DNA from: Synechococcus sp. BO 8801 | GTDB taxonomy: Bacteria; Cyanobacteriota; Cyanobacteriia; PCC-6307; Cyanobiaceae | NCBI RefSeq assembly: GCF_002252675.1 | Contig: NZ_NQKY01000006.1 | Location: 1-64,000, forward strand | Length of the DNA stretch: 64,000 nt | Reading direction: 5' to 3' | Shown: in pieces, positions 1 through 64,000 of the stretch | Position numbering within the stretch: position 1 is the first letter of the stretch | Layout: each line of letters opens with the position of its first letter | Notes under the pieces: model-generated | Seen by the model: only the letters and a program-made list of their open reading frames with translations | The model's database searches: none | What the model was told of the DNA's origin: nothing | Program-made: the position numbers and the translations under genes

Positions 1-1038
1 CGCGGGGCTGGCGGCCGCCGCGGGGCTGAGCCTGTGCCAGGCGGCCGTGGCGGCGCACTGCAGGCGGATCGGGGCCGATGCGGCGGCCCCGGGAGCGGCG
101 GGCTCCTCCAGGCTCTGACGGGGCAGCGGTTCCTGCAGATGGCGGCGGAAGAAGGCCAGCAGCTCGCGGTCGAGTCCTCCGCGCCAGTCGAGATGGCTCC
201 AGGCGCCGATGACCAGCCGGGGGTCGCCGCCGGCGCTGCGGGCCCGCAGCCAGAGGTCGAGGACCCCACGCAGATGGGGATCGTGCCAGCCGCCGATCAG
301 CAGCAGGGGCCGCCGCAGCAGGGCCGCCGCCACGGGGTGCACCGTCCAGCCCTCCGGGCGGGCGGGGTCGCGCCGCAGCCAGCCCAGGCCCATGCCGCCG
401 GGATCGTGGCGTTCCAGCAGGGACAGCCCCTCCTCGGTGAAGTCCCCGTGCTGGAGGCTGAGGCGGATCTGGCGCCAGCCGGCCGCGTCGCCCCGGCGCC
501 GGCAGCCCTCCGCCGCCAGCTGCAGGGCCCAGCCCAGCCCCAGGGCCCACCAGTGGGCTCCCCCCTCGCTGGCCCAGTGGAGCCGCTCATCGAGGCCGCA
601 CATGGCCGGGGCGAGGCAGTCCGGCAGGGACGGGTCGTCGTTCGCCCCACCGTTTGCCTCGGCTTCGGCCTCGCCGCCTGTGTTGAGCAGCTGGGTCAGG
701 CCCTGGTAGGAGAAGCCGTAGGTGCCCACCCGGCCGTTGCTGCCCGCCAGGGCCCGGGCCCAGCGGATCGTGGCGGCCCCATCGGCCGCCTCCTGGGCGA
801 AGCCGCCGAAGTCGCCCTCCGATCCACCGCGGCCCCGCACGTCCTGAACCACCACCAGAAACCCATGGCCGGCGTACCAGCTGGGATGGGCGTAGGTGAC
901 GGTGGAGGCGATCGCCCGCCCGTAGGGCTGGCGCATCACCAGAACCGGCCAGGGGCCCTCCCCGTCGGGTTGCCAGACGCGGCTCACCAGCCGGACCCCA
1001 TCCGCCAGCTGCAGGGTGGCGTCCCGGGCCCGGACCAC
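1..1038 (-). CDS. CocE/NonD-type (peptidase S15-like) hydrolase, C-terminus cut off by window edge
   Basis: The minus-strand frame is open from a GTG at 1038 to the window edge. Its N-terminus (VVRARDATLQLADGVRLVSR) matches the start of CocE/NonD X-Pro dipeptidyl-peptidase-like hydrolases, an alpha/beta-hydrolase fold family cutting esters or acyl bonds. A VVQDVRGRGGSEG block and the nucleophile elbow GTYGFSYQG (Gly-x-Ser-x-Gly) follow. Near the window edge is VIGAWSHLDW, corresponding to the 'GPWxH' block of the family. The GTG begins 5 bp after the stop of the upstream small secreted-protein gene, so the two are probably co-transcribed. The substrate cannot be told. Family assignment is fairly sure; the exact start is less so. 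Confidence 0.72.
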   Translation of the reverse strand, partial: MVRARDATLQLADGVRLVSRVWQPDGEGPWPVLVMRQPYGRAIASTVTYAHPSWYAGHGFLVVVQDVRGRGGSEGDFGGFAQEAADGAATIRWARALAGSNGRVGTYGFSYQGLTQLLNTGGEAEAEANGGANDDPSLPDCLAPAMCGLDERLHWASEGGAHWWALGLGWALQLAAEGCRRRGDAAGWRQIRLSLQHGDFTEEGLSLLERHDPGGMGLGWLRRDPARPEGWTVHPVAAALLRRPLLLIGGWHDPHLRGVLDLWLRARSAGGDPRLVIGAWSHLDWRGGLDRELLAFFRRHLQEPLPRQSLEEPAAPGAAASAPIRLQCAATAAWHRLSPAAAASPA

Positions 1039-1043
1039 GGGGA

Positions 1044-1409
1044 TCAGAACACCGTGGAGCAGTGCAGGCCGATCACATAGGTGGCCAGCACCTCCGCATC
1101 CATGGGGCTCAGGCCGCGGCTGCTGGCCAGGCTGGCGATCGACGCCTTGGAGGTGGCCGAGACGCCCTGGGCGTTCAGCTGCTGGAACTGCTGGCAGAGG
1201 CTCTGGGCCAGGGCCGGGTTCTGCTTCACCGATTCCAGCAGCGCGGACTGGGCCCGTGCGGTGGGCACCGCCACGGCGCCCAGGCAGGCGGCGCAGACGA
1301 GGGCGGTGAGGAAGGGGCGCAGTCGGGTGCTCAGGGGGTGGCGGCGGTCGTCGCGAAGGGGGTGGTTCGTGGCTCTGGGGGGAGAAAGTCGGGTTGTTCG
1401 GGGCATCAC
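1044..1409 (-). CDS. Small secreted hypothetical protein
   Basis: This 121-residue protein has a clear signal peptide: a basic stretch, a hydrophobic core FLTALVCAACLGAVAV and an Ala-x-Ala-like cut site near PTARAQ. The mature part is about 75 residues, helical and alanine/glutamine-rich, ending in YVIGLHCSTVF. I do not recognise a domain. The true start may be an internal codon just before the signal peptide, because the first ~25 residues are basic and proline-rich. It lies directly upstream of the CocE-like hydrolase in the same direction. Confidence 0.55.
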   Translation of the reverse strand: MMPRTTRLSPPRATNHPLRDDRRHPLSTRLRPFLTALVCAACLGAVAVPTARAQSALLESVKQNPALAQSLCQQFQQLNAQGVSATSKASIASLASSRGLSPMDAEVLATYVIGLHCSTVF

Positions 1410-1469
1410 TGCCTCCGTCCGTTTCCCCTATTCCAGTCACCCCCGCCGGGGCAGCGCAGGAGCGGAGGG

Positions 1470-1871
1470 TCAGTTCGGGGAGCGACCGGAGGCCGCCCGG
1501 GCCCGGCGGATCCAGGACAGGACGAGGGGCAGGTCGACCGGGGGGACGGCCGAGCCGGTGAGACGCCGCTGCAGGCGGCCCAGCTGCAGCAGCAATTGCT
1601 GCGGATCGGCGGCGGCGAGTCCGGCGGGGCTGGCGATGCCCCCATGGAGCAGCAGGGCCGCCTCCTCCGGGGCGAGGCCCACCGCGCTCACCAGCCGGGC
1701 CTGGCCGCGCAGGCGGATCAGGCGGGCCTCGCTGGCCTCGCCCGAAGCGGCCAGGTCACGCAGGCGGGCGTCATCCAGGCCGGCCACCTCCTCCCAGCTC
1801 GCGATGCCCTCCCGGCGCAGGCGCTGCTGCTCCCTTTTCAGGTGGGCCGCTGGCCGGAAGGGGTGGGCCAC
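1470..1871 (-). CDS. Helix-hairpin-helix (DUF4332-like) protein
   Basis: This 133-residue protein consists of repeated short helices with hairpin-like turns (GIASWEEVAGLDDARLRDLA, then VGLAPEEAALLLHGGIASPAGLAAADPQQLLLQL). This is the pattern of DUF4332/HhH proteins of cyanobacteria, where such domains usually bind nucleic acid or act as protein adaptors. There is no signal peptide or membrane segment. The start follows the stop of the membrane protein gene by 6 bp, suggesting an operon. Function unknown; the family call is moderate. Confidence 0.5.
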   Translation of the reverse strand: MAHPFRPAAHLKREQQRLRREGIASWEEVAGLDDARLRDLAASGEASEARLIRLRGQARLVSAVGLAPEEAALLLHGGIASPAGLAAADPQQLLLQLGRLQRRLTGSAVPPVDLPLVLSWIRRARAASGRSPN

Positions 1872-1877
1872 CGGGGT

Positions 1878-2342
1878 TCAGGCGGCGTCGCCGGGGCTGC
1901 GGGCCGCCAGATCCCGGGTGGTTTCGGCCAGCACCACGGGCCGTGCCAGCCCGGGCTCGACGGCTTCGACCCGGCGCAGCCGCACCCGCACTTCGCCGCC
2001 GCTGCCACGGCCGCCGCCGCGCAGGTTGCGGGCCACCTGGTCGAGGGTGGGGGCCACCGCCTCGGCCTCAAGGCTCGTCGGTGCGGCGGCGATGACCAGA
2101 TCGGTGCCGTTGTCGAACACGACCGGCACCTGGATCGCCCCCGGCACGCTCACCCGCGGGTTGTAGCTGATCGAGAAGGCGAGGCAGGAGAGCGCCAGCA
2201 GGGCCGTGAAGCTGGTGATCCCCACCAGGCGGAAGCGGATGCCCCAGCGGGCGAGGAATCCGGCGATGGTGAGCACCGCCAGCACCCCGCTGGCGGCACC
2301 CAGCCAGGTACCGGCCACGAGCAGGATCGGATCAGCGGCCAT
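1878..2342 (-). CDS. Ycf51-like (DUF2518) membrane protein
   Basis: This 154-residue protein has two N-terminal membrane segments (LLVAGTWLGAASGVLAVLTIAGFL and LVGITSFTALLALSCLAFSI) followed by a soluble domain of about 85 residues. The layout and the block ITSFTALLALSCLAFSISY resemble Ycf51/DUF2518 proteins of cyanobacteria and plastids, whose function is not known. It is transcribed divergently from the TamB-like gene with a gap of about 45 bp, and is followed at 6 bp by the HhH protein. Family assignment is by recollection of the membrane layout and is not certain. Confidence 0.45.
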   Translation of the reverse strand: MAADPILLVAGTWLGAASGVLAVLTIAGFLARWGIRFRLVGITSFTALLALSCLAFSISYNPRVSVPGAIQVPVVFDNGTDLVIAAAPTSLEAEAVAPTLDQVARNLRGGGRGSGGEVRVRLRRVEAVEPGLARPVVLAETTRDLAARSPGDAA

Positions 2343-2370
2343 GGGGCTGGGGAAGGCGTGACAAGCCCCC

Positions 2371-2376
2371 TATATT
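2371..2376 (+). promoter_or_regulatory. -10 box (TATATT) before tamB-like gene
   Basis: TATATT lies 11 bp before the ATG at 2387. A good -10 here would start transcription close to the ATG, which argues against the upstream TTG (2375) as start codon. No convincing -35 is visible. Confidence 0.3.
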
Positions 2377-2386
2377 GCGGCCGCCC

Positions 2387-5300
2387 ATGGACGGCGACCG
2401 ACCCCGGTGGATGCGATGGAAGCCTGACAGTCGGCCCTGGCCTGCCCGCCGGCGTGTGTGGAAGGGGCTTCTCGCCGTCGGTTTCCTGGGGGCGGGCCTG
2501 GGGGTCGGGGTCTTCTGGTTCGATCGCATGGTCGCCGGCCTCTACGGCCGCTTCCGGCCCACCCTGGAGCGTCAGATCGGCACGGCCATGGGCCGTCCCA
2601 TGGTCCTTGGTCCCTACCGGGGCCTGAAGGCCGACGGTCTCTGGGTCGGTCCCAGCCGCTTCCTGCCCGGTCCCCGGGACGCCTCCACCGTCAGGGTGGA
2701 GGGCGTGCGGGTGCGTCTCGACCCGCTGGCCAGCCTGGGGCTGCGCGGGCTGGTGCTGGATGTGGGGCTGGAACGGGCCCGGGCCGAGCTGCGCCGCAAC
2801 GCCACCGGCCAGTTCTGGGTGCTGGGCTCCGTCCCCCCGGGGCGTGAGCCGCCGCGGATCGACCTGCGCCTGGGCCTGCTCCAGCCCGCCGACCTTCGGG
2901 TGCGGGGCGCCGGAGCCACGGCCCTGCCCCTCGACCTGAAGCTGTCCGGCCAGGTGGCTGTGCGCCTGCACCGCCGCGAGATCGATCTGGGCCTGCGCCT
3001 GGCGCCCCCCGCCGGCCAGGGCGGCGGCTCGCTGCGGCTGGACGGTGAGGGCCAGTGGCAGAAGCAGACGTGGCAGGGCCGGCTGACGGCCCGCCGCCTG
3101 CCGCTGGCCCTGCTGCGGCCGCTGCTGCCGGCGGGGGATCGGGCCGGGGGCAGCCTCGCCGGGGAGGCCGATGGACGGGTGGGGCTGCGGATCCAGCGGG
3201 GCCTGGCCCGCTGCGAGGGGGGCCTGGAGCTGCGGGACGTCCGCTGGCGGCTGGGGACCGGCGCCACGCCCCTGACGGCCCAGCGGCTGCCCCTGAGCTG
3301 CCGTGACCGGGCCCTGATCCTGCCCGCCAGCGCCTGGCGGTTCGGCCCCTGGGGCGGCCGCCTGACGGCCAGGGCCGACGCCGATCGCCGCCTGGCCGTG
3401 CAGCTGGAAGCCCAGCCGCCGCCACGCCATCCGCTCGGTCGCCAGCCCATCAAGGCCGATCTGCAGGGGAGCTGGGGACAGGGTCTGCTGCGCCTCACCC
3501 GGCTCGATGGCCGGCTGGGGAGCTCCAGCGTGCGGGCCAGCGGCAGCGTCGGCCGCTCCCTGGCCCTGGAGGCCCGCTGGCTCCTCGATCCCGACGACGT
3601 TGCCGCCGCCTCCCGCCTGCCGGTCTGGGCGCGGCAGCCCCTGGCCGGTCGCCTGCGGGTGGACGGCCCGCTGGCGACGCCGCGCCTGCGGCTGGAGACG
3701 GGCCAAGCGTCCCAGCGGCTGCTCGGCCCCTGGCAGGCGGCGCTGGTGTGGAGCGACCGGCTGCTGCGGCTGGAGCGCTTTCGGGCCGACCGCCTCGCGG
3801 CCACGGCCCAGCTGCCCCTGTCCTTCCAGCCGGGCAAGGGACTGGTGGCCGGTACGCTGCTGGCCCGGGTGGATGTGCGCAACTACCCACTGGCCCGCCT
3901 CGACCCCCTGCTGGGCACCACCCTCCAGGGCCAGCTGGATGCGGAGGGGACGATCGCCGGGCCCCTGGCGGAGCTGCGCCCCGACCTGCAGCTGCGTCTG
4001 CAGCAACCCGGCGCCGGCCCCCTGCTGCTGCGGGAAACCTGGCGTGGCCGCCTGCGGGACCGTTCCCTGGATCTGACCACGGTGGCGCCGACGCCGAACG
4101 GACGCCTCACGGCCCTGCTCGACCGCCGCTGGCAGCCGGTGCGGGCCGCCATCGAACGGGACGGCGGTGTGCTGACCCTCGAGGGCCGGCCGGCGGACTA
4201 CCGCTGGCTGGCCCGGGCCTTCCCCCTGCGGGGTCTTGCGGTGGCCACCGGCCCGCAACGCCGCCTGCGTTCCCTGCAGGGGGACCTCAGCGGCAGCGGC
4301 CGGCTGGGGCTGCAGCCGCTCGGTTTCGACGGCCGGGTGGAGCTGCTCTCGCCCGAGTTCCTGGGGGTGGGGGGCCGGCGCATCCAGGCCGACGTCCAGT
4401 ACGACGACCGCCGCTACCAGGTCAAGGGCGTGATCGAGCCCCTGGGCGAGGGCACAATCGCCGCCACGGTGTCGGGACGCTGGCGGGGCCCCTTCCGGGC
4501 CCGCTTCGAAGCGCGCCAGCTCTCCACCCTGCTGTTCCGCCAGTTCACCGACGCCTGGCCCATCTGGCGCGGGGCGCCGCCGCCGGCCCGCGGCCGGGCC
4601 AGTGATCTGGGCAGCCTGGTGATCGACACCATGGCCGGCACGGTCACCGACCAGCTGGTGGCCCTGGCCCGGGCCGAGGTGCGCGTCGCCGCCCGGGAGC
4701 AGGCGGCCAGTCGGGCCAGCCGGGCGGAACGGCTGGACCGGTTGCAGGCCCGGATCGATGCCGATCTGCTGCTCAGCGGCCCGGACTTCGCCCGCACCCG
4801 GGCCGACCTCAAGGCCACCGGCCACCTCTGGTTCAACCAGGGCGACCGGGCCCAGTCCCTGGCCGGCAAGCCGTTCGAGGTGCGCCTGGAGGGACCCCTC
4901 AGCGGCGGCAGCGGCCGCTTCAGCCTCGCCGACCTGCCCCTCTCCCTGCTGGCCCTGCTCACCCCGCTGCCGGACAACCTGCGCGGCAGCCTGGCCGCCA
5001 AGGGGCGTTACCGGCTGGGGGGGGCCCGCCCCGAGCTCAGCCTCGACCTGGCCCTGGTGGAGGGGCGCCTCGGGGAGCAGGCGCTGGAGCTGGAGCGGGG
5101 GAGGGTGGAGCTGAAGGACGAAGGGATCGGCCTGGATCTGGCCCTGCGGGCCGAGGGGGCTTCCCGCAGCGTCGACCTGGCGGGCACCATCCCGCTGGTG
5201 GCCTCCCAGCAGGGGCTGGAGCTGCGCCTGGCCACCCGGGGCGATGGCCTGCGCTTCCTCACCCGCCTGGGGGGTCAGGCCTTCGAGTGGCAGGAGGGCG

Positions 5301-6745
5301 GCGCCGACCTGCAGCTGCTGGTGCGCGGCAGCCTCGACGACCCCATCGCCAACGGCTTCCTGCGGCTGCGGGAGCTCCGCTGCCGCTTCATCGGCCAGGA
5401 GGTGCGGGAGGTGGACGCCACGATCCTGTTCGACTTCGAGCAGCTGGTGGTGCAGGAGTTCCGGGCCCGGGTGGGGCCCCAGGGGCTGGTGGGCGGCGAG
5501 GGCCGTCTGGGGCTGTTCCGGCCCCTCGCCCAGGACCGGACCCTGGTGATGAAGCTGGAGCAGGTGCCCTTCAAGGTGCCGCGCCTGGCGGCGGTGGGGG
5601 ACGGCCAGCTGCATCTGAGCGGCAGCCTGCTGGCCCCCGTGCTCGGCGGCGACGTGGCGATCAGCCGCGGCACCATCAACGTCCAGCCGGGTCAGCTGGC
5701 GGCCAGCGAGCCGGTGTCCGACCAGCCGGTCCAGCCGCGCACCATGCCCGAGCTGCTGGAGTCGAAGTGGAACTTCCAGCAGCCCCTGGTGCTACTGGGC
5801 CCCGATGTGGAGTCCACCACCGCCGAAGCCCTGCGGGCCTCGGTGCCCCGCTTCCCCTACCTGGCCTTCGAGGACATGATCCTGCGGCTGGGGCCGGATC
5901 TGCGGGTGGTGATCCCCAACATCGCCAACTTCACCACGGCCGGCCAGCTGCGCATCGCCGGTCGGCTGGATCCCTCCCTGCGGGCCTCCGGGGTGGTGCG
6001 GCTGCTGGGGGGACGGCTGAACCTGTTCACCACCAGCTTCAGCCTCGACCCCGACGCCCCCAACGTGGCGGTCTTCACCCCTTCCCTGGGGCTGGTGCCC
6101 TACCTCGACATCGCCCTGCGCACCCGCATCTCCGACAGCCTCAGCGTGCTCTCCCCGTCCGGGGTGGGCGACCTGGGTCCCTCGGTGCAGAACGCCCCCA
6201 ACCAGGCCGGCCTCTCGGCCCTGAACCAGCTCAACCTGATTCTGGTGGTGGTGTCGGTGAGCGGTCCCGCCGACCGCATCGCCGAGAACCTCAAGCTGCG
6301 CAGCAGCCCGCCCCTGCCCCAGGAGCGGCTGGTGGCCCTGATCGGCGGCAACTCCCTGGCGGGCCTGAGCGGCGGCGGGGCCGGAGCGGCCCTGGCCACG
6401 GTGGTGGGCCAGACCCTTCTCTCGCCGCTGCTGTCGTCGCTGAGCGATGCCTTCGGCCAGCGGGTGAGCCTGGCCCTCTATCCCACCTACGTGAACCAGG
6501 CGATCGACACCCAGCAGGAAGGCGCCCCCCGGCGGCGGGTGCCGCCCCAGCTGGTGCTCGGCGCCGAGGTGGGTGTGGACATCACCAACCGCTTCAGCAT
6601 GTCGGTGCTGGCCGCCCCGAACCGCTCCGATGTGCCCCCCCAGGTGACCCTCACCTACAAGGCCTCCGACACCTTCAACCTGCAGACCTCCGTCGACACC
6701 GAGGGGGCCTGGCAGTCGCTGCTGCAGGTGTTCCTGCGCTTCTGA
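2387..6745 (+). CDS. tamB: TamB-like translocation/assembly protein (DUF490)
   Basis: A very long protein (1452 residues from ATG 2387) with one N-terminal membrane anchor (GLLAVGFLGAGLGVGVFWF, about residues 25-45) and then more than 1300 residues of repetitive beta-rich sequence typical of AsmA/TamB bridge proteins. The last ~350 residues form the DUF490 domain (LRIAGRLDPSLRASGVVRLL, LGGRLNLFTTSF) ending in a beta-strand tail with a terminal aromatic (LLQVFLRF), like the tail that contacts the outer-membrane Omp85 partner. Known TamB-family proteins span the periplasm and help outer-membrane protein or lipid transport. ATG 2387 is preferred to the upstream TTG because a -10-like box sits just in front of it. 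Confidence 0.85.
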   Translation: MDGDRPRWMRWKPDSRPWPARRRVWKGLLAVGFLGAGLGVGVFWFDRMVAGLYGRFRPTLERQIGTAMGRPMVLGPYRGLKADGLWVGPSRFLPGPRDASTVRVEGVRVRLDPLASLGLRGLVLDVGLERARAELRRNATGQFWVLGSVPPGREPPRIDLRLGLLQPADLRVRGAGATALPLDLKLSGQVAVRLHRREIDLGLRLAPPAGQGGGSLRLDGEGQWQKQTWQGRLTARRLPLALLRPLLPAGDRAGGSLAGEADGRVGLRIQRGLARCEGGLELRDVRWRLGTGATPLTAQRLPLSCRDRALILPASAWRFGPWGGRLTARADADRRLAVQLEAQPPPRHPLGRQPIKADLQGSWGQGLLRLTRLDGRLGSSSVRASGSVGRSLALEARWLLDPDDVAAASRLPVWARQPLAGRLRVDGPLATPRLRLETGQASQRLLGPWQAALVWSDRLLRLERFRADRLAATAQLPLSFQPGKGLVAGTLLARVDVRNYPLARLDPLLGTTLQGQLDAEGTIAGPLAELRPDLQLRLQQPGAGPLLLRETWRGRLRDRSLDLTTVAPTPNGRLTALLDRRWQPVRAAIERDGGVLTLEGRPADYRWLARAFPLRGLAVATGPQRRLRSLQGDLSGSGRLGLQPLGFDGRVELLSPEFLGVGGRRIQADVQYDDRRYQVKGVIEPLGEGTIAATVSGRWRGPFRARFEARQLSTLLFRQFTDAWPIWRGAPPPARGRASDLGSLVIDTMAGTVTDQLVALARAEVRVAAREQAASRASRAERLDRLQARIDADLLLSGPDFARTRADLKATGHLWFNQGDRAQSLAGKPFEVRLEGPLSGGSGRFSLADLPLSLLALLTPLPDNLRGSLAAKGRYRLGGARPELSLDLALVEGRLGEQALELERGRVELKDEGIGLDLALRAEGASRSVDLAGTIPLVASQQGLELRLATRGDGLRFLTRLGGQAFEWQEGGADLQLLVRGSLDDPIANGFLRLRELRCRFIGQEVREVDATILFDFEQLVVQEFRARVGPQGLVGGEGRLGLFRPLAQDRTLVMKLEQVPFKVPRLAAVGDGQLHLSGSLLAPVLGGDVAISRGTINVQPGQLAASEPVSDQPVQPRTMPELLESKWNFQQPLVLLGPDVESTTAEALRASVPRFPYLAFEDMILRLGPDLRVVIPNIANFTTAGQLRIAGRLDPSLRASGVVRLLGGRLNLFTTSFSLDPDAPNVAVFTPSLGLVPYLDIALRTRISDSLSVLSPSGVGDLGPSVQNAPNQAGLSALNQLNLILVVVSVSGPADRIAENLKLRSSPPLPQERLVALIGGNSLAGLSGGGAGAALATVVGQTLLSPLLSSLSDAFGQRVSLALYPTYVNQAIDTQQEGAPRRRVPPQLVLGAEVGVDITNRFSMSVLAAPNRSDVPPQVTLTYKASDTFNLQTSVDTEGAWQSLLQVFLRF

Positions 6746-6796
6746 GGGACGGCGCCCCCACGCTGCTGGCGCCCCCCCGCTGGGTAGGGTGCGCCG

Positions 6797-7711
6797 ATGG
6801 CGTCGTCCCGCGAACGACCTCCCGGTGAGGCCCAGCTGATCGGCATCGATCTGGGCGGCACGGCCATCAAGCTGGCCCGCTGCGACCAGCAGGGCACCGT
6901 GCTTGCCGAGGCCGAGGTGCCCACGCCCCAGCCGGCGGTGCCGGGAGCGGTGTTCATGGCCCTGGCCGAGGCGGTTGAAGCCATCGACCCCGACCGCCTC
7001 GCCGACCGGGTCGGCATCGGCCTGCCGGGGCCCTGCGACGCGGCGGGTCGGGTGGCGCGGATCTCCATCAACCTGCCGGGGTGGCGGGATGTGCCCCTGG
7101 CGGCCTGGCTCGAAGCCCGGCTGGAGCGGCGGGTGGTCATGGGCAACGATGCCAACGGCGCCCTGCTGGGTGAGGCCTGGCTGGGGGCGGCCCGGGGTGT
7201 GGGCGACGTGCTGCTGCTCACCCTGGGCACCGGCGTGGGCGGGGCGGTGATGCTGGAGGGCCGCCTGTTCACCGGCCACGGCGGCGCGGCTGCTGAGCCT
7301 GGGCTGATCGGCGTGGATCCTGAGGGGCCCCCCTGCCGCAGCGGCAACCGGGGCTCCCTGGAGCAGTTCTGCAGCATCGGCGGCCTGGCGCGCCTCAGCC
7401 CGCTTGATCCGCGCGAGCTCTGCCGCCGCGCCGACGCCGGTGACACCGAAGCCCTGGCGGTGTGGGAGGCCTACGGGCGGCTGCTTGGGGTGGGGCTCAG
7501 CTCCCTGCTCTACGTGCTCACCCCGGAGCTGGTGTTGATCGGCGGTGGCCTCAGTGCCGCCAGCCACCACTTCCTGCCGGCGGTCTGGCGGGAGGTGGAG
7601 GAGCGGGTGCTGGCGGTGAGCCGGGAGGGGCTGGCGATCCGCCGCTGTGAGCTGGGCAACGGTGCCGGTCGGCTGGGGGCGGTGCGGCTGGCCCTGGACC
7701 GCTTGGGATGA
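6797..7711 (+). CDS. ROK-family sugar kinase (glucokinase-like)
   Basis: This 304-residue protein has the ATP-binding block [13 protein letters not shown] at its N-terminus, the catalytic Asp in [12 protein letters not shown], and [13 protein letters not shown]. It should phosphorylate glucose or a related hexose with ATP in the cytoplasm. The zinc-binding stretch normal for ROK proteins (C-x-C-G-N-R-G-C-L-E preceded by a GH) is degenerate: [10 protein letters not shown] with EPGL upstream, so most metal ligands are lost. The stop overlaps the start of proA. Family is sure; the sugar is not. Confidence 0.8.
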
Positions 7712-9051
7712 TGGGGGCCATGAGCCAGACCATCACTTCTCCTGCCAGCGTCGTGCCGGAGCCCGACCCCCAGCTGCTGCAGCGGGCCGCGGCGGTGCGC
7801 CGGGCCGCCATGGCCCTGGGCCAGGCCAGCGACGCCGAACGCACCGGCGCCGTGGCGGCGATGGCCGACGCCCTCGAGGCCGCCAGCGACGGGATCCTGG
7901 AGGCCAACCGCGCCGACCTGGCCGCCGCCGATGCCGAGGGGCTGGCGCCGGCCCTGGTGGCGCGCCTGAAGCTGGATGGCCCCAAGCTGGCGGGGGCGAT
8001 CGCCGGGGTGCGCCAGGTGGCGGCCCTGGAAGATCCTGTGGGCCGACGTCAGCTGCACACCGAACTCGATGACGGGCTGGTGCTGGAGCGGCTGAGCGTG
8101 CCCCTGGGGGTGCTGGGGGTGATCTTCGAGGCCCGGCCCGATGCGGTGATGCAGATCGCTTCGCTGGCGATCCGCTCCGGCAACGGCGCCCTGCTCAAGG
8201 GGGGCCGGGAGGCCAGCCGCAGCTGCCAGGCGATCGTGGCGGCCCTGCAGCGGGGCCTGGCCGGCAGTGCCGTCGACCCCGGCTGCCTGGAGCTGCTCAC
8301 CAGTCGCGAGGAGAGCCTGGGGCTGCTGCGGCTAGACGGCCTGGTGGACCTGATCATTCCCCGGGGCTCCAACGCCTTGGTGCGTTTCATTCAGGACAAC
8401 ACCCGCATCCCCGTGCTCGGCCACGCCGACGGCATCTGCCATCTGTTTGTGGATCGGGCCGCCGACCCGGCCCTGGCCCTGCGCATCGCCCTCGACAGCA
8501 AGACCCAGTACCCGGCGGCCTGCAACGCCATCGAGACCCTGCTGGTGCACCAGACCATCGCCCCCGCCTTCCTGGAGGCGGCGCTGCCGGCCTTCGCCGC
8601 GGCGGGGGTGGAGCTGCGCGGCGATGCCGGCGCCTGCGCCCTGGGGGTGGCTCAGGCCGCCGGGCCCGGCGCCTGGGACACGGAGTATTCGGATCTGATC
8701 CTGAATGTGAAGGTGGTGGAGGACCTGGAGGCGGCCCTGGAGCACATCCGCCGTCACGGCTCCCGCCACACCGATGCCATCGCCAGCACCGACCCGGTGG
8801 CGGCTGAGCGGTTCCTGCGGGCGGTGGACAGCGCCGGGGTGTTCCTCAACTGCTCCACCCGCTTCGCCGACGGCAACCGCTACGGCTTCGGCGCCGAGGT
8901 GGGCATCAGCACCCAGACCCTGCCGCCGCGGGGTCCGGTGGGGCTCGAGGGGCTGGTCACCTACCGCTACCGGCTGCGGGGCGAGGGCCACATCGCCGCC
9001 GACTACGCCGACGGCACGCGGAGCTTCAGCCACCGCCCCCTGCCCCTGTGA
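7708..9051 (+). CDS. proA: Glutamate-5-semialdehyde dehydrogenase (gamma-glutamyl phosphate reductase)
   Basis: This protein carries the complete set of ProA blocks: [61 protein letters not shown], and the catalytic Cys in [16 protein letters not shown]. It reduces gamma-glutamyl phosphate to glutamate semialdehyde with NADPH, the second step of proline synthesis. Length (447 aa, or 443 from ATG 7720, MSQTITSP) is normal. The reading frame overlaps the kinase stop and its own stop overlaps the GTG of folB, so kinase, proA and folB look like one transcription unit. Confidence 0.95.
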
Positions 9052-9410
9052 CCGAGGCGATCCACGTGCGCGGCCTGCGGGTGTGGGCCCATGTGGGGGT
9101 CTACGAGCAGGAGCGGCGCCACGGCCAGTGGTTCGAGCTGGCCTTCTCCCTGGGGGCGGATCTGGCCGCCACGGCCCGCAGCGACGACCTCAGCCAGGGC
9201 TACGACTACGGCCGCGGCATCGCGGCGCTGCAGCAGCAGGCCCGCACCGTCCGCTGCCTCACCCTGGAGCACTACAGCGAGCAGATCCTCGACGCCCTAG
9301 AGGCCTGCTACGGGCCGATCCCCCTGGCGGTGGAGGTCAGCAAGTGCCAGGTGCCGGTTCCCGGCTTCGATGGCAGCGTGGCGGTGAGCCGCAAGCGTCG
9401 CTGGGAGTGA
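9048..9410 (+). CDS. folB: Dihydroneopterin aldolase
   Basis: This 120-residue protein begins with a GTG overlapping the proA TGA by four bases. The N-terminal I(H)[17 protein letters not shown] is the FolB signature (the G-x-x-E region supplies the catalytic Glu), [12 protein letters not shown] is the substrate-pocket loop, and [13 protein letters not shown] and the final VAVSRKRRW complete the fold. It converts dihydroneopterin to hydroxymethyl-dihydropterin in folate synthesis. Translational coupling to proA is likely from the overlap. Confidence 0.9.
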
Positions 9411-9780
9411 GGGGTCGGGGGCTGGACGGCGGTGTCGCCATGGTGCCCATGGCTGCTTTCTGCGGGCAGTTCAGGATTCCCTGGCCAGCATGCTTCCACT
9501 TGCTGGACGCAGCTGTTCTGAGCGTCCAGGACCAACGGCCGCCCATGATTGAGGGGTCAGGCGCCGGCACCCTTTCCGTCGGCCTCCGGATGCGCCAGGT
9601 TGGTGACAGCGTTCTCCACGCTCCTCAATCTGGGCTCGGGTCTGAGCGGGCAGCTGCGGCCGATCGCATGTGCCAGGTCAGGTTGCAACGCCCTGTCGGG
9701 ATCCCTTTACCGAATCTTAGCCATTTCTATACCTGGAACGATGTGATCGGAAACGATGTATCCCTCCTTACGCCATGCCG

Positions 9781-9809
9781 TTGACACGGCAGAATTGTTC
9801 ACCTAGTCT
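9781..9809 (+). promoter_or_regulatory. Probable sigma-70-type promoter of the PilZ gene
   Basis: TTGACA (9781-9786) is followed after 17 bp by TAGTCT (9804-9809), with an A/T-rich stretch AAGTAAAATT just after. It lies 30 bp before the PilZ start codon. The rest of the 9411-9838 gap shows nothing else I can name. Confidence 0.45.
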
Positions 9810-9838
9810 TAAGTAAAATTCAGTGTTGGACTGGATTC

Positions 9839-10240
9839 ATGCTTCTAGAGCCGAGCGCCGACCACGTGCAGTTCGACCAGCAGGTCAAGGATCGACGGGG
9901 TTCCTTGCGACAAGTTCTGCCTTCGGGAGTTCCTGCCAGTATTCACCTGCCCTCGGGTCGTTCAGGCTTTGTCACGCTAGGTGATATCAGCAGAGCTGGA
10001 GCCTGCATTGTACGTTCCGGATCGCTGGAAGTTCAGCCCAACGACCAGATCTTCCTCAGCATCAGCGATCACGGACTTTTCCGAAACGTTTACCTGTCGG
10101 CTTGCGTGAAGTGGATGACCGTCTTGAACCAGAAGATTCGTATGGGTCTCGCCTTCACGGAGGGTCCATTGTTGCCAGGAACCATCCTGGATCAATACTT
10201 TGATAAAGCTCTCCTGGCTCCCGGATCCTTTGATGTCTGA
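9839..10240 (+). CDS. PilZ-domain protein
   Basis: A 133-residue single-domain protein. Near the N-terminus is RRGSLRQ (the RxxxR part of the c-di-GMP motif), and about 35 residues later LGDISRAGACI (the D/N-x-S-x-x-G part), followed by the beta strands expected for PilZ and KIRMGLAFTEG at the end of the barrel. Such proteins bind c-di-GMP and control motility or surface polymers. It stands alone with its own promoter and is the last chromosomal gene before the tRNA that the island uses. Confidence 0.75.
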   Translation: MLLEPSADHVQFDQQVKDRRGSLRQVLPSGVPASIHLPSGRSGFVTLGDISRAGACIVRSGSLEVQPNDQIFLSISDHGLFRNVYLSACVKWMTVLNQKIRMGLAFTEGPLLPGTILDQYFDKALLAPGSFDV

Positions 10241-10410
10241 AGTGCCCTGCACGGATTGATCGGCTCGTCTGTGGCATCCGTATCCCTGCAGGTTTCGCCG
10301 GGCCTTGGGTCACTGCATGGTGCTGTTCCACTCGGTCGCGGTTGTGTTCCCGGGACTCGTAGGCTCGATCCCTGTTCTGTCGGCCGGACCATGGACTAAA
10401 GTCATGGGGA

Positions 10411-10484
10411 CGGGGCGTGGCGCAGCTTGGTAGCGCGGGTGCTTTGGGAGCACTAGGTCGCAGGTTCGAATCCTGTCGCCCCGA
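10411..10484 (+). tRNA. trnP: tRNA-Pro (UGG)
   Basis: The cloverleaf is complete: acceptor CGGGGCG/CGCCCCG, D stem GCGC/GCGC, anticodon stem GGTGC/GCACT with loop TTTGGGA (anticodon TGG), T arm GCAGG-TTCGAAT-CCTGT and discriminator A. CCA is not encoded. The 3' part from 10441 is duplicated at 63853, so this gene is the integration target and the element restored it on insertion. Confidence 0.96.
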
Positions 10485-10505
10485 TTGGGTTTTCAGGGAT
10501 TGGCC
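10441..10505 (+). repeat. attL, left copy of the attachment direct repeat
   Basis: This covers the anticodon-loop-to-3'-end part of tRNA-Pro (10441-10484) plus 21 bp of flank ending in TTTTCAGGGATTGGCC. Identity to the right copy stops exactly at 10441, within the anticodon stem, a usual crossover region for tyrosine recombinases. Confidence 0.9.
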
Positions 10506-10514
10506 TCATCTCCC

Positions 10515-10536
10515 GGTTGGACAGAGGTTGGACAGA
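10515..10536 (+). promoter_or_regulatory. Two direct GGTTGGACAG repeats (possible integrase arm sites, left)
   Basis: GGTTGGACAG occurs at 10515-10524 and 10527-10536, 10 bp inside attL. The same decamer recurs near attR (63694-63725). Placement inside both ends and the 12-bp period suggest arm-type sites for the integrase or excisionase. This is inference. Confidence 0.35.
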
Positions 10537-10665
10537 AGCCTTGTCAGGCTGGAGCAACGCCCACTACCTGATGGGCTACGCAGCATCCCCATCTGAGCCA
10601 AACAGTTGAGCAGTGGAAGAAGCTTCAGAAGGAGGGGTGGAGTCACGTCGAATTGCGGTAGTTGA

Positions 10666-10767
10666 TCAGATGACCCCATTGGGGCTGCTGCGGTCCAAGA
10701 CCTCCAGCAGCTCTGCCATCACCAGCCGCAAGTCCTGTACCTTCTCAGGGTCGAACTCGTATTCCAT
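10666..10767 (-). CDS. Tiny ORF (33 aa), possible gene remnant
   Basis: The peptide starts MEYEFDPEKVQDLRLVMAEL and ends in LLEVLDRSSPNGVI. That ending is similar to the end of the 51-residue ORF at 51026-51181 (LLAVLDATSPGGVI). Two related C-termini in one island suggest a real, short protein family or two leftovers of one gene. Function unknown. Nothing else recognisable lies between attL and the DUF302 gene. Confidence 0.3.
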   Translation of the reverse strand: MEYEFDPEKVQDLRLVMAELLEVLDRSSPNGVI

Positions 10768-10989
10768 GAGAACGGCGCCCGACACGGGCGCCCTTGGGCC
10801 GGTTGCAGGGTCTGGGCTCGCGCTGCCCTGGTCGTGGCCTCAGATTCATGAATAGATCCGCCTGCCTGCTTCTTAGTACGGCAAGCCGATCCAACCTCGG
10901 TGCCTCATCGAAAGGCTGCCGGATCAGGTGTTCTGGATCAATTGGAGTCAGCTGGAAAAGCCTGATGGCAGGCCGCAGTCAGGCCGCAG

Positions 10990-11391
10990 TCAGGCCGCAG
11001 CGGCCTTGATGATCGCCGTGGTGGAGGCTTCCACCGCTCGGGCCACCTCCCGCAGGGAGGGATCGGCCGAGAGGCCAGCAAGCATCGCCTCGGGGCGGAT
11101 CATGCCCAAGCGGGTCTGGCCGGCTTCGGTGTAGACGGAGATCCGGCAGGGCAGAGCCATGTTTAGCGCCATCGTGGTGCTGAGCACCGCGGCGGCCTGC
11201 TGGGGGTTACACACCTCGAAGATGCGGCACTGCTCCGGGAACGGCAGGCCCTTGCTGCGCAGGGTGTTGCCCAGATCATGGACGGCCAGCACCCCGAAGC
11301 CCTGGTCCACCACCGCCTCCTGGAGGGCGCTACTGGCCTCCTCGAAGGATTTCGGCGTGTCGCGAATGAAGAACGGATCCATGGCTGACAT
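10990..11391 (-). CDS. DUF302 protein
   Basis: This 133-residue protein has the DUF302 core: an N-terminal SFEEASSALQEAVVDQGFGVLAVHDL, then KGLPFPEQCRIFEVCNPQQAAAVL, and MALPCRISVYTEAGQTRLG. DUF302 proteins are small soluble alpha/beta proteins often linked to metal or sulfur stress. The ATG (11391) overlaps the stop of the upstream DUF305 gene by one base (TGATG), so the pair is translationally coupled. Downstream is the island's left end. Function is inferred only from the copper-type neighbourhood. Confidence 0.75.
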   Translation of the reverse strand: MSAMDPFFIRDTPKSFEEASSALQEAVVDQGFGVLAVHDLGNTLRSKGLPFPEQCRIFEVCNPQQAAAVLSTTMALNMALPCRISVYTEAGQTRLGMIRPEAMLAGLSADPSLREVARAVEASTTAIIKAAAA

Positions 11392-12068
11392 CAGGACGTT
11401 CCGTACCAGCTGCGATACCACTGCGCCATCTGCTCGATCTCCTGGCTCTGCACCCGAACCATGGCCTGCTGCAGCTCCCGCAGCTGCGGATGCTGGCTGT
11501 TGGTCTGGGCCATCGAGGCCATCATCACGCCCATGCGGTGGTGGGGAATCATCTGTTCGATGAAGGCGCGATCGAAGTCGGCGGAGTTCTTCAGGGCGGC
11601 CAGGCTGGTGCCCATCATTCCCATTCCGCTGCAGCAGCCCATGCCCATGCCAGGACCCATGCCACCACCCATACCCATGCCCATCCCCATACCGCCCATG
11701 CCCATGGCTCCTCCGCTCGTCCAGCTGGGAACGTCCACGCCGAACCACTGCCGGTACCAGGTCCGCATCTGAGTGTTTTCACTCGTCTGACTGGCTTTGA
11801 TGCTCTTGGCCAGCTCTTTGATCTCGGGTCGCTTCGCGCGTGTGAGGGCGAGATCTGCCATGGCAATCGCCCCGTCATGGTGAGGAATCATCATCACGAT
11901 GAAATGCTGATCCATCGACTGGGAGCCCATCCGCCCCGGACCCATTTGACCAGCTCCCATTCCGCCTGCAGGGGCCGCCACCTGGGGAGCCTGAGACAGA
12001 GCAGGAGCTCCAAGCCAAAGGACGAGCGCCCCAAGTCCTGCTGTCGTCGCGAGTCGGTGCTGGATCAT
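11391..12068 (-). CDS. DUF305 protein with methionine-rich linker (copper-resistance type)
   Basis: ATG 12068 has a GGAG nearby and begins a signal peptide (LATTAGLGALVLWLGAPALSQA). Two DUF305 half-repeats follow: HFIVMMIPHHDGAIAMADLAL and AFIEQMIPHHRMGVMMASMA, each with the MIPHH metal-binding motif. Between them lies a Met/Gly-rich linker (GMGGMGMGMGMGGGMGPGM) containing CC, a likely Cu(I)/Ag(I) sponge. It should act in the periplasm. It is coupled to the DUF302 gene and divergent from the MerR gene's target operon. Copper is inferred from Met/His content and neighbours. Confidence 0.8.
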   Translation of the reverse strand: MIQHRLATTAGLGALVLWLGAPALSQAPQVAAPAGGMGAGQMGPGRMGSQSMDQHFIVMMIPHHDGAIAMADLALTRAKRPEIKELAKSIKASQTSENTQMRTWYRQWFGVDVPSWTSGGAMGMGGMGMGMGMGGGMGPGMGMGCCSGMGMMGTSLAALKNSADFDRAFIEQMIPHHRMGVMMASMAQTNSQHPQLRELQQAMVRVQSQEIEQMAQWYRSWYGTS

Positions 12069-12160
12069 CAGCGTTGCTCCTTGGCGTCTGCCTGTCATCA
12101 GCATGGGGAGGGAGCAGGACGCTGGACGCAACTCCGGGTCATTGCTTCACCTGGCCGCGG

Positions 12161-12550
12161 TCACACATGAAGATTGGGGCAGATCACTTCGTCGTCCTTG
12201 GCGGGATCGCTTTGCCAGCCGGCCAGCAGCTCCTTCAGTTCCGTTCTGAGTTGCCGCAGTTCCTTGATCTGGCCATCGATCCGCTCGATCTGCCGCCCCA
12301 GCTGGATCTCGATGTCGCCGCAGGGCAGATCACCGGCATCATGGACCGCCAAGCAGCCCTGGATCTCCTCCAGGCTGAGCCCAAGGGTCTTGAGGCGGCG
12401 GATGAACTCCAGACGGCGCAGGCTTTCCTCTGCAAAGAGGCGGTAGCCGCCTTCGCTGCGGCCGATCGCCGGCAGCAGGCCCAGGTCCTCGTAGTAGCGC
12501 AGGGTCTTGACCGGCAGGCCACTGCGCGACGCCAGCATGCCGATCTTCAT
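12161..12550 (-). CDS. MerR-family regulator, copper/CueR-like
   Basis: From ATG 12550 the protein is 129 residues: MKIGMLASRSGLPVKTLRYYEDLGLLP is the MerR winged-helix start, then a long dimer helix (DIEIQLGRQIERIDGQIKELRQLR) and a C-terminal ICPNLHV. Cys occurs at GCLAVHDAGDLPCGD and near the end, as expected for metal binding. An upstream in-frame start (12619) is unlikely, because it would lie over the promoter of the divergent operon. Three similar promoter operators (12582, 14402 reverse, 14458) lie in the cluster and are its probable targets. Cu(I)/Ag(I) is inferred. Confidence 0.78.
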   Translation of the reverse strand: MKIGMLASRSGLPVKTLRYYEDLGLLPAIGRSEGGYRLFAEESLRRLEFIRRLKTLGLSLEEIQGCLAVHDAGDLPCGDIEIQLGRQIERIDGQIKELRQLRTELKELLAGWQSDPAKDDEVICPNLHV

Positions 12551-12581
12551 TCCAGCAGTGATGCCGATGGACGCCATGACC

Positions 12582-12612
12582 TTGACTCTCCAGTTATGGG
12601 GAGACTCTAAGC
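12582..12612 (+). promoter_or_regulatory. MerR-type promoter/operator, copper cluster site 1
   Basis: TTGACT (12582) and TCTAAG (12606) are separated by a long 18-19 bp spacer holding the dyad CTCTCC / GGGGAG. Long spacers with a dyad are the hallmark of MerR-activated promoters. It drives the rightward DUF3721 operon. Confidence 0.6.
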
Positions 12613-12640
12613 TGCTCATCTGCTCTGCCTCGGGTCTCCC

Positions 12641-12856
12641 GTGAACCGCCTTTCCTTCTCATTCCTGCTTCTCTCAGGCATTGTCCTTGCTCCCATGGCC
12701 GCCAGCGCCCAGGACTACGACATGTTCCCGAGCAAAGCCGCTGCGGAACAGCGTGCCAAGGAGTTGAAGTGCAGCGGTGTCTTTGCGATGGGCAAGGACT
12801 GGATGCCATGTCAGAACTTCGATGCGTATCAGAAGGCCGTCTCCAAGGAGAAATGA
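12641..12856 (+). CDS. Small secreted DUF3721 protein (first copy)
   Basis: This 71-residue protein has a signal peptide (LSFSFLLLSGIVLAPMAASAQ) and a DUF3721 domain: DMFPSKAAAEQRAKELKCSGVFAMGKDWMPCQNF, with two conserved Cys (KCSG and MPCQ). It lies 30 bp after a MerR-type promoter and overlaps the next gene by ATGA. The next gene encodes a second DUF3721 protein. A periplasmic metal-binding role is inferred from the Cys pair and regulation. Confidence 0.75.
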   Translation: MNRLSFSFLLLSGIVLAPMAASAQDYDMFPSKAAAEQRAKELKCSGVFAMGKDWMPCQNFDAYQKAVSKEK

Positions 12857-13155
12857 CCCGCTCTCGCGCCCGTTTCCTTGACCCCCGCAGCATCCACCCG
12901 ATGAGCCAGCGCCACACCGGTCGCCTGTTGCCCTGCTACCGGTGGGCCCTTCTGGCGTCCTTGGCAGCGGCAGCCTTCTGCCCGCTTCTCACCATCCCAC
13001 CGGCTGCGGCCCATATGAAGGGCATGTTCAAGACCAAGCAGGAAGCCGAAAAGCGCGCTGCTGAGCTCAAGTGCAAGGGTGCTTTTGCGATGGGCTCCCT
13101 GTGGATGCCTTGTGCCAATGAGCAGATGCTGCACAAAGCGCTTCAGAACGAATGA
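12853..13155 (+). CDS. Secreted DUF3721 protein (second copy)
   Basis: A 100-residue protein starting with an ATGA overlap, carrying a signal peptide (WALLASLAAAAFCPLLTIPPAAA) and the DUF3721 domain MKGMFKTKQEAEKRAAELKCKGAFAMGSLWMPCANE. An internal ATG at 12901 just before the signal peptide is an alternative start. The mature part is closely related to the preceding protein, so the two arose by duplication. It in turn overlaps the membrane protein gene by four bases. Confidence 0.72.
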   Translation: MTRSRARFLDPRSIHPMSQRHTGRLLPCYRWALLASLAAAAFCPLLTIPPAAAHMKGMFKTKQEAEKRAAELKCKGAFAMGSLWMPCANEQMLHKALQNE

Positions 13156-13442
13156 ACCGCCGACACTTGCTACGACGGGTGCATCGCAGCCTCGTGCCCA
13201 TGGCCGCTCTACCACTGCTGATCACGGCCCTGTCCGGTTCGCTCTATGGTGCCCTTTCGGCCCGCGACATCGAAGCCTTCTGGTTGATGAAGCTGCATAC
13301 GGGCAACTTCGGGGTCATCAATCTTCAGCCCTATTACTCCACAGTTCTCGGAGTGCTCACCCTGTTCGTCGCTTGCTCAGGGATTGGTTTGTTGCTGGCT
13401 CCCTGGACTCGAAGGACGTCGGCATCGCCGCCGCCCAACTGA
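13152..13442 (+). CDS. PepSY-like small membrane protein
   Basis: A 96-residue protein with two membrane segments: RRVHRSLVPMAALPLLITALSGSLYGAL near the N-terminus (the RxxHR...ITALSG pattern of PepSY-associated TM helices) and YYSTVLGVLTLFVACSGIGLLLAPW near the end. Between them is the HTGNF stretch. It overlaps the DUF3721 gene by ATGA, so the MerR-driven operon has three genes. Its role in metal or reductant handling is inferred from context. Confidence 0.6.
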   Translation: MNRRHLLRRVHRSLVPMAALPLLITALSGSLYGALSARDIEAFWLMKLHTGNFGVINLQPYYSTVLGVLTLFVACSGIGLLLAPWTRRTSASPPPN

Positions 13443-13615
13443 ATCAGGCCGACCGAAGGGAATCAAGGAGACTCATGAAAGCTACACGAACAAGAAGGTT
13501 GCAGTTGTGAACTTGCGGCCGCTGTCAGAGGCGAAAAATTGCCATACGCTTCGGCATGTCCAGGCCCACGGTTAGGCCCGCCTTGGACAAAGCGAACCGT
13601 ACCTGCTGAGCGCAT

Positions 13616-14353
13616 TCAGAGAACAAACAGGGCGTCGTAGCGGTTATACTCCGGCTTGCGCAGGCCTTCGGTGGCCAGCATTCGTCGCAGTTCGATGATC
13701 TCGGCCCGCTGGGCCACGATCACGCCGTGAGCAAAGCGCCGAATCGTGCTGTTGGTGCTCTTGGCCAGGGCGTCGTGGGCCATGATCAGCGCCCCGCCGT
13801 GGTGCTCGAGCATCCCCTCCAGGAACCAGACCACCCGGTTGTCCTTGGTGGGTATCTCACCCATCATCCGCATGCCATCGATCTGGGCCTGGCTCATGCG
13901 GGTGAGGCCGGCGAGGCTGTCGGGATCGCCGCCGCTGGCTAGGGCCACGGGATACACGGGCGCCTGGGGATACCAGGCCTTGCGCCAGAGCCCCATGGCC
14001 CGGATCTCGCCCGCCTGATCGCGCCAGATCGTCTTGCCGAGGGCTCCCACGCCAGGTGCACCGATGCCGAAGACGAATTCACTCATCCGCAGCGCGCCGG
14101 TGTGGTGCTGCACCATCCCATCGATGAAGCGCAGGTCGTAGGTGGCACCGGCGGGACCCACGTCATGGGCGTGGCCGGCATGGGCCGGGGCGGATCCGGC
14201 AGGGGCAGACATTCCAGGCCTGTTCATCATCCCTGGCATGCCTTGGTGCCCTTCATGATTCATGCCGCCTGGCATCTGGGCCAGGGCAGGAGCCGCCAGG
14301 CTGAGGGCAGAGGCGAGCCCAATCAAGGTGGCGGTGAAGCGTGGTGGGCGCAT
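13616..14353 (-). CDS. DUF305 protein (second, copper-type cluster)
   Basis: From ATG 14353 it encodes 245 residues: signal peptide (ATLIGLASALSLAAPALAQ), a Met/His/Gly-rich segment (MPGGMNHEGHQGMPGMMNRPG), then DUF305 halves RFIDGMVQHHTGALRMSEF and WFLEGMLEHHGGALIMAHDAL with the paired HH motifs. Such proteins sit in the periplasm beside copper systems. It is read leftward from its own MerR-type promoter at about 14383-14407, divergently from the DUF411 gene. The gap 13443-13615 downstream of the PepSY-like gene shows nothing I can name. Confidence 0.8.
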   Translation of the reverse strand: MRPPRFTATLIGLASALSLAAPALAQMPGGMNHEGHQGMPGMMNRPGMSAPAGSAPAHAGHAHDVGPAGATYDLRFIDGMVQHHTGALRMSEFVFGIGAPGVGALGKTIWRDQAGEIRAMGLWRKAWYPQAPVYPVALASGGDPDSLAGLTRMSQAQIDGMRMMGEIPTKDNRVVWFLEGMLEHHGGALIMAHDALAKSTNSTIRRFAHGVIVAQRAEIIELRRMLATEGLRKPEYNRYDALFVL

Positions 14354-14382
14354 GGCGGCAGGGTCACAGCAACTCACCGTAT

Positions 14383-14407
14383 GGTCTCCCCTTGGCGGGA
14401 GAGTCAA
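14383..14407 (-). promoter_or_regulatory. MerR-type promoter/operator, copper cluster site 2
   Basis: On the minus strand TTGACT (14407-14402) is followed by a spacer of about 19 bp containing CTCTCC...GGGGAGACC. The same sequence pattern occurs at 12582 and 14458. It faces the leftward DUF305 gene. Confidence 0.55.
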
Positions 14408-14457
14408 GGACCAGGGCCACAGCAAATCTGCGCCGGCCTATGCCAGCCCTCCAGGGC

Positions 14458-14488
14458 TTGACTCTCCTCCTGACTGGAGACCTTAAGG
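14458..14488 (+). promoter_or_regulatory. MerR-type promoter/operator, copper cluster site 3
   Basis: TTGACT (14458-14463), a 19-bp spacer with CTCTCC...GGAGACC (the dyad CTCC / GGAG), then TTAAGG (14483-14488). It lies 25 bp before the DUF411 gene. Confidence 0.6.
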
Positions 14489-14513
14489 TAATGGCAAGCC
14501 TCATCGTCATTCC

Positions 14514-15011
14514 ATGAACACCGATCACTTGTTTCGGTCTTCGCCTCTCTTTGGCTTGCTGGCCGGCATCAGCGCGCTCACAGCTGTCACCACAGGAGTT
14601 GGCTCAACCCTGCCAGTGGCGGCGGCCACCGCTCCGGTGCCCATCACCTCGTATCGCTCAGCCAGTTGTGGGTGCTGCAAGGGATGGATCCAGCACATGC
14701 GCGACAACGGCTTCCAGGTGCGAGATGTCGTCATCGCCGATTCCGACAGTGTCAAACGTCGACTGGGAGTCCCCAGTCAGCTGGCGTCCTGCCATTCCGC
14801 CCAGGTCGCTGGATATGTCCTCGAGGGCCACGTTCCGGCCGCCGATGTCAAGAGGTTGCTTCGGAGTCGCCCCTCGGTGGTGGGCCTTGCCGTACCGGGA
14901 ATGGTGTTGGGTTCTCCTGGGATGGAATCGGCCAAAGCAACAGAGTCTTACAGCGTTCTGGCCTTCTCCTCCACCGGGCGCACCAGTGTTTTCTCGCGTC
15001 ATTTCCCCTGA
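14514..15011 (+). CDS. DUF411 metal-binding protein
   Basis: This 165-residue secreted protein (signal LFGLLAGISALTAVTTGVGS) has the DUF411 core: YRSASCGCCKGWIQHMRDNGF with the CGCC metal motif, LGVPSQLASCHSAQVAGYVLEGHVPAADVKRLL with the conserved C-H, and VVGLAVPGMVLGSPGME. DUF411 proteins (CopG-like) accompany copper resistance systems and bind copper in the periplasm. It is driven by the third MerR-type promoter of the cluster. Confidence 0.85.
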   Translation: MNTDHLFRSSPLFGLLAGISALTAVTTGVGSTLPVAAATAPVPITSYRSASCGCCKGWIQHMRDNGFQVRDVVIADSDSVKRRLGVPSQLASCHSAQVAGYVLEGHVPAADVKRLLRSRPSVVGLAVPGMVLGSPGMESAKATESYSVLAFSSTGRTSVFSRHFP

Positions 15012-15289
15012 GGTCTCCCAAAGACCTTCTGCCGCAACCGGAGCACATGCCCCGCTTCTCCCAGCCCCATGCCATCGTGATGGGCTTGGGGCTGGGGGGC
15101 GTGATCAATTTCCAGCCCTTCGATCCCGATCGGATGGATACCCGAGATGGCCGCGACCAATCCCAGCGCCGCTGAAAAGACACGGTGCTGGTGCGCTCGG
15201 GGGAGAAGGTGCGCCTTCAGGTGAGCTTTCTCGATTTCGCAAGTCGCACTCTCTCTCACTGCCACAAGCTCGATCAGGTTGATCCGTTC

Positions 15290-15700
15290 ATGCGCCACGT
15301 CCTGACCCTGTCGCTGGCCTTTTGGTGGCTGGCGGCTCCGGCGATGGCGGCGGATATGGAGGTGTGTCGGAACCTGCTGGAGCAACGCCATGCCCTGGCC
15401 GAGCAGGCCATGAAGGCCGAAATCGCCCTGGTTCGCACCACCCGCGAACGGATCTGCCCGGTCCTCAGCCAGCAGGCCGATGGGGCCAATGCCAACGACC
15501 GCAACGAGACGACCATCGACTACCAGGCCCTGATCGAGTGCCGCCACAAGGCGGAAGAACAGCTGCTGCGCAGCCGGCGGGTTCTCTACGTCAACATCCA
15601 GCAGTTCAGGTTCTACACGGCGGCTGGAGCCAAGCTGGCCCGGCAAGCCGATGGGCTGATGCAGCCGTTGCGGGATCAGGAGTGTCCCCAGCTGCGTTGA
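15290..15700 (+). CDS. Secreted hypothetical protein
   Basis: From ATG 15290 it encodes 136 residues with a signal peptide (LTLSLAFWWLAAPAMAAD) and a helical mature part with four Cys (EVCRNLL, ERICPVL, LIECRHKA, QECPQLR), perhaps two disulfides. I do not recognise the family. It lies between the DUF411 gene and the P-type ATPase, and the Zn/Cd-type MerR promoter starts just after its stop. The stretch 15012-15289 upstream shows a possible 42-codon ORF only, without recognisable domain. Confidence 0.5.
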   Translation: MRHVLTLSLAFWWLAAPAMAADMEVCRNLLEQRHALAEQAMKAEIALVRTTRERICPVLSQQADGANANDRNETTIDYQALIECRHKAEEQLLRSRRVLYVNIQQFRFYTAAGAKLARQADGLMQPLRDQECPQLR

Positions 15701-15735
15701 TCAACAGCCTGTGGACACACAGCCCCAACCCACCC

Positions 15736-15766
15736 TTGACCCTGGAGTGACTACAGGCTGTTTGCT
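15736..15766 (+). promoter_or_regulatory. MerR (CadR/PbrR-type) promoter/operator of the P-type ATPase
   Basis: TTGACC (15736-15741), a 19-bp spacer with the dyad CCTGGAGTGACTACAGG, then TTTGCT (15761-15766). It lies 20 bp before the ATPase gene and matches the operator at 18496 (CCTGAAGCCACTTCAGG) next to the CadR-like gene. Confidence 0.65.
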
Positions 15767-15786
15767 GGGGCCTGGATGACCTGACC

Positions 15787-18000
15787 ATGGCGGAACATTG
15801 CTGCAACACCGGAACCAGCGGGCAGAACGCTGGAGCCACCATGGAGCCGCAGCCGGAGCTGGCATGCGCCAGAGAAGCGCGGTTTCGGATCAGCGCCATG
15901 GATTGCGCCACCGAAGAAACCGAGATCCGCCATGCCCTCGCAGGTGTCGACGGCATCCGCGGCCTGAGGTTCCTGCTGGCCGAGCGCGTTCTGGCGATCG
16001 ATGCCGAAGCCGCAGGGCTCAACTCCGCCCTTGCTGCGATCCGCCGGCTGGGATTCAACCCGGAGCCGATCAGCTCCGATCACCGGCCTTCTGCCGCCCA
16101 GACCCGCGCCGAACGGCGCCTTGAACGGCTCCGCCTGGCGGGCTCCCTGGCACTGGCGCTCACGGCGGAGCTGCTGCATCTGGTCGTTCCCGCCTACCCG
16201 GGCCATGAGCTGGTGGAGATCGGGATCGCCATCACCGCGATCGCCCTGGCGGGCTTCTCCGTGTTTCGCAAGGGCCTGGCCGCCCTGCGCCAGGGCCGGC
16301 TCAACATCAATGCGTTGATGAGCGTGGCGGTCACGGGCGCCTTCCTGATCGGCCGCTTCCCGGAGGCCGCCATGGTGATGGCGCTCTATGCCGTGGCTGA
16401 GGCGATTGAAGCGCGGGCCGTGCAGCGGGCCCGCCAGGCGATCACCAGCCTGATGGCCCTGGCCCCCGATGAGGCGGAGATCCGCCAGAGCGATGGCCGC
16501 TGGCAGCGCGTGGCCGCCAGTGCTGTGGCCATCGGAGATGTGGCGCGGGTCCGCCCGGGGGAACGGCTGCCGCTTGATGGCACGGTGCTCAGCGGCGAGA
16601 GTGCGATCAACCAGGCCCCGATCACCGGCGAAAGCCTGCCGGTTGACAAAGGCCCTGGTGATGAAGTGTTTGCGGGCACGATCAACCAGGGCGGCGCACT
16701 CGAGATCCAGGTGACGGCACCTGCCTCGCTCAGCACCCTGGCGCGCATCATCCAGGCCGTGGAGGAAGCCCAGGCCTCCCGTGCCCCGATCCAGCGCTTC
16801 GTCGATCGCTTCGCGGCCCGCTACACCCCGGCGGTGTTTGTGGTGGCCCTGGCCGTTGCCCTGCTGGCGCCGCCCTTGCTGGGATTCACCCCCATGCAGG
16901 CGATCTACAAGGCCCTGGTGCTGTTGGTGATCGCCTGTCCCTGTGCGCTGGTGATCGCCACACCGGTCACGGTGGTGAGCGGCCTGGCCACCGCCGCCCG
17001 CCGCGGCATCATCATCAAAGGCGGCCTGTACATCGAGGAGGCCCGCAAGATCAAGGTGCTGGCCCTCGACAAGACCGGCACGATCACCCTGGGCCAGCCC
17101 CAGCTGGTGGCCTTCTCCCCACGGCAAGAAGGGGCAGACGCTGGAACTCTCAAACAGTGGGCCAGCAGCCTGGCGGAGCGCTCCGACCATCCGGTGTCGC
17201 GGGCCATGGCGTCAGGCCTTGATGGCGAGCGGCTGGCCGTGGAGGCCTTCGAGGCCCTCCCCGGAAGGGGGGTGCGCGGCGTGATCGCGGGGCGGCCGCT
17301 GATGCTGGCCAACCACCGCTGGATCGAGGAGCTGGGACTCTGCTCCAGCGCACTGGAAGCATCGATGCAGGTCCACGAGCGCCAGGGCCGCTCCCTCAGC
17401 CTGCTGGCGGATGACAGCGGCGTGCTCGCCCTGATCGCCGTCGCCGACACCGTTCGGCCCAGCTCGGCGGCGGCCATGGCCGCCCTGCGGGCCCTCGGCG
17501 TCACCCCGGTGATGCTCACGGGTGACAACGCAGCCACCGCCGGTGCGATCGCGGCCGTGGCCGGCATCGAGCAGGTGAAGAGCAACCTGCTGCCGCAGGA
17601 GAAGCTCGAGGCGGTGGCCGATCTGCAGGCCCGCTATGGATTCGCGGCCATGGCCGGCGATGGCATCAACGATGCCCCGGCCCTGGCCCAGGCGGACATC
17701 GGTTTCGCGATGGGGGCCGCGGGCACCCACATCGCCATCGAAGCGGCCGATGTGGTGATCATGAACGACGATCTGATGCGCGTACCGGAAACGATCGCCC
17801 TCTCTCGCCGCACCTTCGGAATCCTGCGCCAGAACATCGAGCTGGCCCTGGGAATCAAGGCCATGTTTCTTGTGCTCACCGTGGCCGGAAATGCCACGAT
17901 GTGGATGGCGGTCTTCGCGGACATGGGCACCAGCCTGATCGTGATCGCCAATGGACTTCGACTGCTTCGCACTCCCACGCTTGGCAAGACCAAGGGTTGA
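15787..18000 (+). CDS. zntA: Heavy-metal P1B-type ATPase, Zn/Cd/Pb-type
   Basis: This 737-residue protein begins with a Cys pair (AEHCC) and an HMA-like domain with MDCATEE, the CxxEE form typical of Zn/Cd/Pb exporters. It has the TGE loop (ITGES), the ion site CPCALVIATP in a membrane helix, the phosphorylation site DKTGTI, the hinge GDGINDAPALAQAD, and the last helices with NATMWMAVFADMGTS, whose Asp is a Zn-type ligand. It pumps Zn(II), Cd(II) or Pb(II) out of the cytoplasm with ATP. It is driven by a CadR-type promoter and convergent with the MerR gene that probably regulates it. Confidence 0.88.
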   Translation: MAEHCCNTGTSGQNAGATMEPQPELACAREARFRISAMDCATEETEIRHALAGVDGIRGLRFLLAERVLAIDAEAAGLNSALAAIRRLGFNPEPISSDHRPSAAQTRAERRLERLRLAGSLALALTAELLHLVVPAYPGHELVEIGIAITAIALAGFSVFRKGLAALRQGRLNINALMSVAVTGAFLIGRFPEAAMVMALYAVAEAIEARAVQRARQAITSLMALAPDEAEIRQSDGRWQRVAASAVAIGDVARVRPGERLPLDGTVLSGESAINQAPITGESLPVDKGPGDEVFAGTINQGGALEIQVTAPASLSTLARIIQAVEEAQASRAPIQRFVDRFAARYTPAVFVVALAVALLAPPLLGFTPMQAIYKALVLLVIACPCALVIATPVTVVSGLATAARRGIIIKGGLYIEEARKIKVLALDKTGTITLGQPQLVAFSPRQEGADAGTLKQWASSLAERSDHPVSRAMASGLDGERLAVEAFEALPGRGVRGVIAGRPLMLANHRWIEELGLCSSALEASMQVHERQGRSLSLLADDSGVLALIAVADTVRPSSAAAMAALRALGVTPVMLTGDNAATAGAIAAVAGIEQVKSNLLPQEKLEAVADLQARYGFAAMAGDGINDAPALAQADIGFAMGAAGTHIAIEAADVVIMNDDLMRVPETIALSRRTFGILRQNIELALGIKAMFLVLTVAGNATMWMAVFADMGTSLIVIANGLRLLRTPTLGKTKG

Positions 18001-18016
18001 GCCTGGTCGGAAGCGA

Positions 18017-18433
18017 TCAGATCTGAGCCTTATCGATTCCAGCCGAACGGTTCAACTCCATGAGGATGCCACAGGTCTTCACCTCATCCGGCTGCTGACA
18101 AAACCCTCTGAGCTGCCGTAGCTGATCCTGGAGTTTGTGCAACTCATTCACGCGGGCATCGACCTCGGCGATCTTCTCGTCCAGCAGGGCATTCACCGTC
18201 AGACAGCTTCCGGACGGTGTGTCGAGCACCCCGATCAGGAGGCGCACCTCCTCCAGGCTCATGTCAAGGCTGCGGCAGTAGCAGATGAAGCGCAACTGCT
18301 CCACATCCCGCGGCGAATAGAGGCGATAGTTGCCATCGGTGCGCTGCGGCACCGGCAACAACTGCTCGCGTTCGTAATAGCGGATGGTTTCGATCTTGAC
18401 CCCGGTGGACCGTGCCAGCTCGCCGATCTGCAT
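18017..18433 (-). CDS. MerR-family Cd/Pb/Zn-responsive regulator (CadR/PbrR-like)
   Basis: From ATG 18433 it is 138 residues: MQIGELARSTGVKIETIRYYEREQLLP is the DNA-binding start, FICYCRSLDMSLEEV carries the metal-binding Cys at the start of the dimer helix, and FCQQPDEVKTCGIL gives two more Cys in the C-terminal metal loop. This three-Cys layout is that of CadR/PbrR proteins. It should repress and activate the promoters at 15736 and 18496, both of which carry its type of operator. A longer start at 18457 is possible. Confidence 0.85.
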   Translation of the reverse strand: MQIGELARSTGVKIETIRYYEREQLLPVPQRTDGNYRLYSPRDVEQLRFICYCRSLDMSLEEVRLLIGVLDTPSGSCLTVNALLDEKIAEVDARVNELHKLQDQLRQLRGFCQQPDEVKTCGILMELNRSAGIDKAQI

Positions 18434-18495
18434 GGATTCATCCCCCTGGGTTGGCAACTCGGGCGGACAAGCCTCCCTGGCGCAACGCTAGGCCC

Positions 18496-18526
18496 TTGAC
18501 CCTGAAGCCACTTCAGGCTTTTCAAT
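18496..18526 (+). promoter_or_regulatory. MerR (CadR/PbrR-type) promoter/operator in front of the VKOR gene
   Basis: TTGACC (18496-18501), a 19-bp spacer with the dyad CCTGAAGCCACTTCAGG, and TTCAAT (18521-18526). The -10 overlaps the ATG at 18525, so translation probably begins further downstream, for example at GTG 18558. Confidence 0.62.
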
Positions 18527-19481
18527 GACCGCATCTCCAGCCTTCCCCCCCCCCCTTGTGAGCAGCGCCACACCATCCAAGCTCCTGTCCAGTCGTCGGG
18601 CCGCCCAGGAGCCAGGCCGGCCCTGGGTGCGCCTCACCATGGCCGTGCTCGCCACGATCGGCATGATCGACACCGGCTCGATCACCGCCAAGCGGTGGGG
18701 TTGGATCGGCAGCCTGTCCTGTCCGGGAGGTAGCGATGGCTGCGACAAGGTGCTCGGCAGCGCCTGGGGCACGCTGCTGGGCCAGCCGCTTTCTCTCTTT
18801 GGATTCCTGGCCTACGCCACGGTCCTCCTGCTGGCCCTGATGCCGTTGCTGCGAGGGGGTCGGCGGGCCCCTGCCTCGGAGGGCAACTGGTGGGCTCTGT
18901 TCCTCGTCAGCTGCGGCATGGCCGTCTTCAGCCTGGTGCTCATGGGGCTCCTGGTCTTCGAGATCAAGGCCTTCTGCACCTTCTGTGTGGTGTCAGCCGC
19001 CCTCAGCCTGGCGCTGTTCCTGTTGAGCCTTGTTGGAGGTCGCTGGATCGACCTGGGCCAGCTGATCTTTCGCGGAGTGATGACAGCCCTCCTTGTCGGT
19101 CTGATGGGGCTGGGCTGGGCAGCCTCGGCGGACCAGCCTGTCGCCGCAGGCGGACGGGCGGCTCCCGCTGTGGTCAGCGCCAGTTCACCCGCCAAGATTG
19201 CCCTGGCGGAGCATCTGAGCAGCGTCGGTGCCCGGGTGTTCACGGCGTACTGGTGCCCTCACTGCCATGACCAGAAGGAGGCCTTCGGCAAGGAGGCCGC
19301 CGCCAAGCTCCAGGTGATCGAATGTGCCGAAGACGGTGCCAACACCCAGGCGCAGCTGTGCAAGCAGCAGGGGGTTCAGGGCTATCCCAGCTGGCAGATC
19401 AAGGGCGTTATGGATTCGGGCGTCAAGCCGCTGAACACCCTCGCCGATCTCAGTGGCTACACGGGTCCTCGCGACTTCTGA
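18525..19481 (+). CDS. VKOR-thioredoxin-like fusion (disulfide-forming enzyme)
   Basis: The longest frame gives 318 residues. After four or five membrane helices with CPGGSDGC and the CTFC active site (the VKOR part), a C-terminal periplasmic thioredoxin-like domain carries CPHC (YWCPHCHDQKEAF) and the cis-Pro region QGYPSWQIKG. Cyanobacterial VKOR fusions make disulfides in periplasmic and lumenal proteins using quinone as acceptor. The CadR-type -10 box covers the first ATG, so a later start (GTG 18558, removing 11 residues) is likely. Control by a Cd/Pb/Zn regulator is unusual for this enzyme. Confidence 0.85.
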   Translation: MTASPAFPPPLVSSATPSKLLSSRRAAQEPGRPWVRLTMAVLATIGMIDTGSITAKRWGWIGSLSCPGGSDGCDKVLGSAWGTLLGQPLSLFGFLAYATVLLLALMPLLRGGRRAPASEGNWWALFLVSCGMAVFSLVLMGLLVFEIKAFCTFCVVSAALSLALFLLSLVGGRWIDLGQLIFRGVMTALLVGLMGLGWAASADQPVAAGGRAAPAVVSASSPAKIALAEHLSSVGARVFTAYWCPHCHDQKEAFGKEAAAKLQVIECAEDGANTQAQLCKQQGVQGYPSWQIKGVMDSGVKPLNTLADLSGYTGPRDF

Positions 19482-19570
19482 GCAGGCAATCACCCTGCCA
19501 GGCCAGCCATTCCCCGATAAGGGACCAACGCCACCCTCGCCCTAACCTCCAGCTCCGCTGGCATCGCTTC

Positions 19571-20881
19571 ATGCCTGATGCACCCCTCGGCACCGCCGCC
19601 CGCATCGACACGCAGGCCGTGGAGGTGCCTGCCGGCCTGGGCACGCTGCGCACGTTCCTACGGGTGCTCGGTCCCGGCTACCTGGTGGCCGTGGGCTACA
19701 TGGATCCGGGCAACTGGGCCACGGATCTGGCGGCCGGCTCCCAGTTCGGCTACCGCCTGCTGTGGGTGATCGGACTCTCCAGCCTGATGGCGATGGTGCT
19801 CCAGTCGCTCTGCTGCCGGCTGGGGATCGCCACCCGGCTCGACCTGGCCCAGGCCTGCAGCCGCCTGCTGCCGCGCTTCTGCCGGATTCCCCTCTGGCTG
19901 CTGGCCGAGGTGGCGATCATTGCCTGTGACCTGGCCGAGCTGGTGGGCAGCGCCATTGCCCTGCAGCTGCTTTTCGGTCTTCCTTTGCCCTGGGGGGTGG
20001 GCCTCACGGCCGCCGACACCCTGTTGCTGCTGGCCCTGCAGCGCTTCGGGATCCGCCGACTGGAGGCCCTGGTGATTGCCCTTGTGGCCCTTGTGGGCGG
20101 CTGCTTTGCGGTGGAGATGTTCTTGCTGCAGCCCAATTGGAGCCAGGTGGGCATGGGCTTTCTTCCCCAGGCCGCCAGCCTCAGGGACGGCCAGCAGTTG
20201 TTTCTGGCCGCCGGCATTCTCGGGGCCACGGTGATGCCCCACAACCTCTATCTGCATTCCTCACTGGTGCAGACCCGCCTCTGGGCCGGCGGCCGCGGGA
20301 CGCAGCGCAGGGCGCTGGCCTTCAGCACCTGGGACACCCTGATCGCCCTCAGCCTTGCCTTTCTGATCAATGTCTCGATCCTGGTGCTGGCCGCCGGCAG
20401 CTTCTACGGACGACTGCCGCAGCCGGTGACGGACCTGAGCGAGGCCTACCGGCTGCTGACGCCGATGCTGGGCACCTCGCTCGCCAGCGTGCTGTTCGGC
20501 GTGGCCCTGCTGGCGGCGGGCCAGAGCTCCACCCTCACCGCCACCATGGCCGGCCAGATCGTCATGGAGGGGTTCCTGCAGATCCGGCTGCCGGACTGGA
20601 AACGGCGGCTGCTCACCCGAGGCCTGGCCCTGATCCCGGCGATGGCCACGGTGATCCTGTTCGGGGAACGGGCCACCACGAATCTGCTGGTGCTGAGCCA
20701 GGTGGTGCTGTCGCTGCAGTTGCCCTTCGCGGTGATCCCGCTGGTGTGGTTCTGCGGGCGGCGCGGTCTGATGGGCGAGCTCAGAGCGCCGCTCTGGCTT
20801 CAGGCAGCAGGCTGGCTGTGCGCCAGTGTGATTGTGATGATCAACCTTTCGTTGCTCACCACGGTGCTGCGGGGCGGCTGA
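19571..20881 (+). CDS. mntH: Nramp/MntH divalent metal transporter
   Basis: A 436-residue protein with about eleven membrane helices. VAVGYMDPGNWATDLAAGS holds the DPGN metal site of the first helix, and LGATVMPHNLYLHSSLVQTR holds the MPHN site of the sixth; AGQSSTLTATMAGQIVMEGFL is also typical. Nramp proteins import Mn(II) or Fe(II) with protons. ATG 19571 is chosen because homologous sequence begins there. It lies 90 bp after the VKOR gene and is probably read from the same promoter or a local one. Confidence 0.88.
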   Translation: MPDAPLGTAARIDTQAVEVPAGLGTLRTFLRVLGPGYLVAVGYMDPGNWATDLAAGSQFGYRLLWVIGLSSLMAMVLQSLCCRLGIATRLDLAQACSRLLPRFCRIPLWLLAEVAIIACDLAELVGSAIALQLLFGLPLPWGVGLTAADTLLLLALQRFGIRRLEALVIALVALVGGCFAVEMFLLQPNWSQVGMGFLPQAASLRDGQQLFLAAGILGATVMPHNLYLHSSLVQTRLWAGGRGTQRRALAFSTWDTLIALSLAFLINVSILVLAAGSFYGRLPQPVTDLSEAYRLLTPMLGTSLASVLFGVALLAAGQSSTLTATMAGQIVMEGFLQIRLPDWKRRLLTRGLALIPAMATVILFGERATTNLLVLSQVVLSLQLPFAVIPLVWFCGRRGLMGELRAPLWLQAAGWLCASVIVMINLSLLTTVLRGG

Positions 20882-20889
20882 ACTGTTGA

Positions 20890-21129
20890 CTGCAGCCTCT
20901 GCGAGGGCCCATGCCGCAGCCGGCGGACAGCAAGAAGCCCGAGGGTGGCTTCCGCGTACAGGAGCGCCGCGATGCTCAGGGCTGAACCCTCCCCTGCGAG
21001 GGTGCTGATCAGGGGGGCGCTGCAGCCGAAGAGGACGGCGGTAGTGATGGCTGCCAGCTGGCCTTTGTGTTGCTGAGCGATCAGCTGCTCCATCGCTTGA
21101 TCAGTCCTGAAAGGGGACAGAAGATCCAA
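20890..21129 (-). pseudogene. N-terminal fragment of an EamA/DMT transporter
   Basis: The minus-strand frame contains AAITTAVLFGCSAPLISTLA, GEGSALSIAALLYAEATLGLLAVRRLRHG, matching the first ~55 residues of the intact DMT gene at 23604-24722 (LLAAVFFGLSAPLISVVSRE, GSPLMIAALLYGGAAIALLLVRG). After that the frame runs into antisense of mntH, so the rest of the gene is missing. It is a truncated paralogue left by a recombination. Confidence 0.6.
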
Positions 21130-21144
21130 GCCAAGTCCGATGGC

Positions 21145-22089
21145 TCAATACTCGAGCAGTTTGGCGAGGTCTGGGCCAAATTCCTCATGGGATCCCAACC
21201 GGCCGGGGAGATGGAGGACCCGGCTGGCTACCGCTGACAGGGCTGTCATCGCCGCCAGGGATTTCGGTGGCGATTGATCAGCGATCACCACGGTGAGGGG
21301 TTGCTGCAGGGCGGAGGCCGCAATCAGCCAGCCATCGGGGCGACCGAACGGATCCAGTCCCCCGGTCACGAAGGCAGCACTGGCAAAGCGCGCACCGGGC
21401 TGGCGGGCAATCCGTTGCCGTGCCTCCAACCCAGCTTGCGTCAGGCCCGGACCGGTCACATCCACATGACGCCGGCTCATCCAGCCCAGCACTCCTGCAG
21501 AAGTGTTTAGGCGGTAGAGCAGCGAACCGATCAGGGGTATTTCCACCAGGAAACGGATGGCGTTGAAGGCCCGACTCCGCCGCCCCGCCATGGTGGGGAA
21601 CGGCCCGCGCCAAGTGGGGGCAACCACGACCCATTCCTTTGTCTGCAGACCGCGTGTGGCAGCCAGTAGGGCGATGCCGGCTCCATGGCCAGCGGCCAGC
21701 AGACCACAATCCACCGGGCAACAGTCGCGGCGGAAGTCCACAAGGAAGGCAGCCAGCAAATCAGCGTCGTAGGCAAGGCGCCGCCGCTCGCTCCCCCCGA
21801 AGCCCGGCCAGTCCACGCTGATCAGGCGGGGTAACGAGTCGGCATCGCCAGAGCGGCCACAGATCGCCTCGATGAACGGCTGCCACTCCTGGCGGCTGGA
21901 GATGGTGCTCAGCGCGGGTAGCAGCAACCAAGCAGGGCCATCGCCGCCAGAGATCCCGTAGGCGACGCGGATGGTCTGGCCTTCATGGGACCAGACGTAG
22001 GTCAGATCCCGATCGTGAGACGCCTTCGCCGAAGCCTCGGTGGGACCAAGGGGAGCCTGGGCCATGGGCAAGGAGGAAGCTGTATTCAT
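21145..22089 (-). CDS. Alpha/beta-hydrolase-fold protein lacking the usual nucleophile Ser
   Basis: This 314-residue protein has an alpha/beta-hydrolase layout: WLLLPALSTISSRQEW (oxyanion region), ISVDWPGFGGSERR, the elbow region GLLAAGHGAGIALLAA, FVTGGLDPFGRPDGW and a terminal HEEFGPDLAKLLE. The elbow reads G-H-G-A-G, so the Ser of G-x-S-x-G is Gly and esterase activity is doubtful. It is read divergently from the small gene and CDF transporter. An imperfect dyad TGTG-N6-CACA lies in the divergent region near 22099. Alternative start 22107. Confidence 0.6.
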   Translation of the reverse strand: MNTASSLPMAQAPLGPTEASAKASHDRDLTYVWSHEGQTIRVAYGISGGDGPAWLLLPALSTISSRQEWQPFIEAICGRSGDADSLPRLISVDWPGFGGSERRRLAYDADLLAAFLVDFRRDCCPVDCGLLAAGHGAGIALLAATRGLQTKEWVVVAPTWRGPFPTMAGRRSRAFNAIRFLVEIPLIGSLLYRLNTSAGVLGWMSRRHVDVTGPGLTQAGLEARQRIARQPGARFASAAFVTGGLDPFGRPDGWLIAASALQQPLTVVIADQSPPKSLAAMTALSAVASRVLHLPGRLGSHEEFGPDLAKLLEY

Positions 22090-22122
22090 CAAGGCTATTG
22101 TGCACATTCACACACTAAGGCG

Positions 22123-22314
22123 ATGACCCCAGAGCGAGGTCGCTGCTCCTCCAGCCGGACAGGGAAGGTGATGCTCTCCTGCTGGATTCCAGAAGCTCTG
22201 CGGATGGAACTGGACCGGGTCTGGGCCGCCAAGGGCCTTAGGCCCCATGGCCGCACCCAGCAAGGGATGGAGGACATGATCGCCGCCTACCTGGCGGCCC
22301 AGCAAGAGGAATAA
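22123..22314 (+). CDS. Small hypothetical protein before the CDF transporter
   Basis: A 63-residue protein: a basic N-terminus, VMLSCWIPEALRMELDRVWAAKGL, and GMEDMIAAYLAAQQ. A short strand followed by two helices would fit a ribbon-helix-helix DNA-binding fold, but this is a guess. Its stop is 2 bp before the GTG of the CDF gene, so the two are one operon. If it is a regulator, the divergent region at about 22095-22115 would be its site. Confidence 0.45.
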   Translation: MTPERGRCSSSRTGKVMLSCWIPEALRMELDRVWAAKGLRPHGRTQQGMEDMIAAYLAAQQEE

Positions 22315-22316
22315 AC

Positions 22317-23240
22317 GTGAGTAATCGACACCGCAACCAAAGCGGGCACGACCATGTGCACGTTCACGATCACCACGACGATCATGGTCACCGCAGCAGT
22401 GCCCCCGGGGCATTTCGCTGGAGCATCGTGCTCAACAGTGGCCTCACCGCCCTGCAGTTGGTGATCGGCTTTGGCTTTGGCTCAGTGGCGCTGATCGGCG
22501 ATGCCCTCCACAACCTGGGGGACGTGGTGGGCCTCTTCCTTGGCTGGGGGGCTGAGCGTCTCAGCCAAAGGCCCGCCTCCGGCCGCTTCACCTATGGCTA
22601 CGGGCGCAGTTCCCATATGGCTTCCCTGGTGAATGGACTTCTTCTTTTCTCTGCCGGTGTTGTGGTGGTGGTGGAAGCCATTCAACGGCTGGTGCATCCT
22701 GTGCCCCTCGTAGCTGGCCCGGTCGCCTGGGCTGCCGCCGCCGGCATCGCGGTCAACCTCATCTCAGCTCGCCTGTTCGGGCAGGACCACCACCACGACC
22801 TCAACCAGCGGGCCGCTGTGCTGCATCTGCTCACCGATGCCGCCGTGTCGGTGGCGGTGCTGGTCAGTGCCGTGCTGGTGGGTGTTACCGGCTGGCTCTG
22901 GCTCGATGCAGTCACCGCCATTGGTGTGGGGGCGGCCGTGATCTGGAGCGCCAAGGGCCTGCTGGCCGAGGCCATCGCCGTCAATCTGGATGCCGCTCCA
23001 CGGCACATCGATGTTGATCGGATCCGCCAGGCCCTGCTTGACCTCCCGGGTGTGGTTGAGGTGGAGGAGTTACACGTGTGGGGGGTGAGCACCTCACGGA
23101 CCGCGCTGACCGCTCACATTCTGTGTCGAGCGGCAACGTTCACAGACGCCGGCGAGTTCCTTGAGCAGGCGCGCCGCCGTCTGGCAGAGATGGGCATCCG
23201 GAAGAGCACCCTGCAACTGGAGACAGCCGGCGACTGCTGA
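22317..23240 (+). CDS. Cation diffusion facilitator (Zn/Co/Cd efflux)
   Basis: A 307-residue CDF protein starting with GTG. A His-rich N-terminus (HDHVHVHDHHDDHGH) precedes six membrane helices with the metal sites ALIGDALHNLGDVVGL (HxxxD) and HLLTDAAVSVAVLV (HxxxD) and the cytoplasmic domain ending LHVWGVSTSRTALTAHI. It exchanges Zn(II) or similar ions for protons across the cytoplasmic membrane. Next to an upstream small gene and followed by 360 bp without a clear gene (23241-23600), where only a short orphan C-terminus, KLQGTRGCTVSVI, is readable. Confidence 0.9.
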   Translation: MSNRHRNQSGHDHVHVHDHHDDHGHRSSAPGAFRWSIVLNSGLTALQLVIGFGFGSVALIGDALHNLGDVVGLFLGWGAERLSQRPASGRFTYGYGRSSHMASLVNGLLLFSAGVVVVVEAIQRLVHPVPLVAGPVAWAAAAGIAVNLISARLFGQDHHHDLNQRAAVLHLLTDAAVSVAVLVSAVLVGVTGWLWLDAVTAIGVGAAVIWSAKGLLAEAIAVNLDAAPRHIDVDRIRQALLDLPGVVEVEELHVWGVSTSRTALTAHILCRAATFTDAGEFLEQARRRLAEMGIRKSTLQLETAGDC

Positions 23241-23603
23241 ACCAGTGGAAGATGCACCCTTCGGGTCCATGCCACCTTCGCGATCGCCCGCAAGCTGCAG
23301 GGCACCCGGGGCTGCACCGTCTCGGTGATCTGAGCCCCAAAAGCACCAGCCCCATGGGCCTCAAGGCTCCCTTTTTCGCCGACGGCTCTGGGCGAGACAC
23401 CAGCAGGGGAGGGGGCGGCCCTCCTCAGCAGCACTCAGAAGGTTCCTGCTTCACTTCTGGCGCTGATACTTAACTTCGCCACAAGGACAGAAGCCGCCCA
23501 CAGGTTCATGTCAACACATGGCCTGAAGATCCATGATAAAGCCGTGTGAAAATCTCACTTGAGATGGTTGAGTCAATCTCAGTGTCAGCAGTAACGATGC
23601 GCC

Positions 23604-24722
23604 TCAGCCTCCCTGGCGATGACCATGGCGGTGATGAACATCACTGACGTGGGCGTGCTCGTGTTCGATCGGTGCGTGTTGATGCTCATGGGCATGCCAA
23701 TAGGCCTGCTGAGGGTCTCTTGAGAGCTGCCCATCCCCGGAGTGGTCGTGGCTGTGGTGGGGGTCGCCGCCGGTCGGATCGTGCCTGTGACGATGCGCAT
23801 GGCGGAACGCGTCATGGCGATGCCAATGGGCATGGTCTTCCTTGAGCAGAACGGCAACGCCAAGCAGCATCAGGGTTGAGGCCATCGCCATGCCGCTGGT
23901 GAATGCCTCGCGTAGCACCACTACGGAGAACAGAACGCCCACGAACGGCGCTGTTGAAAACACCACGGATTCGCGCGCCGCACCCAAGTGGCGAAGAGCG
24001 AGCAGATCCAGCCAGATCGAGAGGCCGTATCCCAGCGCGCCAATCACCAGCAGCCCGAGAAGAACGGGCCAGGCCGGCAAGGATTGGCCGGCCGCCAGGG
24101 CCAGCAACAACATGGGAACTGAGGCTCCGATCGCCTTCAGCAGCGCGATCTGGAGGGGGTCGCGCAGGCTGAGCCGTTGGCTGAGGTTGTTGTCGATCCC
24201 CCAGGCCAGACAGGCTCCACCGATCAGCAGCGTGCCCAGCAGACTGGCGCCGTTCAAGGAACCTTCCGTGAGCAGCACGGCACCGGCAAGGATCAGAACA
24301 GCCGCGAACAACCCCTTGCGGCTGAGATGTTCACGGCCGATCAGCACCGCGATCAGCAGCGTGAACACCGCTTCCAGGTTCAGCAGCAGCGAGGCTGAAC
24401 CTGCCGAGAGCAGGGTGAGCCCCTGCACCAGGCAAATCGCACCGACCATCCCCCCCAGAACGGTGAGCCCCAGGAGCGGTGGAAGGTCACGGCGCTGAAC
24501 CGGTGTCTCCTCCTGCCGATGGCCAAGAACCCCCCGCACCAGCAGCAGCGCGATGGCAGCTCCGCCATAGAGCAGCGCGGCGATCATCAGTGGCGAGCCT
24601 TCGCGGCTGACGACGCTGATCAGAGGCGCGCTGAGGCCGAAGAACACGGCGGCCAGAAGGCCAGCGATCAGCCCCTGCCGCTGTGGGTTTGCTTTGGTCC
24701 CCGAGGAAGGATCACGGCCCAT
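23604..24722 (-). CDS. EamA/DMT transporter with His-rich tail
   Basis: From ATG 24722 it is 372 residues with about ten membrane helices in two EamA halves (LLAAVFFGLSAPLISVV and ALGYGLSIWLDLLALRHLG). The cytoplasmic tail of ~90 residues is extremely rich in His (HAHWHRHDAFRHAHRHRHD, HAHEHQHAPIEHEHAHV), which points to Ni(II), Co(II) or Zn(II) export or sensing. It starts 4 bp after the stop of the RND pump gene, in the same operon. A truncated paralogue lies at 20890-21129. The direction of transport is inferred. Confidence 0.75.
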   Translation of the reverse strand: MGRDPSSGTKANPQRQGLIAGLLAAVFFGLSAPLISVVSREGSPLMIAALLYGGAAIALLLVRGVLGHRQEETPVQRRDLPPLLGLTVLGGMVGAICLVQGLTLLSAGSASLLLNLEAVFTLLIAVLIGREHLSRKGLFAAVLILAGAVLLTEGSLNGASLLGTLLIGGACLAWGIDNNLSQRLSLRDPLQIALLKAIGASVPMLLLALAAGQSLPAWPVLLGLLVIGALGYGLSIWLDLLALRHLGAARESVVFSTAPFVGVLFSVVVLREAFTSGMAMASTLMLLGVAVLLKEDHAHWHRHDAFRHAHRHRHDPTGGDPHHSHDHSGDGQLSRDPQQAYWHAHEHQHAPIEHEHAHVSDVHHRHGHRQGG

Positions 24723-24726
24723 GGCA

Positions 24727-27700
24727 TCAAGTCTCGCGCAGGGCTGGCTTGAGGCGAGGCAGCAACCAGCCGCCAAAACGGGCGTAAAGGGCCGGCAGCA
24801 CCAGCAGGGTGAGGATGGTGGAGGTGATCAAGCCACCCAACACCACAATCGCCAGAGGTTGCAGGATCTCGTTGCCCGCTCCGAAGGCCAGGGCCAGCGG
24901 CAGCGTGCCCAGAGCCGAGGTGAGGGCCGTCATCAGGATCGCGTTGAGGCGCTGCAGGCTGCCGGCGCGGATCACCTCCTTGAGCTCCAGCCCTTCCGCA
25001 TGGCGGCGGTTGTAATTGTCCACCAGCAGCAGGCCATTGCGGACCGCCACCCCGAACAGGGTGATGAACCCGATCAGGGAAGCCACCGAAAGAACGCCGC
25101 CGGTGAGCAGGATGGCGACCAGGCCACCGACCAGGGCCAGGGGCAGGTTGAGCAGGATGGCGATCGTGGCCGGTAGTGATTTCACGGACACGAACATCAA
25201 CACGGCGATGACCACCATGGCCAACAGGCTGTAGATCACCAGGTTGGCGGTGGCCCGCTCCTCCGATTCGAACTGACCGCCGTAGCCGATCAGATAGCCG
25301 CTGGGCAGTTTGATCTTGCTGTCGATGGTTTTCTGGATGTCGCCGACGACCGTTCCCAGCGGCCGGCCGCTGACGTTGGTGGACACCACGATCAAGCGGG
25401 AAACATCCTCCCGGTTGACCACATTGGCCCCTAAGCCGTAGTCGATGCTGGCCAGGCTTCCCAGCGGCAGCATGGTGCCGGCGGGGGTGGCGATCGGTAT
25501 GGCACGCAGCGCATCGAGGCTGTTACGCGAGTCCTCGGGCAGCATCACCACCACATCGGTGCGATCGGTGCCGTTGCTCACCACCTGGCCCACGGTCTTG
25601 CCGTTGAGGGCGACCTCCACCGCATCGGCGAGCTGCTGCATCGACAGCCCGTTGGCAGTGGCGGCTTGGCGATCGAAGGCGATCTGCACCTGCTGGATCG
25701 GCAGCTGGGGTTCGAGCTGCAGATCCACCACCCCCTGAATCGGTTCGATCGCATCACGCACCTGCTCGCCGATCCTGCGCAGCTCCGCCAGATCGGGCCC
25801 GTAGATCTTGATCGCGATGGCGCTGCGAACCCCCGAGAGCACTTCATCCATGCGGTGGGAGATGAAGCCACCGATGTTCGGAGCCACACCGGGCAGCTTC
25901 AGGAAAGCTTTTCGGAGTTCGGTGATGGCGGCAGGGCGATCCTTCATCGCCTGATCACTCAACTCCACATCCACATGGGCCAGGTTGACGCCTGCCCCAT
26001 CGGCATCACCCGGGGCCCGACCGGTCCGTACCTGCACCCACTCGAACAGGGGGTTGGCCATCAAGGTCTTGGAGAGGGCCAGGCCGGCGCGGTTGGTCAT
26101 CTCCAGCGACACGCCGGGGTAGAGCACCATCGAGTTCACCAGCGATTTCTCGCGGAATTCCGGCAGAAACACCCGCCCGAGGCTTGGCAGGATGGCGCAG
26201 GCCACCACCACGAGCGCCAAAGCTGCGGCCAGCACTCGCTTGGGGGAGATGAGTGCCATCTCCAGCAGGGGCCGGTAGGTCTGCTCCGCCCAGGTGGAGA
26301 TCCAGGTGTTCTCGGCGGGGAGACGCGTGTTGGCCAGCAGGATCGCGCAGAGCGCTGGCGTAAGCGTGAGCGCCACCAGGCTGGAGGCCGCGATCGAGAA
26401 CAGGTAGGCGAGGCCCATCGGCGCGAAGATCCGCCCTTCCACTCCCGTGAGGCTGAAGATCGGCGCGAAGACCACCACGATGATCACCGAGGAAAGGATC
26501 ACCGGCTGGCGCACCTCCACCGACGCCTCGAACACCACCTGCAGCGGATTCCTGGGACGGGCGGCGGCCTGGTTGCGACGCAGCCCCGTGTAGACGTTCT
26601 CCATGTCGACGATGGCGTCGTCGACCACCGAGCCGATGGCGACCACCAGACCACCGAGGGTCATGGTGTTGATCTCCAGCCCAAAGGCGCGCATCAGCAT
26701 CAGGCCGATCACCAGCGAAAGAGGGATGGCACTGAGGGTGATCACGGCGGTGCGCCAGTTCATCAGGAACAGCACCATCACCACCGAGACGATCACGATC
26801 CCTTCAATCAAGGAAGTGCTGACGTTCTTGATCGCGGTGTCAATGAAATTGGCCTGCCGGAAGGTGCGTTTCACCTGAATGTCACCCGGCAGGGTCTTGC
26901 TGAGGGCGGCGATCCGCTCCTCCACCTCCCGGGTGACTCTGGGGGTGTCGATATCGGGTTGTTTGTTGATCATCAGCACCACCGCCGGCTTGCCGTTGAA
27001 GCTGCCATCGCCGCGCTTGAGAGCGCTGGCCAGCCGCACTTCGGCGACATCACCGAGCCGGAGCGATTGCCCTTTGCTGCCTGTGACCACCGAATCGGCA
27101 AGATCCTCGCTGCTGCTCGCCTGGCCGCTGGCGCGGATCAGCTTCTCCTGCCCGCCTGCGATCAGAAAGCCGCCCGGGGCGTTGGCACTGGCGGCAGCGG
27201 CCGCATCGGCCACGGCCTGCAGCGACACATTGCGGGCCTGAAGTTGCTGGGGATCGATCTGGATCTGCTGCTGGGCCTCCTCACCGCCGTAGAGGGTCAC
27301 CTGGGAAACACCGGGCACCGCCAGGATCTGGTTGTTGAAGGTGGTGGCGACGATCCGCCGCAGCTCCATCGCTGAGGTGGGTCCGCCGACTTTCAGCGTG
27401 AAGGCGTATTGCAGGATTGTGCCCAGCGGCGAGACGAGCGGCGAGATGGCCGGGGCACTGGCATTGGCGGGTAGTTCCGCCTCGATCTGCTGCAGGCGTT
27501 CCGCCACCGATTGGCGGGCCCGGTTGATGTCGGCGTTCTGATCAAAAACCACCTGCACCATTGAGAGCCCCACCTTGGAGGAGGAGCGCACCGTCTCCAC
27601 TCCCGGCAGACCGTTGACGGCCGATTCGATCGGCACGGTGATGCGTTGTTCCACCTCTTCTGGTGCCAGACCATCGGCTGCGGTCTGCACATCCACCTGG

Positions 27701-27846
27701 GGAGGGGCGAACTGGGGGAAGACATCCAGGGGCATCCGGCTGATGATCGACAGCCCCCAGAGGGTGATCAGGATGGCGGCAACCACAACCAGCCAGCGCC
27801 TGGCGATCGAGGTGCGCAGCGTCTGGTTGAGCAGGCGTTCAAACAT
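24727..27846 (-). CDS. Heavy-metal RND efflux pump (CzcA/CusA family)
   Basis: A 1039-residue inner-membrane RND protein of normal length: the N-terminal helix, two large periplasmic domains, and helix 4 with VVAIGSVVDDAIVDMENVY, containing the acidic residues of the proton path. PQVDVQTAADGLAPEEVEQ is typical of the CzcA/CusA family. It drives metal ions out using protons and needs a periplasmic adaptor and outer-membrane channel. The adaptor-like gene is just upstream, but I see no outer-membrane factor in the window. Confidence 0.87.
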   Translation of the reverse strand: MFERLLNQTLRTSIARRWLVVVAAILITLWGLSIISRMPLDVFPQFAPPQVDVQTAADGLAPEEVEQRITVPIESAVNGLPGVETVRSSSKVGLSMVQVVFDQNADINRARQSVAERLQQIEAELPANASAPAISPLVSPLGTILQYAFTLKVGGPTSAMELRRIVATTFNNQILAVPGVSQVTLYGGEEAQQQIQIDPQQLQARNVSLQAVADAAAAASANAPGGFLIAGGQEKLIRASGQASSSEDLADSVVTGSKGQSLRLGDVAEVRLASALKRGDGSFNGKPAVVLMINKQPDIDTPRVTREVEERIAALSKTLPGDIQVKRTFRQANFIDTAIKNVSTSLIEGIVIVSVVMVLFLMNWRTAVITLSAIPLSLVIGLMLMRAFGLEINTMTLGGLVVAIGSVVDDAIVDMENVYTGLRRNQAAARPRNPLQVVFEASVEVRQPVILSSVIIVVVFAPIFSLTGVEGRIFAPMGLAYLFSIAASSLVALTLTPALCAILLANTRLPAENTWISTWAEQTYRPLLEMALISPKRVLAAALALVVVACAILPSLGRVFLPEFREKSLVNSMVLYPGVSLEMTNRAGLALSKTLMANPLFEWVQVRTGRAPGDADGAGVNLAHVDVELSDQAMKDRPAAITELRKAFLKLPGVAPNIGGFISHRMDEVLSGVRSAIAIKIYGPDLAELRRIGEQVRDAIEPIQGVVDLQLEPQLPIQQVQIAFDRQAATANGLSMQQLADAVEVALNGKTVGQVVSNGTDRTDVVVMLPEDSRNSLDALRAIPIATPAGTMLPLGSLASIDYGLGANVVNREDVSRLIVVSTNVSGRPLGTVVGDIQKTIDSKIKLPSGYLIGYGGQFESEERATANLVIYSLLAMVVIAVLMFVSVKSLPATIAILLNLPLALVGGLVAILLTGGVLSVASLIGFITLFGVAVRNGLLLVDNYNRRHAEGLELKEVIRAGSLQRLNAILMTALTSALGTLPLALAFGAGNEILQPLAIVVLGGLITSTILTLLVLPALYARFGGWLLPRLKPALRET

Positions 27847-27888
27847 GGGAATGGGTTGAGTGGCGGTAGAAAGCGCAGGCTTCGGGTG

Positions 27889-28467
27889 TCAGTTCTTCTT
27901 CCCCAGGCGGGAGGCCACGATCACACCGCCCACCACCACCACCGCAGCACCGGCCCCGATCACCAGGGGGTTGAGGCCTGCGGCGGCCGAGGGCGCGGCC
28001 ACGGCTGGGGTGGCTGGGGCATCAGAAGCAGCGGCGGGGGTTTCCTCACTGGCGGCCACGGCGCTTTGGCTCTTCTTGGATTCGGCGTAGAGCGAGAGGG
28101 CCCCCTGGGTCACCACGTCGTCTCCCGGCGAGATGCTGCCGTCGGTGATTTCGATCTGATCGCCCTTGCTGGCGCCGGTCTGGAGGAACACCGGGTCGTA
28201 GGTGGTGCCGCTTTTCACGAAGGCCAGCGGCTTGCCATCCGCATCCACCACAGCGGCGACGGGTATGGAGACCACACCGCCGGCTTCGGTGGCAGGGGCG
28301 GTGGTGATGCCCAGCATGGAATCGATCTCGGCGCTGGCCTTCACCTGGCGCACGTTCCCCTGCTGCTGAAACTCATCGCCATGGCCCACATGGGCCACGG
28401 CCGGATCGAGTCCGCCGAGGGCCAGGGATCCGAGGCTGAGGCTGGTGGCCAGAAGAAGGGCGCGCAT
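27889..28467 (-). CDS. Minimal RND periplasmic adaptor-like protein
   Basis: From ATG 28467 it is 192 residues: signal-like N-terminus (ALLLATSLSLGSLALGGL), a short domain matching only the membrane-proximal end of CzcB-like adaptors (VSIPVAAVVDADGKPLAFVK, FLQTGASKGDQIEITDGSISPGDDVVTQGALSLYAESK), then a Ala/Pro linker and a C-terminal membrane helix (NPLVIGAGAAVVVVGGVIVAS). The hairpin and lipoyl domains of normal adaptors are absent. It is 42 bp upstream of the RND gene in the same operon and divergent from the two-component genes. Confidence 0.6.
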   Translation of the reverse strand: MRALLLATSLSLGSLALGGLDPAVAHVGHGDEFQQQGNVRQVKASAEIDSMLGITTAPATEAGGVVSIPVAAVVDADGKPLAFVKSGTTYDPVFLQTGASKGDQIEITDGSISPGDDVVTQGALSLYAESKKSQSAVAASEETPAAASDAPATPAVAAPSAAAGLNPLVIGAGAAVVVVGGVIVASRLGKKN

Positions 28468-28585
28468 TCCGCTGCTGCCGCAGGAGGCAGGACAAGGACC
28501 CGCCGAGGATGCCGCAATGGGGATGAAAAACAGGTGAAACCGTCTGCGCTGCCTAGGATCGGCGGCAATCAGCGCCTTCAGGCCC

Positions 28586-29290
28586 TTGCCGCTGCGCATC
28601 CTGCTGGTGGAGGACGAGACCGAACTGGCCGGCGCCATTGAGGTGGTGCTGCGCGCCCATCACCACGTCGTTGATCACGTCGCCGAGGGGCTCGGCGCCT
28701 GGAGCCTGCTCCGCAGCGACCTGGCCAGCCATGACCTGCTCATCGTCGACTGGATGCTGCCGGGTCTGACGGGTCCGGAGCTCTGCCGGCGGGTCCGCGG
28801 GGCCGGGATGACCCTGCCGGTGCTGATGCTCACTGCCCTGGCCGACACCAACCATCGGGTGCAGGGCCTCGATGCCGGCGCGGACGACTACCTGAGCAAG
28901 CCGTTTGCGATGGAGGAGCTGCTGGCCAGGATCCGGGCGCTGCAGCGGCGTCAGCCAAGTTACCGCGATCCGCTGCTCCGCGCCGGCAGCTATGTCCTCG
29001 ATCCAGCCGAGGGTTGCCTCACAGTGCAGGAGGAGGGGGGAAGCACGAGGATTGCGTTGTCGGCCAAGGAACTCCAGCTGATGGCCTACTTCATGGAGCA
29101 TCCGCGCCAGATCATCCCGGGATCAAGGCTGCGGTCCCAGCTCTGGTCGCTGGACGAGGATCCGATCAGCAATGTGGTGGCGGCCTAGGTGCGGCTGCTG
29201 CGGCGCCGGATCGCCAGCCACGGGCTTCCCTCTCCCATCGAGACCGTGCCCTCCAAGGGGTATCGCTTCGATCCGGAACCGGAACCATAG
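28586..29290 (+). pseudogene. OmpR-type response regulator with in-frame TAG (NrsR/RppA-like)
   Basis: From TTG 28586 the receiver domain is intact (LLVEDETELAGAI, phospho-acceptor in LLIVDWMLPGL, LMLTALAD, YLSKPFAMEEL). The OmpR-type output domain begins at ELQLMAYFMEHP but is stopped by TAG at 29186-29188. Beyond it the same frame runs on to 29290 and restores the rest of the winged helix (VRLLRRRIASHGLPSPIETV, PSKGYRFDPEPEP). A CAG-to-TAG change would explain it. Without read-through the regulator lacks its recognition helix end and wing. It precedes its kinase gene by 11 bp and is divergent from the RND operon. Confidence 0.75.
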
Positions 29291-29301
29291 GCACCTCCGC
29301 C

Positions 29302-30717
29302 ATGGCCTGGCCCGGTCCCATTCCCAGCAGCCGCCTGCGGCTGGCGTCGGTCTATCTGGCGGTGATCGGCGTGATCCTCTACGGCGCCGGCTATGGGCTG
29401 TTCGGCCTGTTGATGCGTGCCAACTGGACGGCCGTCGAGCGGGAGGTGGAGACCCTGGCCGGCACCCTGCATGACAGCCTCAAACCCTTGCTGCCGCCGG
29501 AAGCCAGGCCCTCACCTCAGCTGGCCAGGGTGCTCCCCGGGCTCTGTCTGGTGGGTGAGCCCTGTCCGAGTCCGCCCTCCCTGCTGCCGCGCCATGCCGT
29601 CAGCATCACCGATCCAGAGCGCTTCTACGTGCGTCTGCTGGATCGTCGTGGCGCGCTGATCGCCCACTCCCCCGGCTCTCCGGGTGACGCACCCAGGGCG
29701 AAGGTGGCCCGACCCGACACCGTCTGGTCGGTGGTGACGGGGCAGGGCGGTGAGCGCTTCCTGCAGTATGCGATTCACCTGCACCGTTCCCACACGCCGG
29801 CGCATCAGGGCGCGAAGCCGACGGAGCTGGATTGGGGCTATCTGCAGATCGGCCGCAGCCTGCGCGGGCTGGAGACGGAGAGGGAACGGCTCTGGTGGGC
29901 CACCCAGACGATCGTGGTGCTCGCCCTGCTGGTGGCAGCCCTGGCCAGCTGGTGGCTCTCCGGCCTGGCGATGCGGCCGCTGCTGGCGGCCTACCGGCAG
30001 CAGGAGCAGTTCACCGCCGATGCGGCCCATGAATTGCGGGCACCGGTGGCCAACCTGCTGGCCGTGGTGGAGGCCCACAGCACCCAGGCACCGGCCGACC
30101 AGCCTGCCACCAGGGAGATGCTGGCGGTGGTCCACCGGCAAGGGCAACGGCTGAACCGTCTGATCAGCGATCTGCTGCTGCTCGCCCGTTTGGATGCTCC
30201 TGAGGCGGCTGGGCCATCGGAGCCCTGCTCCCTGGTGCAGATCGCGCGGGACCTGATCGAAGAAACCGGCGAGGCGGCGGCGGCGGCAGGGCTGGATCTG
30301 CAACTGGTGGGGGGTGAGCAGGACATCACCGTGCAGGGCACGGAATCTGACCTCTATCGGCTTGTGTCCAACCTGCTGCTCAACGCGATTCAGTACACAC
30401 CGTCAGGAGGTGAGGTGGTGCTGAGCCTGAGGCGCGAGAGAGGCCAGGCGGTGTTGGAGGTCCAGGACACCGGCATCGGCATCAACCCAGTGGATCAGCA
30501 GCGCGTCTTTGATCGTTTCTTCCGCAGTGATCCAGGGCGATCCCGTCGTCAGGGCGGGACAGGCCTGGGGCTCTCCATCGTGGCGGCGATCGTCCGTCGC
30601 CATCGCGGCGAAATCTTCGTGGTTTCCAAGCCGGGTTCTGGGAGTGTCTTCACCGTCAAACTGCCCTTGGCCATAACGCCGGCACCGCCAGCAGGATCAG
30701 CGGCCGGCCGCCGTTGA
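29302..30717 (+). CDS. Sensor histidine kinase (NrsS/RppB-like)
   Basis: From ATG 29302 it is 471 residues: one membrane helix, a periplasmic sensor of ~150 residues, a second helix (TIVVLALLVAALASWWLSGLAM), then HisKA with FTADAAHELRAPVANLLAVV (phospho-His), and the ATPase domain with NLLLNAIQYTP (N box), VQDTGIGI (G1), and GTGLGLSIV (G2). It should phosphorylate the upstream regulator. The layout and pairing resemble the Ni/redox NrsS (RppB) of cyanobacteria. The kinase is intact although its regulator gene carries a stop. Confidence 0.82.
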   Translation: MAWPGPIPSSRLRLASVYLAVIGVILYGAGYGLFGLLMRANWTAVEREVETLAGTLHDSLKPLLPPEARPSPQLARVLPGLCLVGEPCPSPPSLLPRHAVSITDPERFYVRLLDRRGALIAHSPGSPGDAPRAKVARPDTVWSVVTGQGGERFLQYAIHLHRSHTPAHQGAKPTELDWGYLQIGRSLRGLETERERLWWATQTIVVLALLVAALASWWLSGLAMRPLLAAYRQQEQFTADAAHELRAPVANLLAVVEAHSTQAPADQPATREMLAVVHRQGQRLNRLISDLLLLARLDAPEAAGPSEPCSLVQIARDLIEETGEAAAAAGLDLQLVGGEQDITVQGTESDLYRLVSNLLLNAIQYTPSGGEVVLSLRRERGQAVLEVQDTGIGINPVDQQRVFDRFFRSDPGRSRRQGGTGLGLSIVAAIVRRHRGEIFVVSKPGSGSVFTVKLPLAITPAPPAGSAAGRR

Positions 30718-30790
30718 GCGCATGGGCGGCTTCTGAGGCTGTGCCGGGGCCACCGCCGCCGCAGACCACCACCGCGCGCAGCTTGCTCAT
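30656..30790 (-). pseudogene. Truncated LOG-like (TIGR00725-type) Rossmann protein
   Basis: A 44-residue minus-strand frame reads SKLRAVVVCGGGGPGTASEA, AHALNGGRPLILLAVPALW and then stops within antisense of the kinase gene. The glycine-rich loop and the following helix and strand resemble LOG/TIGR00725 nucleotide-binding proteins, which are normally about 160 residues. Its ATG overlaps the stop of the Cys-rich gene, so it was once a coupled second gene. The downstream half is missing. Confidence 0.4.
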
Positions 30791-31074
30791 GCAACCTCAG
30801 GACACCAGCCCCGCTGGCGCGTCAGGTCCTCCGTCCAACCCTGGCAGCGGCGGGTGAGATGCTCGCCATGGGCGAGCAGGCCCTGGTGCAACTGGCAGGT
30901 GAGCACAGGAATGCAGTTCACCCCGGCGTGGTGGCGAAACCAGTGGCAGGTCATGCAGACCTTGCGGCTCCGGCTGCTCTGCAGCACCTCCTGATCCAGA
31001 TAGGGCCACTCCTCGATGGGCTGCTCGACGGAGCCACCCGCTCCCGAGGTGGAACGGCGCAGGTGATAGCCCAT
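30787..31074 (-). CDS. Cys-rich small hypothetical protein
   Basis: From ATG 31074 it encodes 95 residues. The C-terminal half has four or five Cys and several His in a zinc-ribbon-like arrangement: VCMTCHWFRHHAGVNCIPVL, TCQLHQGLLAHGEHLTRRCQGW, and RGWCPEVA. I do not know its function. Similar small proteins seem common in picocyanobacteria, as far as I recall. It overlaps the LOG-like fragment by ATGA. Confidence 0.55.
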   Translation of the reverse strand: MGYHLRRSTSGAGGSVEQPIEEWPYLDQEVLQSSRSRKVCMTCHWFRHHAGVNCIPVLTCQLHQGLLAHGEHLTRRCQGWTEDLTRQRGWCPEVA

Positions 31075-31100
31075 GGCAGCTCTCGATAAGTACGCCCGTA

Positions 31101-31259
31101 CTAGCATGGGGATTCCATCTCTGCTGCTCTCCTGGCTCCCTCAAGCATTGCTGGGCGGAGCGCCTCGATGCGGCTCGCGAGCTCCTCGAAGCGGAGGCCT
31201 TCCCCATAGGTCCGAATCAGTGGCTGGAGCCCGATCGAACAGCGGTCGCCATGCAGCAT
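31101..31259 (-). CDS. Small hypothetical protein (52 aa)
   Basis: The frame starting at ATG 31259 gives MLHGDRCSIGLQPLIRTYGE, GLRFEELASRIEALRPAML, and a charged tail. Its composition and codon use look coding, and a longer form could start upstream. No family recognised. It overlaps nothing else convincing. Confidence 0.35.
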   Translation of the reverse strand: MLHGDRCSIGLQPLIRTYGEGLRFEELASRIEALRPAMLEGARRAAEMESPC

Positions 31260-31443
31260 GGCTGTGGGCACTGTCCGACGACAATCTGGTTGAGCGCCCG
31301 TCAACCTGATTGAAACGGGACACCCCGAGACCGATAGATCTGGCCAGCGGGCTTGGGCCAGCGCCGGAAGACCTGACGGTAAGTGCGTCGAACTCGGGGG
31401 GGGGGTGTGGGGGCACAGTGGATTCCCGGAGGCCTGAACAACG

Positions 31444-31620
31444 ATGCCCGAGCCTGACCCTCGCAATGTCCGGCTGGTGGAGCTGAGGGAGCAGTTGGCC
31501 ACCCTCCTCAGCAAGCTTCAAGGTCTGGAGCCTGGGAGCCCAGAGCAGCTGGAGGCCTTGGAAAGCTATGAGCCGGTCCAGGCGGCAGTGCTGGCCCTGG
31601 CAGAAGAGCTGGGGGCCTGA
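31444..31620 (+). CDS. Small helical hypothetical protein (58 aa)
   Basis: A 58-residue frame: PEPDPRNVRLVELREQLATL, then LSKLQGLEPGSPEQLEALES and VQAAVLALAEEL. The strong amphipathic helix pattern with third-position GC supports real coding. There is a G-run (nine G) about 40 bp upstream. No family is known to me. The opposite strand frames here are shadows. Confidence 0.45.
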   Translation: MPEPDPRNVRLVELREQLATLLSKLQGLEPGSPEQLEALESYEPVQAAVLALAEELGA

Positions 31621-31691
31621 GGTCTTTCCGGTTGTTTGCAGTCAACCACGACAATCTGAGGTGGGAGCGACGGGGCGACCAGCCAGGCGGT

Positions 31692-32063
31692 TCAATCTTC
31701 TTCGTCAGCCCCACCAGCAGGAATCAACCTGATCTGCTTGCGGCCGAGCTTGATCTCGAACTCATCGCCGGGCCTGAGATCCAGCATGGCGGTGTAGGCC
31801 TTGCCCACCAGCAGGTTGCCGTTGCCCTGCACCGTGGCCACGTAGCTCAGGCTGCGGCCACCTTTTCCCTTCCCGTTGCCGTTGCCTTCCCCAAGGCTCA
31901 CGCCCTTGGCCTCCAGCAGGGCCTCGTAGAAGGCGGTGAAGTTCAGCCGTTCGCTGCCATCTTTCTTGGTGCTGACGTAGCCGGCAGCCCGCACCAGGTC
32001 GGACTTGGAGGCATCGCCCTGCTCCTTAACTTTGGTCAGCAGTTCAGATCCAGTGAGGGCCAT
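31692..32063 (-). CDS. cyAbrB-type transcriptional regulator
   Basis: A 123-residue protein: a cyanobacterial N-terminal domain (LLTKVKEQGDASKSDLVRAA, GYVSTKKDGSERLNFTAFYEALLEAKG), a Gly/Asn/Lys linker, and a C-terminal AbrB-like swapped-hairpin domain (LSYVATVQGNGNLLVGKAYTAMLDLRPGDEFEIKL). cyAbrB proteins are global regulators of carbon and nitrogen genes. A copy inside a mobile island may modulate host expression or silence the island. The family call is firm; the targets are unknown. Confidence 0.8.
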   Translation of the reverse strand: MALTGSELLTKVKEQGDASKSDLVRAAGYVSTKKDGSERLNFTAFYEALLEAKGVSLGEGNGNGKGKGGRSLSYVATVQGNGNLLVGKAYTAMLDLRPGDEFEIKLGRKQIRLIPAGGADEED

Positions 32064-32143
32064 GTTGGTGCAGCATCGATTAGCTCGACCATAACGAACC
32101 TGCCGATGTCGGCCAGAGCAGCAAGGTGCGGTTGCCCGACCAT

Positions 32144-32836
32144 TCAGCGTAGCGCCTCGCAGGCTTCGCCATCACTGTCTCCATCCAGATAAGTGTGTCC
32201 TTCTCTCAGCAACTGCTGGGCATGCTCCCAAGACCCCACAGTTCTGCAGTACCAACGCCTGCCTGATCGCGTGCTGGCTCCGCCGTTGATGATCGTGAGG
32301 TTCACCGGTCGCTGAGGTCTTGCTACCGGCTGGCTCTGGCCTCCACGCTGGGCAGCCCTCCAATCCCAAGGGCGCTGGATCCCGCCGTCGAACCTCCAGA
32401 CCCCTACGCGGTATCGCTGAGCAAGCTTCTCACGATCGAGATAGGCCCACTCGTCGCACTGCTTTAGGTACTGGCGGTAGGCGAAAGCGTTGCCCTGCTG
32501 CACCAGGGTTAGGCCTGCATTGGCCCCGCTCTGGGTGAACACCTCGGCGACGGTCCGCCCGTAGCGGTCCTTGGTCTGGGCTTTCAGCGTCACGGTGGAG
32601 CTGACAGGGAGAAGAGTCTGGAGGGCTTCCCTCGCCTGCTGCCCGTAGGGCGACTGCGCCATTTCTGGGGCATCGATGCAGGCCACGCGGATCGTGAGCT
32701 TCTTCCCGCCATCGAGAACGCGGAGCGTGTCGCCATCACCGACTGAGATCACCGTGGCGGCTGAGGCCGACAGGGGGGTGAGTAGAGGGAGGAGCAGGGC
32801 CAGGCCATGGAAGGAGAAGAGTGGGACGACCCGCAT
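32144..32836 (-). CDS. Secreted thermonuclease-like protein with excalibur domain
   Basis: A 230-residue protein with a signal peptide (LALLLPLLTPLSASAA), a staphylococcal-nuclease domain (VISVGDGDTLRVLDG, IRVACIDAPEMAQSPYGQQA, DRYGRTVAEVF with the catalytic Arg/Glu/Arg pattern), and a C-terminal excalibur calcium-binding motif (LDGDSDGEACE). It should cut extracellular or periplasmic DNA/RNA with Ca(II). It is one of several such secreted nucleases known in cyanobacterial genomes. It lies upstream of the left inverted repeat of the defence block. Confidence 0.8.
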   Translation of the reverse strand: MRVVPLFSFHGLALLLPLLTPLSASAATVISVGDGDTLRVLDGGKKLTIRVACIDAPEMAQSPYGQQAREALQTLLPVSSTVTLKAQTKDRYGRTVAEVFTQSGANAGLTLVQQGNAFAYRQYLKQCDEWAYLDREKLAQRYRVGVWRFDGGIQRPWDWRAAQRGGQSQPVARPQRPVNLTIINGGASTRSGRRWYCRTVGSWEHAQQLLREGHTYLDGDSDGEACEALR

Positions 32837-33016
32837 CAGGGCTCGGGGGTGGGGGGCTGGAGTAGTTGAGATCTTGGCGGGCTGTGGCGTGGAGAGGGAG
32901 CATCGTGTGGGTCAGATGCTCAACAGATGGTGGCGGGAGAGGGTCAGGGTCGCTCTCGGGGTTGGTGTCACTCCCCCTATCAGCAGAAGCTCGCTGAGCA
33001 GCCCACCCCATCCTGC

Positions 33017-33221
33017 TCCGGACCACCCGGACACCCCGGACAGGGGGGGCTTGGCCCACTCAAAGTTCTCTTCTATGCAAGAGGAGGAGGGACCTCTCCC
33101 TAATTGTCTTGTGATGGTGTGTCCGCCCTGTCCGGGCAGTCCGGGGTGAGGCGGCGACTGGTGAGAGGCACGATGCCCTGCCCTGTCCGGTCCTTGATGA
33201 CAACCTGTCCGCCCTGTCCGG
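33017..33221 (+). repeat. Inverted-repeat copy A, with 9-bp iterons (TGTCCGG family)
   Basis: Three CCGGACA-type sites spaced 9 bp (33018, 33027, 33036), an 80-bp A/T-richer middle (CAAAGTTCTCTTCTATGCA), then three TGTCCGG-type sites spaced 9-10 bp in opposite orientation (33120, 33129, 33139), and further sites at 33184, 33206 and 33215. The same ~200-bp block occurs inverted at about 45640-45842. The two copies enclose the R-M/defence genes. Confidence 0.75.
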
Positions 33222-33356
33222 ATCCACCGGCGATCGACTCACCGGGCTGCTGGATCTATGGGATCGCGTGCTCGGGGGGCAGGAGGGGGGCAGGACTGGA
33301 AATAAGCCCTGGCGCTGTCCGCCCACGGGAACCCTCTAACCAGCAGCTCCACCACC

Positions 33357-33566
33357 ATGCCCCGCTACCTCTGGCACCTCGACGCCGACGGCTGGCCTCT
33401 CGAACGCATCAACACCCTCACCGGCGAGCATGTCCCGGTCTTCACTGGGGGGCCTGAGGAGTCGCTCCACCTCCAGGTTGGCGGGCGCCCAATGGCCTGC
33501 TCAGTTCCCAAGGTCTCGGGGGTGGTGTGGGTCTTCGGTGGTTACGCCCACCAAGTGGAAGGCTGA
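33357..33566 (+). CDS. Small hypothetical protein
   Basis: A 69-residue protein starting MPRYLWHLDADGWPLERINT with many Trp and His and ending VWVFGGYAHQVEG. It looks coding but matches no family I know. It is just inside the left inverted repeat and before the convergent YgjP-like gene. Confidence 0.4.
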   Translation: MPRYLWHLDADGWPLERINTLTGEHVPVFTGGPEESLHLQVGGRPMACSVPKVSGVVWVFGGYAHQVEG

Positions 33567-33610
33567 AAGCATGGAAGGATCGGCGACCATTTTGGGTCAC
33601 TGGTGAGTGC

Positions 33611-34330
33611 TCATACAGATATCAGCGGCAAGCTATTGAGAACCCGACGACGTTCTTCCCAATCCGGTAGGTGAGAATCCAGCAGCGTAATGAACTCTTC
33701 GCCATGGCTCGCCACCCGTAGATGGGCGAGTTCATGGAGAACGACATAGTCAAGGCAGACCATTGGCTTCTGAGCCAGCTGAGTATTCAAACGGATATTC
33801 CTTGACTTTGGGTTGCAGCTCCCCCATTGACGGGTCATTGCCTGAACAAAGAGCCGATTTGCTTGTACGTTTAGTTGTTGTTCCCACTTGTCGATCAGGA
33901 TCGCAGCCTCTTTTCTGAGTTGATCTCGGTACCAGGACGCCAAGATGCTCTGGCGCTTCTCTGATGGTGAGCCTGGTCGAACAAGTAGAACCAGTCGCCT
34001 GGGATGAACTTCAACCCTTGGAGGCGCTTCTACCTCCTTGATCTGCAGCAGCAGGCGGCGCCCCCAAAGATGATGGGATTCCCGTTCTACGACCTGCCTG
34101 GGACTTTCCCTCTGCTGGCCTTCAAGCCTTGACTGCTGCTTACGAATCCAGCCCAGTTTGCCAATGGCATAGGCCCTTACATGGTCTGGGCTCATCCCTT
34201 CCGGCGCTGAGATGCGCACAGATCCATGGGGTGGGACCACCGAAAGGTGCAGATGCTTGATCGGCTTGACGGTGACCTCCACCGACAAGGACCCGATCAC
34301 AAGCTGATGGCTGGGAAAAGCCAGGGTCAT
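33611..34330 (-). CDS. YgjP-like (DUF45/M48-type) metallopeptidase-like protein
   Basis: A 239-residue protein with RQWGSCNPKSRNIRLNTQLAQKP and LDYVVLHELAHLRVASHGEEF, the WGSC...HELAHL motif of YgjP/DUF45 zinc peptidase-like proteins. It overlaps the hsdR stop by one base. Genes of this family are often the last gene of type I R-M operons next to hsdR, with an unclear role, perhaps in controlling the complex. Its order here agrees with that. Confidence 0.85.
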   Translation of the reverse strand: MTLAFPSHQLVIGSLSVEVTVKPIKHLHLSVVPPHGSVRISAPEGMSPDHVRAYAIGKLGWIRKQQSRLEGQQRESPRQVVERESHHLWGRRLLLQIKEVEAPPRVEVHPRRLVLLVRPGSPSEKRQSILASWYRDQLRKEAAILIDKWEQQLNVQANRLFVQAMTRQWGSCNPKSRNIRLNTQLAQKPMVCLDYVVLHELAHLRVASHGEEFITLLDSHLPDWEERRRVLNSLPLISV

Positions 34331-37300
34331 CAGTATTCAGGCTGGGCCACGAGGATGGGCAACAGGCGCTCCACTTCAGCCGCGTCTTGCAGCACACCGA
34401 AGAGAGCTGCCTTGATCAGTTGCTCCTTGGCCTGGACACCACGCCAGCCATCGGGCCGGACCTGGCGCACGGTGCTGTCAATGCGGAGAGCCAGTTCAAG
34501 ATTGTCATTCAAGTTGCTCCAAAGTGCTCGCTTGCCAGGAGTATCAAGCTCTTTTGGTGTACTGTCAGCAGCTTGCTGGTTGAGCTGACGAGCCAGATCC
34601 GCAACGCGACGGAGGTACTCCTCGTAGGCCTCAGCTTGCTGTCTGCGGAAGCGGATGATCTCGCCAAGAACCTGCGACATGCGGTCGTAGAAGGCGGGGT
34701 CATTGGCACGCTCGCTAATGATCGTTCGCCGGATGTTGTTCTCGATTGTTTCTGCAACAGCCTTTCGGTTGTTGGCCCTATTGCCAAACTGCTGTCGAAT
34801 GGCTTCCGCAACACCCGTCTTGATGATCAGCTCCAGCAGGCCGATGTCGTCGAAAGCTGATATCTTTCTTGGGAGATCAGCCTCAATGTAGGAGTCAATC
34901 AGATAGCGCATGTCGGCCTCGTAGGCCTTGAGATCGAGGTTCTCGCCTGCCGCAAGCCGAATCACCTGCCTCCATTCCAGAGCCTTGTCCCGCTGGCGTG
35001 TGATCCGGTTGGCTTCTGAGGCAGAGTAGCCCGCATCAGAAAGCTCGTTGGCCAAGGCTGCATAGGCCCTTGTCAGCTCGACCACGGCCTTGTAGTAAGC
35101 CATCCGGATCGGTTCACGCTCCTGCAGATCATCAGAGCTCTCGGTGTTGCCGCAGAAGTGATGCAAGACCGCCAGATCATCCATTGGAGGCGGTACGGGT
35201 TCGGCGAGCAGTGCCTCCTGCTCCAAAGCCTCCTCTAGGCGCTCCCTTGCCTTGGTGATTCGGTCCTGAAGGAGGACATCGGGATCAACGCCGCCGGCTG
35301 AGTGATCGAGGTCATCGCTGGAATACACCGCAATGGCGTTCTCGACTTTCTTGAAGAGATCCTTGTAATCGACGATGCAGCCATAGGGCTTATCGTCGCC
35401 ATCTAGGCGGTTGGTGCGGCAGATAGCCTGGAAGAGGCCATGATCCTGCATCGACTTGTCGATGTAGAGCACGCTGCAGGACGGGGCATCGAAGCCGGTG
35501 AGGAGCTTGTCGACCACGATCAGCAACTTCATCTGAGCAGGTTGATGGATGAAGAGTTGCTTGGCTTGCTCCTCGTAAGTTTCAGTGCGCGTCAAGCCTG
35601 GTTGGCTCGCCATACCTTCAAGCAGTCTGGTATAAATGTTGTAGATGAACTGCTTCTCGGTTTCGGTGTTGGCGCCCACCTCTTCCTTCGTAACGTCTTT
35701 GGCCTGGGGGTCGTAAGAGGAAATGACCGCACACTTGCCCTTGAGCTCGGTCTGGTTGAACAGCTCGAAGTAACGGCAGGCCTCATAGATGCTGGAGGCC
35801 ACCAGGATGGCGTTACCGCGCTGGCTCGCCAACCGTGGTTGCACGGAAAAGTCGAAAAGCATGTCGGCCACGATCCGGTTCATCCGTGCCTTGGAGCTGA
35901 GCACGCTCTGCAAGGTTCCCCACTGACGCTTGAGTTCGCGTTGCTGCCAGGGATTGAGCCCAGAGGTCTTGGCATCGAACCACTGGTCCACCTTTTCCTG
36001 GGAGCTGAGGCGCTGATCGATGTCGCGGGCTTCGTAGACCAGATCTAGAACAACCTGGTCTTCTACACCTTCGCTGAACTTGTAGGTGTGGATGTAGCCG
36101 CCAAAGACCTCAAGGCTGGTGGCTTTGTCTTTCTTGAGAAGTGGGGTGCCGGTGAAACCGATGAAGACGGCATCGGGTAGCAACGCCTTCATGACCCGGT
36201 GTAGCTTGCCGCTCTGGGTGCGGTGGCACTCATCGACAAAGATGAACAACTCGCCTACAGCCGGGCTGGGTTGGGACTGGAGCTGCTCGAGGAAGGTCTC
36301 GAAATCGTCGACACCCTTTACGCCAAACTTGTGAACCAAGGAGCAGAAGAGGCGGGGTAGGGGCTGACCCAGAGCTTGCATAAGATCCCTGCCACTGCTG
36401 GTGCGCTTAATCGTTTCGCCAGCGCCACCGAATACGCCTTCGATCTGCTTGTCGAGCTCATCGCGGTCGGTGATGACCACGACGCGAGCGTTGGGGTTGT
36501 TGGCCAGGATCCACCGGGCTAGGAGCACCATCACAATGCTCTTGCCGCTGCCCTGGGTGTGCCAGATGATGCCGCCGTATCGTTGCTGCACATGCTGCTG
36601 AGCAGCTTTGATGCCGAAATACTGATGCACCCTGGGCAGTTTCTTGATGCCGGCATCGAAGAGAACGAAGTCGCGCAGCAGCTCGATCAACCGATCCTTT
36701 CGGCAGATTTTGATCAGGTACTTGTCGAGCTTGGGGCGGCTGTTGTCAGCTTCGTCTTCCTTCCAGGTCAGGAAGTATTTCTCGGGCGTGAGGATGGCTC
36801 CATAACGCAGGCCTTCGGAGTCATTGCCAGCAAACACCAGTTGGTTGGTGGCGAAGAACCAGGCGTTGAACTCGGGTTTCTGGTTGGAGAGATTTTGACG
36901 TATGCCATCGCCGATACTCACGCGACTGCGCTTGAGCTCGATCACTCCCACCGCAATGCCGTTCACGTAGAGCACCAGGTCGGGGCGGCGCTCCTTGGGG
37001 CCCTTCAGGGTGACTTCTTCAGCAATGGCGAAGTCGTTGGCGTCAGGTGTGTACCAGTCGATCAGGGCCACGGTGCTTGTGGGCTGGTCGGCGGCTGCCT
37101 TCACCTGCACCCCATAGCGGAGCAGGGAGTTGACCCTGCGATTGGCCTCATACAGGCCGACCTGGCTGGTGTCGGCAGCAATCCGGAGATGATACAAGGA
37201 CCCACTGATCTCTGCCGGGATGTAGCCACGACGTTGGAGGTAGCCGGTAAGGATCTCCTCCTCGATGTTGCTGTTGCCAACTCGGTCCTTCCAGTCGCCC

Positions 37301-37380
37301 AGGTAGCGATAGCCGAGCTCCTCATGGAACAGCTTGATCACCCTGCTTTGGGTGAGGCGCTCAGGGCCGATCCCGCTCAT
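34330..37380 (-). CDS. hsdR: Type I restriction enzyme subunit R
   Basis: A 1016-residue protein. The N-terminal nuclease domain has the PD-(D/E)xK pattern (DLVLYVNGIAVGVIELKRSRV). The helicase has Walker A WHTQGSGKSIVMV, DECHRTQSGKLH (motif II) and GFTGTPLLKKDK (motif III), followed by the second RecA domain (IDKSMQDHGLFQAICRTNRL). It translocates and cuts unmodified DNA in complex with HsdM and HsdS. The start overlaps the end of the DUF262 gene by four bases. No damage is seen. Confidence 0.93.
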   Translation of the reverse strand: MSGIGPERLTQSRVIKLFHEELGYRYLGDWKDRVGNSNIEEEILTGYLQRRGYIPAEISGSLYHLRIAADTSQVGLYEANRRVNSLLRYGVQVKAAADQPTSTVALIDWYTPDANDFAIAEEVTLKGPKERRPDLVLYVNGIAVGVIELKRSRVSIGDGIRQNLSNQKPEFNAWFFATNQLVFAGNDSEGLRYGAILTPEKYFLTWKEDEADNSRPKLDKYLIKICRKDRLIELLRDFVLFDAGIKKLPRVHQYFGIKAAQQHVQQRYGGIIWHTQGSGKSIVMVLLARWILANNPNARVVVITDRDELDKQIEGVFGGAGETIKRTSSGRDLMQALGQPLPRLFCSLVHKFGVKGVDDFETFLEQLQSQPSPAVGELFIFVDECHRTQSGKLHRVMKALLPDAVFIGFTGTPLLKKDKATSLEVFGGYIHTYKFSEGVEDQVVLDLVYEARDIDQRLSSQEKVDQWFDAKTSGLNPWQQRELKRQWGTLQSVLSSKARMNRIVADMLFDFSVQPRLASQRGNAILVASSIYEACRYFELFNQTELKGKCAVISSYDPQAKDVTKEEVGANTETEKQFIYNIYTRLLEGMASQPGLTRTETYEEQAKQLFIHQPAQMKLLIVVDKLLTGFDAPSCSVLYIDKSMQDHGLFQAICRTNRLDGDDKPYGCIVDYKDLFKKVENAIAVYSSDDLDHSAGGVDPDVLLQDRITKARERLEEALEQEALLAEPVPPPMDDLAVLHHFCGNTESSDDLQEREPIRMAYYKAVVELTRAYAALANELSDAGYSASEANRITRQRDKALEWRQVIRLAAGENLDLKAYEADMRYLIDSYIEADLPRKISAFDDIGLLELIIKTGVAEAIRQQFGNRANNRKAVAETIENNIRRTIISERANDPAFYDRMSQVLGEIIRFRRQQAEAYEEYLRRVADLARQLNQQAADSTPKELDTPGKRALWSNLNDNLELALRIDSTVRQVRPDGWRGVQAKEQLIKAALFGVLQDAAEVERLLPILVAQPEY

Positions 37381-39332
37381 GCTGTTGCCTCCACGCTGAG
37401 GATCTCCCGCTCCACATAGGACCGGAAGGCGGATGGCGAGGTGAAGCAGCGGAACCCGGCGGCGCTGGCCAGGGCCAGGGTGGCGGGCTCTTCGTTGAGC
37501 AGCACGGCCACGGGCTGGCTGAGCTCCGCCTGGATGCCGGTAGGCCAGGCCAAATCGAACACGGCGCGCTGTTCGCCGGTGGCTGGATCGGCGAAGTCGT
37601 AGGCAATGGTTCCTAGGGGGAGCGCCTGATCGGCCATCCAGGCGTTGAGGCGCTGCAACTCGGCTTCCTCCTCCTCGCTGGTGATGCCGCCCACCGTTTC
37701 GGTGGCTTGTTGACGCAAGGCAGCCGCCGGGCCGGACAGCCAGCGGGTGTCTCCATGGAGCAGCTCCTCCAGTCGGGCGTTCACTTCAGCCGCCAGCAGG
37801 GCCTTGCGGGCCTCCAGGAAGGAGCGGAAGTTTTCGAGCTTCCATAGCTCTGGATCGGGCGGGATCCACTGGGAGGCCAGGGCACGGGGGTGTGCGGCCT
37901 CAATCTCCGGGAAGTAGGCCTCTGGCAGGCGATCGGTGATCTTGATGTTGGTGTCTTTTGTGAGGAAGCAGAAGTTGGCCAGGGCGTTGACCTCCGGCCT
38001 GCGGTAGTCGGCCTTGTAGAGCTGGGCATTGGGGAAGATGTGATGCACCTCCAAGCGGCTCATCTTGCCGAGCATCCCGGCTTTGAGCGGCAACCCGGTG
38101 CCCCAGTCGCGGGCTGCGCCCATGCGGGTGAGCAGGTAGAGCACCGGGTAGAAGCGTGCTCCGAGGCTCCAGCCGGTGAAGTGCCCGGGTTCCACCCGTA
38201 GCCCGCCATGCCAAAGGCGCAGCTGCTCCAGCAGGCGCTCCAGCCCCTCCCTCTCGCCTTCGAGGGCGGCGAGGTCTTGGTCGATGAAGGATTCGGTAGA
38301 TCCGGAGAAGCGGCCCCACATGCCAGCCTGCACGAACCAGAACAGCCGCCGGTCGCGCTCCACTTCATCCATAGGGCCGCTGCGCTGATCGAGGTAGCGC
38401 ACCATCACCGGGATCCCGAAGCGCCCGAAGAACACCTGGTCGTGATCGAGGCCGAGGCGGCCCGCGATCAGGTTGAGGCAGGTGTCGATGTGCCTGGTGG
38501 CGCGCCTGAGGGCGTCCTGGATTTCGGGGGTGCTCTTGTCGTGCAGGTAGAGGAACTTGGCCTCGCCGGTGAGCACCGTGTTCACCGAGCGAAGCAGCCA
38601 GTCGAGGTTGAAGTTGTAGCCCTGATCGCTCCATTCCTTGAGCTTGGCCTTCATGGCATCACGGCCTTCCGGCCAGTCGGCGCAGATCTTGGCGAGAGCC
38701 AGATCGCCCTTGGAGAGCTTGGTGCCGCCGCTGTTGACGAGGTTGAAGATGTCCACCACCACGTCGAGCGACTTGTCTGCGCCGGTGACTTCTTCGACGT
38801 GAAGGTCGATGTCACCGATGCCCAACAGCTGGCTGAGACGGCCGATGAACTCGCCAACCCGTGGGGCCAGCTCAGGGTTCTGTCCGAACTCGGCGGCCAG
38901 CTGGCCGAGGCCGGCGCTGCCCAGCCCGAGCAGGTTGGTGACATCGATCCAGAGGGGATCGTCCTTCATCTTCACCGGTTGGTAGAAGGCAAACACTTCC
39001 TCGCCGAGATGGAAGCGGAGCCCGTTGAAGGCCTGGGCGTTGCCATCGAAGAACTTGGGAGGCTTGCCACGCACCACGCCATAGAGGGAGGTCATGCGCT
39101 GCTGGCCATCGAGCAGAAGCTTCACCACACCAGCTGCCAGCGGGCCATCACCGCGATGGGTGGCGGTCTTCGACTCTGTGGCCCAGACCAGCAGGCCGCC
39201 AACGGGATGGCGTTTGTAGAGCGAATCAAACAGCCCGCGCACCTGATCGCGATTCCAGACGTAGCCCCGCTGGAACTCGGGCAGGGCCATATGGCCGCTG
39301 TCGATGTGGTCGAGGATGGTGGAGATTTTCAT
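37377..39332 (-). CDS. DUF262 plus DUF1524 (HNH) protein, GmrSD-like
   Basis: From ATG 39332 it is 651 residues. The N-terminal DUF262 domain carries LLLDGQQRMTSLYG (ParB/Srx-like nuclease/NTPase motif DGQQR) after the usual ALPEFQRGYVW. The C-terminal half has VHHIFPNAQLYKADYRRPEV, an HNH/DUF1524 nuclease motif. This is the layout of type IV, modification-dependent systems such as GmrSD and of related anti-phage proteins. It sits between the TOPRIM-like gene and hsdR in one operon with overlaps. Confidence 0.82.
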   Translation of the reverse strand: MKISTILDHIDSGHMALPEFQRGYVWNRDQVRGLFDSLYKRHPVGGLLVWATESKTATHRGDGPLAAGVVKLLLDGQQRMTSLYGVVRGKPPKFFDGNAQAFNGLRFHLGEEVFAFYQPVKMKDDPLWIDVTNLLGLGSAGLGQLAAEFGQNPELAPRVGEFIGRLSQLLGIGDIDLHVEEVTGADKSLDVVVDIFNLVNSGGTKLSKGDLALAKICADWPEGRDAMKAKLKEWSDQGYNFNLDWLLRSVNTVLTGEAKFLYLHDKSTPEIQDALRRATRHIDTCLNLIAGRLGLDHDQVFFGRFGIPVMVRYLDQRSGPMDEVERDRRLFWFVQAGMWGRFSGSTESFIDQDLAALEGEREGLERLLEQLRLWHGGLRVEPGHFTGWSLGARFYPVLYLLTRMGAARDWGTGLPLKAGMLGKMSRLEVHHIFPNAQLYKADYRRPEVNALANFCFLTKDTNIKITDRLPEAYFPEIEAAHPRALASQWIPPDPELWKLENFRSFLEARKALLAAEVNARLEELLHGDTRWLSGPAAALRQQATETVGGITSEEEEAELQRLNAWMADQALPLGTIAYDFADPATGEQRAVFDLAWPTGIQAELSQPVAVLLNEEPATLALASAAGFRCFTSPSAFRSYVEREILSVEATA

Positions 39333-39342
39333 GAGTAACCAG

Positions 39343-40047
39343 CTATATCGAAGCTGGAATACAGCGTGAAAGCCCCTGCTGCAAGCGGCCGGCAGACCAT
39401 AGAGAGTCAACAAGGTTACCCCAGGCCTCAGCCAGAGCTGGGTGCGCATCCCGATAGGCAGTTGCGATCTTTCTTAGATCTTTTCCTTTTCGCCTGACAA
39501 ACTTCGGTTGTTTCCCCTCCAAGGCCACAGCAGGATCCTTTAGGCATTCCACACATGCAGGAGGCAGTGGATTGGTGAGACAACTGCGAGATTCGGGCAA
39601 GTCAGGGAAGATGGCACGCAACAGCCAAGCTTCGGTTGCCATGCCAGGAACCCAGATCAGAACATTCTCAGGGAGATTCACCAGACCAAGCCAACCCATG
39701 ACTAAAGCCTCAGCGGCTAAAATATTATTCTCCGGCGGTGGACATAGTCCTGCAGCGTCATGCTCTTTGTCGAGCACGATATCAGCATCGACATGAATAA
39801 TTAGTAGATGAACGTCTGGCCTTAGTGCTCCAATAGCCTCAAGCCCTCCGGCGGCTTGCACAGATTTGCACCAACCGCGTACTCCTTTCCAGCCACCACC
39901 ATGGGGGCCTGCATCGCCACCATACAGAGATTCATCTGGCTGAATTCTACTGAGTCTGAATGAGGGTTGCTTGAGATGAGCAAACAGAACGGCCTCCAAG
40001 ACCCTTTGGTCTGTAATGCCTTCACACACCAACCGAATGTTATACAT
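39343..40047 (-). CDS. TOPRIM-like (DUF4276-type) partner of the ATPase
   Basis: A 234-residue protein. The N-terminus RLVCEGITDQRVLEAVLF carries the Glu of a TOPRIM-like fold, and later LLIIHVDADIVLDKEHD gives the DxD. GWKGVRGWCKSV and the basic C-terminal FVRRKGKDLRKI are also in line with DUF4276/OLD-type TOPRIM proteins. It starts within the last 8 bases of the ATPase gene. ATPase-TOPRIM pairs act in abortive infection (AbiL, PARIS, OLD-like). The nuclease role is inferred. Confidence 0.62.
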   Translation of the reverse strand: MYNIRLVCEGITDQRVLEAVLFAHLKQPSFRLSRIQPDESLYGGDAGPHGGGWKGVRGWCKSVQAAGGLEAIGALRPDVHLLIIHVDADIVLDKEHDAAGLCPPPENNILAAEALVMGWLGLVNLPENVLIWVPGMATEAWLLRAIFPDLPESRSCLTNPLPPACVECLKDPAVALEGKQPKFVRRKGKDLRKIATAYRDAHPALAEAWGNLVDSLWSAGRLQQGLSRCIPASI

Positions 40048-41227
40048 TCGCGATACCCCCCAGATGCCCCGTCACCCAGAGGCGTGAAAGTGGCCAGCCT
40101 TCCTGGGCCTTGCCAAGCAGGGCCTCGTCCACAACCACACGATTAATCGTGGTCATCCCCCCGAATGATCTGTCAACCGCAAATAGCCGTACTCGCTCAT
40201 CCTGGAGTGAGAGGCCATCGAGAACAAGAGGATTGTGGCATGTAAGTAGAAGTTGGCGCCCATTTGTAATAGACCACTCAGCCAGTTTGGCTGTAAGTGA
40301 CCGGACTAGCCGTGGGTTAAGCGTGGCATCAAAGTTGTCGATGGCCAAGAGCCTAGGGGCGTCGGGGTGGACTGCGAGAACAGCCGCGAAAAGAACATAT
40401 AGTGCGCCCTCGCTAGCATCATAAGCGCTTAGTACATTGCGCCGATCGGCCATGAAGCGATCGCGGAAGAACAAGACCTGAGATGGTCTTGGGATGGATG
40501 GTGAAAGGAGTTCAGCTGAACCGGGTCTAGATCCGAAGCTGGCTACCCAGTCAACTAACTCAAGAATGTCCTCAATGACCTCTTCAAGTGCTTCAGTCTT
40601 GCGTGCAAGCCGATGCAACTCTTCTACCGCCTCAGCGAGCCGCCCCCCGCTGAGGCCGACTGGTTGCCGGGTCTGGGGATCCGAGACAATGCCTCTGAGT
40701 GTTGCCGTATTTGGAGCATAGATGGAATAGTCTTGTAACAGAGAGAGTAGCGTAGAGCCTTCTGTGTGACCCACTGACTCTACATCTTTTAAGGCTGCAA
40801 GGCCTCGGAATGCATCAAGTGCTGGAAGCTTTGTAGAACGGGGAGAGCGGCCTACAATTTTCTTACCACTACTGATCCATTTTTCGGTTTTAAAAGCCCA
40901 TGCTGTAGATTGGGTGCTTGGATTATTGAGCTCCACCTCGTAGCTGCTTGTCCCCGTGTGGGCACCGAAACGAATGGCGTTTCGTCTTGTGTGACCCCGA
41001 AACGACGTTTTGTAGAGATCAGGCAAACCAGGGCGCACGCCCCTGCGCAAGAGTGATTCATCGTCGACTCGACCAAAGGCTGCCGAGCCAAGAACGCCAA
41101 TCGCTTCGAGGATGTTTGACTTACCGCTACCGTTGGCCCCGACAAACACATTAAAAGCACCCAACTCCAGGCTGGCCTTCTGGATGGACTTGAAGGCATG
41201 AATGTCGATTCGCTGGATCAGCGTCAT
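40040..41227 (-). CDS. AAA15/21-type ABC-ATPase, abortive-infection type
   Basis: A 395-residue protein with Walker A FVGANGSGKSNILEAIG directly after an SMC-like strand (IHAFKSIQKASLELG). The middle is a helical insert. Walker B is LLAIDNFDATLNPRLV and the H-loop LLTCHNPLVLDGL. This is the RloA/OLD/AbiLi type of ATPase that pairs with a nuclease; its partner overlaps its 3' end. The pair separates hsdS from the DUF262 gene, and 120 bp without features lies between hsdS and this gene. Confidence 0.78.
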   Translation of the reverse strand: MTLIQRIDIHAFKSIQKASLELGAFNVFVGANGSGKSNILEAIGVLGSAAFGRVDDESLLRRGVRPGLPDLYKTSFRGHTRRNAIRFGAHTGTSSYEVELNNPSTQSTAWAFKTEKWISSGKKIVGRSPRSTKLPALDAFRGLAALKDVESVGHTEGSTLLSLLQDYSIYAPNTATLRGIVSDPQTRQPVGLSGGRLAEAVEELHRLARKTEALEEVIEDILELVDWVASFGSRPGSAELLSPSIPRPSQVLFFRDRFMADRRNVLSAYDASEGALYVLFAAVLAVHPDAPRLLAIDNFDATLNPRLVRSLTAKLAEWSITNGRQLLLTCHNPLVLDGLSLQDERVRLFAVDRSFGGMTTINRVVVDEALLGKAQEGWPLSRLWVTGHLGGIANV

Positions 41228-41348
41228 GGCTTGGGAGAGTGGCTGTAGGCCTGGCAGCGGAATCTATGTCGATGAAGGGTAGCCAAAGCCACCATGGCCG
41301 CCAGAGCTGGCGGCTGGGCTGATCGGGGCGTTGGGATGCGGTGGAGTG

Positions 41349-42590
41349 TCATCGCAGGCGGATTCGGCCGGTGAGGAGCTGTTGCTTCATGGCTTGCTTG
41401 AGAGCGCGTGTTTTATCGAGCCTGATGTTTAGTGTATTCAGCTCATCATCCAGTGATGATAGGCACTCTGAAATCGCCAGTTGCTCAGCCAATGTGGGCC
41501 ATTGAATGCTCAAGGAAAGCAGAGCCTGTTTGGAGATGTTCTTCATGCTTCCACTTGTTCCCGTAGCCAGCTCCTTGATGCACGTTCTGTTTTGATCAAA
41601 TGAAAGCGAATATGCAAGCCACCGAGAGGAGACGGCATTAGGGTTTCTGTAAGCCACCCTCCATAAGCGGTCTGGCAGGAACAAACCTGGGTAATCCGAT
41701 TCAGAGTATCCGCATTCGCCTACTAGCGCAGGCGTATTCATCCTACTGATAATCAGGTCTCCCTTCCGGATCGAAGTCTTGGCGCGCGAAAGATCAGCGG
41801 CTGTAATTTCCTTGCTTTCCGAGGCTATCACCTGGCCATTCGTTACCGCTGATGTCTTGAGAACGAAGCGGCCTGTGCCTGGGTGATCATTGCCTGGCTG
41901 AGACACAACACTAACGCCTGCTTCTAGATTACTGATCACGCTGCCAAGCCTCTTCACCACCCACTCCCCCTCGAACCCCGGCAGCCGCCGCTTGCCGGTG
42001 AGCAGCTCCTGCATGGCGGCCTGCTTGATGTTGCGCTTTTTGGCGATGAATCGCTCCAGCGCGGTTAGCATTGCATCCGCATCGCTCAACGCCGCTGCAA
42101 TAGAGCGCTGCTCTGTCACGCTCGCAGGAATATGAATCGGGCACTTCTGGAATGCGTTGTTAAGCAGGTGTGTCTGGCTAACACCGTCATCAAACCTGAG
42201 AAAGTATGGATTGCGATTAAGGACGTAAAACAAGTACTTTGGCCAATCGTTGTACGCAGTTAGTGCGCATACCCGTTGGTTGACTGCATAGGTGTCGTCC
42301 GCCTCCACAAAGTAGGCTCTCGCAAGAGCGCGGCCATTTGGAAGGTCGCTCATCACCATCAGGATGTCTTCTTTTTTAGCAGGGCTCAAGTTTTCTCTTG
42401 AATACTTGCGAACGCTGCCGTCGGTTGATATGAACTTGGAGTTTACGCAGACGAAGGCCCCTGTATCAGATATGAACTTCTCGTGTGCTTTGCCACTGCG
42501 GAAAAGCAAGACATCAGGCAAGAGTTTCACATCCCACTCCTCTGGGATTACGCCCACCTCTGTCTGTTTGTAGCCCGGCTTCAATTCCAT
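41349..42590 (-). CDS. hsdS: Type I R-M specificity subunit S
   Basis: From ATG 42590 it is 413 residues with two target-recognition domains, each followed by a helical spacer: PEEWDVKLLPDVLLFRSGKA...EQRSIAAALSDADAML...KRRLPGF and EGEWVVKRLGSVISNLEAG...EQLAISECLSSLDDELN...QLLTGRIRL. Thus both half-sites are present. It overlaps the end of hsdM by 10 bases. Base composition in the TRDs is lower in GC than in hsdM, as usual for exchanged domains. Confidence 0.9.
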   Translation of the reverse strand: MELKPGYKQTEVGVIPEEWDVKLLPDVLLFRSGKAHEKFISDTGAFVCVNSKFISTDGSVRKYSRENLSPAKKEDILMVMSDLPNGRALARAYFVEADDTYAVNQRVCALTAYNDWPKYLFYVLNRNPYFLRFDDGVSQTHLLNNAFQKCPIHIPASVTEQRSIAAALSDADAMLTALERFIAKKRNIKQAAMQELLTGKRRLPGFEGEWVVKRLGSVISNLEAGVSVVSQPGNDHPGTGRFVLKTSAVTNGQVIASESKEITAADLSRAKTSIRKGDLIISRMNTPALVGECGYSESDYPGLFLPDRLWRVAYRNPNAVSSRWLAYSLSFDQNRTCIKELATGTSGSMKNISKQALLSLSIQWPTLAEQLAISECLSSLDDELNTLNIRLDKTRALKQAMKQQLLTGRIRLR

Positions 42591-44989
42591 GCGAACCCCA
42601 TCCGCTGCAGATGCTGGGCCACCCGTGCTTCCAGTTCCTCCACTCGGTCGCTGATCACCGGTAGGGCCTCGCCGTAGCGCTCGCCCAGTTGCTTGAGGCG
42701 GCTGGTGAGGGCCTGGCTCACCCGTTCCACCTCGGAGGCCACTGCCTGCTCCAGGCTGACCAGCCACTTGCCCTCCACAACAAGCTCCCGGATCTCGGTC
42801 TTCGTGAGGCTGTCGTAGCGGCCGTAGGACTGGTCGTCGAGCTCGGCCTCGGCGGCCTTTAGGGCCCTCTTGGTGGAGGCTTCCTCTTCGCTCACCTCCA
42901 GCCATTCTTTCAGCACCGCCAGCTCCTCAACGGCCTCGGGATCCTTGCGGATCTCCTTGATGCGGGCATTCACGTTGGCCTTATTCACCTTCTCCAGCTC
43001 GCCGAAGGCACCTTCCTCGCCACCGTGTTCCTCCTCCAGCTCCGCCAGGCGGCTGCTGGCCTCCTCCAGCTGGGAAAGAAGCCCCTCAATCAGCTCCAGG
43101 TCATCAGCAAACAGGTGCCGCACCAGCAGCTCCTTGGGCACCAGGTCGCATGCCCAGCCCTTGTCCTTGCTATTGCCCTTCTTGTCAATTTCGATCACGC
43201 GGGTGGGCTCGGCCTTCCAGCCCTCGGCGCTGATCGCATATACATCGTCCTGCATCGTCTCGGCCCACTGGTCGAGCAGCAGCTGGTACACGGCGTAGGC
43301 ATCTATCAGCGGCTGGCCCAGGTAATGGGCCAGCAGGCCCTCGCTCAGCTCGCGGATCACCGCCTTGGGGTGGCAGCCCGGCTCTTGGGTCCGCAGCTGG
43401 GCCGCCGCCTGCTGCCGCCAGGCATGAAAGTGCTCGGCCATTCCCGCCAGAAAGTTGGTAAACTGGGGATGTGCCGTGATCGTGGCCTTCAGCTCCCCCG
43501 GCGCCACAGCCAGCTCCAGATACCCGGGCCGCAGGGGCCTAAACAGGGCCTCCCGCAGCTGCGGGCACACCTGCCAGTAAGCCTCCAGGGCGTCGATGTC
43601 GCGCTCGGGAATGCCGCCGCGCAGGTGGGCCTCGATGTCCTGCAGGTCTTCTGCTTCTGAACTGTCGATGTAGCGGGGCAGGTTGAGATTGTAGTCGTGA
43701 CCAGCGATCTCCTCATTGCGCACGAAGCGCGAATACCCGGGGATCTCAAGCTGGCGGGTGAACACATCCACGATCTTGTGGATGTCGCGCTCGCGCAGGC
43801 GGTTCTTGGGCCCGTCCTTGATGAACCCCTTGCTGGCATCCACCAAAAATATCCCCTCGCGGCTGCCGGCATCGCGCTTGTCGATCACCACGATGCAGGC
43901 GGGAATGCCCGTGCCGTAGAAGAGGTTTGCCGGCAGGCCGATGATCCCCTTGATCAGGCCCCGCTGGATGAGGTTTTTGCGGATTTCGGCTTCGGCGTTG
44001 CCGCGGAACAGCACACCATGGGGAAGGATGCAACTGCCACGGCCGGTGCTCTTGAGCGTACGCACGATGTGCAGCAGGTAGGCATAGTCGCCCTGCTTAG
44101 CCGGTGGGATGCCGAAGCCCTCAAAGCGCCCGTAGCGATCCTTAGCCGCATCCAGGCCTGTGCTCCAGCGCTTATCGGAGAACGGCGGATTGGCCACCAC
44201 AAAGTCGAACTGCTTGAGATGATCACCCTCGGTGAGCTTCGGGTCGGCGATCGTGTTTCCTTGCCAGATCGTGGCCGTGGGGTTGCCGTGCAGGATCATG
44301 TTCATCCGCGCCAGGCCGCTGGTGGCCGCGTCCTTCTCCTGGCCGTAGAGCGTCACCGGCGTGCGGGCCTGGGCCGCCACCTTCAGGAGCAATGACCCCG
44401 ATCCACAGGTGGGGTCGCACACCGTGGTGTCGGCGGAGGTGGCCTCCTTGTCGATCTCCAGCACCTGGGCCTTGATGCGGCTCACCTCCGCTGGTGTGTA
44501 GAACTGCCCCTTGCTCTTGCCGCTTTCGCTGGCGAAGTGGCGCATCAGGTATTCGTAGGCATCTCCAAGGATGTCGTCGTCGTCAGCCCGGTTGCGCGAG
44601 AAGTTGAGCTCCTGCTTCTCGAAGATGGCGATCAGGTTGGTGAGCCGCTCCACCAGCTCCTTGCCGCTTCCGAGCTTGGCTTGGTCGTTAAAATCGGGAA
44701 AGTCGCTCTGGCTGAGCTGTTGGTTGGCCGCCACCAGCGGGGCGATGATCTCCTTGTTGATGCGGTCGCCGATCTCCACCTTGCCCTTCAGGGCCACCAT
44801 GGCCTCAAAGCCGGAGCCCTCGGGGATCACCAGCGGCGCATAGGGCTGGCCGGCGTACTTGTCGCTGATGTACTTGAGGAATAGCAACACCAGCACATAG
44901 TCCTTGTACTGGCTGGCGTCCATGCCGCCTCGCAGCTCATCGCAGCTGGCCCAGAGACTCGAATACAGCTCGGATTTACGGATCGCCAT
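42581..44989 (-). CDS. hsdM: Type I R-M methyltransferase subunit M
   Basis: An 802-residue N6-adenine methyltransferase. The N-terminal helical domain begins KSELYSSLWASCDELRGGMDASQYKDYVL, motif I is TVCDPTCGSGSLLLKVA, and motif IV is FVVANPPFSDKRW. The C-terminal extension of ~250 residues with a long coiled coil (LEEASSRLAELEEEHGGE) is longer than in the common 500-residue HsdM. It methylates the host sites and holds HsdS. It is the first gene of the leftward defence operon. Confidence 0.92.
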   Translation of the reverse strand: MAIRKSELYSSLWASCDELRGGMDASQYKDYVLVLLFLKYISDKYAGQPYAPLVIPEGSGFEAMVALKGKVEIGDRINKEIIAPLVAANQQLSQSDFPDFNDQAKLGSGKELVERLTNLIAIFEKQELNFSRNRADDDDILGDAYEYLMRHFASESGKSKGQFYTPAEVSRIKAQVLEIDKEATSADTTVCDPTCGSGSLLLKVAAQARTPVTLYGQEKDAATSGLARMNMILHGNPTATIWQGNTIADPKLTEGDHLKQFDFVVANPPFSDKRWSTGLDAAKDRYGRFEGFGIPPAKQGDYAYLLHIVRTLKSTGRGSCILPHGVLFRGNAEAEIRKNLIQRGLIKGIIGLPANLFYGTGIPACIVVIDKRDAGSREGIFLVDASKGFIKDGPKNRLRERDIHKIVDVFTRQLEIPGYSRFVRNEEIAGHDYNLNLPRYIDSSEAEDLQDIEAHLRGGIPERDIDALEAYWQVCPQLREALFRPLRPGYLELAVAPGELKATITAHPQFTNFLAGMAEHFHAWRQQAAAQLRTQEPGCHPKAVIRELSEGLLAHYLGQPLIDAYAVYQLLLDQWAETMQDDVYAISAEGWKAEPTRVIEIDKKGNSKDKGWACDLVPKELLVRHLFADDLELIEGLLSQLEEASSRLAELEEEHGGEEGAFGELEKVNKANVNARIKEIRKDPEAVEELAVLKEWLEVSEEEASTKRALKAAEAELDDQSYGRYDSLTKTEIRELVVEGKWLVSLEQAVASEVERVSQALTSRLKQLGERYGEALPVISDRVEELEARVAQHLQRMGFAWN

Positions 44990-45639
44990 GGTTCAGGCGG
45001 CCTCCGCGTTTGTTTCGGTCAGTTGAGTGTTGAATACTTGAGTGTTAACTGAATCAAGCTGCATGGCCATCGAATCAGTACGTCGCCACATGGTTTGGAT
45101 CCATCGCCTTGGCGTGCTGTATCCGAAGATTGATTCAACGGTCAGGGACAAGGTGTCCCGCCCTACGAGTCCGCTGAAGAGGGCACCAGGCCTTTTGTCA
45201 ACCTGCTTGGTCATCGGATCTTCGCAGCCTGCTTGGCACTCTGGAGACCCTTGACCGGCATTGCTCTTCCCTCCCTGCGAAGAACGAGGCGACCTTTGAG
45301 GCACAGAAGCAGAGGGACCACTGAAGTGCAGTTTGACCTGTGTTGTGCCGCATTGGGGGTTCCAAGGGGGCAATCATCAGAAGCAATTCCGAAACGGCAG
45401 GTGGTGCAGGCGTTCTGGGCGCTCTGGTTCAGAGGCATCGCCAGGCGTATCCGTCCTCTGAGGGTGACGCCCTTGGGAGAACGCCGCCAGGGAGCTCTCG
45501 GCGTAGGCGGAGGTCTGCGCCTCGATGCTGCTGACGGTGGTGACGGCCTTCGAGGCTTCGATCACGCCCAATAGCAGAATGCCGAGGCTTGTGGCCACAT
45601 GCCAACAGAGGCTCCCGAGCGCCATCCGGTACCGGCATT

Positions 45640-45842
45640 GATCGGACATGCCGAAGGCTGTGCCGGACAAGGGTCGGACAGGGCAGCGCATTTCCGCTCT
45701 CCTCAAGCCACCCCTCACCCCGGACTGCCCGGACAGGGCGGACACCTCCCACAAACAGCTTATTGATGAAACCTCCCTCTCCCCTGCATAACAGGGAACT
45801 TTGAGAGGGGGACAGCCTGTCCGGGGTGTCCGGGCTGTCCAT
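45640..45842 (-). repeat. Inverted-repeat copy B, with 9-bp iterons (TGTCCGG family)
   Basis: Read on the minus strand, this matches copy A: three CCGGACA-type sites spaced 9 bp, a middle with CTCAAAGTTCCCTGTTATGCA, then TGTCCGCCCTGTCCGGGCAG and TCCGGGGTGAG, with a further TGCCCTGTCCG. It lies 0.65 kb upstream of hsdM. The rest of 44990-45916 shows no gene I can support. Confidence 0.75.
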
Positions 45843-45916
45843 GGGGGGAGGGGGATGGCATGGTCATTGGGAGATCAACGTCCCAGGGCGGGCGTTCTTC
45901 CTCAGTTAGCAGCGCA

Positions 45917-46152
45917 AGCCCCTGCACCTCGCGCTCGTCAACCTGATGCTGCACAAGTACGCCGAGAAGGGTCGGTTGCCGGTGGCGGTTCATCCCCACA
46001 TAGCGCCACGGCTGCAGTTTTGCCTTCGCCGACCAGGGCGCAGACAAACGGCTCATTCAGGGCTATCTCGGGTGTTCGGGCACCGCAACATTCAGCACAC
46101 CGTTCGCTACACCGCAACAAACCCGGCGAGGTTTGTGAAACTGTGGCGATAA
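45917..46152 (+). pseudogene. Decayed tyrosine recombinase (FimB/FimE-like)
   Basis: The C-terminal part is readable in pieces: RKPLHLALVNLMLHKYAEKG in one frame, FADQGADKRLIQGYLG in another (about 46025-46075), and GHRNIQHTVRYTATNPARF plus VKLWR back in the first. Compared with FimB/E-like recombinases (RHxxGFALADQGADxRLIQxYLGHRNIxHTVxYT) it has at least two frameshifts and lacks the N-terminus. Its TAA (46150-46152) abuts the attC-like site of the next element. Confidence 0.65.
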
Positions 46153-46237
46153 CGCTGCCCCTCAGCGGTTGAGCAAGAGGCTTTCACTATTGGTAGAGTC
46201 CTCAGGGCTTAGCGTCCGCTGCATGGATTGGTTAGGC
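46147..46237 (-). other. attC-like integron recombination site 1 (weaker)
   Basis: On the minus strand GCCTAAC (46237-46231, the RYYYAAC core overlapping the stop codon of the abiJ-like gene) and a GTTATCG end (46153-46147) flank an imperfect palindrome: TAAC-N9-CAGCGG on both arms. This resembles the R and L boxes of attC. The end core deviates from GTTRRRY. Confidence 0.4.
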
Positions 46238-47110
46238 GTAATGCGAGTCCATTATGCTTTTGAGTCGTTTGTATAAATCATTGCACAGATTTCTGTAACC
46301 CTCTTCATTTGGAAGGTACTTCAAGGCGCGATGATGCCCCAGATCAGAAGGAATATCATCAATCGACTGCGTAATAGGAATAACGGTCTTCCCTAGTGTG
46401 TGCGCAATCCCGGTTTCATACATCACATTTGGATTCCTGCCAGTGAAGTCAACGACAACGACACGTGCGCTGAATATTAGATCAAAGATGTCTTGCATGA
46501 AAGTAGCGTTGTCCCAGATGTCGTCGGCGCGCAGGCACTCCAGCGACATGTAATCAGCCACCTTCTTGATTGACTGATATGTTCCTCGAAACCCCGCATT
46601 AAAGGGCATCATGACGGAAACCAGCTTCGGGTTTACCGACTTCTCAGGCACTTTGAATATCTCTGGCTTGAAAGTCAGTAGTCGCTCTGTAGGTGGCGTG
46701 TCGAATGCAGTCGAGATGAACTCCCCGCTCAGCGGACATACGCGAACTAGGCCAGTTGGGAGTTCAGCGATTGTCAGGCTTGCGGATTCTAGACTGGTCT
46801 TGACGGCATCTATTGCCTTAGTTCGATCAAGTCTTGGATCAAAGAGAAAGTGATCGGGATGGAGCAGGTGCTCAATGATAGAGATGATTTCCCGCGAGGG
46901 TAGTCTAGGCGCTGCGGGCTGTTTAGCGTTTAGCTCTGCAAGAACTTCTTCAACCCAGACATTTCTTGTTGAGCCATCGTGGGTGTAGTCGAGGTCTATC
47001 CCGATAAAGAAGCGAGTTAGATAGCTTGAACTTCGGTAGCGGAAGTAAGTGAACGGCTCGTTGCCGCAGATCATGTCTGCAAGCCGGATGAGGGTCGGTT
47101 TACTCAGCAT
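46232..47110 (-). CDS. AbiJ-NTD3 plus TIR-like/nucleotide-processing domain protein
   Basis: From ATG 47110 it is 292 residues (GTG 47119 or TTG 47125 possible). The N-terminal ~90 residues (LTRFFIGIDLDYTHDGSTRN, VWVEEVLAELN) match the AbiJ N-terminal domain type 3. The C-terminal half (VSVMMPFNAGFRGTYQSIKK, DDIWDNATFMQDIFDLIFSA, VVVVDFTGRNPNVMYETGIA) is a TIR-like/2-deoxyribosyltransferase-like domain that usually cleaves nucleotides such as NAD. Such fusions act in abortive infection. The stop overlaps an attC-like core. GC is clearly lower than in the flanks. Confidence 0.65.
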   Translation of the reverse strand: MLSKPTLIRLADMICGNEPFTYFRYRSSSYLTRFFIGIDLDYTHDGSTRNVWVEEVLAELNAKQPAAPRLPSREIISIIEHLLHPDHFLFDPRLDRTKAIDAVKTSLESASLTIAELPTGLVRVCPLSGEFISTAFDTPPTERLLTFKPEIFKVPEKSVNPKLVSVMMPFNAGFRGTYQSIKKVADYMSLECLRADDIWDNATFMQDIFDLIFSARVVVVDFTGRNPNVMYETGIAHTLGKTVIPITQSIDDIPSDLGHHRALKYLPNEEGYRNLCNDLYKRLKSIMDSHYA

Positions 47111-47186
47111 GTGTGTCACGGACAAATTGGTGAACCCTAATGCTCCAGATCAGATGCGGGACGAGATCTCGGCATAGAACCTAGCC

Positions 47187-48959
47187 TCAGCAACCGTCTT
47201 CTGAATCAGGATTTTCGCTTGGTTGGTTAGTTCTAAATTGAGCTGCAATCTCATTGAGATTTCGTGTGACCGAGTCAACACACAGCCCCCAAGCACCTCT
47301 TGCCTGCGTCTGAGATGAACCGCCCATTAGGCTCATTGAAGCATCTATGTCTATAGACCCAATATGAGCGTCAACAATCCTTAGATCATAAAGCCCAGCA
47401 AACGGAGCGGTTAAGCCCCTGGATTCTTCAATAGACAGTCCAATCAGTATGAGACCTTTCTCCAACAACTTTATCTGCCGCAGTTTACTGTCGACTTCTT
47501 GACCAAGGGTAAGGCATACAGTTCTGAGTGCAGGAATTGACATGGTTTCAAATATCCATTTGTATAATATCTTTGCCAGTGTTGCGACTTCAGAGAAATC
47601 ATTCAGCAATGGACCAACGCTTAGCATTGCCCTTTCTTTCTCTGAAGGTTCATTGGTATCAAAGAGTTCCACCCCGAACCTAGATTCAACAACTGCTCCC
47701 AGGCAGTCTCTTGCTTCGCGTATCAGTTCAGTGGTGCTAGGTGACAAAGGTGGATTACATTGCATCCGAGTTTGAAAGAGTTCTTCGCACACCTCACCGC
47801 TTGGATACGAGGAGAATGAAGCCCAGTAGGCTTGTTCTTCAGCAGGCAACTGAGCAATGTCAGGTGCAAATGCTGTAACCAGTCCCAATGAGTTGATTCC
47901 CACGTCAATCTCGCCCCTTTCCCCAGGAAGTGACGCTTGCCCCCAATTCCTCATACAGAAATAGATACTATACCTGGGCGTATTGAGATACTTCCTTAGG
48001 ACTTCAGCTCGAAACCAGAGATAGCCATATTGTCCTATTCCATTGCGCATATAGGCGTTCAAGTCTCCAGATGGTAGAAGCTTCTTCTTTGTTCCTTCGT
48101 CATCTACAATGAAAAGGGGCAGCTCTTGATGTTCGATTGGGTGCTCAATACGTGAGAAATACCAAGGACTTCTATCATATCGTGGCTCATCACAAGGATC
48201 AACGATTAGAGTTCGTAGAAGAATTGAGCGACCTCGAAAGAATTTCCCGTGTGTTGTTTCAGGGCTTTGGATCGATGTACAGATAGATTCATGCTCCTCT
48301 GGCTGGATTTCATCATTCTGCATGATGCCCAAGTCGGCTTCTGCTTCAGAGTTCGCAAATCTATTTACCACAACCGAAATTATCAACGACATCTCACCTG
48401 CAGACAAGAAATCGCGTAAAAAGTCCCTGTGGATGACGACCTTGGGGGTAGGATCAAAAATTGTGTGCTCGACAACCGAGCATTGCGCGACTAGTATTTC
48501 TGCCACTGGGTGATAATACTTCCCAGCTTCCCGCTCCTCAAGGGCGTGGTATCTGCAGAAGTCTTTACTTGGAGAGACAGCTAGTATCTTGGATATTGGG
48601 TGCAGAAAGATATCGGATATTGGATAGATGACTGCATCGCCAAGTCTGCGATGGTTTCCAAAGTCAAATTTGTCGGCACAAGACCATCCCTGCTCAAATT
48701 CTAAGTAGTCGGGTGATCGGGCTAGCTCTGCAACTAAGGCAGCATCATGGACCGGAGTAATCGCAGATCGAATGAGCCACTCTTCTTTCCTCCAAGTTGG
48801 CTGATCGAATGACCCATCTTCTTGAACGTGAAAATCGACCAGGTTGATTTCAGCTCCATGAAATGGATTGAAGTGGGCGTTTATGCGGTCTTCATACCGC
48901 AGCCATTGGTCAAGATTCATTGGTTCTTGAGGCCCTGAAATGGACTGCAATCTGATCAT
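47187..48959 (-). CDS. Large protein of unknown function (590 aa), probable defence-cassette partner
   Basis: No domain recognised. The N-terminus reads EPMNLDQWLRYEDRINAHFN and the middle DLNAYMRNGIGQYGYLWFRA. No membrane helix, signal peptide or P-loop is visible. It is low in GC with the AbiJ-like gene 76 bp downstream in the same direction, without attC between them, so both may be one two-gene cassette. Its start codon lies 24 bp after the recombination point of a good attC site (48978-49065), the usual position of a cassette gene. A regulator or sensor for the AbiJ-like effector is a guess. Confidence 0.6.
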   Translation of the reverse strand: MIRLQSISGPQEPMNLDQWLRYEDRINAHFNPFHGAEINLVDFHVQEDGSFDQPTWRKEEWLIRSAITPVHDAALVAELARSPDYLEFEQGWSCADKFDFGNHRRLGDAVIYPISDIFLHPISKILAVSPSKDFCRYHALEEREAGKYYHPVAEILVAQCSVVEHTIFDPTPKVVIHRDFLRDFLSAGEMSLIISVVVNRFANSEAEADLGIMQNDEIQPEEHESICTSIQSPETTHGKFFRGRSILLRTLIVDPCDEPRYDRSPWYFSRIEHPIEHQELPLFIVDDEGTKKKLLPSGDLNAYMRNGIGQYGYLWFRAEVLRKYLNTPRYSIYFCMRNWGQASLPGERGEIDVGINSLGLVTAFAPDIAQLPAEEQAYWASFSSYPSGEVCEELFQTRMQCNPPLSPSTTELIREARDCLGAVVESRFGVELFDTNEPSEKERAMLSVGPLLNDFSEVATLAKILYKWIFETMSIPALRTVCLTLGQEVDSKLRQIKLLEKGLILIGLSIEESRGLTAPFAGLYDLRIVDAHIGSIDIDASMSLMGGSSQTQARGAWGLCVDSVTRNLNEIAAQFRTNQPSENPDSEDGC

Positions 48960-48977
48960 AGGGGAATTTCTGATTCA

Positions 48978-49065
48978 AGCTAACGCTTGCCATCACCTGG
49001 CCGCCGTGCCCCAAGGTGTTAAAGAGAGCTTTTGGAGGCGGCTCAGGTGCATGGCATGGTTAGGC
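48978..49065 (-). other. attC integron recombination site 2 (strong)
   Basis: Read on the minus strand: GCCTAAC (49065-49059), then arm TGCCATGCACCTGAGCCGCC, a ~31-nt loop, arm GGCGGCCAGGTGATGGCA, and GTTAGCT (48984-48978). The arms pair over about 18 bp with two extrahelical bases (G and A) on one side, the signature of single-stranded attC recombination. Further GCCTAAC cores lie at 49217-49223 and 49970-49976. Confidence 0.65.
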
Positions 49066-49337
49066 CTTGCTTGAACAAGTGTCCTAGTGGCAACCAGGTA
49101 AGCATGCAGCGACCTGCGCCCAGTTGCTCATCCAAAAGGAGTTTTTGCTAGAAACCAAGGACAAATAAAACTCGCCTCCCTATGGCAAGAATATTCCAGC
49201 CGAGCCGGCACCAAAGGTTAGGCACAATGATACTGCCTTGGTCTATCCTGAAAGACAACGGCCACTGCACCTGACAACCCATGGCATACACAGGATTTAT
49301 TAGAATTCCTCCATTATGCCCAATCTATGAAATACCG

Positions 49338-49760
49338 ATGAGGTCTATATCTAAGAATCCTGCACTCCAGTTCTTTCTCCTTTGCGTTGTTACTTCAGTC
49401 ATATATATAGCAGGAAGTATTTGTCCGGCGAGCGCTCAAACTACAATCACGTTCCCTCAAGGCAAGACTGCCGCAGGCTGGTCAGGATTTGTTAAACAAG
49501 ACCATGTATTCAAGGTTTTTGGCAAGCAGGGCCAGAGAATCTACGTAGAGGGAGGAGATTTGTATACATATGCGATAACTGCGCCATCTGGAAGGGTGTT
49601 AAACTGCGACATGGTTCCTTATGACAAGGAAGTATGCGAGCTGCAGAGATCTAGGTTGCTGCCCGAGACCGGGGTGTATACAGTTCACGTTCTTTATAGA
49701 ATGGGCGGCTACCCTGGTGGGCGTGAAGTAAGCACTCTAATAACAGTCAGGGACGACTAA
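49338..49760 (+). CDS. Secreted hypothetical protein
   Basis: From ATG 49338 it is 140 residues with a signal peptide (FFLLCVVTSVIYIAGSICPASAQ). The mature domain (ITFPQGKTAAGWSGFVKQDH, VFKVFGKQGQRIYVEGGDLY, TVHVLYRMGGYPGG) looks like a small beta-sandwich. Some lysozyme-inhibitor-like or PPC-like proteins have this pattern but I would not assign one. It is read opposite to the neighbouring cassette genes and is AT-rich, so its origin differs from the island's core. Confidence 0.5.
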   Translation: MRSISKNPALQFFLLCVVTSVIYIAGSICPASAQTTITFPQGKTAAGWSGFVKQDHVFKVFGKQGQRIYVEGGDLYTYAITAPSGRVLNCDMVPYDKEVCELQRSRLLPETGVYTVHVLYRMGGYPGGREVSTLITVRDD

Positions 49761-49981
49761 CGATCTATCTTTTCCAAAGCAGCACTCGTCGCATCATCAG
49801 ATCAGCGGGGAATAAACTCTGGTTTTTGTCAAGACCTGCTGGAGCAGGCCTAATGTTCGAGATAACATGCCTGCGTGGGCAAACGGAGCTTGGCTGCGGA
49901 AGGCCTGCTCCCATATAGATTTGGGGCGGCCAAGAGATCGCTGCAGTAGCGGATCAACTTCGGCAATCGGTTAGGCCGCAC

Positions 49982-50377
49982 TTAGTCGAACTTGATGGTC
50001 TTCTTCATCTCCGCAAGCTTTGCAGCCTCTGCGTTGCGCTTTGCTTGCTCTGCTTGGAGAGCGGCCTCTCTTTTCGCATAGAACGTTGCGTACGCAGCGT
50101 TGGTTTCTTCAAATACAGTGCGAAGCTCCGGCAGATGGGTCTTTTCCAGTTCGTCCAAGATGCAGTCAATCTCTAGGCACTTTCCGCTTACCTGCGCGCG
50201 TGACTTCTTCATGTAGATGTGCTGTTTCCAGCGATGATTGAAGTACTCTGCCCAATCTGGTGGAGCTTGCTCAGACAGATCAAGAACGACACGCATCATG
50301 TCGGCTCCTTCATCTGAGGAGCTCGACGCCTGGTCATTGAGCCCAATGATCTTTATCGGAGTGAATGCTGCAGTCAT
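49982..50377 (-). CDS. Hypothetical protein with C-terminal coiled coil
   Basis: From ATG 50377 it is 131 residues: KIIGLNDQASSSSDEGADMM, LDLSEQAPPDWAEYFNHRWK, and a charged helix (AKREAALQAEQAKRNAEAAK). No family recognised. A GCCTAAC core (49970-49976) lies 5 bp after its stop, as for an integron cassette gene. The ~600 bp upstream (50380-51025) hold no gene I can support. Confidence 0.5.
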   Translation of the reverse strand: MTAAFTPIKIIGLNDQASSSSDEGADMMRVVLDLSEQAPPDWAEYFNHRWKQHIYMKKSRAQVSGKCLEIDCILDELEKTHLPELRTVFEETNAAYATFYAKREAALQAEQAKRNAEAAKLAEMKKTIKFD

Positions 50378-51025
50378 GTCGGTCCGTTGGCAGTGGCGCT
50401 GAACCAAATCAGTCTAGGCGCCAGATTTCGCACCTAGCAAACAACTCGCGCCGAGACTTGTCAGGAGGGTTTGTAGGCCGAACTACTACATGGGCGGTTA
50501 CGCATAAGTGCGAAACACGACCCGTTCCTGCCGCGTTAGAGCGGTCGGCCCTGAGGGAAACACTGTCAAACCCCTGTCATGGCTCTGGTTCTTGGACGAG
50601 ATCCTCCAAACCCAGGCGCCTTATGCGGGTCCGTAAAAAACCTTTCCAGTAGTTACACAAAGTCAGTACGGCAGAATATCCAGGGAAGGCCTGGTGAAGG
50701 GGCTTTCCGAAAACACCCTGAATCAGAGCGACCGAAGCATTCCCTGAGGCGCCCCTGACATCGGAGAGGAGCTGCCGCTGTACGCAACCCGCCCCTGTGG
50801 TGTATGGCTGAGCACAGGCCTCTTCATGGTGCGTGTGGCCTCAAGGGCTGCGCAAGTCCGTCTTTCTATTTTGGCTCGGCTGCGCCTCCCTTTCACAGCC
50901 TTGGCGGCTCCTTGACACCACCGGAAGGGATTTGGGTCCTTTGCTGCGGCCCTCATTGGGAGCCCTGATGGCAGTTGCGTCCTGGCCATGCCCTGACGAC
51001 CGCCTACATCGGCACCCAGCTGCTG

Positions 51026-51181
51026 ATGGACTGCACGGTGAGCCTGCAGGAGATCGAGGCCCGCCTCACGTCGCGGGTCTTCGCTGTGGTGCACCACCCG
51101 GAGCACAGCCCTGCAGCGCGAGCGGTGCTGGAACAGCTGCTGGCGGTACTGGATGCCACCAGCCCGGGTGGGGTGATCTGA
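51026..51181 (+). CDS. Small hypothetical protein (51 aa)
   Basis: The frame reads DCTVSLQEIEARLTSRVFAV, VHHPEHSPAARAVLEQ, LLAVLDATSPGGVI. Its ending is similar to that of the 33-residue ORF near the left end of the island (10666-10767). Unknown function. A longer frame from 50975 adds residues without obvious meaning. Confidence 0.35.
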   Translation: MDCTVSLQEIEARLTSRVFAVVHHPEHSPAARAVLEQLLAVLDATSPGGVI

Positions 51182-51369
51182 AGCGCCGAGTTCGTTCCTT
51201 GACCTGCTCTGGGCCCCTGCTGGCTGTTCCCCCGGCGGATGGGGCGTGGACGGAATGTTGGCGGAGCTGGCCAAGGGCATCCCGCCCCGGCCCGTTGAAC
51301 CGATCAGTCACTGAACGGCTGGTGTCAGCTGATGTGGCCCCCTATCGGAGCGCTCCGCCACGGGGGGCT

Positions 51370-51576
51370 TCATGGCTCATCTTCTTCGTCCTCGGGGGGA
51401 AGCAGTTGCAGTTGGTCCAGATCGAGTCCTGCTCGGAGGGATCGTGTCCCGTGTTCTGCTCGCTCGATCGCCGCAGCCGTCTGACCGATGCAATCGAGCA
51501 AGGGGCCGCTGATCGGCGCAAGCTCGCGACAGAAGGTGGCGACAGTGGTCCAGAAGTTGGGTTCGTAGGAAGTCAT
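51370..51576 (-). CDS. Small hypothetical protein (68 aa)
   Basis: From ATG 51576 it reads TSYEPNFWTTVATFCRELAP, ISGPLLDCIGQTAAAIERAE and an acidic end PPEDEEDEP. Composition supports coding; no family known. It lies between the unknown stretch at 50.4-51.0 kb and the replication-type module. From 51581 to 51967 I see no gene, only a short CTTGC microsatellite (about 51900-51925). Confidence 0.4.
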   Translation of the reverse strand: MTSYEPNFWTTVATFCRELAPISGPLLDCIGQTAAAIERAEHGTRSLRAGLDLDQLQLLPPEDEEDEP

Positions 51577-51967
51577 GGGAAGGATGTGCACCGTTCAAGT
51601 GCTGGAAGGTTTCGGAACGAGTTGGTTGGGGATTGGTGCCTGTGGGTGGTTAGCTCGCCAGCGGATGCGACCTCAGTAGGGGGCTGGATGCGCTGGTCGA
51701 CAGAGGCAGGACGCTGCTGACGTGCTCGGGGGCAATGGGCACCGCCGCCACGCCCCAGGTGGTTGACCAGCGCCAGAGCGCCAGGAGCTACGGGCTCGGG
51801 GGGAAAGCGCCAGACCTGCCAGCATCAAGGGGCGCCAGTGGTCGTCACAGCGCCGCTGGTGTGGACACAGACCGGGCAAGGAGTCAGAGCCCTTGCCCTT
51901 TTCCTTGCCTTGCCTTGCCTCGCTTCGTCCCACCCCTGGTCGTAGGCCCCCTCCCTGCCGCAGGCTC

Positions 51968-52984
51968 TCAGCTGCGGGTGGCCGCCAGCGCCAGCTCATG
52001 GGCCTGGGTCAGGGTGGCGGCGGCTTTACCGAACCACAGCCCCTCCAGCCGCTGGCGGGCCGCCTCGATCGGGTCCCTCGATCTCCCGGCCTCATGGCTC
52101 AGATGCTCGGTTACCGACTGGTAGGCGGACCACATCGTGCCCTGCACGCCGGGGATGTCGCTGCCGATGGCCTGGCCTTCGAACTTGGCGGAAAGGCCCT
52201 CCCAAGCGGGAAGATCCTCCAGACGCCGGGGCCGGCTTGTCGTTGCATCGCCTCGGCGGTCGTTGATAGCCCCCCGCAGCTGATCGGCGAAGAGGGTTTC
52301 GACGTACTGGCGGAACTGGGTGGCGGTGCAGGGGGCGGCGGCCATGGCGCGGAGTTCGGCCAGGCCGCCGTTGAACTGCTGGCGTTGCAGATCGATCAAC
52401 TCGGGGAGCCGGCTGATCAAGGCGTTGGCATTGCGGGTGTGGCGGATGCGGCAGCCCTGCTGGCGCCGGCTTCTCGCTGATGAAAGCCCCAGGGCAGCAG
52501 ACAAAGTGTTTTGGCACACCACCCGGATGGGTGAGAAGAAAACGGAGAAAGCGATCGTCCCGTCATGGCTGGTGCAGCCAACCAGGTACTGATTCACCGG
52601 ATCACCCGGCAGTACCTCTCCTTCCGACTGCCGCACTCGGGCCGTGAAGGTCACCTTCTTGCCACCGGCCAGGACGCAGACGGCATCCATCACCGCGTCG
52701 CTGTGGAGTGCCTCGGCGACACGGATCAGTTGCTCATTCTGGACGATCTCGTAGGTGCTGTTCATCACCGAGAGGGTGGAGCCTGTATCTGTGCGGCTGA
52801 TCGCTTGATAACCCTCGATGGGCTGCATGTCGGCGTCGTACACGGGGCGGCCTGCGAGATGGAAGTCGGCGCCACCGAGGCGGAACGCCTCACGGGCCGG
52901 GAGGGTGCCGTCGAGAACCAGGCCGAGTCGGTGCCAGGCAGGGCGGCTGTTGAGGAAGACGCCAGAGCTGAATTGATGGGACAT
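51968..52984 (-). CDS. DUF932 phage/plasmid-like protein
   Basis: From ATG 52984 it is 338 residues. Family blocks: RPAWHRLGLVLDGTLPAREA near the start, YQAISRTDTGSTLSVMNSTYEIVQN, CTSHDGTIAFSVFFSPIRVVCQNTL, and a C-terminal GTMWSAYQSVTEHL. DUF932 (TIGR03299-type) proteins are common in plasmids, phages and satellites and have no firmly known function. It is the last gene of the leftward module and lies after a terminator hairpin (53028-53060). No damage seen. Confidence 0.82.
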   Translation of the reverse strand: MSHQFSSGVFLNSRPAWHRLGLVLDGTLPAREAFRLGGADFHLAGRPVYDADMQPIEGYQAISRTDTGSTLSVMNSTYEIVQNEQLIRVAEALHSDAVMDAVCVLAGGKKVTFTARVRQSEGEVLPGDPVNQYLVGCTSHDGTIAFSVFFSPIRVVCQNTLSAALGLSSARSRRQQGCRIRHTRNANALISRLPELIDLQRQQFNGGLAELRAMAAAPCTATQFRQYVETLFADQLRGAINDRRGDATTSRPRRLEDLPAWEGLSAKFEGQAIGSDIPGVQGTMWSAYQSVTEHLSHEAGRSRDPIEAARQRLEGLWFGKAAATLTQAHELALAATRS

Positions 52985-53027
52985 GGGTAAATCGCTGCGG
53001 CCGGTAGGCCGCCGCCAGAGAGGACAG

Positions 53028-53060
53028 AAAAAAGCCGGCCTCACAGGGAGAGACCGGCAA
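53028..53060 (-). terminator. Terminator hairpin after the SSB-like gene
   Basis: On the minus strand a GCCGG/CCGGC stem (53056-53034) is followed by T6 (53033-53028). It lies between the SSB-like and DUF932 genes. Confidence 0.6.
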
Positions 53061-53102
53061 GTGCTGGGGCGGGGCTCACACCCACCCTCCCGTGTGGACG
53101 GA

Positions 53103-53405
53103 TCAGCTTTCGAGTTGCTTGGCCGGCAGGTGGATCCGGTCGGCCACCAGGCGTACGCCGCAGTGGTTGCCGCACAGCCGCCCCGAGGCCGCCAGTCGCA
53201 TCCCGGGGGTGGCGTTGTCGCTGAGCTCCTGGGCTTGCTTCCCCCAGACCTCGATCAGAAGGGAGAAGCCTCCGGCGGATTCCTCGTCCCAGCGGGGGGA
53301 GACTCCAGAGACCATCAGGAGCACCTCAGCGCGGATGGCGCCGCAATCAAAGAAGGTCAGCTGGACAGGAAGGGGGGCAGTCCCTGTAAGCACGGTGACG
53401 TTCAT
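53103..53405 (-). CDS. SSB-like OB-fold protein
   Basis: From ATG 53405 it is 100 residues: MNVTVLTGTAPLPVQLTFFD and SLLIEVWGKQAQELSDN, GMRLAASGRLCGNHCGVRLV, ADRIHLPA, matching the strand order of short single-stranded-DNA-binding proteins, but without the acidic C-terminal tail. It overlaps the upstream gene by ATGA. Such short SSBs belong to plasmid and phage replication modules, in line with the Rep gene nearby. Confidence 0.65.
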   Translation of the reverse strand: MNVTVLTGTAPLPVQLTFFDCGAIRAEVLLMVSGVSPRWDEESAGGFSLLIEVWGKQAQELSDNATPGMRLAASGRLCGNHCGVRLVADRIHLPAKQLES

Positions 53406-53752
53406 GGCTTGTGGGCCCCGTTGGGGCAACAGGCGGGGGAATCGAGGAAAGAGAAGACATCGTTCAAGTCCTGCTCGCTGGGCGCCGGCACGCTCACCGG
53501 ATCGAGGGGGCCTGCTGGGCGGTTCATGTCGGCCACAGGGAGGGCATGCCCTCCGCTGGCGTGCTCGGGGATGGGGTCGATCAAGAGCTGCAGGCCGTAG
53601 AGGTTGCCGTTTTGATGCCAGGCGATCTGATTGCCCATGGCACGCAGGAACGTGACGGCGGAGAAGATCTCGGTGTCCTGGTGGAGGACGACGAACGGGG
53701 GGAGGAACACACCATCGGGCATGCGGATGGTGATCTCACTGCGGAATTTCAT
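53402..53752 (-). CDS. Hypothetical protein (116 aa)
   Basis: Reads MKFRSEITIRMPDGVFLPPF, VVLHQDTEIFSAVTFLRAMG, NLYGLQLLIDPIPEHASGG. No family recognised. It is translationally coupled to the SSB-like gene. A terminator-type hairpin with T6 ends immediately before its start codon, so its transcription may depend on read-through. Confidence 0.5.
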   Translation of the reverse strand: MKFRSEITIRMPDGVFLPPFVVLHQDTEIFSAVTFLRAMGNQIAWHQNGNLYGLQLLIDPIPEHASGGHALPVADMNRPAGPLDPVSVPAPSEQDLNDVFSFLDSPACCPNGAHKP

Positions 53753-53753
53753 G

Positions 53754-53774
53754 AAAAAAGCCTGCGCTGCAGGC
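53754..53774 (-). terminator. Terminator hairpin just before a start codon
   Basis: On the minus strand GCCTGC-AGC-GCAGGC (53774-53760) is followed by T6 (53759-53754) and, after one base, the ATG of the 116-aa gene. Confidence 0.65.
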
Positions 53775-53821
53775 GGTGAGGGGGCGGAGCAGAAGTCGGG
53801 AGCCAGAGTCCTGGCCGAAGG

Positions 53822-54049
53822 TCAGGGGCCGTTCTCGGGGAAGCAGAAGCGGAGCGCTTCGGCCGCCTCCTCGAAGGAAGGGGAGACGTCGAGCCATGGG
53901 GATCGGATGCGGGCAAAGGCGCCAGCTGGGAAGTAGCGAGAGAGGCTGGAGTAGGAAGCGCCTCGGAGGCGATCGGCTGGCAGGACCAGGCCGGCGGTGG
54001 CGTTGCCGCTGCGGGCGCACCGGAATCGGACCTTGCAGTAGCCGCTCAT
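53822..54049 (-). CDS. Small hypothetical protein (75 aa)
   Basis: Reads SGYCKVRFRCARSGNATAGL, VLPADRLRGASYSSLSRYFP, SFEEAAEALRFCFPENG. It overlaps the upstream gene by ATGA. No family known to me; the coupling and length suggest a satellite or plasmid accessory protein. Confidence 0.5.
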   Translation of the reverse strand: MSGYCKVRFRCARSGNATAGLVLPADRLRGASYSSLSRYFPAGAFARIRSPWLDVSPSFEEAAEALRFCFPENGP

Positions 54050-54438
54050 GGCAGCGCCTGCGGCGCCGGGGACCCAACGGGGAGAGCCACAGCCTGCACA
54101 GCAGGCGGAGCCTGCAGGAGGAAGCGATAGACAGTGCAGTCGGATGCCTTGCAGTAACCGGCAGCGTCGTGATACCGGGTGAAGCCGTACTCTTCATCGG
54201 CATCGACGCAGGTGGCGGATTTGGTGGAGAAGGTCTCCGCCCACCAGGCATCGGCAGCAGCAATCTCGTCGTCTTCTAGACCTGAGGGGTCATCGTTAAT
54301 GAAATAGCACGCCCAATGTGTGGGGAGGAGGTGGCTGACCAGGGAGGGATGGCGTGCATCCCGTTCGCTTCGTTTGAGGAAAACGGGCTCGGGGGGGCAC
54401 AGGGGTGGATCTGGCAGGTAGAGGCTGGAAGTAGCCAT
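54046..54438 (-). CDS. Hypothetical plasmid/phage-type protein
   Basis: From ATG 54438 it is 130 residues. The central block HWACYFINDDPSGLEDDEIA, AADAWWAETFSTKSATCVDA, DEEYGFTRYHDAAGYCKASD resembles small plasmid/phage proteins of the DUF6926 type (recollection, uncertain). It is preceded at 26 bp by a terminator hairpin and the tRNA-like element. Confidence 0.5.
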   Translation of the reverse strand: MATSSLYLPDPPLCPPEPVFLKRSERDARHPSLVSHLLPTHWACYFINDDPSGLEDDEIAAADAWWAETFSTKSATCVDADEEYGFTRYHDAAGYCKASDCTVYRFLLQAPPAVQAVALPVGSPAPQALP

Positions 54439-54463
54439 AAAAGTCACAGCGTCAGAGGGACAC

Positions 54464-54489
54464 AAAAAAGCCCCGCACAGAGGCGGGGC
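54464..54489 (-). terminator. Terminator behind the tRNA-like element
   Basis: On the minus strand GCCCCGC-CTCTGT-GCGGGGC (54489-54470) is followed by T6 (54469-54464). It ends transcription of the tRNA-like element and lies in front of the 130-aa gene. Confidence 0.75.
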
Positions 54490-54493
54490 AAAC

Positions 54494-54620
54494 CAATCCA
54501 GGCGGATTTGAACCGCCATACAGCAAGGCGCCCCCTGGTAGGGACACAGGGGGGCGCTCGCTGCGCCTTGCCTGCTACGCAGAGACCTCCAAGAGGTCTG
54601 GAATGCATGCAGGTGGATTG
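54494..54620 (-). ncRNA. tRNA-like RNA with a giant variable region
   Basis: Read on the minus strand: a 7-bp acceptor-like stem CAATCCA/TGGATTG (54620-54614 with 54500-54494), a canonical T arm GGCGG-TTCAAAT-CCGCC (54517-54501) directly attached to it, and an anticodon-like arm AGACC-TCTTGGA-GGTCT (54599-54583). Between the last two lies a ~65-nt insert that folds into a small hairpin (CTGC-GTA-GCAG) and a long stem (GCAAGGCGC/GCGCCTTGC). No D arm or U33 is seen, so it is not a normal tRNA. A terminator follows at once, which supports its being a transcribed RNA. Confidence 0.4.
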
Positions 54621-55274
54621 GGGATTTGGATGGTATTTGTCGAGTGTTGTTGCTCTTCTTTTCAGTCCCATCCGGAGACTGGAAGCCGGAGTTTCACCGC
54701 ATCCCTGGTTAACCATCCTTGGGAAGATGGAAAGAGGGATGGAGATCGTGCTCGATCTCGCTGCGACGGCTACACCGGGCCCCAATGGGCATAGGAAGGG
54801 AGTAGCGCGTCAGGTCCGCAAGGACCCGCAGGAGGAAGACTTGGCGTCTATTGTTACTGTCCTGCGCATGTATGGGCGCCTGTTGTGTTTTGGCGCAACG
54901 CTGGGGAGACTTAGTCACGGGAAGCCTGTTGACCCGCACAAAGGTGCGCACCGGCTCGATCCGTCTTCGGGCATCTGCTGCCCTCGTCCTCCCGCTAAAC
55001 CCCTCCGTCGTTTGGCCGAACGAGTGTCTCTACTGGGCCGCATGCCCTGCGCTGAGCGGATTGGATACCGTCAGGCGTCTCGTTTGCACCTACCGGTTGA
55101 CGTCACAGCAGCCGCTGAAGGCTGCAGATCCGTACAACTTTGGGGGAGCGTTTCTATGTTTTGGCGCAGCACAATCGGCCGCTAGCAATCCTGCATAGGC
55201 ATGGTGCGCAAGTAGCGCTGATGTAGTGAGAGGGATTAGGCTATTCGGCTGTCAGCATCAGGGCTGCAAGCCTG

Positions 55275-55318
55275 ACCGGTGAGAGTGAGCGACTGCGGCG
55301 CAGTCCTGTCTCATCGGT
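55275..55318 (+). ncRNA. Strong hairpin, candidate structured RNA
   Basis: ACCGGTGAGA (55275-55284) pairs with TCTCATCGGT (55309-55318), and inside it GACTGC (55291-55296) pairs with GCAGTC (55300-55305). It lies in a ~1.1-kb stretch without genes (54621-55717), followed by a purine-rich region with a 15-bp direct repeat GAAGAGCTGGAAAGA (55468 and 55507). Orientation is unknown. It could equally be an origin structure. Confidence 0.3.
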
Positions 55319-55717
55319 TGAAAGCAACATAGGGGGTAGTTGGTGGATAAGTCAAGCGATTGGGGAGGACTAGGTGACTGTGGAGAGGGGATGAGTTGAA
55401 GCGCAAGATGAGGTCTAAAGAGGGTAGATAGACTTCCAGGTACTAGTAAATGTATAAATGTGAAAGAGAAGAGCTGGAAAGATTAGAGAGGAAGATCTTA
55501 TTGACTGAAGAGCTGGAAAGAAGTTGGCACTGCCTTCGAGGGCCCGCCATCCCTTCTCATTGAGTCAGCCATGTGAATGGTCAGACGAAAATGTCTGGAT
55601 CGAGACATCCAGCGGCTCAATAGGATCAAAAAGCAACTGTTCTGACCCTTAGCGCCAGCTCAAGATAACTTCCAGTTTGCGATTTGGAATGCTGTGGGCA
55701 TCGACCGCCCTACGGGT

Positions 55718-56137
55718 CTAGTCGATATCGACCGCCGAGGGCATGACCTCAATCAGTGCCAGGCGCTGCTCCAGGACCTCCATCTGCTCCGACATTTCTG
55801 CCCAGCGGGCTGCCGACTCACGCCGCTCAACCACATGGTTCATGGTGTTGATGATCAGCTTGGCTGCGCCTAAGGCGATCGACTCGGACTGAGAACTCAG
55901 CAGCTCTCTGGCTTTTCGAACCGCATCGCCGTAGCCCTGCTGCAACTCCTTGGTTGCCTCCGACTCCAGTTGCTGCAGGGCTTCATCGACCGCGCGGACA
56001 TAGTCAGGGTTGCGTCCCCATGAGAGAAGCGTTGTGTAGCCAATGTTCAGCTCCTGCGCGATCTGGCGCAGCTGCATCCCCTCCGCCGTCATCAATACGG
56101 CCTTCCTTTGACGGGGTTTCAGGGTTGCTGAGGTCAT
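55718..56137 (-). CDS. HTH protein, phBC6A51/terminase-small-subunit-like
   Basis: A 139-residue protein. The N-terminus RQRKAVLMTAEGMQLRQIAQELNIGYTTLLSWGRNPDYVRAV is a helix-turn-helix of the type found in phage small terminases and phBC6A51-like proteins, followed by long helices (EATKELQQGYGDAVRKAREL, VLEQRLALIEVM). In a satellite-like element it may recognise packaging or origin DNA. It is divergent from the rep gene, with ~60 bp between them containing a TGGAAT...ATTCCA dyad. Confidence 0.6.
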   Translation of the reverse strand: MTSATLKPRQRKAVLMTAEGMQLRQIAQELNIGYTTLLSWGRNPDYVRAVDEALQQLESEATKELQQGYGDAVRKARELLSSQSESIALGAAKLIINTMNHVVERRESAARWAEMSEQMEVLEQRLALIEVMPSAVDID

Positions 56138-56199
56138 AGAAGTTTCACTTCTGGTTGGAATTCGTCAACTTTGGCGCGTATTCCAGTAGTTGAAATATC

Positions 56200-56484
56200 T
56201 TGGACTGCTATCTCAATCGAGCTGCTGCGGGTCACCGCTTCAGCCTCAGCCCGCTGGTCGTCTTGGCTGATGAGTGGGTAGGAGTGCTGGATGCTGAAGA
56301 CATGCCATGGCTCCAGACGCTCACCAATCAAGCGGCGAACCAGAATCTGATGGCAAAATCTACCCCCGTCCTGGCCTGGCGCAAACGTTCTTTGCCGCTC
56401 GCGATCGATCTTTCATTGTGCTCGGGGGAATGTGTTGTGGATCTCAGGCGATCAGAGCGAGTAATGGCTGGGGTTTCACTTTGA
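56200..56484 (+). pseudogene. Disrupted N-terminal part of the rep gene
   Basis: This frame carries KRSLPLAIDLSLCSGECVV, which resembles the region after Walker A of RecA-fold Rep/RadA-like ATPases (GKS-L-LAIDLSL), then continues as unrelated residues and stops at 56484. The following domain continues in another frame (WLGFHFDRMGIAPED), which is open from 56465. Either a frameshift or a small deletion separates the P-loop region from the rest. Confidence 0.4.
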
Positions 56485-56488
56485 TCGG

Positions 56489-57676
56489 ATGGGGATCGCA
56501 CCTGAAGACGGAGACCCGTGGTTTCGCCTCGTCAGCGGCTGGAGGATCGATCGCCCTGGTGAGTTCAACAAGATCGTGAAGGAGGTCCAGCCTTCTCTGA
56601 TCGTGATCGACTCTCTGGGATCGGTTTCCGACCTCGGGGATGCGAAGGAAAACGAGGGGGCTTATGCAGCGCCGCTCTACGACATCTCTCGGAGGAATAG
56701 GGCGCTGGATCTGGAGGATGGCTTCCCGGCTGCAGCGATCATCTGGATCCACCACAAGAAGAAGGACGGGTCGGACTTCAGGGGGACGGACAGGCTGCTC
56801 AATGCGGTGGAGGAGACCTGGGGGCTCAGAGAGCTCACCGAGGAGGAGGAGGCTGAGCACGGGGTCAACAGCCGGATCCTGACGATTGGGAAGAGCCGGT
56901 TTGATCGCTCTCGGGACAGGCTGCTGGTGACCCGGGACCACAACCTGAACTACGAGATCAAGGATCTGACGGCGACGCTCCACAGGATGGGTGTGAACCG
57001 GAATGGGGACCTCGACCCGGCGGGGGTGGTCCTGGAGGTCCTGAGAGCGGCCGAAGGACCGCTGAGGGAAGAGGAGGTCCGGGAGGAGGTCAAGGCGTAC
57101 CTCCAGGCCGAGGGGCACGACCGGATCCCCAAGAGGTCAGCGGTCAGGAAGTACCTGCAGGGGTGGGTGGTCGACGGGATGGTCCGGGTTGAGAAGGTGA
57201 AGGGCTCGGGGCAAAGGGGTCAGCCGCCCAAGGCTTACAGCCTCGCGTGTGCGGGGGGAGAGGGAAACCGTGTCTTTATTGATTTGGACAAACGAGACTC
57301 ATGGCCACCACAGGTTTCTGCATTTCTGACACGGGGCGGTGAGAATCGTGTCAGTAATCGAAAATCCGAGGAGCGTGTCAGTATTCCGCCTCTCTCCCCC
57401 GAGGACGCTGGGAATACTGACACCAAGGCCCAGGAGCCTAATACTGACACGGGGTGTGTCAGTATTCAAAACCCCTGCGCCGCAACGGTTCCCGAGGACG
57501 CTGGGAATACTGACACGGACACCTCTGCACCCCACGCGAGGCGGGATGGCGGGCCGGTTCCGGAGGGGCAGACCTGGGGCGGCCCCGAGGGCGAGGAGAC
57601 CTTCATCCCGGCTCCCCCCGAGAACGTGGGACTCACGGATGAGACGGATGAGGACCCGTGGCCCAGGTTCGACTGA
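56489..57676 (+). CDS. RecA-fold replication protein with C-terminal winged helix (RepA-like), 5' end damaged
   Basis: 395 residues from ATG 56489. The N-terminal part is the second half of an AAA/RecA-fold ATPase: Walker B-like VQPSLIVIDSLGSVSD, FPAAAIIWIHHKKKDGSDFR, GTDRLLNAVEETWGL. Residues ~165-240 are a winged helix (VVLEVLRAAEGPLREEEVRE, RIPKRSAVRKYLQGWVVDGM). From residue ~250 the reading frame runs through iteron unit 1, giving a low-complexity acidic tail (SPEDAGNTDTKAQEP). The layout of a Rep whose own gene contains its origin sites recalls lambda O. The P-loop lies in a separate, shifted frame, so activity is doubtful. Confidence 0.65.
   Translation: MGIAPEDGDPWFRLVSGWRIDRPGEFNKIVKEVQPSLIVIDSLGSVSDLGDAKENEGAYAAPLYDISRRNRALDLEDGFPAAAIIWIHHKKKDGSDFRGTDRLLNAVEETWGLRELTEEEEAEHGVNSRILTIGKSRFDRSRDRLLVTRDHNLNYEIKDLTATLHRMGVNRNGDLDPAGVVLEVLRAAEGPLREEEVREEVKAYLQAEGHDRIPKRSAVRKYLQGWVVDGMVRVEKVKGSGQRGQPPKAYSLACAGGEGNRVFIDLDKRDSWPPQVSAFLTRGGENRVSNRKSEERVSIPPLSPEDAGNTDTKAQEPNTDTGCVSIQNPCAATVPEDAGNTDTDTSAPHARRDGGPVPEGQTWGGPEGEETFIPAPPENVGLTDETDEDPWPRFD
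57238..57676 (+). repeat. Iteron unit 1 (GTGTCAGTATT), inside rep
   Basis: Conserved framework (CTTTATTGATTTGGACA, GAGACTCATGGCCACCACAG, CCCGAGGACG) plus seven sites: 57322 -, 57348 +, 57375 +, 57413 -, 57440 -, 57456 +, 57506 -. Five are perfect; 57348 has one and 57322 two mismatches. Sites 57440 and 57456 form an 11-5-11 palindrome. Confidence 0.85.
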
Positions 57677-57719
57677 GTCGGCGTGATCAGTTCATCTGCA
57701 GAGAGGAGACTCTGACTCA

Positions 57720-58275
57720 GAACGCCTTGCGGAAGTTGGTGAAGGCATACCTGCATGCCGAGGGGCACGAAGGGATCCCAAAGAGGTCATTCTTCAGGAA
57801 GTGCCTCCACAGGTAGGTGGTAGATGGGATGGGCTGGTTCGAGACGGTGAAGGTCTCGGGGCAAAGGGGTCAGCCTCCCAACGTTGTCAGCCTCGCGTGT
57901 GCGGGGGGAGTGGGGACTAACGCATTTATTGATTTGGACAACCGAGACTCATGGCCACCACAGATTTCTGATTTCTTTCGCGCTGGCGTGAGAATCGCGC
58001 ACTTATCCGACCGCGCACTTATTCCGGAGGAGGGAGAAGGAGGCCCAGGCACCACTCCCCCCGAGGACGACCCAATAAGTGCGCGGCGGAGGCCGAGGGG
58101 AATAAGTGCGCGGACCACGCACTTATTCCGAACCTAGTTGCGGCAACGGATCCCGAGGACGATTCCAATACGTGCGCGGACACCTCTGCACCCCGCACGC
58201 GAGGCGATGGAGGCCCGGTCGAGGAGGGGCAGACCTGGGGTGGCCCCGAGGGCGAGGAGATCTGGGTCGGGTGGA
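57720..58275 (+). repeat. Iteron unit 2 (GCGCACTTATT)
   Basis: Starts with a recognisable copy of the rep winged helix (KAYLHAEGHEGIPKRSFFRK) broken by a TAG near 57814. Sites: weak 57971 -, 57997 +, 58013 +, 58074 -, 58101 -, 58117 +, 58167 -. Three are perfect. The open frame ends at 58137. Confidence 0.82.
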
Positions 58276-58379
58276 CGGAACAAGCTTGGACCGGTGCTCC
58301 CCCTGAAAACGATGGTTGGGGTGGGAAGGAAGACACCGCACATCAGCCATCCAGAAAGCCCGGGAAGGCGAGCTAATGG

Positions 58380-58930
58380 CTGGGATGGCGCCATTTGCCT
58401 CACGGATGCACCCGGAGGACCTGAGGGCCTTAGGACGGGCGCTGACGCTGCAAGGGGGTGTGCTCCTCGACCGGTCTCGTCGGGATTTGAAGTGCTCGGG
58501 GAAGAGCCGGGGAGGCCCCCTCTTTTCAGCTCAATGACCTCGCGTGTGCGGGGGGAGAGGAAAACAGTGTCTTTATTGAATTGGACAGACGAGACTCATG
58601 GCCACCACAGGTCGCAGCATTTTTGACACGGCCTGGTGAGAATCGTGTCAAAACCTCCATTTCCGCCGAGCGTGTCAAAACCCCAGAGGTGGACGAACTG
58701 GTGTCCCCCGAGAACCCTGAAGGTTTTGACACACAGGAAGGCAAGGGGGGTTTTGACACGCACTGCGTCAAAACCTCGGACTCAGGTGCTGCAACGGATC
58801 CCGAGGGCCAAGAGGGTTTTGACACGGACACCTCCGCACCCCACGCGAGGGAGGATGGCGGGCCGGTCGAGGAGGGGCAGACCTGGGGTGGCCCCGAGGG
58901 CTTGGAGATGTTCACGGTCCAGGTCGACGG
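58380..58930 (+). repeat. Iteron unit 3 (GTGTCAAAACC)
   Basis: Sites: 58619 -, 58645 +, 58672 +, 58722 -, 58749 -, 58765 +, 58815 -. Five are perfect. The frame from 58581 stays open to 59012, encoding DRRDSWPPQVAAFLTRPGEN and an acidic low-complexity tail like that of Rep. The winged-helix part upstream is decayed. Confidence 0.85.
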
Positions 58931-58989
58931 GATCCAGCAGGGGCCTGTGCTGCCTCCCGAGAGCGATGCTCTGAGCGATACAAACGGCT

Positions 58990-59475
58990 CCGCACCTCAA
59001 GACTGTCGCTGACGCTTCAGGGTGGGTGCCTTGGTCTGGGGTTGATGGGGTGGTACGCACCTCGGGGAGAAGGGGGGTGGTCGCTCCACCAAACCCAACG
59101 GCCTCGCGTGTCCGGGGGGAGGGGGAAACCCCACAGAAATTGATTTGGACAATCGAGACTCATTGCCCCCACTGGATTCTCGATTTATGCGCGACGGAGT
59201 GAGAATCGCGCAGAAATCCCTTTCGGAGGCAACCGCGCAGAAATCCCCAACAGTGCTCCCCGAGGACGGTGGAGATTTCTGCGCGTGCGAGGGAGAGGGA
59301 GATTTCTGCACACCCCGCGCAGAAATCTCTAGCCCAGGTGCCGCAATGGATCCCGAGGACGCTGAGGATTTCTGCGCGGACCCTCCTTCACCCCACGCGA
59401 GGCAGGATGGAGGCCCGGTCGAGGAGGGGGCGACCTGGGGTGGCCCCGAGGGCTTGGAGACGTTCGTGGTCTAGG
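58990..59475 (+). repeat. Iteron unit 4 (GCGCAGAAATC)
   Basis: Sites: 59182 -, 59208 +, 59235 +, 59274 -, 59301 -, 59317 +, 59367 -. Five are perfect, two have one mismatch. The shared framework is more diverged here (CCACAGAAATTGATTTGGAC). Confidence 0.85.
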
Positions 59476-59609
59476 TCGAAGGAATGATGCAGGGACCAGC
59501 CCTGCCCCCCGAGAACGATTGTCGGGGCATGACGGAAGACTCCGCACCTCAGGCATCCATACGGCTCAGGAAGGCGGCCAGGCAGCAGGGAGGCTGTCTT
59601 AGGCATCAA

Positions 59610-60095
59610 GGGTGGTTCTGGAGGCCCTGACGGCATCAGAGCGGCCCCTGACGCTTCAGGAGATGTGCGTCACAGTTTGGGGGCGACGGGTTGCTACGTG
59701 CTCGGGGGGAGAGGGCGGGCGGGTGGTCCCTCCACTCCATCAAGCTCACTGGCCTCGCGTGTGTGGGGGGAGAGGGGAACCGTGTCTTTATTGATTTGGA
59801 CAACCGAGACTCATGGCCACCACAGCTTTCGAGGTTTTGCCACAGTGGGGTGAGAATCGCGGCAAAACCCCCTATGACCCCGAGCGTGGCAAAACCTCCC
59901 CCGAGGACTTCGTAGGTATTGCCACGCTTGCAGAGGTAGGAGGTTTTGCCACGGAGAATGGCAAAACCTCCGTTCCAGTCCCCGCAACGGATCCCGAGGA
60001 CGAAAACGGTTGTGCCACGGACCGTCTCGCACCCCGCACACGCGAGCCGGGCGGCCTGATCGAGGAGAGGGTGACCTGGGGTTAGGTCCAAGGAG
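59610..60095 (+). repeat. Iteron unit 5 (GTGGCAAAACC)
   Basis: Sites: 59833 -, 59859 +, 59886 +, 59915 -, 59942 -, 59958 +, 60008 -. Three are perfect, four have one mismatch. A remnant of the winged helix is readable (VLEALTASERPLTLQEM). The frame is shifted between the framework and the sites. Confidence 0.83.
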
Positions 60096-60219
60096 TCAAG
60101 GAAGTGTCACAGCCTCCAACTGAAAACGAACCGAGCGAGGCGGATGACCCAGCGCAGCAGGCATCTACACGGTCCAGGAATGCGGCCAGGTAGCTGGGAA
60201 GGCAGCTAGGCACAACGGT

Positions 60220-60712
60220 TGGTCATGGAAGCCCTGAGGGGCCTCAGAGCGGGCGCTGAAGCTTCAAGAGATGTGCGTCATGGTTTGGGGCCGAAGGGTT
60301 GCTACGTGCTCGGGGGGAGAGAGAGGGCGGGTGGTCCCTCCACTCCATCAAGCTCACTGGCCTCGCGTGGGTGGGGGGAGAGGGGAACCGTGTCTTTATT
60401 GATTTGGACAACCGAGACTCATTGCCACCACAGGTTTCTCGATTTGTGACGCGGCCTGGTGAGAATCGCGTCACAAACCCAATTTCCCCCGAGCGCGTCA
60501 CAAATGAGCGAGTGCCCCCCGAGGACGCCCTGATTTGTGACGCAGCACCTGAGCCAGGCATTTGTGACGCACCTCGCGTCACAAATCAGAAGTCAGTCGT
60601 AGCAATGGATCCCGAGGACGAGATCGTTTGTGACACGGACCCTCTCGCACCCCGCACGCGAGTGGATGGCGGCCAGGTCGAGGAGGGGGTGACCTGCGGT
60701 GGCCCCGAGGAC
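60220..60712 (+). repeat. Iteron unit 6 (GCGTCACAAAT)
   Basis: Sites: 60442 -, 60468 +, 60495 +, 60533 -, 60560 -, 60576 +, 60626 -. Five are perfect. The upstream part is nearly the same as that of unit 5 (GCTACGTGCTCGGGGGGAGA), so these two are recent relatives apart from the sites. Confidence 0.85.
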
Positions 60713-60930
60713 GCCTTGATTTGTGCCACGACGGGCGACCCAGGCATTTGTGCCGCACTGCGTGGCACAAATCAGAATCCTGGCCAGGAAAGGGATCCCG
60801 AGGACGGAGACATTTCTGCCGCGCACACCTCTGCACCCCACGCGAGGGAGGCTGGCGGGCCGGTTGAGGAGGGGCAGACATGGGGTGGCCCAGAGGGCGT
60901 GGAGACGTTCATGGTCAAGGTCGACGTGAT
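60705..60930 (+). repeat. Iteron half-unit 7 (GTGGCACAAAT)
   Basis: Only the 3' half is present and joined in phase to unit 6: sites 60719 -, 60746 -, 60762 +, 60812 -, with the same 27-16-50 spacing as sites 4-7 of other units. The frame from 60299 runs through units 6 and 7 to 60961. Confidence 0.78.
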
Positions 60931-60961
60931 GCTGCAGGTACTGGTGCCCCCCCCCACCTGA

Positions 60962-61672
60962 TCAACCGATCCGGTTCTGCAGGAACAGCCTGGTCCCTGT
61001 CGTATCAGTCATCCGCCAGGGGACGTCGATGAACGCCTCCGCCGCGAACCCCACGCGGCGTTCTCCGCTGGCTGTGGGATGGCCACCGGTAAGGGAGCGC
61101 ACTCCAGCGGGTGCCCCTACGGCGATGGCGCGAGCGACGGTCCACAGCACCTGACGGCCCTGGTGGTGACGCTCGAAGCGATAGCCGTAAGCCTCATGCC
61201 CGCTGCGCCAGGACGTCACCCCCTGACCCAGGAGGGCTGCCAGATCGGTGGTGGTGAGGACCAGGGCGTTATCGGCAGCCTCAGCCAGCCCCCGAGCCCG
61301 CAGTAGGGGATCCGAGCCTGGGCCTGACGCCGCCTCCCTGATCGCCCCCACCAGGGCCGCCAGGTCGCTGCCAGGGGGCTTCACGATCGCCATGGAGTCT
61401 GCTGGTGTCGCTGCAGTCGCACTGCCATCAACGGGCCCCGGTTTCAGACCAGGGAAGGTGCCCATGGGCTGTCCCGACTGGAGATGGTCGTGGAGCCTCT
61501 CCCCGAGCTCGATGAACGCACCTGGCCAAGTGGTGAGGGTGGAGGAGACGCGGATCAGATCGACCCCGAGAGCGCGGGCGCGGGCCTTGAGGCCGTTGCG
61601 GCTGATCCCCCATCGCTGCTCCAAGTCCCTGATAGAGACATCGGCGGGCGCCACGTCAGAGGGTGCTGTCAT
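60962..61672 (-). CDS. HTH-containing hypothetical protein (236 aa)
   Basis: The N-terminus VSIRDLEQRWGISRNGLKAR, ARALGVDLIRVSSTLTTWPG looks like a helix-turn-helix/MerR-like DNA-binding segment; the middle is Pro/Ala-rich and the C-terminal part (RFERHHQGRQVLWTVARAIA) basic. I cannot name a family. It faces the iteron array tail to tail and could be a DNA-binding partner for it. A 10-bp dyad lies just upstream of its start. Confidence 0.55.
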   Translation of the reverse strand: MTAPSDVAPADVSIRDLEQRWGISRNGLKARARALGVDLIRVSSTLTTWPGAFIELGERLHDHLQSGQPMGTFPGLKPGPVDGSATAATPADSMAIVKPPGSDLAALVGAIREAASGPGSDPLLRARGLAEAADNALVLTTTDLAALLGQGVTSWRSGHEAYGYRFERHHQGRQVLWTVARAIAVGAPAGVRSLTGGHPTASGERRVGFAAEAFIDVPWRMTDTTGTRLFLQNRIG

Positions 61673-61688
61673 GGTGTCGCGGTGCTGG

Positions 61689-61727
61689 CTCGACAGCAGG
61701 ATGCCGCGTATGCGGGGTGCTGTCGAG
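61689..61727. promoter_or_regulatory. 10-bp inverted repeat, probable operator
   Basis: CTCGACAGCA (61689-61698) and TGCTGTCGAG (61718-61727) are a perfect dyad with a 19-bp spacer, 17 bp upstream of the start of the 236-aa gene. The rest of 61728-61972 shows nothing I can name. Confidence 0.45.
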
Positions 61728-61972
61728 CTGTCGCAGTGCCATCACGCCAGATGGAGGAGTGGAGTTGGATCAGGTGGAGAGGATGGAGGTCTCGGCGGGC
61801 CAATCCCCAAGTGATCACAGCAAGCCAATCCATACCGCCCCAGTCCCAATGTGACGCCAGCAGAAGCTCAGTAAGTCCCAACCTTGCCTGATCTGGGTCG
61901 AGGACCTGACTTCCGTCGGCAACCGATGCTTTGACTCTTTCGTAAACGACAGCTCAATCAGCGCTAAGCAGA

Positions 61973-62209
61973 TCAAACCTCCCCCCGTTTATAGGTTTCG
62001 CCGATAAGCGCCTCATTTCGCTTACGGGCATACTCTCTCAAGGCTTTCTCAGTCGCGGCAACGTCCCATGTAGTTCGACGTCCCTGGAGGATGAAGTGCT
62101 CTCCAGCCAAGAAAACGCCAGCGCGGCGCAGTTCGATAAATCGGTTACGGCTGATCCTGAACCGCCGAGCGATCTCGGTGGAAGTCAGCCACTCTGTAGT
62201 GGTGCTCAT
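61973..62209 (-). CDS. Excisionase-like HTH protein
   Basis: A 78-residue protein: EWLTSTEIARRFRISRNRFIELRRAGVFLAGEHFIL is a winged-helix/Xis-like fold, followed by GRRTTWDVAATEKALREYA. Small proteins of this kind beside an integrase usually bend the attachment DNA and steer excision, or regulate the element. It lies 235 bp downstream of the integrase in the same direction. The gap 62210-62444 shows nothing else. Confidence 0.7.
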   Translation of the reverse strand: MSTTTEWLTSTEIARRFRISRNRFIELRRAGVFLAGEHFILQGRRTTWDVAATEKALREYARKRNEALIGETYKRGEV

Positions 62210-62444
62210 GGCATAAAGAAGAGATCACCGCCAAGCTCAATAGCTAGCAGTGGTTTGTAAGTGATCTCGCTTTAAGTGCCTGTGGGATTGTTCCTCGGCT
62301 GGAAGGCCGACCTGCAGCGCGGTGCAAGCTCCGATCGCGGGCTTTTGGGTGATGGCTGACCAACCGGAGAGCTTCCACCCAACCGACTGACCGCAGAATG
62401 ACAAGCGCAGGTCATCCGCTATTGAGAACACCTTAGAGCACCCC

Positions 62445-63770
62445 TCAACACTTTTGCGCATCCTGTTCGGTTTTCTCTCCCCCGAACGCAGCCTCGAATG
62501 CCGCTGCCGCTGCTCCGTGGCTGACGAACCGTGCGTAGCGGCGCAAGTGGGTCTCCAGCGAGTGACCCATCGCCTCAGCGATGTACTTCGGCGGCACGTT
62601 GTTCCGGTGACAGGTGGCGGAGTAGTGGTGGCGCAGTGAGTAGGGAACCAGCTCCTCTCCCAGGTGATCCGCTTCCTCGCATAGCTGTTGCCAGATCACC
62701 TGGCGCCTAAGGAACCTTCCCATCCGATCGCCAGCGAGGCACGGATCGACGACCTGGGGTAGCCGCTCACCGCCTCGAAGCCTCTCCTCCAATCGCCATA
62801 CCATGGGGGTTCCGTCAAGATCGAGCACCGGCGCAGCGAGCAACTGCCTGGGCCTGGTGGTCCCGCCCCCTGACTTCTTGCGGTAGTCGCACCAGAGTTG
62901 ATCACCCTTAAAACGGAGATGGAACAACTCGGTTGGCCTCAGCCCGTAGACAGCGCAGAGCTGTACCGCAAATGCCCACCGGTTGGCTTCATCGCTGCCG
63001 ATTGACTGCAAAGCCTGCGCCAGCCGTATGACCTGGCCGTCGGAAAGAGCAAACTGTTCGCGAGTGGGGGCCCGACGTCCCACGACCGTAGCGAGGTTGT
63101 GCGGGGGCGCCCAGGTCCTTGCGCTGACACCCTGCCGCTCGACCGCATAGCGGAGAAAGGCAGCACCGTTCTGGGTTGCGATCTGGCGACTACGGCTACC
63201 CAGATCCCATTGACGGACGGCCGCTTCTAACAGGTTGGGACTATTGGCTGGTGCTCCCTGACCCTGCATCAGATCTACCATGCGCCAAACAACGGGAGCG
63301 TATTTCATTCGCCAGGTCGTTTCACTGACCCCAGCACCGTGCTCCCTCTTGTGCTTCTCAAACGCGGCGGCTATAGCCGGCCAGTTGTAAGACGCTTCGC
63401 TGCTAGCCCCGTTGGCGAGGGTCGCTGCAGATCGAAGCTCCTCCCCCTGGGCCATGTAATTCGCGATCACCCGTAGTCGCTGGATCAGATCGTGCTCGTT
63501 CTCGTGGGACCAGGCGTAGGGAAGTGGGACCGAAACGCTTTTGATCCGCCCGTCCTCTTTGACGAATCGCTGTTGCAAACGTGCCTGGCCGGTTTTGTCG
63601 GGACCGAGGTTGCATCGAGCGGGCAGGTGCTTCCGCAAATGGGCCCGAACACGGGTCTCCCACGTCGCTTCAGTAGGTGCATGGTTGGCCACCGGTTGGT
63701 CAGCGGTTGGACAGGGGTTGGACGGAACGGAGCAGAAGCGAGCACTCCTGAGCAGTCGCGTCCCGAGCAA
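62445..63770 (-). CDS. int: Tyrosine recombinase (island integrase)
   Basis: A 441-residue phage-type integrase. The catalytic domain has VYGLRPTELFHLRF (first Arg), YRKKSGGGTT (Lys), VPYSLRHHYSATCHR (second Arg, with Tyr in place of the first His of HxxR), MGHSLETHLRRYARF (His and catalytic Tyr). The N-terminal arm and core-binding domains precede. It lies 82 bp inside attR and reads inward, the normal place for a tRNA-targeting integrase. The first ~25 codons overlap the GGTTGGACAG repeats, so the true start could be later. Confidence 0.88.
   Translation of the reverse strand: MLGTRLLRSARFCSVPSNPCPTADQPVANHAPTEATWETRVRAHLRKHLPARCNLGPDKTGQARLQQRFVKEDGRIKSVSVPLPYAWSHENEHDLIQRLRVIANYMAQGEELRSAATLANGASSEASYNWPAIAAAFEKHKREHGAGVSETTWRMKYAPVVWRMVDLMQGQGAPANSPNLLEAAVRQWDLGSRSRQIATQNGAAFLRYAVERQGVSARTWAPPHNLATVVGRRAPTREQFALSDGQVIRLAQALQSIGSDEANRWAFAVQLCAVYGLRPTELFHLRFKGDQLWCDYRKKSGGGTTRPRQLLAAPVLDLDGTPMVWRLEERLRGGERLPQVVDPCLAGDRMGRFLRRQVIWQQLCEEADHLGEELVPYSLRHHYSATCHRNNVPPKYIAEAMGHSLETHLRRYARFVSHGAAAAAFEAAFGGEKTEQDAQKC
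63694..63725 (+). promoter_or_regulatory. Three direct GGTTGGACAG-type repeats (possible integrase arm sites, right)
   Basis: GGTTGGTCAG (63694), GGTTGGACAG (63705) and GGTTGGACGG (63716), 11 bp apart. The same decamer occurs twice near attL. Confidence 0.35.
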
Positions 63771-63852
63771 GAATGCCCAGATCCTATGCTATGACAAGCG
63801 GCAAAGCAGATCAGAGCACTTGGGAACAGATGGGAGCAGTTGCAGTTCTGTC

Positions 63853-63917
63853 GCTTTGGGAGCACTAGGTCGCAGGTTCGAATCCTGTCGCCCCGATTGA
63901 CTTTTCAGGGATTGGCC
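63853..63917 (+). repeat. attR, right copy of the attachment direct repeat
   Basis: Contains the 3' part of tRNA-Pro from the anticodon stem on, without the 5' half, so it is not a functional tRNA gene. Beyond 63917 the sequence to 64000 is chromosomal flank with no visible gene. Confidence 0.9.
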
Positions 63918-64000
63918 AAGGCCACTGGTTGAAAAACCATTGATAACTGGCACTTCCTGGTCCGTTGATACAGGCAGGCCCTGTCCTGATCAAGCGACTG

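Follow-up and report, generated by a model that had tools for sequence, protein, structure and literature searches.

The array at positions 57242-60900 of the window, the whole stretch of 64,000 nucleotides from Synechococcus sp. BO 8801 that was analysed, is by its sequence a tandem series of replication origins of one Rep family, mutually different and each with internally coherent iterons, carried by a tRNA-Pro element that lacks the primase part of rep. We propose, at a probability of roughly 0.4, that this rep-defective element may be copied in trans through a keyring of foreign origins by the Rep proteins of its relatives.

The array has 11-bp sites grouped into six full units and one half unit, which share one architecture (Table 1). 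An earlier sequence-only reading had given one order of strands (- + + - - + -) and one set of spacings, and these stand in units 1 and 3-6, with start-to-start distances of 26, 27, 29-50 (variable), 27, 16 and 50. Unit 2 departs from them: its first minus site, at the expected place (57971), is degenerate and agrees with its own word at 6 of 11 positions, the two plus sites that follow are separated by 16 bp where 27 would be expected, and its variable gap measures 61. The half unit has the four right-hand sites only and forms with unit 6 a 186-bp repeat detected by TRF. In each of the seven units, sites 5 and 6 form an inverted repeat whose arms are 5 bp apart. Scanning for the pattern of the right-hand sites (4-7) gave seven matches in the window, all inside the array, and none when the window was shuffled 30 times in blocks of two bases; the same pattern, which recovers four of the five units of the related genome G022 and the unit of the element G000-b and misses G022 unit C and the origin of G013, had no match on either strand of 38 viral loci (1.07 Mb). 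A search of 56400-61000 against Rfam gave no match up to E 0.1. The most AT-rich 25-mer occupies an overlapping place in 6/6 full window units, and the left block containing it has a mean identity of 0.81 among the 11 full array units, compared with 0.52 for the sites and 0.57 for the DNA between them. Overlapping this patch is a weak eighth site, nearest to the word of its own unit in 5 of 12 units (mean mismatches 3.8 to the own word and 6.0 to the others). Unit 1 lies within the coding sequence of the truncated rep, at its 3' end, and the other units are copies of that end; the suggestion that several origins are kept in the chromosome has to be replaced, for these are not independent origins and form a tandem set of rep 3'-end copies in one tRNA-Pro element with a truncated rep.

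Table 1. Features of the element and its array (window positions; sites given with strand sign)
Feature	Position	Strand	Remarks
tRNA-Pro (TGG), intact	10411..10484	+	ARAGORN; 3' 44 bp are the attachment core
DUF932 protein, element module	51968..53044	-	PF06067 E 2e-38; open frame, mostly third-position changes in relatives
SSB-like protein (weak)	53103..53429	-	PF00436 E 0.025, below cutoff
116-aa module protein	53402..53752	-	frame open in three relatives
DUF6926 protein	54046..54519	-	PF21977 E 8e-10
Small-terminase-like / HTH protein	55718..56137	-	phrog_7344, phrog_2538 (terminase small subunit); Pfam Sigma70_r4_2; HTH_Tnp_1_2 below cutoff
Truncated rep	56489..57676	+	C-terminal helicase part and winged-helix DNA-binding domain; 3' end holds unit 1
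Origin unit 1	57242..57587	+	GTGTCAGTATT at 57322-, 57348+, 57375+, 57413-, 57440-, 57456+, 57506-
AT-rich patch, unit 1	57271..57295	+	candidate unwinding element; 28-36% GC across six full units, window 63% GC
AT-rich patches, units 2-6	start at 57916, 58558, 59132, 59778, 60386		overlapping place
Spacer 1-2	57588..57890	+	from about 57703, decayed rep relic (winged helix)
Origin unit 2	57891..58250	+	GCGCACTTATT at 57997+, 58013+, 58074-, 58101-, 58117+, 58167-; degenerate first minus site 57971
Spacer 2-3	58251..58538	+	closest G022 spacer 75% over 212 bp
Origin unit 3	58539..58902	+	GTGTCAAAACC at 58619-, 58645+, 58672+, 58722-, 58749-, 58765+, 58815-
Spacer 3-4	58903..59101	+	G022-array spacer match 92% over 192 bp
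Origin unit 4	59102..59453	+	GCGCAGAAATC at 59182-, 59208+, 59235+, 59274-, 59301-, 59317+, 59367-
Spacer 4-5	59454..59752	+	G022 spacer match 88% over 288 bp
Origin unit 5	59753..60090	+	GTGGCAAAACC at 59833-, 59859+, 59886+, 59915-, 59942-, 59958+, 60008-
Spacer 5-6	60091..60360	+	G022 spacer match 85% over 211 bp
Origin unit 6	60361..60703	+	GCGTCACAAAT at 60442-, 60468+, 60495+, 60533-, 60560-, 60576+, 60626-
Half unit 7	60704..60900	+	GTGGCACAAAT at 60719-, 60746-, 60762+, 60812-
HTH-like 236-aa protein	60962..61672	-	HTH read from sequence; no Pfam or PHROG match
Tyrosine recombinase (integrase)	62445..63770	-	PF00589, phrog_1
Attachment repeat, 3' part of tRNA-Pro	63853..63896	+	44-mer identity

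An intact Rep of 1016 aa, from a family composed of PrimPol, helicase and winged helix, is encoded with one attached unit by the element G000-b on the window's contig (G000:C45:121253-124303). Among 37 scorable viral loci, 35 have a single cluster of iterons on both strands at the rep 3' end, many of these contigs being near-copies of one another, and two-strand clusters also occur downstream of Rep relatives in 21 of the 34 cyanobacterial loci examined, some of which show the same gene. In make-up and place, the units correspond to iteron origins of this PrimPol-helicase-winged-helix family, in which each rep gene contains the origin at its 3' end. The single-origin elements G000-b and G013 keep a full-length rep. 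Two viral Reps are at least 95% identical in 15 of 17 sixty-column segments up to the wing, then 55-70% (seven segments) and then 90%, and their iteron changes from TGTCCAAAAC to TGTCCGTAAA; on this alignment the pair is a natural wing-plus-iteron swap. The predicted structure of the initiator's DNA-binding domain (mean pLDDT 69, pTM 0.49) has a winged-helix-like order of elements, and a structure search with it gave Fur as the best PDB match (1.2e-3, none at E <= 0.001), with PadR, LmrR and Orc1 lower. The search for a Rep whose word matches any array unit found none, the nearest being an iteron in G014, one mismatch from unit 3, and the word of the cohabiting intact element G000-b is missing from the window array. 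The intact Rep had no match in the phage collection and partial matches (23-34% identity) to 10 records of the plasmid collection; among genome contigs the Rep search found no relative, and a scan with the unit framework motif, TGANNKGGACARNNNAGACTCANKGCC, found one record, Cyanobium sp. CACIAM 14.

The attachment 44-mer is identical at 10441, 63853 and C45:127387, and the element combines a tyrosine integrase with a tRNA attachment repeat, as do integrative phage satellites of the PICI, PLE or tycheposon kind; a possible link to packaging by a helper, among the selected island proteins scanned, is one protein resembling a terminase small subunit. The replication module is full-length in G000-b and G013 and truncated in both array elements. 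The window rep no longer has its PrimPol and its Walker A region, the alignment with L028 being broken at 56396/56417 (10543/12990 in L028), and its remainder aligns at 68% identity (551 bits) with the C-terminal part of the intact Rep. In G022 the primase part was removed by a different deletion; both truncated Reps retain the DNA-binding domain. The Rep matches in G000 are the truncated gene, the relics in the array and the intact Rep of G000-b only, and instead of one rep gene per origin, as in multi-replicon plasmids, a single truncated rep accompanies seven units. The winged-helix relics of the arrays have stops or are shortened, and the relic region at 57703-58264 matches the rep tail of G000-b at 65%. 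Seven other frames are open in both array elements, six of them differing mainly at third codon positions. The 236-aa gene adjoins rep or origin in three elements (window, G000-b and G022) and its product shares 85-88% amino acid identity with four full-length relatives, with no match in a scan of viral sequences; it was rejected as a marker of arrays, being present in G024, G012 and G025 without an adjoining array (on that side the contig of G024 stops after 2.8 kb). The same island also contains a type I restriction cluster.

Comparison with a related genome, as proposed in the sequence-only reading, showed that G022 has another array, of five units or more, at the equivalent position of its chromosome, with no word in common. 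The sample comprises two array elements and two single-origin elements. Identity is 88% in one matched pair of spacers and 92% in another, while the adjoining cores are not closely alike, the origin cores reaching at most 82%; spacer partners of at least 88% exist for two of the five window spacers only, the others giving 85% (spacer 5-6), 75% (spacer 2-3) and about 71-79% over short stretches (spacer 1-2). Unit 4 is the sister of G022 unit E, and the core of unit 1, at the rep tail of the window genome, is the sister of core D, an internal unit of the G022 array (79%). The G022 unit directly behind rep (u0) is decayed.

The seven window units carry seven different words, each coherent inside its unit. 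Exact copies of each word are confined to their own unit, so the scattering that the earlier reading had named as evidence against itself is absent from the 165-kb contig. Its claim that the sites of a unit change together was borne out: the mean mismatch among the 46 sites of the window units is 1.05 within and 4.97 between units, and among 88 sites of 13 units (window, G022 and G000-b) 1.38 and 5.33, values reached by 0/2000 permutations in either set. The theme given for all words, GYGNCANAANN, roughly fits units 1, 3, 5, 6 and 7 and does not describe units 2 and 4. Seven of the 12 array words combine GTGTCA, GCGTCA or GTGGCA with GTATT, AAACC or CAAAT (7/9 combinations present), and those of units 2, 4, A, B and E (letters denote G022 units) fall outside this two-part scheme. 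Degenerate sites occur in units 2, A and C, with 8, 9 and 14 deviations of 77; the other nine array units deviate from their own word in at most 6/77 positions (half unit 7, 3/44), no more than the origin of the intact element (6/77).

Between unit 4 and E, motif position 10 differs in 7/7 sites, the other site positions in 0/70 and the framework in 61/275 (22%). Position 2 differs in 7/7 sites between unit 1 and D (three other site differences; framework 63/269), and position 4 is switched in 7/7 sites between units 3 and 5 (seven other differences) and in 4/4 between unit 6 and half unit 7 (five others); among 78 unit pairs, these four alone have a single switched column with ten or fewer other differences. 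Because whole columns switch between sister units, decay from one ancestral site set, the other outcome that would have spoken against the earlier reading, is ruled out. These switches, together with the rep-linked iterons of relatives, agree with its suggestion of trans-acting DNA-binding domains of diverging specificity. Gene conversion between the sites of a unit is disfavoured, since the two odd sites, 1 and 5, are shared by unit 4 and E and persist across the switch. Units 6 and B were not used as a third sister pair, because the 80% identity given by a gap-tolerant, gap-omitting aligner corresponds to only 54/104 gap-free positions over sites 4-7, compared with 79 for unit 4 and E and 78 for unit 1 and D. 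A codon-phase test for whether the cores diverged inside rep or in the array was uninformative, as this tail lacks a third-position excess even in the two intact reps.

In the mechanism that we propose, the winged helix of Rep would read the iteron and therefore each unit would serve a different Rep variant, from related phages or satellites, as its cognate origin; recombination at the conserved left and right blocks would exchange the cores. A Rep from an incoming relative may then fire the matching unit in trans, so that the element is copied and the incoming Rep is drawn away from its own origin; the rep-defective element would keep its units because Rep supplied in trans can fire the matching one. 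More doubtfully, the element may be a parasite of parasites, which renews its ring of origins by capture from newly met phages and satellites and is copied by them while draining them; if so, the ring would be a memory of past replicons, written as origins. As counterpoints to copying in trans, neither half unit 7 nor the irregular unit 2 is a complete origin, the clean sites can also reflect recent import, and rep may have been lost recently in both elements, for reasons that have nothing to do with the array.

The array might instead be a passive scar, in which incoming relatives recombined time and again with the resident rep tail and left behind a row of origin ends that are now useless. 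The units do copy the rep 3' end, the spacer that separates units 1 and 2 contains a decayed winged-helix relic, the cores are reshuffled among spacers, sites are degenerate in units 2, A and C, and rep is truncated in both array elements. We consider this less probable than copying in trans; against it, nine of the 12 units are clean, whereas u0 of G022 has decayed, and unit 4 and E have no site differences beyond the concerted column against 22% in the framework, although neither observation is decisive because the cores may be recent imports. We consider it less probable still that the units merely bind or handcuff the Rep of competitors as decoys, like a natural curing cassette, with no need of firing. 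According to the passage cited, a block of iterons is by itself enough to displace a cognate FIB replicon in trans (PMC11983097). The missing G000-b word, the DNA-binding domain of both truncated Reps and the shared island with the restriction cluster would fit such immunity, for which half unit 7 would suffice; against it, one chromosomal copy of six or seven sites would probably be a weak sink, and mere binding requires no AT-rich left block, which is kept above sites and inter-site DNA.

A store of cassettes, in which array cores serve as donors for rep to swap its origin, perhaps with the wing, and so alter specificity, would account for the kinship of the rep-tail core of unit 1 with the internal core D and has a parallel in viral Reps that swap wing and iterons. 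It is nevertheless very improbable, given that rep is truncated in both genomes and that a donor would bring no matching binding domain, since the winged-helix relics have stops or are shortened. Partition, regulatory or structural (hairpin) sites instead of origins are suggested by the inverted repeat of sites 5 and 6 in every unit; this we find barely credible, as such repeats lie at the rep 3' end of nearly all scorable viral relatives, all sites and not the arm pairs alone change together in four unit pairs, and Rfam gave no match. Integron attC arrays and CRISPR were set aside on general grounds.

Returning to copying in trans, if the units fire or bind in trans, mobile elements would have a novel means of exploiting one another or of keeping one another out, and the arrays would be a record of the replicons met by the lineage. 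One motif position altered in all seven sites offers a possible route, taken in nature, by which the specificity of an initiator diverges, while the individual oddities of each site persist. The words also provide a set of apparently orthogonal Rep/iteron pairs and may reflect a bipartite code, of helix and wing against two half-sites.

A search of the open-licence PMC literature found no array of several origins and no multi-origin element. The single-origin members of the family (IMG/VR loci, G000-b and G013) are alike in Rep and in two-strand iterons in the 3' coding end of rep, but those scored have one cluster each and the array elements five or more. In phage lambda, whose origin lies inside gene O, and in SaPI rep/ori regions, element-specific iterons occur in or beside the initiator gene; both, in contrast to the array, are single origins. 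IncQ satellite plasmids, derived from one plasmid in laboratory E. coli populations and in a bee-gut symbiont, have deleted their replication genes and are copied with help from the full plasmid, whose copy number falls; the cited parts of that report mention no array of different origins (PMC6925257). Multi-replicon F plasmids and pCURE cassettes unite several incompatibility determinants per molecule, and iterons alone can displace a replicon, yet, in the passages cited, F-type replicons bring their own rep genes (PMC11983097), in contrast to the window array. In PLE, the phage satellites of Vibrio cholerae, the DNA-binding domain of RepA and the origin co-vary as a module, and an origin construct without repA is replicated in ICP1 infection if RepA is supplied in trans, for cognate pairs only; PLE1 has, in the parts cited, one origin with three iterons of about 30 bp and a RepA_N initiator (PMC8263062, PMC7145576). 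The array differs in its PrimPol-helicase-winged-helix Rep, its 11-bp sites and its several origins of different word per element. By analogy with the cited portions of that work, the modular Rep/origin exchange of PLE satellites appears to be the nearest known parallel found, and the new part is the presence of several origins of differing specificity in one array.

In the window, unit 1 (u1) of the array sits within a rep gene, at its 3' end, and the other units are tandem copies of that end. The sites, strands and spacings described in the sequence-only reading were all found in the sequence; unit 2 departs from the regular pattern, and unit 7 is a half unit. The right-hand four-site architecture gives seven matches in the window, every one within the array, and none in 30 shuffles of the window or in 38 viral loci totalling 1.07 Mb, in a strict scan which unit C of a second array and the origin of G013, a further single-origin element, escape. 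The proposal that the sites of a unit change together agrees with the mean mismatches among the 46 window sites, 1.05 within a unit and 4.97 between units (0/2000 permutations). A search of the 165-kb contig for copies scattered outside the units returned exact copies of each 11-mer in its own unit only; the 80 kb retrieved around the second array contain no window word, nor does the window contig contain any word of that array.

An intact Rep is encoded on the same contig, and its gene carries one unit, with the word GTGAAACAACC, in the 3' coding end. Relatives of the Rep binding domain are encoded at 41 IMG/VR loci, many of them near-copies (25 with an identical TGTCCAAA repeat). Four were excluded as too short to judge, and among the 37 scored exactly one two-strand repeat cluster is located at the rep 3' end in 35, several in none, and no cluster by this measure in two; on the contig of L098/L209, one of these two cases, repeats appear once one mismatch is allowed. 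Viral contigs L065 and L085 resemble phages: both appear to encode a sigma factor and a PolA-like polymerase, and L085 an integrase as well (by inspection of reading frames). A Rep relative at E 1e-10 is present in 28 of 388 genomes from the class. A two-strand cluster is present in 21 of 34 cyanobacterial Rep loci and absent from 13, and the window locus alone has more than one; this set includes several loci of the same gene and those of the window genome and G022 (the genome with the second array), the measure misses the degenerate unit of G000-b (the second element of the window genome), and some clusters, which hold GATCGC words, may represent unrelated repeats. Dense two-strand repeats likewise occur close to many of the distant Rep-like ATPases of cyanobacteria (L146-L171), in most cases directly downstream, and an 8-mer can reach 17 copies; this origin type may be widespread. 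No Rep cognate to any array word was found; nearest is a Rep element of genome G014, with four copies of an iteron one mismatch from that of u3.

Coordinates of the features discussed
Feature	Location	Size or number	Details
Intact Rep, same contig as window	G000:C45:121253-124303	1016 aa	PrimPol domain PF09250; AAA_25 domain PF13481
Tandem islands at one tRNA-Pro	G000:C45:10411-127430	two
Window island	tRNA at 10411 to 63853
Second island, with intact rep	onwards to C45:127387
Metal or efflux cargo	window 15787-30717		E1-E2 ATPase, VKOR, Nramp, AcrB-type pump, histidine kinase
Type I restriction system	window 34330-44989		HsdR, HsdS, HsdM; GmrSD_N protein and PDC-M31A-like AAA ATPase between its genes; cargo of same tRNA-Pro island as array
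G022 array	C1:169.7-174.2 kb	at least 5 units	words GTGGATTTAAT, TCACAGAAAAT, GTGGCAGTATT, GCGTCAGTATT, GCGCAGAAACC
Insertion in G022 array, after unit A (between first two units)	L026:10121-11711		transposase-like frames, read by eye as insertion sequence
G022 intact tRNA	C1:177689-177762		opposite (integrase) end of island
Viral Rep pair, swapped wing-plus-iteron cassette	L085:6659-9544 and L087:6750-9626
G014 Rep element	L034:3061-3170
Viral relative	L194:6433-6760		iteron end GCAAAACC (mostly TGAGCAAAACC); AAAACC half common with units 3 and 5
HTH-like gene without array, three congeners	L125:2775-3485, L126:13895-14605, L127:12850-13463	236 aa	tRNA-Pro attachment core nearby in two; L127 match piecewise only

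The structure predicted for the Rep binding domain (mean pLDDT 69) has helices at 60-70, 77-90 and 99-112 and strands at 115-119 and 131-135, in what would be the order of a winged helix; its PDB matches are weak, mostly winged-helix regulators, and none reaches E 0.001. In the viral pair L085/L087, identity before the wing is at least 95% in 15 of 17 sixty-column windows (83 and 88% in the other two) and the last helix is common to both; over wing and iterons it is 55-70% in seven windows, a conserved end follows, and the iteron TGTCC-AAAAC is replaced by TGTCC-GTAAA. Judged from the sequences, this is a natural exchange of origin specificity, wing and iterons being swapped as a cassette. In the pair L061/L062 helix and wing both differ, the iterons being GTAACAAACC and GACACAAACC. 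The comparison of these pairs, two cases only, suggests that helix and wing may read different half-sites. A code of three left and three right halves fits 7 of the 12 array words, using 7 of 9 combinations, and leaves out u2, u4, A, B and E.

The G022 genome, a single contig, belongs to the genus of the window genome, and a framework motif scan returned arrays in 2 of 42 genomes from this genus, a single copy in a third and none in IMG/VR, the sample being two arrays from one genus. The chromosomal flanks correspond (left 92.7% over 7.95 kb, right 85-94% in pieces). The close spacer partners stand in reversed order, s34 (between units 3 and 4) matching sCD at 92% of 192 bp and s45 matching sBC at 88% of 288 bp; s56 matches sBC at 85%, s23 reaches 75% and s12 gives short matches only. 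Identity is 71-76% between cores adjoining the two closely matched spacers and 69-82% between cores of all pairs of full units, the latter range being flattered by an aligner that omits gaps. Sister cores occupy different slots (u4 and E, the closest between the arrays at 82%; D, which is internal to its array, and u1, which is part of the rep tail). A weak eighth site in u3, u5 and u6 has the unit-1 form, which suggests crossing over in the interval from the AT-rich patch to site 1. It therefore seems that the cores are mobile between arms that are themselves conserved.

In u4/E, 61 of 275 framework positions differ and 7 of 77 site positions, all seven of the latter at motif position 10; the probability of seven such differences landing on one column by chance is about 5e-9, and odd sites were retained through the switch. 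In u1/D the framework differs at 63 of 269 positions, with ten site differences, seven of them at motif position 2. Motif position 4 is switched in 7/7 sites of u3/u5, plus seven other differences, and in 4/4 of u6/u7, plus five others; it is also switched in 7/7 in u1/C and C/D, but with 13 and 17 further differences, unit C being degenerate. One switched column with at most ten other differences is seen in 4 of all 78 unit pairs. The most economical interpretation is that the array sites track a reader that changes.

An attachment repeat, an exact copy of the 3'-terminal 44 bp of tRNA-Pro, marks the end of the element. Frames for DUF932, SSB-like, 116-aa, DUF6926, terminase-like, HTH-like and integrase proteins are open in both array elements; in six closely related frames most differences are at the third position of the codon (DUF932: 21, 9 and 124), and the integrases are only 35% alike (138/394). 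The window rep is missing its N-terminal portion up to and including the Walker A region, and that of G022 lacks the primase part and retains the helicase, with unlike break points. Private nonsynonymous to synonymous codon changes (13:12 in the truncated window rep, 13:23 in G000-b and 20:35 in G022), which are small counts, hint at relaxed selection on the former. Full-length rep with one unit is found in both G000-b and G013, and this two-to-two pattern, a sample too small for proof, fits a sequence of events in which rep would be lost once array origins can be served in trans.

The left block with its AT-rich patch has a mean pairwise identity of 0.81 in the 11 full array units, against 0.57 for inter-site DNA. 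The unit that follows the G022 rep, u0, has diverged from the other units in the left block (0.54) as well as between sites (0.41). Among the 12 array units, 9 deviate from their own word no more than the intact origin does, the exceptions being u2, A and C. This comparison favours origins somewhat over scars and pure decoys, but clean cores imported a short time ago would give the same picture. That the units are scars is somewhat unlikely, and that they act as decoys only is less likely still. A store of cassettes appears improbable, and some use other than as origins very improbable.

We therefore tentatively prefer, at a probability of roughly 0.40, an origin keyring by which foreign Rep proteins would be captured, on account of this lean and of precedents in PLE, IncQ and FIB systems. 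According to the PLE literature (PMC8263062, PMC7145576), these satellites replicate by cognate RepA and origin pairs only, and when RepA is supplied in trans a construct lacking repA replicates in the course of ICP1 infection. Two further sources describe IncQ satellites with rep deleted, in whose presence the complete plasmid falls in copy number (PMC6925257), and an iteron block able by itself to displace the cognate FIB replicon (PMC11983097).
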